DNA from: a virus
DNA length: 26,394 nt
Direction: 5' to 3' (one strand)
Virus record (IMG/VR): IMGVR_UViG_3300025769_000707
Span: 1-26,394 of that record
In this document: piece after piece, positions 1 through 26,394 of the stretch
How the letters are laid out: every line of letters begins with the position of its first letter
Position numbering within the stretch: the stretch's first letter is position 1
Made by a program: the position numbers and the translations under genes
Notes under the pieces: model-generated
What the model saw: the letters and a program-made list of their open reading frames with translations, nothing else
Databases searched by the model: none
Told to the model about the DNA's origin: nothing

Positions 1-117
1 GTCATGAACTATAAGAAAACTATGGCTAATATATCAATTAGTTATAGACCATCTTATGAAGTACAACCTACATTCTCAATGAAGGTTGATAATATTATAA
101 CTAAGAGAGGGGCGTAA
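1..117 (+). CDS. Small hypothetical protein, possibly the C-terminal end of a longer gene
   Basis: An open frame runs from the first base to a TAA at 115-117. An ATG at position 4 would give a 38-residue protein, but the frame is open to the window edge, so this may be the tail of a longer gene. No motif is recognisable. It lies on the same strand as the small genes that follow, and its stop codon is inside a strong stem-loop (104-127). No function can be proposed. Confidence 0.4.
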   Translation, partial: VMNYKKTMANISISYRPSYEVQPTFSMKVDNIITKRGA

Positions 118-127
118 GCCTCTCTCT
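104..127 (+). other. Stem-loop with GTAA tetraloop over a stop codon
   Basis: AGAGAGGGGC and GCCTCTCTCT pair over 10 positions, with one G-T wobble, around a GTAA loop that would be a GNRA-type tetraloop in RNA. The loop contains the stop codon of the preceding frame. No T-run follows, so it is not a classical terminator. It may protect the 3' end of the mRNA or modulate access to the ribosome site AGGAG just downstream (134-138). Confidence 0.6.
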
Positions 128-144
128 CCGATCAGGAGTAAAAT

Positions 145-318
145 ATGAGTATAGAAAAATGTCCTAAATGCTGCAAAGATAATTTAACTTATGTTGGAGA
201 CAATTGTACTGGTGAAATAGAAGATTGGCATTGTATGTCTTGTGATACATTTTACGAAGTTGATATTGAAATCAAAAGACACTTCAACAATATGAGAGAG
301 GTTCGATATGAGTCTTAA
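145..318 (+). CDS. 57-residue zinc-ribbon-like protein
   Basis: The start is the ATG at 145, preceded by CAGGAG. The product has CPKCC at residues 6-10 and CMSC at residues 30-33, a CxxC...CxxC arrangement typical of small zinc ribbons, so metal binding is likely. The spacing of about 20 residues and the small size fit an adaptor or nucleic-acid-binding phage protein, but I do not recognise a specific family. The last 11 bases overlap the next gene, whose ATG is at 308, suggesting coupled translation. It resembles in layout the other CxxC/CxxC genes at 2111 and 3079. Confidence 0.6.
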   Translation: MSIEKCPKCCKDNLTYVGDNCTGEIEDWHCMSCDTFYEVDIEIKRHFNNMREVRYES

Positions 319-493
319 ATCAAAAGTAGAAAAGGCTAGAGATTTTTGGTCTAAGGTAGCTAAAGATAATGGCTGGTATGAAGAACCTTTTTATGTTCAA
401 GTTTGGATAGACAAAGGCGGCGAAGTATTGGATTCTGTCAGTCATAGAGATATGTCAAGAGACTTTATTATTATTGACGGAAAATTAAAATAG
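308..493 (+). CDS. 61-residue hypothetical protein
   Basis: The ATG at 308 follows a GAGAGG ribosome site inside the end of the preceding gene. The 61-residue product has a basic, helical-looking N-terminal 20 residues, then an aromatic middle (WYEEPFYVQVWID), and a hydrophobic strand near the end. No family is recognised. A strong intrinsic terminator lies 18 bp after its stop, so it is the last gene of its transcript. It is too short for a firm function call. Confidence 0.6.
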   Translation: MSLKSKVEKARDFWSKVAKDNGWYEEPFYVQVWIDKGGEVLDSVSHRDMSRDFIIIDGKLK

Positions 494-511
494 GACTGGG
501 GGCCTAACATG

Positions 512-536
512 GGGAGCTGAGAAGCTCCCTTTTTTT
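512..536 (+). terminator. Intrinsic terminator, GAGA tetraloop
   Basis: GGGAGCT and AGCTCCC form a perfect 7-bp stem around GAGA (a GNRA loop), immediately followed by seven T. It closes the transcript of the genes at 1-493. Confidence 0.9.
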
Positions 537-554
537 ATTCCTGGAATTTTTATC

Positions 555-626
555 TACGCAATCGGACGCACATTTATTTTAGTACGCAATAGGTCGCAAA
601 GTTTTTGATCTACGCAGGAGGCCGCA
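555..626 (+). repeat. CGCA repeat array A (three 16-bp units, 28-bp period)
   Basis: Three related 16-bp units begin at 555, 583 and 611, exactly 28 bp apart, with consensus TACGCANNNGGNCGCA. Within each unit the two CGCA cores are 10 bp apart, about one helical turn. The array lies between the terminator at 512-536 and the promoter at 668-695. A regulatory-protein binding array or iteron-like element is the simplest reading. The rest of the 243-bp gap (494-736) contains the terminator, the promoter and a GATC-rich stretch near 634-647. Confidence 0.75.
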
Positions 627-667
627 AGTTTCCGATCCGATCAGATCCCCAGCAGATAATTGAGTGC

Positions 668-695
668 TTGTAATGTGTAGGTAAAATGCTATAAT
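668..695 (+). promoter_or_regulatory. Sigma70-type promoter for the 737-1388 unit
   Basis: The -35 is TTGTAA (668-673), the spacer is 16 bp and the -10 is a perfect TATAAT (690-695), extended by TGC just upstream. CCCAGCAG lies at 648-655. The spacer contains ATGTGT, shared with the promoter at 1670-1697. Transcription would start about 35 bp before the first ATG (737). Confidence 0.8.
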
Positions 696-736
696 TAAAG
701 CTGTTAAATAATAAGCGAAAGCAGGAGAACTTAACA

Positions 737-1156
737 ATGGAACAAGAAAAAAAATGTGCTGATCTAGTACAAGAAAAATTCAATGAGACTGAAGCAGACT
801 TTAAAGCCGCATCGGAATTTTTTGAAGCAATGGAAGATGCAACAGAAGGAGAGCAAATAGCTCTGATTGCTGTTGATAAACACAAAGGCAACTATTACCA
901 CGAATATGAGGATCTATTTGATTATGTAAATCAAACAGCGTTAAGTTGGGATCATGTAGAAGCTGACGGTAAAAACGCTGGATATTATAGACTTCAGTTT
1001 TCATGGGGTGGGCCTAGTGATGAATGCAGGATCTATCCTAACCTTACTGAATATTGGTATATGGACTGGTTTGATGGTGCTAGTGTAGAAGTTCCCGAAG
1101 ATTCATACACGGCCATGATCTGTAATATGATGTATGACTGTTCAGAGGTGGCGTAA
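737..1156 (+). CDS. 139-residue acidic hypothetical protein
   Basis: The ATG at 737 has AGGAG nine bases upstream and lies just behind a good promoter. The product is strongly acidic, with a helical first 40 residues (EQEKKCADLVQEKFNETEA) and an aromatic-rich C-terminal half (YYRLQFSWGG, YWYMDWFDGA). No family is recognised. Small acidic early phage proteins often inhibit host enzymes or mimic DNA, but nothing here proves that. Its stop overlaps the next start (TAATG), so the two are probably translationally coupled. Confidence 0.7.
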   Translation: MEQEKKCADLVQEKFNETEADFKAASEFFEAMEDATEGEQIALIAVDKHKGNYYHEYEDLFDYVNQTALSWDHVEADGKNAGYYRLQFSWGGPSDECRIYPNLTEYWYMDWFDGASVEVPEDSYTAMICNMMYDCSEVA

Positions 1157-1326
1157 TGAAGGATTTAAAAATCGGAACTATCAATGGGATCATGGCGGCA
1201 TTAGCTGTCATGGTTCCGATCACATTAACAGGTCATTATGTAGCTATCATTCCAGCAGTCGCAATTTTTATATGCGGAGCTGTATTCGGGATCTGCGTTC
1301 TGATCTTTTTTAAGGGGGAAGAATGA
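1156..1326 (+). CDS. 56-residue membrane protein, two transmembrane segments
   Basis: The start ATG at 1156 overlaps the preceding TAA by one base. The product has a short basic start (MKDLK), two hydrophobic stretches at about residues 7-25 and 28-52, broken near the PITLTGHY turn, and a charged FFKGEE end. This is a typical small inner-membrane hairpin protein. Function is unknown; in early phage cassettes such proteins can affect superinfection or host membrane processes, but a holin-type role cannot be excluded or shown. Confidence 0.6.
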   Translation: MKDLKIGTINGIMAALAVMVPITLTGHYVAIIPAVAIFICGAVFGICVLIFFKGEE

Positions 1327-1388
1327 GAAACTTTACAATTTCCAGGCGGGGTAGTATCATTCGCCTTGTCTATATCCATAGACTTTAA
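1323..1388 (+). CDS. Possible 21-residue basic peptide
   Basis: An ATG at 1323 overlaps the previous TGA in an ATGA junction and follows AGGGGGAAG, a plausible ribosome site inside the upstream gene. The 21-residue product is basic (RR and several other Arg). It is supported only by its junction and by its position before the terminator at 1413. It may be chance. Confidence 0.25.
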   Translation: MRNFTISRRGSIIRLVYIHRL

Positions 1389-1412
1389 GTTCTCCAAAAC
1401 TTAGATACACTG

Positions 1413-1439
1413 AAGGGGGCCGCAAGGCCCTCTTTTTTT
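1413..1439 (+). terminator. Intrinsic terminator, GCAA tetraloop
   Basis: AAGGGGGCC and GGCCCTCTT pair over nine positions, with one G-T wobble, around a GCAA loop, followed by a T-run to 1439. Like the terminator at 512 it has a GNRA loop and is followed by the CGCA repeats of the next intergenic region. Confidence 0.9.
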
Positions 1440-1456
1440 ATGTCTGATTTTTTTTT

Positions 1457-1566
1457 TACGCAATGGATCGCAAATTCTTTAGGACGCACAAGCTCGCAAA
1501 AAGATCAGCTCCGATTTTTAGCTGGTTCGCAAAAAGTTATGATCCATTAACACCCAGCAGGACGCA
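1457..1566 (+). repeat. CGCA repeat array B (degenerate copy of array A)
   Basis: A full unit, TACGCAATGGATCGCA, is at 1457-1472. A second, GACGCACAAGCTCGCA, is at 1483-1498. A half unit GGTTCGCA ends at 1531 and GGACGCA is at 1560-1566. The gap 1389-1730 holds, in order, the terminator at 1413, a ten-T run, this array, a promoter remnant and the promoter at 1670. The order matches that of the 494-736 gap, indicating that the two gaps are related. A 63-codon frame at 1463-1654 runs across these elements and is not considered a gene. Confidence 0.65.
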
Positions 1567-1594
1567 AAAATTTTGGCAATGTGTGGGTAAGATG
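1553..1594 (+). promoter_or_regulatory. Promoter-like segment lacking a -10 (duplicate of 648-689)
   Basis: CCCAGCAG (1553-1560), TTGGCA (1573-1578) and AATGTGTGGGTAAGATG correspond in order and, within one base, in spacing to CCCAGCAG, TTGTAA and AATGTGTAGGTAAAATG at 648-688. Where the first copy has TATAAT this one reads TGGTTT, so it is probably inactive. Confidence 0.5.
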
Positions 1595-1669
1595 TGGTTT
1601 TTGAGAATAATAAGTGTTTATCTAATGTTTTTTTTATCTTCTGTTATCTTATAAAGTGTGTGTCTATAG

Positions 1670-1697
1670 TTGAAAATGTGTGCAATAAGAGTATAAT
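1670..1697 (+). promoter_or_regulatory. Sigma70-type promoter for the 1731 operon
   Basis: TTGAAA (1670-1675), a 16-bp spacer and TATAAT (1692-1697). The spacer begins ATGTGTG, resembling that of the promoter at 668. The downstream ATG at 1731 has AAGGAG at an ideal distance. It probably drives the closely packed genes through 4996. Confidence 0.8.
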
Positions 1698-1730
1698 TAG
1701 TGAGTATCATAAATAAAAAGGAGAACAAAT

Positions 1731-2111
1731 ATGACACGATTAAAATTTAATTCTAACAAGTCTTTAGTCAAGTTGGCTAAGGAAACTATCAAAGCTAGTA
1801 ATTTCAAAGTAGCTTATAGAGATAAATACACAACAGATAAATCTTTCTATCTTGTAAAAGATGATGGCATTTATTTAATGAACGCTTATCAAACACCAAA
1901 AGATAAGACACCAAAAACTAATAGCACAGTTGTCTATGCTAGTGGATTCAATCCTAAATATAACAAAGATGTTTGGGAAGATTCATATCTAGTAAGTAGA
2001 GATGACTTTGCTTTCAACTTACATTTAGAAGATGACCAACTAGAAAGAATTGCCAATGGTGGTTCTATTGAAGTTGGTTTAAGTGAAGATGAATATTCAG
2101 TGAGGGCGTAA
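1731..2111 (+). CDS. DUF3085-like protein, 126 residues
   Basis: The ATG at 1731 has AAAAGGAG upstream. The central pattern, LVKDDGIYLMNAY (residues 42-54) followed by VVYASGFNPKYNKDVW and then a DDFAFNL segment, resembles as I remember it the DUF3085 family of small bacterial and phage proteins of unknown function. The match is by eye. The N-terminal 30 residues are basic and helical and the C-terminus is acidic, with no catalytic motif. It is the first gene behind the promoter at 1670, and its stop overlaps the next ATG as TAATG. Confidence 0.65.
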   Translation: MTRLKFNSNKSLVKLAKETIKASNFKVAYRDKYTTDKSFYLVKDDGIYLMNAYQTPKDKTPKTNSTVVYASGFNPKYNKDVWEDSYLVSRDDFAFNLHLEDDQLERIANGGSIEVGLSEDEYSVRA

Positions 2112-2269
2112 TGGATAGAGGGTGTTGCAATGAGTGTGGCTATAAAGCTGATTATATTATTGATAACAATAATTATGCAGATAATGGCTACAAAGATTTA
2201 AACCAAGTGCCTAAAGATAAAATGCTTTGTGGCGTATGTTATGAGGAGAACGAAAATGAATATAACTAA
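2111..2269 (+). CDS. 52-residue zinc-ribbon-like protein
   Basis: The ATG at 2111 overlaps the previous stop by one base. The product has CCNEC at residues 5-9 and CGVC at residues 40-43, two CxxC knuckles about 30 residues apart with an acidic, Asn/Asp-rich linker. A zinc-binding treble-clef or ribbon fold is likely. No specific family is recognised. Its last 14 bases overlap the next gene, and the GAGGAG encoded at its end (2242-2247) serves as the next ribosome site. Confidence 0.6.
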   Translation: MDRGCCNECGYKADYIIDNNNYADNGYKDLNQVPKDKMLCGVCYEENENEYN

Positions 2270-2438
2270 ACAAGACTTAAAAGAATTTGTTGTGAGACGA
2301 GTCACAACAATAGTAGAGGAAACAGTTGTCATGGCTACTGATTGGGAACAAGCAGAAGATTTAGCCCTTGAAAATTGTGATGATATTAAATGGGAACATA
2401 TAGATGACCGTGAAGAAATAAACGCTGAGGAAGTGTAG
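2256..2438 (+). CDS. 60-residue acidic hypothetical protein
   Basis: A longer frame could begin at a GTG at 2229. The ATG at 2256 is preferred because GAGGAG stands eight bases before it, and the longer version has no ribosome site. The product starts with a basic amphipathic segment (residues 1-25) that predicts as strand or helix and ends strongly acidic, with a TDWEQAEDLALEN segment. The pattern 'VEETVVMATDWEQAEDLA' resembles small phage proteins with a DpnD/PcfM-like fold, but this is only a weak impression. Confidence 0.6.
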   Translation: MNITKQDLKEFVVRRVTTIVEETVVMATDWEQAEDLALENCDDIKWEHIDDREEINAEEV

Positions 2439-2440
2439 CA

Positions 2441-2749
2441 ATGGGACTAACTTTAGTAAACGAAATGCCAAAGGCAAAGAAGAAATATACAAGAGATGAA
2501 TTAGAAGTAGGGTTTAAAAGGTTTAACAAACTTGCACAGAAACTCTACAAGCTAAACAATTTAGGAAAAAAATCTGAGCCATGGCATTGGAAAGATGAAC
2601 AAGAAGCAATCATCATGAAGAAAGATTTTGACCTAATGGACGAAGCAGTTGGTTATTTTTGTGGTAGCCACTTAGAAGTCGAAGAAAAAATAACACCATA
2701 TAGACTGCATGTTTACAGTGCAGGATATTGGATAAATATAGGAGCATAG
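2441..2749 (+). CDS. 102-residue hypothetical protein
   Basis: The ATG at 2441 is two bases after the preceding stop, with GAGGAAG upstream. An internal ATG eight codons later (MPKAKKKYTRDE) is an alternative start. The N-terminal third is Lys-rich and helical. The C-terminal half has aromatic residues and an alternating strand pattern (YRLHVYSAGYWINIGA). No motif or family is recognised. It lies in a same-strand series of small genes that probably share one transcript. Confidence 0.6.
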   Translation: MGLTLVNEMPKAKKKYTRDELEVGFKRFNKLAQKLYKLNNLGKKSEPWHWKDEQEAIIMKKDFDLMDEAVGYFCGSHLEVEEKITPYRLHVYSAGYWINIGA

Positions 2750-2750
2750 A

Positions 2751-2903
2751 ATGGATATAGAACATTCAAAACTTGAAAGCATACATTGTGCATTACAAGA
2801 ACTACAACAGGAGTTTAATATTCCTAATGGCCATGAGCATTTAGAAAACGCTTTTAAATTTACAGAAGATTTAAGAGAGAAATATTTAAAGGAGCAAGAC
2901 TAA
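2751..2903 (+). CDS. 50-residue hypothetical protein
   Basis: The ATG at 2751 starts one base after the preceding TAG, with AGGAG ahead of it. The product is charged and helical throughout, with a possible short coiled coil in the second half (HLENAFKFTEDLREKYLKEQ). The AAAGGAG that encodes its last residues serves as ribosome site for the next gene, whose ATG overlaps this stop (TAATG). Function unknown; the gene call rests on the ribosome site and junctions. Confidence 0.55.
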   Translation: MDIEHSKLESIHCALQELQQEFNIPNGHEHLENAFKFTEDLREKYLKEQD

Positions 2904-3079
2904 TGAGTATTAAAGTTGAAATAGAATGGGTTGAACGAAATAAAAGATATATGACTGTAGAAGTTGACTCCATTGAGGAACTTTCTGATTTTAAACCAAT
3001 TTTAAGAGAGGGCAAAGAGCATTGGTCTAAGTTAGAAAATAACAGCATACAAATAAAACCATTACTAAGGGGTGAATAA
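2903..3079 (+). CDS. 58-residue hypothetical protein
   Basis: Both ends are TAATG junctions, at 2901 and 3077. The product alternates strand-like and charged segments (MSIKVEIEWVERNKRYMTVEV), then a short helix (SIEELSDFKPIL), and ends basic. It has no cysteine or catalytic motif. The sequence pattern suggests a small beta-rich fold. It is read between two other overlapping small genes, so its expression is probably coupled to theirs. Confidence 0.55.
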   Translation: MSIKVEIEWVERNKRYMTVEVDSIEELSDFKPILREGKEHWSKLENNSIQIKPLLRGE

Positions 3080-3390
3080 TGCAAACATATATATTAAAAA
3101 TAAGAGGTGGCTTGGAGTTCGATATTCAAGCCAAAGACTTACTTGATCTACACTCGCAAATTAATCTTACCTTTATGAATGAACTGGGTTATTACCTAGA
3201 TGATTTCATAAGCATAGAACTAAAGAAGCCAAACATGATAAGCGTATGCGAAGAATGTAGGACGCAATCATGGACTATGGAAGATGTGAATGGTCAACCA
3301 ATTACTAACCATGCAGGAAAGGACGCATACTGTTTTGAGTGTGATGACTTTGCCCATGTCATTGAGATAGAGGAGGTAGTCAATGGATAG
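3079..3390 (+). CDS. 103-residue protein with a CxxC/CxxC zinc site
   Basis: The start overlaps the preceding TAA. The N-terminal half (residues 1-50) looks like a beta-alpha-beta segment. The C-terminal half carries CEEC at 57-60 and CFEC at 85-88, a probable zinc ribbon. It is the third small CxxC protein of this arm, after those at 145 and 2111. The stop overlaps the methyltransferase-like gene by eight bases. GAGGTAG before the next ATG provides that gene's ribosome site. Function is unknown. Confidence 0.65.
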   Translation: MQTYILKIRGGLEFDIQAKDLLDLHSQINLTFMNELGYYLDDFISIELKKPNMISVCEECRTQSWTMEDVNGQPITNHAGKDAYCFECDDFAHVIEIEEVVNG

Positions 3391-4012
3391 AAGCAATATA
3401 AAAGTATTAGTTGCTTGTGAGTATAGTGGAACAGTAAGGGACGCATTCCTTGAACTAGGTTTTGACGCTTGGTCTTGCGACATACTACCATGCGAAAGCG
3501 ATATACAAGATAGACACTATGAGGGAGATGTCTTTGATATCTTGGATCAAGGTTGGGACTTAATGATAGGACACCCACCATGTACTCATCTATCTGTTAG
3601 TGGAGCAAGGTGGTTTACTGAGGGTAAGAAACCAATGTATTTAAGAGATGAGGCTATTGAGTTTGTCAAAAAACTTATGGAAGCTCCAATCAAACATATA
3701 GCCATTGAGAATCCAGTAAGTGTTATCTCATCTTACATAAGGAAATCAGATCAAACGATTAACCCTTATCAGTTTGGACACAAAGAATACAAACGCACTT
3801 GCTTATGGCTAAAAGATTTACCCAAGCTGACTGAAACAGATAATGTTAAGGAAGCTACTGACAAACTACACCCTAAAGAAAAGCATAGGATTTGGTGGAT
3901 AGGTAGTGGCAAGGGTAAAGAAAGGAGTATGTTCTACACAGGCATTGCTAAGGCCATGGCTGATCAATGGGGAACATATATAGAACAAAGTATCAACAAG
4001 GAGAATGACTAA
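3383..4012 (+). CDS. Compact cytosine-C5 DNA methyltransferase-like protein
   Basis: The 209-residue product starts with a nucleotide-fold strand and turn (KVLVACEYSG, 7-16), then GHPPCTHLSVSG (63-74) containing the Pro-Cys pair (Cys67) that is the catalytic nucleophile in cytosine-C5 methyltransferases, and IENPV (108-112) in the place of the family's ENV motif. It lacks a large target-recognition region, and typical members are over 300 residues, so it may have low specificity or act on an unusual substrate. It differs from the full Dcm-type enzyme at 5880-7301. As part of the early-type operon it could modify phage DNA soon after entry. The fold assignment is fairly secure; the actual reaction is inferred. 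Confidence 0.8.
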   Translation: MDRSNIKVLVACEYSGTVRDAFLELGFDAWSCDILPCESDIQDRHYEGDVFDILDQGWDLMIGHPPCTHLSVSGARWFTEGKKPMYLRDEAIEFVKKLMEAPIKHIAIENPVSVISSYIRKSDQTINPYQFGHKEYKRTCLWLKDLPKLTETDNVKEATDKLHPKEKHRIWWIGSGKGKERSMFYTGIAKAMADQWGTYIEQSINKEND

Positions 4013-4311
4013 TGAGTTATAAAGAATGGGACAATTTTATTATGAGCATAGATAATGAAATTGATAAAAAAGTAATGGGCGAGGGTATTTATCTTACTAC
4101 TGATAGTGGCGAGGGTTTGGGTTATTGGAACTCTTTAGTATTAAATGCGTTAGTAAATGAAATAGAAAAAGGCAATTTAGTTTTAAACGACTACAGCAAA
4201 GAAGATTTACGCAAGAGAGTTGAGGAATCTTATGCAGATTCCGATAGAGATTATTCTTTAAATGAACAAACTAAAACATTTATTAAAGAGGTATCTAATG
4301 ACAGAACATGA
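4012..4311 (+). CDS. 99-residue acidic hypothetical protein
   Basis: The ATG at 4012 overlaps the preceding stop (TAATG), with AAGGAG encoded in the end of the methyltransferase-like gene. The product is acidic and mostly helical by pattern. A Gly-rich segment, GEGIYLTTDSGEGLGYWN (residues 23-40), might form a loop but is not a P-loop. No family is recognised. Its last 14 bases overlap the next gene, whose ribosome site AAAGAGG it contains. Confidence 0.6.
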   Translation: MSYKEWDNFIMSIDNEIDKKVMGEGIYLTTDSGEGLGYWNSLVLNALVNEIEKGNLVLNDYSKEDLRKRVEESYADSDRDYSLNEQTKTFIKEVSNDRT

Positions 4312-4591
4312 TCTAAAAGTAGAACGACAACGCACACTTATCAAGCTGGAGAAGTGGCGTAAAGAAGTCAAGATGATCCTTGACGAAAAGAAAGATCCTA
4401 AAAAACCTTGGCAGTTTACCATTACATACAATGATGATAGCCAAGTAATTGAATGGTCTAACTCTAACCATAAGCAGCATATTCCTAGCCCACATAGTGA
4501 GGAGGATCTTATTGACATGATGAAAGGAGATGAACACGAAAGGCAAAGAAAATTATTTAACCAAAAAAGGAGAGAGAACAATGGGATTTAA
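4298..4591 (+). CDS. 97-residue charged hypothetical protein
   Basis: The frame is open from an ATG at 4262, but the ATG at 4298 is preferred because AAAGAGG stands just before it; the longer start is deep inside the previous gene. Residues 1-33 are a basic, helical segment and the last 30 are highly charged (MMKGDEHERQRKLFNQKRRE). A middle segment (PWQFTITYNDDSQVIEWS) is strand-like. No family is recognised. It overlaps the next gene by 11 bases. Confidence 0.55.
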   Translation: MTEHDLKVERQRTLIKLEKWRKEVKMILDEKKDPKKPWQFTITYNDDSQVIEWSNSNHKQHIPSPHSEEDLIDMMKGDEHERQRKLFNQKRRENNGI

Positions 4592-4808
4592 AATAGAAAA
4601 AGATGTGCCACTAAAGAAAGCAAACTTTAGAACACCATTTACACAAGCACTCGATAAACTTTTAATCGGAGATACGATTACAGGTTTAAGTAGAGATGAG
4701 GTCTACAAATACAGATCAAACTTCTACACAGCACACTTCAAGGATCGCAAGTTCCAATTCTGGAAGGACGCAACATCTAAAAGATATTGTGTGCAAAGGG
4801 TAAGTTAA
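4581..4808 (+). CDS. KIEKDVP-family small protein, copy 1 (75 residues)
   Basis: The ATG at 4581 has AAAAGGAGAGAG upstream and is preferred over an in-frame ATG at 4530. It shares with the gene at 12706 the start (M)xxKIEKDVP, a central GD(T/S)-type turn (LLIGDTITGL here, MEVGDSVVCN there), and a closing strand with aromatic and basic residues. Short proteins with this layout are, to my knowledge, frequent in phages of marine bacteria and of unknown function. The stop overlaps the xseB ATG (TAATG), so the two are probably co-translated. Confidence 0.7.
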   Translation: MGFKIEKDVPLKKANFRTPFTQALDKLLIGDTITGLSRDEVYKYRSNFYTAHFKDRKFQFWKDATSKRYCVQRVS

Positions 4809-4996
4809 TGACATTTGAAAAAGGCATGGCTAAGTTGAAAGACTTAGTCAGCTCCTTAGAAAAAGAAAACATATCCCTCGAAGAATCAATCCAATCTTTT
4901 GAAGAAGGAACTAAGGTCGTAAAGTATTGCGAACGCAAGTTAAAGGACGCAGAAGATAGAGTCAAAGCTATTCTTGATCAGTCTGATCTTCAATAA
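4808..4996 (+). CDS. xseB: Exonuclease VII small subunit (XseB)
   Basis: A longer frame begins at a GTG at 4787, but the ATG at 4808 gives the family's exact N-terminus: MTFEKGMAKLKDLVSSLEK, then ISLEESIQSFEEG and a helix with CERKLKDAEDRV. This is the classic two-helix XseB pattern, and at 62 residues it is close to the usual 60-80. In bacteria XseB binds the catalytic subunit XseA, several copies per complex, to form exonuclease VII, which degrades single-stranded DNA. No xseA is present in the window, so the phage subunit would have to act with host XseA or alone. It is the last plus-strand gene of this arm and its final 29 bases overlap the convergent terS. Confidence 0.88.
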   Translation: MTFEKGMAKLKDLVSSLEKENISLEESIQSFEEGTKVVKYCERKLKDAEDRVKAILDQSDLQ

Positions 4997-5459
4997 GATC
5001 TTTATCATCTTCTACAGTTTCCGAAGTACCCAAGATAATCTGATTCTCTAACACCAATTCTTTCAATCTATTCTCTAGCTGATCCCTACTCATGTTATCT
5101 ATCTTATGAATCTTCAACTCTTTCCTATCTACCATAAGCCCAGCAAGTTTAGCTCTTGCAATCTCTGCTGTAACCGCAGGCCCATAACTTCCATCGGCTA
5201 ATGCAACATCTCTTATCTCACCCAACTTAGTTGCTATGCCTTCAAAAGTAATTTCATTCTTAGCTCTTTGCACAGCTTTGAGTTCCATGATCTTCTCTTG
5301 CACATGAGCATACTGCTGATCACTCAACAACCTCGTTGCTGCAACCCCTGGATTTTCATAGCCCGCAAGATGAGCACACTTCGTCTGCTTATAATCTTGA
5401 TACACCATAAGGTCGACAAATGTTTCCTGTTTTTTTGTTAATTTTTTTTTCTCTTCCAT
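4968..5459 (-). CDS. terS: Terminase small subunit
   Basis: The N-terminal segment LTKKQETFVDLMVYQDYKQ with AGYENPGVAATRLLS (residues 8-47) is the helix-turn-helix DNA-binding region typical of the Terminase_2-type small subunit. The SYGPAVTAEIARAKLAGLMVDRK region is the second hallmark of many such phage proteins. At 163 residues it has normal length. The subunit recognises phage DNA and recruits the large subunit for packaging. No terminase large subunit follows; genes on the opposite strand start at its 3' end. It begins two bases after the upstream frame's stop and has no good ribosome site, so it may be translated by coupling. The GCAC-repeat region just upstream could hold its recognition site. 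Confidence 0.85.
   Translation of the reverse strand: MEEKKKLTKKQETFVDLMVYQDYKQTKCAHLAGYENPGVAATRLLSDQQYAHVQEKIMELKAVQRAKNEITFEGIATKLGEIRDVALADGSYGPAVTAEIARAKLAGLMVDRKELKIHKIDNMSRDQLENRLKELVLENQIILGTSETVEDDKDLIEDQTDQE
4976..5000. other. Inverted repeats at the convergent xseB/terS ends
   Basis: GATCAG-T-CTGATC (4976-4988) and GATCTT-CAAT-AAGATC (4985-5000) overlap one another within the shared 3' ends of the two genes. Stems are only six bp and T-runs are poor, so they would be weak bidirectional terminators or pause sites at best. Confidence 0.35.
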
Positions 5460-5461
5460 GT

Positions 5462-5887
5462 CTATATTCTAACAAGATTTCTACTAGAGAATACTATCTC
5501 TCCTAAGTAAAGGTGTATGTTAATACACACCTTTCTATAGTTCTCTATAGAGATGCACGTACGCACAACCGCACGTACCAGTAAAACTAGGGCTTTCAGA
5601 GGTGCATGTGCGTATGTGCAGGCATGTGCAACTGCACAACCGCACAGACACCTAAATCGCATAGGAATGCACCTTTCAGAGGGGGGTGTGCAATTCGCCA
5701 TTTCTTCATTGCACGTACGTTTTTGTATAATTTTTGTACAACCAGGATCATTTTTCTTTTGGGACATTTGTTTCTTTTTCTCTCCTTTATCTCTATTCTT
5801 ACCAAAGATTCTATCAAAGTTCTCATTAAATTTATCACGATCTTTTATGCGATCACGACTACCTTTTCCACCATGCCATTCAGTCAT
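5462..5887 (-). CDS. Small basic phage protein (WHGGKGS type) with doubtful C-terminal extension
   Basis: The ATG at 5887 has GGAGAGAG before it and overlaps the methyltransferase stop by eight bases, so the start is convincing. The first 45 or so residues (TEWHGGKGSRDRIKDR, then KFNENFDRIFGK) match a short family I know from many phage genomes: W-x-GGKGS, charged middle, then a FDRIFG-like end. That family is usually about 45-55 residues. Here no stop occurs and the frame continues for about 90 more residues through the GCAC repeat cluster, ending two bases before terS. The extension is Cys-rich and unlike a normal domain; it may be translated only incidentally, or it may couple terS translation. 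Function unknown. Confidence 0.6.
   Translation of the reverse strand: MTEWHGGKGSRDRIKDRDKFNENFDRIFGKNRDKGEKKKQMSQKKNDPGCTKIIQKRTCNEEMANCTPPSERCIPMRFRCLCGCAVAHACTYAHAPLKALVLLVRAVVRTCISIENYRKVCINIHLYLGEIVFSSRNLVRI
5509..5534 (-). other. Stem-loop upstream of terS
   Basis: On the minus strand AAAGGTGTGT and ACATACACCTTT pair over 10 positions, with one G-T wobble, around a six-base loop. It stands about 50 bp before the terS start, next to two CTATAG palindromes (5535-5540, 5545-5550). No T-run follows. A regulatory or processing role for the terS mRNA is possible. Confidence 0.45.
5554..5720. repeat. GCAC/GTGC repeat cluster upstream of terS
   Basis: GCACGTAC occurs at 5555, 5571 and 5711; GCACAACCGCAC at 5563 and 5634; CTTTCAGAGG at 5593 and 5673, 80 bp apart. 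Roughly a dozen GCAC or GTGC tetramers lie in 167 bp, and local GC content is visibly above that of its surroundings. An open frame crosses it on the minus strand, but the encoded Cys/His-rich stretch does not look like a protein fold. A packaging, replication or transcription control site is more likely. Confidence 0.65.
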
Positions 5888-7301
5888 TGTCTCTCTCCAT
5901 GTTTTTAAATATATGTTTGATTACTTCAATCGTCCAACCATTGCCTAGCATTTTAAATCTTTGAGAATTACTGACATGATCTGTGTAGTTGTCGGGTACT
6001 GTCTGCAACCTCTCGCATTCTAGGGGTGTTAGCTTACGCCAGTAGGCCTCATCAACTACCACCTTGGGTTCTCTGTTGCCACCTTGACAGGTATTAACAG
6101 TAGGTGACTTACCATCTTCGCTATAGACTCTCTTAAGTATGTCATGTCCGTTGATGTCTGTTGCTATGCCTACTTGTATGGGCTTGTCACTTGTCTCTAT
6201 GTATTGTTCTTTATTTCCAGCAGTAAGTGTCGGAGACTTACCATTCTCACTATATACTCTTTGCTTTGTTTCATAGACACCATCTCTGTATTCAAACTCC
6301 ATAATCTGTGCATCAAAGGTGTCTGTTTTTATACCAAGAATATCTTTTAATTGAAGCCAATGTTCTTCAGAAGGTATAGAAAAGAAATCACTACCTAACT
6401 TTCTAAAGTAATGTTCAACAGTAGAATACTTATCCTCTAGTTCTTCTGCTATTTGTTGTTTGTTCTTACCACACTTATCATAATGATCTAAGATACATTG
6501 CTGTAAACCAGGTATATCAACCTCATGCTTCCTTACTTTTACTTCTTCTACATTCATACCTACTTTGATTGGCTTGTGTGATTTATCTTTGCTGTCATAT
6601 ATAAGTGTCGTTGAATTGGGGACAGTATCTTCAACAGGAATCATACTCTTCTCAGATTTCTCCATACTTCTTTGAGGTCTAGCACAAGGATAGGTTGTTG
6701 TTAGGCAGTAGGCTTTATTATCTTGGTTAGTCATGTCCGATAATCTATCTTGATTAACTCTCGTCTCCAATATGTCCCTCAAAACTATGCCTTTTTGCTC
6801 AGGTTGGGTGACATTGGGTATGTTCGTCCAGTAATATCTCTTCCTTGACTGGGCAGAAACAAGACTGCTACATATCATAGTCGGCTCGATACCAAAGGGT
6901 ATCTCTGGATAACATGCTGACACCTGTTCGCTGATTACTTGTAAGTATTCTTTCTTCATTCTTACATTCTCTAGTAAGAAATACTTTGGCTTACATTCTT
7001 TTAATAATCTAATGAACTCGAAGAACAATGCTGACCTTGGATCATCAAAGGCGAGTTGCTTACCCGCGAAACTAAATCCTTGGCATGGACTACCAGCAAG
7101 AATAAGATCTATCTTTGGTAGATCCTCTGACTTAACATCACAAACATCTCCAAGCTGTATGATCTCAGGATAGTTTGCTTGGCTTACTTGCATTGCATAC
7201 TTATCTATTTCACAGGCATAGTAGTTATCTACCTTGATTCCTAATTGATCCAAAGCAATACGACCACATGACATACCGTCAAACAAACTTAATACATTCA
7301 T
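5880..7301 (-). CDS. Dcm-type cytosine-C5 DNA methyltransferase with inserted HTH-like segment
   Basis: The 473-residue enzyme carries the ordered C5-methyltransferase motifs: SLFDGMSCG (5-13, AdoMet binding), GSPCQGFS (70-77, catalytic Cys73), ENV (111-113), QSRKR (151-155), TPLECERLQ (425-433) and MLGNG (451-455). Between motifs VIII and IX is a long variable region. About 257-330 resembles a helix-turn-helix (KNKQQIAEELEDKYSTVEHY), with two near-identical segments, RVYSENGKSPTL (348-359) and RVYSEDGKSPTV (391-402). It would methylate cytosine in phage DNA, probably against host restriction. It overlaps its neighbours by four and eight bases in the minus-strand operon. The family is certain; the target sequence is not known. 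Confidence 0.93.
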   Translation of the reverse strand: MNVLSLFDGMSCGRIALDQLGIKVDNYYACEIDKYAMQVSQANYPEIIQLGDVCDVKSEDLPKIDLILAGSPCQGFSFAGKQLAFDDPRSALFFEFIRLLKECKPKYFLLENVRMKKEYLQVISEQVSACYPEIPFGIEPTMICSSLVSAQSRKRYYWTNIPNVTQPEQKGIVLRDILETRVNQDRLSDMTNQDNKAYCLTTTYPCARPQRSMEKSEKSMIPVEDTVPNSTTLIYDSKDKSHKPIKVGMNVEEVKVRKHEVDIPGLQQCILDHYDKCGKNKQQIAEELEDKYSTVEHYFRKLGSDFFSIPSEEHWLQLKDILGIKTDTFDAQIMEFEYRDGVYETKQRVYSENGKSPTLTAGNKEQYIETSDKPIQVGIATDINGHDILKRVYSEDGKSPTVNTCQGGNREPKVVVDEAYWRKLTPLECERLQTVPDNYTDHVSNSQRFKMLGNGWTIEVIKHIFKNMERDND

Positions 7302-7516
7302 CTTTGTCTTCTCTTATAATAAACTCTTACCATATACTTCCTGACTATAGCTATACATGTAAAGACTGCTACTTGAATTAATGATGTAGCTACAAGACTT
7401 ACCTCTAAGTATTTACACAGACTAAGCAAACCAAAGCTAATCGGAAAGGACATGATCAATCCTATGCTGACATCATTCATAGCTTCATTTAATGATTCCT
7501 TATCTATCTTAATCAT
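7298..7516 (-). CDS. 72-residue membrane protein
   Basis: The start overlaps the PAPS-reductase-like gene by eight bases and the stop overlaps the methyltransferase in an ATGA junction. The product has an acidic N-terminal helix (IDKESLNEAMND), two hydrophobic segments at about residues 17-34 and 40-57, and a very basic tail (RKYMVRVYYKRRQR). The layout suggests both ends in the cytoplasm. Similar small phage membrane proteins beginning with 'DKESxNEAMND' are known to me as an uncharacterised family. No lysis gene surrounds it, so a holin role is unlikely. Confidence 0.75.
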   Translation of the reverse strand: MIKIDKESLNEAMNDVSIGLIMSFPISFGLLSLCKYLEVSLVATSLIQVAVFTCIAIVRKYMVRVYYKRRQR

Positions 7517-8345
7517 GGCAGAAACATGTCATCTGATCGTCATCATTAAATAATTCTTGTTGACTCTTACTTATATCAACGAGCTTTATATATCCTGGTC
7601 TGTCTTTTCTAAAGGTAGCTCCTTGATGTTCACCAAACTTTTGTTCTTGTTTGATCCACCAATCTGCCATCTCTGGTCTTTCTCTTAATATAGATAGTGT
7701 TGTATCCATGCCTTTTAAGAAACACAAATCACAATTACCAGCAGGAGTTTTACCATTTGCATTCGTTAGGTTTAGATCAAAGTTTTGTTTCTTCCAAAAC
7801 TCTGATACATCTTTGACTGTATGCTTGGCATCATTCATAGGAGTTATGTTTGTCCATACCTCGTACTGTTTCATTGCACTTGCTACTCTTCTAGGTTCGT
7901 CATGTCTAAGACCAATTACATTAAACCATTCTTTGTATCCTTTAATCTTTCTCATAAACCTGTACATAACTTTTATCTTTAACTCTGATGTGCAGAATCT
8001 AGTTACTGGGTTGGGTAAATATTTTCTATGATCAAGCAATGCTTCAAAGGGCTCACCATTTCTTGATGCTGTTTCGTATGTGACCTCTTTAGTTCTATAG
8101 ATAGGTCGCTCATCACCAAAGTAAAGCTCTAACCAATGTATGTTTATGTCCCACTTCTTTGCTATGTCGTTTACAAAGTCTAATGTTTCGGGTGCTTCCT
8201 TGCCTGTATTAGCAAAGACTACATGAATATCATCGGGCAACTTACCGCCATGTGCTTGTATTATATTGTGCAACATAAAGCCTGATGTTCTTCCACCACT
8301 AAAGCTAATGAGTGCAGGGCCTTCTATTTTATATGGGTTAATCAT
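7509..8345 (-). CDS. PAPS reductase-like / ATP-pyrophosphatase family protein
   Basis: The 278-residue protein has the PP-loop SFSGGRTS (residues 14-21), then FANTGKEAPETLDFV (44-58), TRFCTSELK (115-123) and GLRHDEPRR (145-153), the pattern of the PAPS-reductase/adenine nucleotide alpha-hydrolase family. Cys205 and Cys208 (GNCDLC) and Cys274 and Cys276 near the end could bind a metal or iron-sulfur cluster. Family members adenylate a substrate or transfer sulfur. In phages such genes are usually annotated PAPS reductase without proof. Its place beside a methyltransferase and a replication gene makes nucleic-acid modification more plausible than sulfate assimilation. Substrate unknown. Confidence 0.85.
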   Translation of the reverse strand: MINPYKIEGPALISFSGGRTSGFMLHNIIQAHGGKLPDDIHVVFANTGKEAPETLDFVNDIAKKWDINIHWLELYFGDERPIYRTKEVTYETASRNGEPFEALLDHRKYLPNPVTRFCTSELKIKVMYRFMRKIKGYKEWFNVIGLRHDEPRRVASAMKQYEVWTNITPMNDAKHTVKDVSEFWKKQNFDLNLTNANGKTPAGNCDLCFLKGMDTTLSILRERPEMADWWIKQEQKFGEHQGATFRKDRPGYIKLVDISKSQQELFNDDDQMTCFCHD

Positions 8346-10338
8346 CTTTCCAAGGTCGTTTCATTTCATTGTCTGCTAAATAATACCAAGTATTCTTACC
8401 AGGTACGTTATGATTCTTTACTCTTTCGCCTAGATACTTCTGCACATAACTCACTGCATAACGAGCGGCCCTCTCTCCTGATGCCATCTCATTTTCTTTA
8501 AGAGTTTCTCTTGCTAATAGTTCTAGTTCTTGTCTTGTATAAAACTTTTGTTTGCTCATACCTGATGCTACTACTCTTGCAATCTCTACCTCATCGGGAC
8601 TGTCTTGTGCATCTACTACTTTAAAGTATCCTTTTTCAAAATCAAAGTATGCTAGATGCTGATCAGGTTCTCTTGCATTACGAGCTTCATAGAATAATGT
8701 TATGTTTGGTTTCTTACCCGACAGCTTGACACCTGAATCCATCCACCCAGCGAAAGCACTACCACCCCTAGCTGACATGAACGACAAATCATCTGCCCTT
8801 TCTTTACCAGTATGGTGAGCAATGATCACTGCTACTTTATATAGTTCAATAAGTTTATCTACTCTTGATAACATCTCATGTATCTCTGAGTTGGAGTTCT
8901 CTTCTCCACTAAAGAAATTAATAATAGGATCTATCATTACCAAGTCTGGTTTATGAAACTCTATACTCTCTGCGATAGCATCTATGTCGCTGTCCCTCAT
9001 GATGTTCTTTCTTAATCTACCAGATGCTATAAGGTTTGACTTACCTAAGTTGTATAGTTCGGGATCATGATGATAGGGTTGATAATACATCTCGATTCTT
9101 TTCTTTAAGAACTCATGAATGATCTCTGCTTGTAGCCACATTACTTTGATAGGTCTTGAGAAACTCATACCCATAAAGTCTGTGCCTGTAGTAGCTGCTG
9201 CCGCGAATGCTCCTAGCCAATGCGACTTACCTATCTTTGGTTTACCTAACAGTAAGACTCTGGATTGTTCAAAGACAAAAGCATCTCCCCAATACTGCTC
9301 AATCCTACTGCTGTCCATTGAATCCCAAAAGGGATCGTTAAATGATTTGAGTCCAAGAGGATCGCTTTGTATATCATCCTTAGCTTTTATTATAGGATCT
9401 TCTTGATCCATGATTTCTTTTAAATCATCTGTTAATTGTATCTGCCACTGACTTGTATTCCATTTCTGTATGCCTGTCTCGTCTTCAGGATTTCTTTTCA
9501 AGTGTCCAGTACAAATGCTTTGAGTTGTATTTAATACTTCTTGCACACTCATAGGTGGGTTGTTTGTTTGATTCCAATCCAATGCTTTGATTACAACTTC
9601 TCTCATGCCCCAACCCTCTAGTATCCATTTACCTACTAGCCTAGCAAGGGTGTCGTTTCGCATTCCTGTTTGCACACCATCTGTTGTTAGTGGTGTTTTA
9701 CTTTCTGTGTTGATCTTACCTGTGTTGTTATAGTCATAAATAATATTCATGTCTTGACTATTAAGAGTAGGTAAATCATCAAGTGAATCTACGACAGCTC
9801 CTTCAACTACCTCGAACTGATAATTAACAGAAGGACTGACCATGACATAGCCACCCTCTCCTCTTATATCTAATTTACCTGTAGTGTTTCTTATCTTTAG
9901 ATCATCATTGATTGCATAGAAGTAATGATAGCCACCACGAGGTGTCTTTTGTTTTAACATTGTTCTTGTTATCTGACCTGACTCACAGAAATCACATGCC
10001 TCTTGGGTGTCTGCATCTAGCACTACAAATGTTACGCCTGTAATTGCTGCCCAGTTGCAATCTTTAAATTGTAGATACCATTGCTTGACTTCATTAAGAG
10101 TAGGTTGCTTCTCTATATAGTCAGCCCATTTTACTCTTGGTGTTTTTGACCAACGCTTTTGTAAAACCATATCGTCTTCAAAGGGATGTCTGCTTTTAAA
10201 GTATTCAGGTATGATGTCGTTTGTAGATCCGCATGGTATTAGATGAAAATTATTTTCATGATATGACATGAGCATATCTTTACGCTCATCATTGGCTATG
10301 TCTTGTCCGACTGTGTTTGGTTTTATTTCTATTGGCAT
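8338..10338 (-). CDS. Primase-polymerase / replicative helicase fusion
   Basis: The frame can be read from a TTG at 10368, but the ATG at 10338 (MPIEIKPNTV) is preferred; it overlaps the HTH gene by 10 bases. The N-terminal part has the primase-polymerase pattern: FVVLDADT (around 104-111), TPRGGYHYFY with a His (around 132-141), and IRGEGGYVMVSPS (around 158-170). The C-terminal part is a RecA-fold helicase: GKPKIGKS Walker A (around 365-372), LVMIDP Walker B (around 466-471) and AHHTGKE (around 507-513). At 666 residues it would prime and unwind phage DNA at the fork. I see no phage DNA polymerase in this window. Confidence 0.88.
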   Translation of the reverse strand: MPIEIKPNTVGQDIANDERKDMLMSYHENNFHLIPCGSTNDIIPEYFKSRHPFEDDMVLQKRWSKTPRVKWADYIEKQPTLNEVKQWYLQFKDCNWAAITGVTFVVLDADTQEACDFCESGQITRTMLKQKTPRGGYHYFYAINDDLKIRNTTGKLDIRGEGGYVMVSPSVNYQFEVVEGAVVDSLDDLPTLNSQDMNIIYDYNNTGKINTESKTPLTTDGVQTGMRNDTLARLVGKWILEGWGMREVVIKALDWNQTNNPPMSVQEVLNTTQSICTGHLKRNPEDETGIQKWNTSQWQIQLTDDLKEIMDQEDPIIKAKDDIQSDPLGLKSFNDPFWDSMDSSRIEQYWGDAFVFEQSRVLLLGKPKIGKSHWLGAFAAAATTGTDFMGMSFSRPIKVMWLQAEIIHEFLKKRIEMYYQPYHHDPELYNLGKSNLIASGRLRKNIMRDSDIDAIAESIEFHKPDLVMIDPIINFFSGEENSNSEIHEMLSRVDKLIELYKVAVIIAHHTGKERADDLSFMSARGGSAFAGWMDSGVKLSGKKPNITLFYEARNAREPDQHLAYFDFEKGYFKVVDAQDSPDEVEIARVVASGMSKQKFYTRQELELLARETLKENEMASGERAARYAVSYVQKYLGERVKNHNVPGKNTWYYLADNEMKRPWKDD

Positions 10339-10526
10339 TCGTCTACTGATCCATAAATGTTTTCCCAACCTAAAGCATAGCCTGTCATTTTAATAAGTTT
10401 CTTAGCTTGATTGACTGAGGGTTGCCTGGTTCCGTATCGCCAAGATCTAACAGTATCAATAGATACACCTAAGTCTTTGGCTAACTTATCTTCACCTCTT
10501 TTAACAATGTAGTCTTTAAGTTCCAT
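10329..10526 (-). CDS. Cro-like helix-turn-helix regulator
   Basis: The 65-residue product is essentially one HTH domain: KLAKDLGVSIDTVRSWRYG with TRQPS (residues 14-37), like Cro/YdaS-type repressors. AAGGAG precedes the ATG at 10526. It heads the leftward operon and borders a 208-bp divergent control region that contains two inverted copies of a 14-bp site, its likely operators. It would repress its own operon and perhaps the opposing one. No CI-like partner or integrase is present in the window, so a regulator of lytic timing is more likely than a lysogeny switch. Confidence 0.85.
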   Translation of the reverse strand: MELKDYIVKRGEDKLAKDLGVSIDTVRSWRYGTRQPSVNQAKKLIKMTGYALGWENIYGSVDECQ

Positions 10527-10545
10527 AGTTCTCCTTATATAGAAT

Positions 10546-10559
10546 GGTATAAGTTAATG
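10546..10559 (+). promoter_or_regulatory. Operator-like site 1
   Basis: GGTATAAGTTAATG matches 13 of 14 bases of the inverted site at 10607-10620. It lies in the leader of the HTH gene, about 20 bp before its ATG. Likely bound by the HTH protein. Confidence 0.6.
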
Positions 10560-10594
10560 CTCTTATAGGGGGTTGAGTGAGGAGTTTTATATTT

Positions 10595-10622
10595 GATATA
10601 TAACTTCATTAACTCATACCAA
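10595..10622 (-). promoter_or_regulatory. Candidate leftward promoter for the HTH operon
   Basis: On the minus strand TTGGTA (10617-10622), a 16-bp spacer and TATATC (10595-10600). The operator-like site at 10607-10620 fills most of the spacer, as expected for an autorepressed promoter. The -10 is imperfect, and other AT-rich -10 candidates lie just downstream. Confidence 0.45.
10607..10620 (-). promoter_or_regulatory. Operator-like site 2
   Basis: On the minus strand GGTATGAGTTAATG, in the opposite direction to site 1 with centres 61 bp apart, about six helical turns, a spacing compatible with DNA looping. It overlaps the candidate leftward promoter. Confidence 0.6.
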
Positions 10623-10640
10623 ATATCATCTTAACATTGC

Positions 10641-10659
10641 TCTTTACAATAAGTAAAGA
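10641..10659. promoter_or_regulatory. Inverted repeat upstream of rightward promoter
   Basis: TCTTTAC-AATAA-GTAAAGA is a perfect 7-bp inverted repeat ending 17 bp before the -35 at 10677. Its size and position suit a dimeric activator or repressor site; it differs from the GGTATRAGTTAATG sites. Confidence 0.45.
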
Positions 10660-10676
10660 ATTTTATTACAAAAGTG

Positions 10677-10704
10677 TTGACAATATTTTTGATAGGCGTA
10701 TCAT
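10677..10704 (+). promoter_or_regulatory. Rightward promoter of the recombination/replication operon
   Basis: A perfect TTGACA (10677-10682), a 16-bp spacer and TATCAT (10699-10704). Transcription would begin near 10711, giving a leader of roughly 24 bases before the ATG at 10735. Confidence 0.8.
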
Positions 10705-10734
10705 CTATCTTGTATTTAAAAAATGGAGCCTTAT

Positions 10735-11181
10735 ATGAAAGACTATTCTACGCTATCTCTACCTCAACTTTTGATGGAGAAGAAAAAGAATCTAGCAAAA
10801 CAAGCTGAACTAAAAGAACAAAGTGCACAGCTTGATTTTGCAATCACTAAACATCCCGATGTGCATAAGCAAGTCAACAGACTTTCTAACACTGGCGGAT
10901 CTACTCGGGTACATCTTAATGGTGTCATACCAAAAGACTTACGAGTTAATTATAAAATAACAAGATCATGGGATCAGAGTTTTTTATCTAAAGTAAAAGA
11001 CGAGATACCTGAAGATCTATTTCCTTTCACAACTGTATACAAAGAAGATACTGCTCTATCTAAAATGATAGAAGCAAATCATCAAGACATCTTTGATAAG
11101 TTTCAAGAAGGATTACAAACCAAGATTAATGAACGACCATACATCCAGTTCGTTGATCCATTAAAAGGAGCTGAGAAATGA
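10735..11181 (+). CDS. Recombination-module accessory protein (unknown function)
   Basis: An in-frame ATG at 10723 lies too near the expected transcript start and has no ribosome site. The ATG at 10735 has GGAG six bases before it, so the product is 148 residues. Residues 5-45 form a long charged helix, probably a coiled coil (LMEKKKNLAKQAELKEQS), and a C-terminal part (YKITRSWDQSFLSKVKDEIP) resembles small phage proteins usually found beside Sak4-like ATPases. It is the first gene of the rightward operon. Function unknown. Confidence 0.7.
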   Translation: MKDYSTLSLPQLLMEKKKNLAKQAELKEQSAQLDFAITKHPDVHKQVNRLSNTGGSTRVHLNGVIPKDLRVNYKITRSWDQSFLSKVKDEIPEDLFPFTTVYKEDTALSKMIEANHQDIFDKFQEGLQTKINERPYIQFVDPLKGAEK

Positions 11182-11351
11182 TTTCACACAATGATGTAGT
11201 ACAAGAGATACGTGATCGTATCAAAAGAGATGTTGCACCAGGTTTACACAAAGCTTGGGTTAATAAAATATTAATGATTGTTGACGATGTAGAAACCATA
11301 GCAGACGAAATGATGTCACAAGGAGTGCAAAACTATGAGCCTGTTGAATAG
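11178..11351 (+). CDS. 57-residue hypothetical protein
   Basis: The ATG at 11178 overlaps the previous stop in an ATGA junction, with AAAGGAG ahead. The product is mostly helical (VVQEIRDRIKRDVAPGLHK) with an acidic second half. Its last 17 bases overlap the Sak4-like gene and encode that gene's ribosome site (AAGGAG). No family is recognised. Confidence 0.55.
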   Translation: MISHNDVVQEIRDRIKRDVAPGLHKAWVNKILMIVDDVETIADEMMSQGVQNYEPVE

Positions 11352-12093
11352 CGTAACCACAGGGATACAAATCCCTTCAATTAAAATAAACCTATCTGGT
11401 ACAGATGGCATTGGTAAAACTACCTTTGCAAGTCAAGCACCAAACCCTATCTTTATAAAGACAGAAGCTGGTACTAACTATATAGATACAGCATCCTTTC
11501 CTTTATGTGAAAGCTATGACGACATACTAATACAAATCAAAACTTTGTATGAAGAAGATCATGACTACAAGACAGTGGTCTTTGATACAACTGACTGGGC
11601 TGAGAAATTAGTACAGCAAAAGGTATGTCAGATTCATGGACAAAAATCTATTGAGTCTATGGGATATGGAAAAGGTTTTACAGAATCTGCTGAGTTATTC
11701 GGCAGACTACTAAGAATGTTTGATGCCCTACAAAAGAAGAAGATGCACATCATCTTACTATCTCATGTAGGCATAAGAACTTTTAATGATCCAGAGCGTG
11801 AGCCCTATGATCGTTGGGAGATGGCTACTCATAAGAAAGTATCAGCAATGATACGTGAGTGGGTAGACTTCAACCTGTTTGCAAACTACGAGGTATCAAC
11901 TCGTACTAGTGGACAGGGTTTCAAGGAAACAACCAGGGCTGTGTCATACGGCAAGCGTAAGTTGTTTCATAAATACACCGCAGCATTTGATGCCAAGAGT
12001 CGAGTTGATTTAGGGAATGCTCCCTTGGATCTTGATTGGACAGCGTTCATGTCTGCATTTAAAGAATCTTTAAAATCTAAAAAAGGAGAATAA
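11335..12093 (+). CDS. Sak4-like RecA-fold ATPase (single-strand annealing)
   Basis: The 252-residue product has a Walker A motif, GTDGIGKT (22-29), a Walker B-like TVVFDTTDW (80-88), and a later strand, MHIILLSHVGI, corresponding to a sensor strand of the RecA fold. This is the AAA_24/Sak4 family of phage recombinases, which anneal or exchange single-stranded DNA with help from a phage SSB. The next gene is a DUF669 protein, its usual partner, which supports the call. The start overlaps the previous gene, with AAGGAG upstream. It would serve recombination-dependent repair and replication in the cytoplasm. Confidence 0.85.
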   Translation: MSLLNSVTTGIQIPSIKINLSGTDGIGKTTFASQAPNPIFIKTEAGTNYIDTASFPLCESYDDILIQIKTLYEEDHDYKTVVFDTTDWAEKLVQQKVCQIHGQKSIESMGYGKGFTESAELFGRLLRMFDALQKKKMHIILLSHVGIRTFNDPEREPYDRWEMATHKKVSAMIREWVDFNLFANYEVSTRTSGQGFKETTRAVSYGKRKLFHKYTAAFDAKSRVDLGNAPLDLDWTAFMSAFKESLKSKKGE

Positions 12094-12094
12094 T

Positions 12095-12595
12095 ATGTCT
12101 GATGATTTTAATTTAAACTTGACTGATGTCGAGGATACAGGTGGATCGTTTGATCTTATGCCAGTCGGTGACTACGAATTTGTAGCTACTGGATGGGAGA
12201 ATAAAACTAGTGCTAAGGGTGATAGATACTTATCAATTACCTTTGATGTGACAGGCCCTACTCATTCAGGTCGTAAGATATGGGAAACATTCATGCTCGA
12301 AGGAGCTGGGTTAAACGTATCTATCAGCAGAATAAGAGACTGGAGAAGATCCATGGGCATGGAAGCTGATGTTGATGCCTTTGGTCTTGAACAGTTAGAG
12401 AGCATGTTAAACATTCCTTTCAAAGCCAAGGTCAGTGTTGAAGTTGGTAGAGATAAGGGAGACGGAACGAAGTGGGACGACAAGAACAAGATTGCTAAGT
12501 TTCTTGCAGTTGAGACAAGCAGTAAGTCAGCTCCTTCGCAAAGTCCTAAAGAAGAATCAAAGTCAGATGATGATGATTTCGATTGGGACAAATAA
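12095..12595 (+). CDS. DUF669 protein, SSB-like
   Basis: The 166-residue protein has the DUF669 pattern: an acidic start, LMPVGDYEFVATGWENKTSA (21-40) with a following beta strand, and a C-terminal acidic tail ending DDDDFDWDK like the protein-interaction tip of single-stranded DNA-binding proteins. Proteins of this family are usually found next to Sak4-like recombinases, as here, and are thought to bind single-stranded DNA. AAAAGGAG before the ATG supports the start. The acidic tail probably recruits replication or recombination partners. Confidence 0.85.
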   Translation: MSDDFNLNLTDVEDTGGSFDLMPVGDYEFVATGWENKTSAKGDRYLSITFDVTGPTHSGRKIWETFMLEGAGLNVSISRIRDWRRSMGMEADVDAFGLEQLESMLNIPFKAKVSVEVGRDKGDGTKWDDKNKIAKFLAVETSSKSAPSQSPKEESKSDDDDFDWDK

Positions 12596-12685
12596 TTTAT
12601 TTACCAGAGAGAGTAAATAAATAACTCGAGTGAGTAGTCTTAATACCAAGACTACTCCTCGCACCTAGGGTTATTGTATACCCTA
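12595..12685 (+). ncRNA. Three consecutive stem-loops between the SSB-like gene and the KIEKDVP gene
   Basis: Hairpin 1: ATTTATTTAC/GTAAATAAAT (12595-12622), 10 bp with an 8-base loop. Hairpin 2: 10 bp GAGTAGTCTT/AAGACTACTC plus a further CGAG/CTCG after one bulged T (12627-12661), 14 bp in all. Hairpin 3: TAGGGT/ACCCTA (12666-12685). No T-run follows hairpin 2; a T5 lies six bases after hairpin 3. A structured leader, processing site, attenuator or single-strand origin is possible. Confidence 0.6.
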
Positions 12686-12705
12686 ATGTATTTTTGGAGA
12701 AATAT

Positions 12706-12903
12706 ATGGATTTAAAAATAGAAAAAGATGTTCCCATACCTCAGACAGTAACTTCGTTATTAAAAAGTATGGAGGTTGGAGACTCAGTTGTATGTAATCT
12801 AAATAAATGCAATAGATTAAGAGCTAGAGCAAGTGAGGTTGGAATAAAAGTTCTTACAAGAAAAATAGAAGATAATTCATATCGACTATGGAGAATAAAA
12901 TAA
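12706..12903 (+). CDS. KIEKDVP-family small protein, copy 2 (65 residues)
   Basis: The frame is open from a TTG at 12694, but the ATG at 12706 follows GGAGA by five bases. The product begins DLKIEKDVPIP and contains MEVGDSVVCN and a closing YRLWRIK, the same plan as the gene at 4581. Such proteins may be small DNA- or protein-binding modules; no function is established. It sits behind a three-hairpin leader, so its expression may be controlled separately from the recombination genes. The stop overlaps the next ATG (TAATG). Confidence 0.7.
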   Translation: MDLKIEKDVPIPQTVTSLLKSMEVGDSVVCNLNKCNRLRARASEVGIKVLTRKIEDNSYRLWRIK

Positions 12904-13094
12904 TGGCAATAGATAAAAGAGAAGCGAATGCTTTAGTAGAATCAATGACATTACTATTAGATTCTTTAGATCAAAACTTTGACAGCCTACCCTCTGGGTT
13001 AGATACTGTAGTAAAGGAAGCTAAATTAACATTATTAAACGTGGATACTAAAGATGACAGACAAAGAAAAATTTATAGAATATTTAGACAGTAA
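12903..13094 (+). CDS. 63-residue helical hypothetical protein
   Basis: The ATG at 12903 overlaps the previous stop; an in-frame ATG five codons earlier lies inside that gene and is less likely. The product is helical and acidic (NALVESMTLLLDSLDQNF) with a basic end. Its last 41 bases overlap the next gene. No family is recognised. Confidence 0.5.
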   Translation: MAIDKREANALVESMTLLLDSLDQNFDSLPSGLDTVVKEAKLTLLNVDTKDDRQRKIYRIFRQ

Positions 13095-13341
13095 AACTTG
13101 CAACACAGTTATTGATGACGTGCAGCAATGTGTTGATGGTTGGTCAATGAAAGAATTAGACTCACGATCAGCAATCATTACACTAACAAGATTTGCTGTT
13201 GATCTTACCTTTAAGTTTTCTTTCACACAAAAAGAAGCCTTAGAGTTAATACTAAGTATGGTACAAGATCACATGGACATAATGGGAGTTGAAAAACCAA
13301 TCACAGAAGATCCCGTAGAAGAAATAAAAATACTACATTGA
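13054..13341 (+). CDS. 95-residue hypothetical protein
   Basis: The ATG at 13054 has no strong ribosome site, although it lies within the coding end of the previous gene, which may supply coupling. The product is mostly helical with two moderately hydrophobic stretches (IITLTRFAVDLTFKFSF and EALELILSMVQDHMDIM) that look like packed helices rather than membrane spans. Its stop overlaps the helicase's TTG start in a TTGA junction. Function unknown. Confidence 0.55.
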   Translation: MTDKEKFIEYLDSKTCNTVIDDVQQCVDGWSMKELDSRSAIITLTRFAVDLTFKFSFTQKEALELILSMVQDHMDIMGVEKPITEDPVEEIKILH

Positions 13342-15008
13342 AACTTAGATACTACCAAAGGGATGCAATAGATTCCCTACACCATTGGTTTGCCAATCGT
13401 CCAGCAGAGGATCATGCTTTGATCGTACTGCCAACGGCTGCTGGTAAAACCATTATCTTTTCTCATTTTATTAAAGAGATACTAGCCAAAGATCCTACAG
13501 CTAGGTTCTTGGTTATGGCTCATAGAAAAGAATTAGTAGAACAAGCAGAGACTAAACTTAAAACTGTATGGCCCGATGCTCCAGTGGGTGTATTGGCAGC
13601 AGGGATGAAACGCTTTGAGATAGATTCACAGATCCTTATAGCAAGTAGAGATACCCTAGCATCACCCAAGAGATTAGATGCTGTCGGTAGCTTTGATTAC
13701 ATGATCATAGATGAAGCACATAACGTACCGCCAAGCTCTCATACTAGATACAAGAAGATTATAACAACCCTATCAGACAGGAATCCTATGAAGGTTATGG
13801 GCTGTACTGCCACACCATATCGTATGGGACAAGGTTATATATATGGCAATCGTAAAGATCATTTCTTTAAAGGACTAGCTTATTCAGTATCAATACCTGA
13901 GCTGATCCGTAATGGATTTTTGTGTAGGTTATCAGCCTATGCTGTAAATGAGGATGCCATCATTGATGCAGGAGCTGTTGCATTAAAGTTTAAGAATGGA
14001 GACTTTAAGGAAAGCGAACTAGAAAAAATAGCTATGGTCGATGATACGATCTTACAGGTTATTAACGACTGGATTGATAACGCTTATACCAAAGGTAGAA
14101 CAGCTACAGTATTCTTTTGTGTATCAGTATTACATGCAGAGAAAATGACTCAATGCTTGAAGACCTATGGGATCGAAGCTGAATGCGTTACAGGTGAGAC
14201 ACCAAAAGATAAAAGAGAAGATGTATTAAAAAGATTCAACGCTGGATCTATACATGCTATATGTAATGTGGGTGTGCTGACTGAAGGTTGGGATGCTCCA
14301 AGAGCTGACTGCGTAGCATTACTTAGACCAACACAAAGCGTTGGCTTGTTTGTTCAAATGTGCGGAAGGGGGATGAGACTGCACGAGGAGAAAGACAACT
14401 GCCTACTACTAGACTATGGAGAAAATGTAGCTAGGCATGGTTGTCTTGATGAGATACAACCTGATCAGTCAGCTCCAGCTAGATACCATCCTAAGATATG
14501 TTCTAACTGTAGTGCAATTAACTTACCCTCAGCTAAGAAATGTATTGAGTGTGGTCAAGAGTTTGAAGGATCTAAAAAGTTTGAAGAACTACAGACTAAG
14601 AAAGAAAAAGAAGTTGCTAAGAGAACTAAGGCAGAGAGACAAGCTGTCTTGTCTGATGAGAGAGAGAAGGCCAAGCCTAGATACAAACCTGTCACTGACA
14701 TCTATGCAACAGTAACCAAATCACAGAATGGCAGTGAGTATTGTCAAGTAATCTTTACAGTTAAGAATGAATTTTTCCCTAAGAAAATGCCGTTGATGTT
14801 TGGACATCCCAAAGCACACCACATGGCAGTACGTAAGTGGAAGAAGATAGCAGAGAAGTGGGGATCGCCCAAGCAACCATGGATGGCCGCTGAATTAATA
14901 AACAGTGGTGCCTTTGAGAACATAGCAGAGATTGTCTTACAAAAGCAGGGCAAGTATGAGAATGTTATAGGGATCAGAACAAAACAAAACGAGGAGATAT
15001 TATTATGA
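13338..15008 (+). CDS. Superfamily 2 DEAD/DEAH helicase with zinc ribbon
   Basis: The 556-residue protein shows Walker A PTAAGKT (32-38), DEAH (125-128), TATP (157-160) and QMCGRGMR motif VI (340-347), an SF2 helicase of the Rad25/UvsW-like type common in phages. Cys388, 391, 402 and 405 form a zinc ribbon. The first in-frame ATG lies past the Walker A, so translation must begin at the TTG at 13338, which gives the expected KLRYYQRDAI start. It probably remodels branched DNA during replication and recombination. It overlaps both neighbours in four-base junctions. Confidence 0.9.
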   Translation: MKLRYYQRDAIDSLHHWFANRPAEDHALIVLPTAAGKTIIFSHFIKEILAKDPTARFLVMAHRKELVEQAETKLKTVWPDAPVGVLAAGMKRFEIDSQILIASRDTLASPKRLDAVGSFDYMIIDEAHNVPPSSHTRYKKIITTLSDRNPMKVMGCTATPYRMGQGYIYGNRKDHFFKGLAYSVSIPELIRNGFLCRLSAYAVNEDAIIDAGAVALKFKNGDFKESELEKIAMVDDTILQVINDWIDNAYTKGRTATVFFCVSVLHAEKMTQCLKTYGIEAECVTGETPKDKREDVLKRFNAGSIHAICNVGVLTEGWDAPRADCVALLRPTQSVGLFVQMCGRGMRLHEEKDNCLLLDYGENVARHGCLDEIQPDQSAPARYHPKICSNCSAINLPSAKKCIECGQEFEGSKKFEELQTKKEKEVAKRTKAERQAVLSDEREKAKPRYKPVTDIYATVTKSQNGSEYCQVIFTVKNEFFPKKMPLMFGHPKAHHMAVRKWKKIAEKWGSPKQPWMAAELINSGAFENIAEIVLQKQGKYENVIGIRTKQNEEILL

Positions 15009-15256
15009 ACAAAACTAAATTAGTAGAACTAGCAGATGAAGTATTGACTGATGTTGATGTTGATATGCAAAGTGTTTTAAAAAAAGAATTAGAGATAAAT
15101 TTATGTGAGAAGTTAGCTGATATTTTTTTTGCAGCACAACGACACCATAAATACCCTTTAGATGTTGGTCGCATTGGAAAAAATGAAAAATCCTACAAAG
15201 CTGTAAAACCAATATTGGATGATTGTATAGATAAATTATTAGGAAAAACAAAATGA
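15005..15256 (+). CDS. 83-residue hypothetical protein
   Basis: Both junctions are ATGA overlaps, upstream with the helicase and downstream with the nuclease gene. GAGGAG stands before its ATG. The product is helical and charged (NLCEKLADIFFAAQRHHKY in its middle) without catalytic motif. Its position between helicase and nuclease suggests a small accessory role, but there is no sequence evidence for it. Confidence 0.65.
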   Translation: MNKTKLVELADEVLTDVDVDMQSVLKKELEINLCEKLADIFFAAQRHHKYPLDVGRIGKNEKSYKAVKPILDDCIDKLLGKTK

Positions 15257-16338
15257 CAATCAATCATCTTCTTGATGAAGTAGAAACAAATACTGAGAGA
15301 CACCAAAGGTTTTATTTGGGTATCAGTGGTATCGGCAATCCAAATCAAAGGCTCCTTTGGATGCGATACCGCTGGCTCATGCCCGATGAATGGGAGCCAA
15401 GAGTTCTTAGACTTTTAGACCTAGGCAATGTAGTAGAAGATCATTTGATTGAGAAGCTACGTAAGATACCAGGAGCCATTATCTATGATGTTCAAAAGGA
15501 TGGTAAGCAATTTAAAACAGAGGCTCTTGGAGGGCATGTCAAAGGACACATAGATGGTGTCGCTAGAAACCTACCAGGCTTGAAAGAAAACATACCCTAT
15601 CTGTTAGAGTTTAAAACAGCTAACGACAATCGTTTTAAAAATTTAGAAAAGCTAGGTAGTTATTGTGCTTGGTCAGAAGAGTATGACGCACAGATTCATT
15701 TGTACATGGGACTTTTTAAAATGGATCATTGCATAGCTATCGTTTACAACAAAAACAATTCAGCTTTGTATACAGAAGTTATTGACTTTGATTACTTAAA
15801 GTTTGAAATGCTTATGGAAAAAGCAGAGCATGTATTGAAAACTAATACGCCACCTGACAACAACATACCCGAGACTGACTACAGAATACGTAGCTTTATG
15901 TCTGCTAAAGAAAGGGCCGCATATCTTGGCAGATCTTTACCTGAGAAAGTTCATTGCAGATCATGTCGCTTTGCTAGTGTTGATATTAACAAGGGTGGGG
16001 GGCATTGGCATTGCTCTCAACATGACAAAGGAATCAGCGAGGATAGACAGACTAAGGGATGTCCAAGACATAACTATATACCAGAGCTAATACCAGCAAC
16101 CATGATCGAAGAGGATGATAACTTTGTTATGTATGAGAAAGATGGGTTTAAGTTTATTAACGTAGCTAGTCAGAAAGAATCTACTGGCGACAACCTTTAC
16201 TCTAGTGAGGAGCTGATAGAAGTAATCAACAGTGGCTTTCCAAAAGAATTACTAGAACAGTGTGCTTCTGCTAAGAGATTAATGAATGGTACGATCAAGA
16301 GTATCAGACCTTGGGTTGAAACAGGCGTGCCTTTCTAA
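15253..16338 (+). CDS. PD-(D/E)XK nuclease, Cas4/RecB-like
   Basis: The 361-residue protein contains GNVVED (59-64), GHIDG (98-102, Asp101), LLEFK (117-121, Glu119 and Lys121) and DAQIHLYM (145-152), in order the alpha-helical Glu, Asp, ExK and Gln motifs of Cas4/RecB-type nucleases. Four cysteines (235, 238, 254, 270) after the catalytic core could hold an iron-sulfur cluster or zinc, as in Cas4. It probably resects DNA ends to feed the Sak4-like annealing protein. It is the last gene of the rightward operon. Its stop codon overlaps that of the convergent resolvase. Confidence 0.85.
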   Translation: MTINHLLDEVETNTERHQRFYLGISGIGNPNQRLLWMRYRWLMPDEWEPRVLRLLDLGNVVEDHLIEKLRKIPGAIIYDVQKDGKQFKTEALGGHVKGHIDGVARNLPGLKENIPYLLEFKTANDNRFKNLEKLGSYCAWSEEYDAQIHLYMGLFKMDHCIAIVYNKNNSALYTEVIDFDYLKFEMLMEKAEHVLKTNTPPDNNIPETDYRIRSFMSAKERAAYLGRSLPEKVHCRSCRFASVDINKGGGHWHCSQHDKGISEDRQTKGCPRHNYIPELIPATMIEEDDNFVMYEKDGFKFINVASQKESTGDNLYSSEELIEVINSGFPKELLEQCASAKRLMNGTIKSIRPWVETGVPF

Positions 16339-16664
16339 GCTTTAGCTTTTTTTATTACTATAATTTCTACGCCTGGATACAAAGCTTCAACAAGTTTCTT
16401 CTTTAATCTAAACATAGGTGTCTCTATACCCTTGGTATCTTCTATGATCTCATCGCCATTGATGTTCTTATATTTAAAGTCAGCCTTGTAAAGACATACC
16501 TTCTTTTCATTAACAAAGCATGGGAAGGGTGGGTGTACTTCTATGTCAGAGATTAGGCCTTTATCTTCTAGTTCTTTAAGATGATTGTATCGAGCTGCCT
16601 CAAGTTTGCTATCAAAGGTATAGCCATCGAGTCTTACTTTCTTTGCTCCGTATTTGTTGTACAA
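16335..16664 (-). CDS. DUF1064 endonuclease, Holliday-junction-resolvase-like
   Basis: The 109-residue protein matches the DUF1064 pattern: NKYGAKKVRLDGYTFDSKLEA (about 3-23, Glu22), YKADFKY (60-66, Asp62) and IEDTKG (74-79, Asp76 and Lys78), a small PD-(D/E)XK nuclease core. No ATG exists before the conserved part, and the TTG at 16664 is the likely start, with AGGA shortly upstream. It is the last gene of the leftward virion operon, so it would be made late, when a resolvase is needed to remove branches before packaging. Its stop overlaps the plus-strand nuclease stop. Confidence 0.8.
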   Translation of the reverse strand: MYNKYGAKKVRLDGYTFDSKLEAARYNHLKELEDKGLISDIEVHPPFPCFVNEKKVCLYKADFKYKNINGDEIIEDTKGIETPMFRLKKKLVEALYPGVEIIVIKKAKA

Positions 16665-16665
16665 A

Positions 16666-19600
16666 TTAGATTCCTAGTATTTTCTTTTCTTCTTCTTCTC
16701 TTAGTAGCTGAGATGCTCTGCTAGGTTGAGCAAGATTAGGTGCTTCAAACTGTCCTTGTAAAGATTGTCCAGTTAAATCTATTGAAGCAGAAGCCAAGTC
16801 TCCAATAGGTACTTCTTGAGGTGCTTTAATATCTGTTCCTTGTAAAGCAAAGTTAAGTACATCTTGATTAACTTCACTAGGTTTAAATATACCTAGCATA
16901 ACCAAGTCTCTGTTAGCTACCTTAGCAATCTTTAACTGTTCGCTAATAGCATAATCAGGAACTCCTAATGTTCTTGCATCTTCTATAGCTGTGTAAAGAG
17001 TTCTTAAAGAATTGTATCTGTCTTTGTTTGTATTGATGTAACCTTTAACAAAACTTTCTGCATCTCTTCTGTTATTTGATCTAAGCAATCTATTAAATTC
17101 ATTAGTTGTTTCTCTTATAGCTCTCTTAGACTCTGCTGCTTTGTAATACAGAGATCTTTCTAGCTGTGGTTTAACAACTTTAATACCAGAGAAAGCTTGT
17201 ACCATTGTCTCTGCTACATCAATAGGTTTTCCTTTTGGACTAATTAAATCTTCTTCTCCTGTAAAGACAGAGGCTGCAGCTGTTACAAAATCTTTAGGAA
17301 CTATCTGTGTTCCTTCTGCATCAACTTGTACTGAAAAAGGCAGTGCTGTAGGTGCTATAGAATTAAAAACGTGAATCATTGATTTTAAACCCTTATCACC
17401 TAATAAATCTGATTCGTTATAAATAATTTTACCTGTTGATGTTTGACCAGATTGTGCTTCAAGCAAGGCGTTAGCACCTATACTTGTAGATAAAAAAGGA
17501 TTTGCCATTTCTCCTACTGAATCTATTGTTGCATTACTTGCTATGCTTAGTAGACTAGCTTCGTTTCTATTGCCAGTAGCAACTGCATTTAATACAGCTC
17601 TAAATGGTCTTTGCAAATAATCATAGGGATTGGTGTAACTGTAATTAATAAATCCTGTAATATTTCCTTGTGCATCAGTGCTGGTTGGAATCATAGTCGC
17701 AGTCTTTTCCCAAGGTGCAGCAAAAGATCTTTTATATGCGTCTATCTGTTCTTGACTTGAACCAGTTAGGGCTAGACCTGCTGCGGTTAAACCTGCTGGA
17801 ACTCCAACAGTAGTAGTTAGTCCAGACGTTAGTCTTCTCATTCCTACTTTTTGTAATTCTGCATTGTTACTTGCTAGTTCTTTAATACCTCTTGATATAG
17901 TGTTGCCAGTATTTCTTACTATCTCAGCAGGGAAAGCTGTAAAGTTACCTATGACTGGTATAAATTTTAATTGTTTTACTATCTCAGGAACTCTTGAGTA
18001 AGTGGGAGTTACATTCAAAGCTATGTCAGCAGACTCTGCTTTAATAAATTTATCTAAAGCATCATCGCTAACAGATTTTAATTCACCAACATTGATAGTA
18101 CCATCTTGTCTAATAAGTTTTTGAATATCAGTATTAGAAAAATTCTTAGCAGCATTGACAGGAATAAAGGCATCATCAGTAGAGTCAGCTATAACCTTTG
18201 TAAGTTTTGCTTGTTCGCCATTCCAATTAATCCACCTAGCCGCGTTATCTGATCCTGTATAAATTCTTTCAACAGGTTTTAATGCTTTCTGTAATTTATT
18301 TGTAAGACCGTTTGATTGTAATTTTTTCATCAAAGCAACATCTTCTATAGCATAAGAAGCTAAGTCAGCTATTTCTTCTAACTGCGTACCTCTTCCTACA
18401 ACAATACCGTACTCTCTTCCTTCTTTAATATCTTTGTTGTATTTTGTTTTTTGCCTTGGATCAAAAACACCAGCAAAAGACTTTTGAAAAGTTTTTGTAA
18501 ACTCAGCAGAAGGCCCAAGGTTTCCATTCATAGCAGCAAATAATGGGACACTTGTATTGTTTCTTATATGAGCACCAACAGATAACAAGGTTTTGTTATA
18601 TTGTCCTACTGTTTTTAAACCTAACAAACCCTTGTAAACATTTTTTAAAATGTTAGGCATAGTATTCATAAAATCTTTTGATGATCCTGTAACAGCATCA
18701 ACAAAAACTTTTGGTGCATAGGTATCTTGTAAAGCACCTTGCTTGTCATTAAATTTTACATAATCAACGCCGTCTATTGTAACTTCATCTCTTAGTGAAG
18801 GAATTTCTTTTCCTGTCTTTGGATCTTTTTTAGGAGCAATTTGTTTTCCTGTCTTTGGATTTATTTCAGGAGCTTTTAATACATTTATTCCTTCAGCTGT
18901 TAATTGATCAGGAGTCTTTAAAAAAGATGTGGTTCCTAATTGTTTTGCATTATCATTAATTAATCTTATATCATCATAAACTTTTATATTTCCTACTGAA
19001 GTAGCAATTTTAGATATAGTAGAAGTAGCTGCAAAAGTCTCATCTACTAAAGCTTTTCTCCACTCAGATCCTTCTTTGTATGTAAGGGGAGTTATCTCAC
19101 CTAAAGCTTCCCTAACTTCAGGTAAGTTTTTTAATGTTTTTCCTTTTAGTAAGCCACCTTTTATATTGTTTACTAAAAGCTCTGGAGTTTCGTGAGGGTT
19201 TAAAGAGTTTTTAGGATTTCTTATATCATCAAAAATTTGTATTGCTTTAGATGTTCCAAGAGGATCACCCTCAAGTCCTGCTACTGTTTTAATTTTATCA
19301 ATAGCTGCATCGTATACTTCTTTAGATGGCTCAAAACCAGAATCATTTATAGCTCTGTAAAGAGTTGTTCCATACAAACCTCTGTTTTTAAGTAACGCAT
19401 CTTTAAAATTTTGATCTAAAGTTAAACCTGCAACAGTAGGTCTATCAGAAACTAAATCAAATAATAGTTTTTGTTCTAATTCAAATATTGTTTTATTGTT
19501 TTGAACTATAGAAGATATTGTATTATTAGGATCTATCCCTAGAGCCTCGTAATCTATTTTGTTTCCTGATCCTTCAAAACTTTTAATCTTTTTTAAAGCT

Positions 19601-20616
19601 TCGTCTTGAAGTTCTTTTGCTTTAATTCTTTTTGCATCGTCAGCTAAAGAAGGAAACTGTCTTTCAACAGCAAGCAAAGGTGCTCTATAAGTTGATATAG
19701 ATTTAACTAATTCTAAAGAGTCTTTATCATTTAATTTACCACCATTGGTAACAGCATCTTCCATTGTTCTTCTTATCTTATCTCCAGCATCAGCTATCTC
19801 TAATCCAAGATTAGATGCGTAAGCTTTTTGTGTTTGAAATACATCTGATATTAATTTATTATTTTTTGTAGTTTGTTCAAAAGTTCCACCGTAACTAAAG
19901 TTTTTTCTTAAGTAATCAAATAAACTTTTATCTGCTTTGGTTGCAGAAGCAAGAGCTTCATTTGGGCTAACTTTTTTAGCTAATGCACTCATGTAAGGTG
20001 CAATTAGATCTAATCCAACACCAGCTGTTTTAAGAGTTCCTCCCACAACCTTGGGTGCAGCATAAACAAATGATGCTGTCTCAGCAAACACTTGCATTCT
20101 TTCTTTTAGTCTTGCAGCTGCGGCATCTCTGCCTGCAAGATTCTTAATTCTTTCTTCGTCACTTTCTTTATCAAAGATCATGTCAGCAAAAGTATCAACA
20201 TCATCTGTAGCTACAGCAGCATCGACTGCACCTATAGCTCCTAGTTGTTTTGCTTTACTTAATTTAGATAGAGCACTTGCTGTGCCAAGACCAGGTATAC
20301 CAAACTGAGCAATCATTTGTGCTGTTTTACCAGCAGTACCTTCTACTTCAGGTTTAATACCTTCAAAAAATTCGTTTACATTGTCAGTTACTTCTGTATT
20401 AAATAGAAGATCAATACCAGTTGTCGGTATGGTAGCAAGGCCTTGAGGTATAGAGACAACACCTGCAGCTATTCCTCTACCTATGTCTCCTGCTAAAGAA
20501 CCAGATGATCCAGTTCTTTTTCTTTTCATTGATTTTTGTTTTGCTTTTTCTATTTCTTTAGGATCATTACTATCTACAAATAATTTTCTTCCATCCTCAA
20601 GAACCACTAAAGGCAC
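16666..20616 (-). CDS. 1316-residue putative internal virion / ejection protein
   Basis: Translation starts at a GTG at 20616 with GGAG upstream. The N-terminus (residues 1-35) is basic; about 40-120 is Gly/Ala-rich and weakly hydrophobic (GDIGRGIAAGVVSIPQG), and long helical stretches follow. In the C-terminal half are KFIPVIGNFTAFPAEIVRN and a hydrophobic TVGVPAGLTAAGLALTG, patterns of the large proteins found after tail genes in podophages. I see no lytic transglycosylase or protease motif. Size, position after the tail-type genes and the membrane-seeking segments suggest a protein ejected with the DNA. A polyvalent (several-domain) protein is the alternative. Confidence 0.6.
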   Translation of the reverse strand: MPLVVLEDGRKLFVDSNDPKEIEKAKQKSMKRKRTGSSGSLAGDIGRGIAAGVVSIPQGLATIPTTGIDLLFNTEVTDNVNEFFEGIKPEVEGTAGKTAQMIAQFGIPGLGTASALSKLSKAKQLGAIGAVDAAVATDDVDTFADMIFDKESDEERIKNLAGRDAAAARLKERMQVFAETASFVYAAPKVVGGTLKTAGVGLDLIAPYMSALAKKVSPNEALASATKADKSLFDYLRKNFSYGGTFEQTTKNNKLISDVFQTQKAYASNLGLEIADAGDKIRRTMEDAVTNGGKLNDKDSLELVKSISTYRAPLLAVERQFPSLADDAKRIKAKELQDEALKKIKSFEGSGNKIDYEALGIDPNNTISSIVQNNKTIFELEQKLLFDLVSDRPTVAGLTLDQNFKDALLKNRGLYGTTLYRAINDSGFEPSKEVYDAAIDKIKTVAGLEGDPLGTSKAIQIFDDIRNPKNSLNPHETPELLVNNIKGGLLKGKTLKNLPEVREALGEITPLTYKEGSEWRKALVDETFAATSTISKIATSVGNIKVYDDIRLINDNAKQLGTTSFLKTPDQLTAEGINVLKAPEINPKTGKQIAPKKDPKTGKEIPSLRDEVTIDGVDYVKFNDKQGALQDTYAPKVFVDAVTGSSKDFMNTMPNILKNVYKGLLGLKTVGQYNKTLLSVGAHIRNNTSVPLFAAMNGNLGPSAEFTKTFQKSFAGVFDPRQKTKYNKDIKEGREYGIVVGRGTQLEEIADLASYAIEDVALMKKLQSNGLTNKLQKALKPVERIYTGSDNAARWINWNGEQAKLTKVIADSTDDAFIPVNAAKNFSNTDIQKLIRQDGTINVGELKSVSDDALDKFIKAESADIALNVTPTYSRVPEIVKQLKFIPVIGNFTAFPAEIVRNTGNTISRGIKELASNNAELQKVGMRRLTSGLTTTVGVPAGLTAAGLALTGSSQEQIDAYKRSFAAPWEKTATMIPTSTDAQGNITGFINYSYTNPYDYLQRPFRAVLNAVATGNRNEASLLSIASNATIDSVGEMANPFLSTSIGANALLEAQSGQTSTGKIIYNESDLLGDKGLKSMIHVFNSIAPTALPFSVQVDAEGTQIVPKDFVTAAASVFTGEEDLISPKGKPIDVAETMVQAFSGIKVVKPQLERSLYYKAAESKRAIRETTNEFNRLLRSNNRRDAESFVKGYINTNKDRYNSLRTLYTAIEDARTLGVPDYAISEQLKIAKVANRDLVMLGIFKPSEVNQDVLNFALQGTDIKAPQEVPIGDLASASIDLTGQSLQGQFEAPNLAQPSRASQLLREEEEKKILGI

Positions 20617-20618
20617 TG

Positions 20619-21524
20619 TTATTCTCCAGCTACAATCATCTCAGCTAATTGTGTTATGTCTCCGCCAGTTTGTTGAAACATTGCTAAGAAACTAATTAAA
20701 TTTATTTCATTTCCATTAAGATCAGTTAGCTTTCCATCTTTCTTGTTTGTTAGTTCTTTTCTAAATTGAGCTAATAAAGCAGCTGCTCCAGCTATTGCTG
20801 TTTGATCTATTGGAGAAGCACCAGCTTGAATTTTTTGTAACTTTTTAATATCTTCATCACTCATTGCTAGTAACTGTTCTTGATCTGTCATTGCATCTTC
20901 TTGTCTTGCACCCTCTTCCATAGCAGCTTGACCAAAGTCAGAGATAGCATTCCTTGGAACAAAGCCTTCGCTTGGTTGCATCATAGCTAAGAATCCTGCC
21001 ATCATTTGTTTTGCAAACTCAGGATCTCTACTAACTTTTTCCATATAGCTTGATGGAAAAGCTTTTACATAATCAAGGAATACAGGTGATTCTCTTCCTG
21101 CTTCCATTGCAATCTCCATGGTTTTTTGTTTAAGAATATCTTTTAGTGCGTCTGAATCATTAACTTCTTTAAGTCCTGATACTTTTTCTTTAGGAGGTGA
21201 AACTTTAGTTTTTTCATCATCGCCTGTTAGTCCCATATATAAACCTGCCGCTGGAACTCCACCGTAACCAGCCGCTCTAATTGCACCTGTTACTGCACTT
21301 CCCTCTGGTCTACCTGGATTTCTACCAATACTTCTTAAGGTTGATTGAATTACTTTTCCACTGCCAACAAAAGGAGCAACCATTTCTGATGGAATAACTT
21401 TAGGAGATGCTGGTTTAGTTTTAGTAATAGCTGTACTAGGTTTGGGCTTAGGTTTGGGTTTAGGCTTAACTTTTTTAATTAAAGATGTTATTCCTGATTT
21501 TGCTAATCTATCTCTTAATGCCAT
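20619..21524 (-). CDS. 301-residue virion-associated protein with (KP)n repeat
   Basis: A Lys-Pro repeat occupies residues 20-29 (five KP pairs, encoded at about 21438-21467), followed by Ser/Lys/Pro-rich sequence. The remainder is helical with Met-rich segments. KP repeats are rigid and positively charged, able to span or bind nucleic acid or membranes. It stands two bases before the GTG of the 1316-residue gene and two after the previous gene's stop. Probably an internal or injected virion protein; no family is recognised. Confidence 0.6.
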   Translation of the reverse strand: MALRDRLAKSGITSLIKKVKPKPKPKPKPSTAITKTKPASPKVIPSEMVAPFVGSGKVIQSTLRSIGRNPGRPEGSAVTGAIRAAGYGGVPAAGLYMGLTGDDEKTKVSPPKEKVSGLKEVNDSDALKDILKQKTMEIAMEAGRESPVFLDYVKAFPSSYMEKVSRDPEFAKQMMAGFLAMMQPSEGFVPRNAISDFGQAAMEEGARQEDAMTDQEQLLAMSDEDIKKLQKIQAGASPIDQTAIAGAAALLAQFRKELTNKKDGKLTDLNGNEINLISFLAMFQQTGGDITQLAEMIVAGE

Positions 21525-21526
21525 AA

Positions 21527-22315
21527 TTATTGCTCCAACGTATAGCCTTCAGGCACTTCGTTATCTTCAAATAAATAATAATCTTCATCTACTGGATCAT
21601 AATAAAAATAATTTCCAGAATCTTCATCAATATAAGCCACACTAGGATTAGTGTAATCTTCGCTCAAGCCTTCTTTGATTGCATCTCCAATGGTATAAGC
21701 AAGAGCTCCTCCAGCTGCTGTATTTGTTACTGGATTAGAAAGTTTAGATGCTGCGTTAGCAGCTTTTCTCATTTTATTTCCTGTGCTTAATGCTTTTATT
21801 CCAGCACCAGCTAATCCCAAACCTGGAATTGCCATCGCATAATCTAAGGGATTATATGGATCAAAAATTAAACCATCTCTACCGAAATATTTTGTCCCTG
21901 CTTCACCGCCATCAGCAAATCCTTCTATGCCACGTCCTCTAAGAATATCTTTTTGAGTTACTTTGCCGTCACCTGTTAGATCGGGAAAGCCACCGTCTTT
22001 TAAATTAGAAATGCCACCATCAGCAAATTTTTTACTGTATCTAAGTCCGCCACCATTTGTTTCTGGATTTATATAAAAACTTAATCCATCATCATCACCA
22101 TAAATAAATTCATCACCTCTTTTACTTATTGGTCTTCCTGTCATTCCTAAAGCTCTATTTATTAAAGCTTCTTCTGATTCTTCTTTATCTCTTGGTATTC
22201 TAATTCCTAATCTTTCTTCTATTTCTGAAAGAGCTCTGTCTTTTAACATTTGTTTAAGAACTTCCTCTTCATTTCTTTGAAGCATTGGAGCCATGCCTGA
22301 CGTTATTCCTTGCAT
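21527..22315 (-). CDS. 262-residue virion protein with EF-hand-like loop
   Basis: Residues 112-123 (DLTGDGKVTQKD) form a canonical 12-residue calcium-binding loop with Asp at 1, 5 and 12, as in dockerins and EF-hands. FADGG motifs at 97-101 and 134-138 and a DGGF at 107-110 flank it. A Gly/Ala-rich helix follows (about 165-215) and the last 40 residues are strongly acidic and Tyr-rich. The ATG overlaps the upstream stop (TAATG). Tail or ejection role inferred from context only. Confidence 0.65.
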   Translation of the reverse strand: MQGITSGMAPMLQRNEEEVLKQMLKDRALSEIEERLGIRIPRDKEESEEALINRALGMTGRPISKRGDEFIYGDDDGLSFYINPETNGGGLRYSKKFADGGISNLKDGGFPDLTGDGKVTQKDILRGRGIEGFADGGEAGTKYFGRDGLIFDPYNPLDYAMAIPGLGLAGAGIKALSTGNKMRKAANAASKLSNPVTNTAAGGALAYTIGDAIKEGLSEDYTNPSVAYIDEDSGNYFYYDPVDEDYYLFEDNEVPEGYTLEQ

Positions 22316-23874
22316 TACAATACCTTAGCGTAGTCAACAGCATAGTAACCATTTTTAACTACTACTGCATCTGGTTTAACTTCTAATACTTCTTGAGCTA
22401 GGACACCTTCTGTTGGTTCTGATTCTGCTCCAAGCTCTATGGCTTTGTCATTCCAATCCCATGTGTACCAACCAATGTTAGGCTCAACTTCACCAATCTT
22501 TTTAATGTTAGTTTTTAATTCAACATCAGAAGTTGCAGCACCATATATGGTTGCAGCTGTTCCTGCAGCACCAAGTAATTTAGAGAAGGTGCTTGGCTCT
22601 TGATAAGAGCCACGTTGATAAGCACTTGTACCAGTACCACCAGAGATTCCTCCCATTGGTGATCCAGCAAGTAATGCTTGACCTTGTTGTAGTCTTTGCA
22701 TTGGCTCGTTCGCAAGTTGTTGTGCTCCTTGGAACTGTCTTGATAGTGCAGCCTGTTGAGTTGCTTGACCTTGCTGACCGAGTTGATTCAACATATTGAT
22801 TTGGTTGCCTAGCATTCCTTGTCCTTTTTGTCCTAGACCTGCAATGCCTTGACCTATCTGACCAAACTGTTGTCCCATACCACTAGCTAATTGACCTAAG
22901 CCACCTAGTTGTTGTCCACCTTGCATAAGGCTAGAACCAAAACCACCTAGGGCTTGTCCTCTTTGTACTTGTTGTTGACCTAGACCAGCCATCTGACTAC
23001 CTAGTGCGGCCTGCTGACCACCTATAGCTGCTTGTTGTCCGCCTAAACTTGCTTGCATTTGACCTAATCCAGCTTGTCTACCTTGTTGTGATTCAAAGGA
23101 TTGTCTTGCAGCATCTTGAGCTCTGCCAAATCCTTGACTTCTAAGAGCACCAACTGCTTCAGCGGCCCCTCTTCCTGTTTGTCTTGCTAATTCTTCTTGA
23201 GTTATCCTACCTCTTGATCCACCAAAGGCACCAGCGGATACAGCTCTATCACGTAGTCCTATGTCTTGTTTTGCTGATTGTCTGTTTATATCTTCTAATG
23301 TTTGTTGTACTACTTGATCTTCGTATGGATTATAAAAAGCAGATGAGCTACTAGGATCAAACATTTGAGTAGCACCCATTGCACTTTGTTCTGCTCTTTG
23401 TAATGCACCTATACCACCTGCTACAGTATCAGCTCCTGTACCTATCATTCTTTCTGCTGCATCTGAGAATCTTCCAGCACCTCTTGCTAAATCAGATCCT
23501 TCTCTTTGAAAGCCCATACCTTCTTCAATACCAGCTTGAGCCTGTGGCACAAAGCCCATAGCTTGATCTAGTGCATCTTCTTGTCTGCCGTATAATCTAC
23601 CAGCATCTTCTATATAAGGTTTAAATTCTCCTAAACCACCTGCTGCTTGACGTGCTTGTATTTGTAATGGTGTAAGACCTGCTGTTTGTTCTATGGGTAT
23701 ATCTCTAGCTCGAGATATTAGTCCTTCGTATTCACCAGGAGAGCCAAAGTAGGAAGCAAGAAGTCTTCTTGAGTAGTCCTCCATGTAAGGAGATATAAAA
23801 GAATAACCTGTTTCTGGAGTTGTTATTACATCTGCTGGTGGAGCTGTTTTAGTTTTGCTACTAAATATTCCCAT
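22315..23874 (-). CDS. Gly/Gln-rich virion protein with short C-terminal S74-like chaperone domain
   Basis: Of 519 residues, the N-terminal 210 are helical, with NPYEDQVVQQTLEDINRQS and GAFGGSRGR (216-223), segments seen in tail-associated phage proteins. Residues 271-354 are twelve heptads each beginning with Gly. Residues 449-519 fit the peptidase S74 intramolecular chaperone: SDVELKTNI with the Ser449/Lys454 pair, then GVLAQEV (490-496) and a VDYAKVL end. S74 domains trimerise tailspikes or fibres and then cleave themselves off. Here the domain is about 70 residues, shorter than usual, and no receptor-binding region is obvious. Likely a tail needle or fibre-type component. Confidence 0.7.
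   Translation of the reverse strand: MGIFSSKTKTAPPADVITTPETGYSFISPYMEDYSRRLLASYFGSPGEYEGLISRARDIPIEQTAGLTPLQIQARQAAGGLGEFKPYIEDAGRLYGRQEDALDQAMGFVPQAQAGIEEGMGFQREGSDLARGAGRFSDAAERMIGTGADTVAGGIGALQRAEQSAMGATQMFDPSSSSAFYNPYEDQVVQQTLEDINRQSAKQDIGLRDRAVSAGAFGGSRGRITQEELARQTGRGAAEAVGALRSQGFGRAQDAARQSFESQQGRQAGLGQMQASLGGQQAAIGGQQAALGSQMAGLGQQQVQRGQALGGFGSSLMQGGQQLGGLGQLASGMGQQFGQIGQGIAGLGQKGQGMLGNQINMLNQLGQQGQATQQAALSRQFQGAQQLANEPMQRLQQGQALLAGSPMGGISGGTGTSAYQRGSYQEPSTFSKLLGAAGTAATIYGAATSDVELKTNIKKIGEVEPNIGWYTWDWNDKAIELGAESEPTEGVLAQEVLEVKPDAVVVKNGYYAVDYAKVL
22813..23064 (-). repeat. Coding repeat: twelve glycine-led heptads
   Basis: The minus-strand translation reads in exact sevens: GQMQASL, GGQQAAI, GGQQAAL, GSQMAGL, GQQQVQR, GQALGGF, GSSLMQG, GQQLGGL, GQLASGM, GQQFGQI, GQGIAGL, GQKGQGM. 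Most end in a large hydrophobic residue. The DNA copies are degenerate, so the pattern is kept at protein level. Confidence 0.75.
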
Positions 23875-25292
23875 TATCTGTATTTCCTCATCATTTGTTC
23901 GCCTTCTTTTTGTAGAGCATACATTTGACGTGCACCCTCTAGGCGTTGTTCGTATTCGTCTTGTGGGTTAGCACCTGCTGCCACACCCATACCTCTAACT
24001 GCTTCAGCATTAACAACAAACTCACCATCACTTAACATGGCTGGTATCTTGTCGCCACGCTCTCCACCTGGGCCTGTAATTAATTCGCTTCTATCTACAA
24101 ATTTACCGTCAGCCGCATATAACTGACTGGTTATTCTTCTTGGTTGTAGATCATCTACATAAGTAGCTTCTTTAGGAGGTGCTACTAATGGTGAGAAAGG
24201 TGTGCCTTTCATTTGTGAATAAAGTTTTGATACTTCACTAGGGTAGAATCTGTAAGCATCTGGTGTTTCATCTCTAGCATCAATAGATATAGATGCTCCA
24301 GGAGTTTGAAAGCCATAACTACTACGACCTGCTGCACCTGATCCTCCATAACCTTTTGCTAATCTAGCTGCTGCTTGTTTTGCTTGTTGTTCTGCAATCT
24401 CTTCTTCTGTTGGTGGTGTATAGCTATATCCTCCACCTCCACCTGGTAGGTTTATAATTCCACCAAAGTCACCAAAGTCTATATCACTAAAATCAAAATC
24501 ATCAAACATATAATCATTAAACCTAAACTCTCTTTCATCTTCAGCCCTTCTTTCATTGGCCATGCCACCCCTTCTAAATCTTTGTATGTCAACCTTTGAT
24601 GCTCCTGTTCCTTTGATCATTTGACCTTCAGTCTGACCATAGGTTTCTGGCATAAAACTTTGTGCTTGCTCAAATCTATTAGCCATTTCTCCTGCTTTTG
24701 TTTTTCTAATAGCTTCATTAATATTTTCTGTATCGTTTGCAGCATCTGAAATAGAGTCATATTCTTTACCATTCAATACATATTTTCCAGTTGTAGCATC
24801 ATATTCAGGTGCTACAGATTTTGATAAACCAAAAGAATCTTTGTCTTCAAAAATATCATCTTCAAAATCTATATCCAAAATTCCACCATTTGCAAAACCA
24901 GCTATACCACCATCAGCAAGCTGAACAGAAGTATCTCTTTCTAAACTTTGTTGAAATTTATTAAAATCTTTTTGAGCATCATCAACAGCTTCAGGATTAC
25001 CAGGTTTTATATCTGGAGTATTTATGTCAGATGATCCTATAGAAAAACCTTGCATGGCTTTATTTTCTTCATCTCCCCCACTTAAACCACCTAAAGCACT
25101 AGCAATTTTTCCAAAATCCATACCTCCACCAGTACCTCCACCAACACTACCGCCAGTAAAAAAATTAACTATGCCACCATTCATGTAACTTGAAACATCA
25201 AAATCTTTATCATCTCTAAGTCCAGGAAGTAATTTTTTTAATAATGCTATTCCACCTAATGTTTTTAAAATTTTCTTGTGTGATTTCTTCAT
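23874..25292 (-). CDS. 472-residue virion protein with SDGEFVVNA signature
   Basis: The N-terminus is basic and helical (MKKSHKKILKTLGGIALLKK); Gly-rich NGG and DGG segments follow (38-48, 127-137); an Asp/Phe-rich stretch lies at about 261-278. Near the C-terminus is GDKIPAMLSDGEFVVNAEAV (413-432), a signature I know from tail-associated proteins of many phages, with unknown role. A Gln/Met-rich helix closes the protein. The ATG has no ribosome site and a -10-like TATAAT stands six bases before it. Structural role inferred; the C-terminal motif is the best anchor. Confidence 0.65.
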   Translation of the reverse strand: MKKSHKKILKTLGGIALLKKLLPGLRDDKDFDVSSYMNGGIVNFFTGGSVGGGTGGGMDFGKIASALGGLSGGDEENKAMQGFSIGSSDINTPDIKPGNPEAVDDAQKDFNKFQQSLERDTSVQLADGGIAGFANGGILDIDFEDDIFEDKDSFGLSKSVAPEYDATTGKYVLNGKEYDSISDAANDTENINEAIRKTKAGEMANRFEQAQSFMPETYGQTEGQMIKGTGASKVDIQRFRRGGMANERRAEDEREFRFNDYMFDDFDFSDIDFGDFGGIINLPGGGGGYSYTPPTEEEIAEQQAKQAAARLAKGYGGSGAAGRSSYGFQTPGASISIDARDETPDAYRFYPSEVSKLYSQMKGTPFSPLVAPPKEATYVDDLQPRRITSQLYAADGKFVDRSELITGPGGERGDKIPAMLSDGEFVVNAEAVRGMGVAAGANPQDEYEQRLEGARQMYALQKEGEQMMRKYR

Positions 25293-25298
25293 AACTAA

Positions 25299-25327
25299 AT
25301 TATATACAATATTGTTTTAAGTGTACC
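25299..25327 (-). promoter_or_regulatory. Candidate internal late promoter
   Basis: On the minus strand GGTACA (25322-25327), a 17-bp spacer and a perfect TATAAT (25299-25304). It fills one of the few gaps in the leftward virion operon (25293-25348). Transcription would start at or next to the ATG at 25292, giving a leaderless mRNA. The -35 is weak. Confidence 0.35.
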
Positions 25328-25348
25328 ATTTTTTCTATGTATCATCTC

Positions 25349-25684
25349 TTATGAGGTTGTTACATTAATTGATATGTTTCCATCTGTCTTAACAGAAACA
25401 GATCCTAGTGATGCAGTTGTCTCGAAGCCTTGTGGATTCTTCGGAGTGTGTAACTGTACCCATTGGTTGCCTATATATACTTGTAAAACACCAATAGATG
25501 TATTCCATATTACATCACCTACGTTAAAAGCTAAAGTAGAAATTTGAGAATCATTAAACTGTGGTGTTGAGCTAGGATCGAATGTTCCTAGGTTTAACTC
25601 AAGGATTCTTATTAATCTGTTGAATACATTAGCATCAACCTCACCACTTGCTTGAGGTAATCTACTTGCAAGAAGCTTGGCCAT
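25349..25684 (-). CDS. 111-residue conserved podophage protein
   Basis: The product starts MAKLLASRLPQASGEVDANV, has an ILELNLGTFDPSSTPQF segment (27-43) and FNVGDVIWNTSIGVLQVYIGNQWVQL (53-78). I recall this combination as a recurrent small protein beside the stabilisation/tail genes of marine podophages, of unknown function. The C-terminal 30 residues are strand-rich. Its ATG overlaps the upstream stop as TAATG. A tail- or neck-associated role is inferred from position. Confidence 0.6.
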   Translation of the reverse strand: MAKLLASRLPQASGEVDANVFNRLIRILELNLGTFDPSSTPQFNDSQISTLAFNVGDVIWNTSIGVLQVYIGNQWVQLHTPKNPQGFETTASLGSVSVKTDGNISINVTTS

Positions 25685-26394
25685 TATCTTCTGCCGTCAG
25701 TTCTAATATCAATCCTGTTTGCACCTAGTCTCCATTTAAAACCAGTTCTTAATCCTGTTGCTGCATCATCATCTGATTGAACTCTAAGAACAAGCTGTCT
25801 GCCTCTAGCACGAGTAAATGTTTGTTGAGTAGTGCTTGTAATATTGTTAGTTGAATTAGTTGTTAAGCTTTCTCCAGGAAAGTTACGAGTTTTTAATACA
25901 AAATTGATCTGTCCATCTGTAGGTGTTGTACCAAAAAATTTAACATCTGGAATAATTCTGCTAACAAAACCCAGTTGATTACCTTCTTCTATATCTATAT
26001 CACCAGACTCTATGAAAACATTATCCATAGGTGATCCGTCATCATCATCAGTGCTTTCATGTATATATACATAGCCATCACCATCGCTGTCTTTACCTGT
26101 AGCTCTAGGCTTTTCAAATACACCATCATCTATCCATGCTGTTCTTGATAGATTGCCTATGCTCCATGCACCTTCTAGGTAGTTATAAGTTACATACCTA
26201 TCTATCTCTTCAGAAGAAGAAGAACAATAGAACCAACCAACCTCATTAAATTCTCTGTTAGTAAAAGCTAATGTTTTAAATGATTGAGTAGTATTAATAT
26301 CATCTAATACATAATTTAATACGCTACAAACTAATCTTTTAACTGATCCTGAGTAAGTATAGAAGCCATCTCTAGCCATCCAATAGACACCATC
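25684..26394 (-). CDS. Tail accessory / DNA stabilisation-type protein (C-terminal part)
   Basis: The frame is open to the window edge (five codons before the first ATG read DGVYW), so only the C-terminal 236 residues are seen. The pattern FYTYSGSVKRLVCSVLNYV, FNEVGWFYCSS, EIDRYVTYNY, RTAWIDDG, then RARGRQLVLRV and RLGANRIDIRTDGRR is that of podoviral head-tail stabilisation or tail-hub proteins similar to P22 gp10, which plug the portal after packaging. This is the main evidence for a short-tailed phage. It is the first gene seen of the leftward virion operon. Confidence 0.65.
   Translation of the reverse strand, partial: DGVYWMARDGFYTYSGSVKRLVCSVLNYVLDDINTTQSFKTLAFTNREFNEVGWFYCSSSSEEIDRYVTYNYLEGAWSIGNLSRTAWIDDGVFEKPRATGKDSDGDGYVYIHESTDDDDGSPMDNVFIESGDIDIEEGNQLGFVSRIIPDVKFFGTTPTDGQINFVLKTRNFPGESLTTNSTNNITSTTQQTFTRARGRQLVLRVQSDDDAATGLRTGFKWRLGANRIDIRTDGRR

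Follow-up and report, generated by a model that had tools for sequence, protein, structure and literature searches.

A lone exonuclease VII small-subunit gene beside the small terminase gene in a group of uncultured phages

Escherichia coli exonuclease VII (ExoVII) contains six XseB hairpins per XseA coiled coil and keeps its active sites shut inside the complex. The contact between the two subunits is needed, as mutations that affect it abolish ExoVII function (PMC5684230), and XseA made in the absence of XseB kills E. coli cells, according to a passage of PMC9765227 that cites Jung 2015. Loss of ExoVII improves phage Red recombination, with the 3′ ends of single-stranded DNA (ssDNA) being protected (PMC3434165). 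Among phages, a complete ExoVII is annotated in the Gordonia phages Bantam and SpeedDemon, and XseA was matched by 33 Gordonia phage records, with xseB beside xseA in those inspected. Here we analysed a 26,394-nt stretch of viral DNA (IMG/VR record IMGVR_UViG_3300025769_000707, positions 1–26,394; hereafter the window) from a phage group that is uncultured and mostly marine. The window carries xseB and yielded no match to the XseA profile PF02601, in agreement with the first-pass annotation, which saw no xseA in it.

Identity and fold of the window XseB

The xseB open reading frame (ORF) lies at exactly 4808–4996 on the plus strand, with an ATG start, 62 codons and a TAA stop, and is the final gene of a rightward operon that meets the terminase small-subunit gene head-on:

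4262..4591, plus strand: the operon's second conserved ORF upstream of xseB, no assigned function, 60–64% identity in distant relatives
4530..4808, plus strand: small ORF directly upstream of xseB, no assigned function, likely true start ATG at 4581
4795..4807, plus strand: ribosome-binding site AAAGGG, 7 nt before the xseB ATG, with the TAATG overlap (read from sequence)
4808..4996, plus strand: xseB, exonuclease VII small subunit, 62-aa helical hairpin (Pfam, TIGRFAM, fold, selection, conservation)
4968..5459, minus strand: terminase small subunit (phrog_51, 7.8e-7; weak PF03592 match below cut-off)

The stop codon of the upstream ORF overlaps the start of xseB in the sequence TAATG, close relatives are arranged alike, and this overlap likely couples translation of the two genes. 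The upstream ORF (4530..4808) is a conserved neighbour, with 57–64% identity in distant relatives, and had neither a Pfam nor a PHROG match. When read from its likely start, this ORF (4581–4808) has an N-terminal segment, KIEKDVP (direct repeat D2), in common with a small ORF of the recombination cluster at 12694–12903, and the two are probably paralogues.

The product of 4808–4996 is a genuine XseB. Profile searches bore out the earlier family assignment, PF02609 matching at 62.9 bits (cut-off 24, E 2.8e-17) over profile positions 1–51 of 52 and the TIGR01280 xseB equivalog at 69.8 bits (cut-off 35) over its full length (1–57 of 57), and phmmer matched E. coli XseB (5e-8) and Bordetella XseB (7e-7) in the PDB. 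No named family in PHROGs matched the product, the sole match being to an unknown family (E 0.0024). The AlphaFold model (pLDDT 93) placed helices at residues 3–17 and 24–60 in a predicted antiparallel hairpin, in agreement with the two-helix pattern recognized at first pass, and its ten best PDB matches were all XseB chains, from E. coli ExoVII (8txr) and Bordetella XseB (1vp7). Superposed on the XseB chains of 8txr, whose structures were determined as part of the E. coli ExoVII complex, the model reached best TM scores of 0.84–0.88 with an rmsd of about 1.0. The description of the product as nearly normal in length held for the hairpin, which is whole, but not for the chain, since the 62 residues are the hairpin alone, compared with 80 aa in E. 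coli, and the C-terminal tail of many bacterial XseBs is missing.

At 28 positions conserved across 48 bacterial XseBs and scored by residue class, the window XseB kept the class at 24, against 25 for E. coli XseB; the conserved residues tested include F3, E4, L10, L17, E18, L24, E25, G34, C41, L45 and A48. Together with the superposition on the 8txr chains, these retained diagnostic residues suggest that the phage XseB has plausibly kept the XseA-binding form.

Conservation, origin and absence of xseA

Using the small terminase as an IMG/VR query independent of xseB, we retrieved 80 contigs, 77 of which carry xseB directly beside the small terminase gene; the remaining three stop within 100 nt of it. 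Among loci found through the primase, xseB was present in all 26 that include the small terminase. The two genes are convergent in the window, where their 3′ ends overlap by 29 nt, and at every locus with both genes (131 loci, redundancy between searches included), with overlaps of 26–134 nt. The dN/dS of xseB was about 0.2 (0.11–0.30 among pairs with dS above 0.3), indicating purifying selection on the protein. Thus, xseB is a core gene of the phage group. A consensus-like bacterial XseB used as the query gave no matches in viral contigs.

Variation around this constant arrangement was also recorded. Some phage XseBs bear a C-terminal tail of ~30 aa, closed by an acidic stretch resembling DDSLDFSDLE, that the window version lacks (L102:2265-2546, L090:5470-5814 and L064:3082-3366 (minus strand)), and this tail is encoded antisense to the small terminase, with an overlap of at most 134 nt. 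The cytosine-5 methyltransferase at 5880–7301 differs in length among relatives (473, 497, 569 and 649 aa) while xseB stays in place, and a PAPS-reductase-family/NinC-like protein encoded at 7509–8345 in the window is absent from the same place in some relatives. A 73.9-kb contig (L109-L112) has a second methylase-like ORF adjoining the cytosine-5 methyltransferase and two similar copies of a tail/structural gene block, which point to large-scale duplication or to chimerism in the assembly.

The right end of a 48,007-bp contig (L012) corresponds to window positions 1–5886 and its left end to 15395–26394, at about 96–99% identity, so that the window bridges the two ends of this contig and, assuming the same species, the two close into a genome of about 57.5 kb (48,007 + 9,508). 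XseA was absent from the 48,007-bp contig and from relatives' contigs of 56.6 and 73.9 kb in searches with PF02601, TIGR00237 and a full-length XseA profile built here, the latter run with heuristic filters off. This last profile gave a best phage E-value of 0.91 on the window and the three long contigs, and 1e-134 for its positive control, a Gordonia phage that is also a row of the profile. The complete-genome search proposed at first pass thus returned no xseA in the ~57.5-kb closed genome or in related contigs of up to 74 kb, and an xseA gene elsewhere in the genome was ruled out by the Pfam, TIGRFAM and local profiles on these four sequences. Any XseA partner must therefore be the host's.

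A tree of 68 XseBs, built from a short alignment (75 columns) that limits the deeper relations, united those sampled from the phage group in a single clade with 96/99 support; the alphaproteobacterial and Bacillota XseBs in the sample fell outside it. The most distant phage subfamilies are about 35–40% identical, and identity to the bacterial XseBs found is at most about 49%. This sequence comparison indicates that xseB entered the phage group in a single, ancient acquisition. It is a core, selected and anciently acquired gene across the group rather than a one-off, which goes beyond the first-pass annotation. Reading the host from the nearest bacterial XseB was tried and rejected, as alphaproteobacterial and Bacillota sequences both reach no more than ~49% and the phage clade falls inside neither. 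The G+C content is low (37%), and the nearest cultured or complete relatives are the HTVC023P-type pelagiphages and DSL-LC04 (capsid 64–70%, large terminase 58–60%), which together make an alphaproteobacterial host probable. In alphaproteobacteria, xseA was within about 1.5 kb of xseB at none of 30 loci and was found elsewhere in most of the genomes tested, and such separation would make capture of xseB alone easy.

Candidate roles of a lone XseB

The window also encodes replication and recombination proteins:

8338..10368, minus strand: prim-pol/AAA replication protein (PF09250, PF08708, PF13481), used as a query for relatives
11335..12093, plus strand: Sak4-like single-strand annealing ATPase (phrog_124, 1.1e-39; PF13479)
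12095..12595, plus strand: ssDNA-binding-protein-like DUF669 protein (phrog_378, 3.5e-7; PF05037)
13338..15008, plus strand: DEAD/ResIII helicase (PF04851, PF00271)
15253..16338, plus strand: Cas4-domain exonuclease, the phage's own recombination nuclease (phrog_1990, 3.7e-54)

Given a Sak4-like annealing protein, an SSB-like protein and a Cas4-type exonuclease, the phage is expected to make ssDNA intermediates. The earlier suggestion that a lone phage XseB could redirect or dampen host ExoVII would fit the published facts on this enzyme. We tentatively favour, at somewhat less than an even chance, the reading that the phage XseB acts on host ExoVII and dampens or tames its attack on phage ssDNA, where binding, expression timing and direction of the effect are what we infer. 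The gene would be expressed from the rightward operon adjoining the replication region, extra phage hairpin subunits would coat the helices of host XseA, and XseA would be held in a capped, controlled complex, or in a hybrid, less active one, thereby sparing the ssDNA ends that arise from Sak4/SSB/Cas4-type recombination and from replication. Stated more narrowly, as a takeover by one subunit, with phage XseB taking the place of host XseB on host XseA, or saturating it there, and thereby protecting ssDNA recombination intermediates, the proposal may be correct, although we would sooner bet against it. Against dampening, XseB is required for ExoVII function, so an added supply of it could equally well increase activity, and HTVC023P-type pelagiphages do without xseB, which is therefore not generally needed. 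The missing C-terminal tail, present in many bacterial XseBs, also counts against this reading.

The main rival to dampening is the opposite effect, with phage XseB, as a limiting activator, making host ExoVII more active or more stable for breakdown of host DNA into nucleotides or for trimming of recombination or packaging ends. The dependence of ExoVII activity on XseB (PMC5684230) speaks for such a role, as do the canonical, well-conserved sequence, which is how an activator would be expected to look, and the XseA of the 33 Gordonia phage records, by which phages can evidently profit from ExoVII activity. However, a phage wanting that activity could also carry xseA, as the Gordonia phages do, and ExoVII opposes annealing-type recombination (PMC3434165), apparently the type used by the studied phage; we consider activation rather unlikely, if a serious contender. 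The lethality of XseA without XseB noted above suggests a further role as an antidote, in which phage XseB mainly averts damage by free XseA, and so delays premature cell death, when host protein synthesis stops and host XseB runs short. The separation of alphaproteobacterial xseA and xseB would allow their balance to drift, but we found no sign of a shorter lifetime for XseB than for XseA, or of a shutdown of host synthesis by the studied phage, leaving this role improbable.

The invariable place of phage XseB beside the small terminase, and the separate clade with only about 35–40% identity between the most distant subfamilies, might indicate that the hairpin now serves a phage protein, such as the Cas4-type exonuclease or the terminase, instead of ExoVII. 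Yet the family-diagnostic residues are kept without drift, and a 3′-to-3′ overlap on opposite strands does not suggest co-expression with the terminase, making recruitment of this kind still less probable. By altering ExoVII, the phage protein could also block an ExoVII-dependent host defence, for example one that needs the enzyme for maturation of some retron DNAs. ExoVII trims some retron msDNAs. Work on ExoVII toxicity is also among the references of a retron paper (PMC8989520), but no link to retrons or defence was found in the analysis of the phage group, and we rate counter-defence as very unlikely. Least credible, to the point of being negligible, is an artefact, whether host DNA was carried into the contig, the gene is a dead remnant or the product is a coiled coil that matches by accident. 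Spurious hits to coiled-coil profiles do occur with short helical proteins, and several other 'phage' records with XseB resemble bacterial contamination, whereas here the profile scores are far above cut-offs, the same phage neighbours recur in dozens of independent contigs and dN/dS is about 0.2; scores, synteny and selection rule out host contamination and a chance coiled coil.

Phages often inhibit host nucleases such as RecBCD. The searched literature yielded no phage factor acting on exonuclease VII, and the one-subunit takeover, if true, would within that literature make this XseB the first phage protein known to control the enzyme. As a lone, selected, core protein, it offers a natural means of testing how XseB dosage affects ExoVII, and it may serve as an ExoVII modulator in recombineering, which ExoVII is known to hamper (PMC3434165).

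Comparison with known XseB-bearing and related phages

The XseB family is already known, and it is the lone, conserved, phage-borne arrangement that appears to be undescribed in the literature and collections searched, the literature searched yielding no account of phage XseB and the main paper on HTVC023P-type pelagiphages making no mention of it. A search of an annotated phage collection with the window XseB gave 16 matching records. The 10 loci fetched from these come from Bantam, SpeedDemon and contigs of faecal or wastewater origin that lack annotation and are probably bacterial, and all have xseA directly upstream of xseB. As far as the searched collections reach, lone xseB is particular to the studied group.

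The HTVC023P-type pelagiphages (HTVC023P, HTVC027P, 023Pt_psg01) and DSL-LC04 resemble this group in large terminase, capsid and genome size, but differ in having no XseB over cut-off and no XseA. PF02609 found nothing over cut-off in these four or in Roseobacter phage CRP-901, and the ORFs neighbouring the small terminase in isolates HTVC027P and HTVC023P, considered as candidate xseB genes, proved unrelated. The small terminase of the studied group is only about 32% identical to that of the HTVC023P type, compared with 58–70% for large terminase and capsid. Bacterial XseBs (PF02609, TIGR01280; 8txr, 1vp7) share with the phage protein the full-length profile match, the diagnostic residues and the two-helix hairpin, whereas the phage copy has no accompanying xseA, ends at 62 aa without a tail and belongs to its own clade. 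The Gordonia phages (Bantam, SpeedDemon, BrutonGaster, Yvonnetastic and others) likewise encode an XseB of similar length and fold, but those inspected carry xseA with xseB directly beside it, whereas the studied group carries xseB only.
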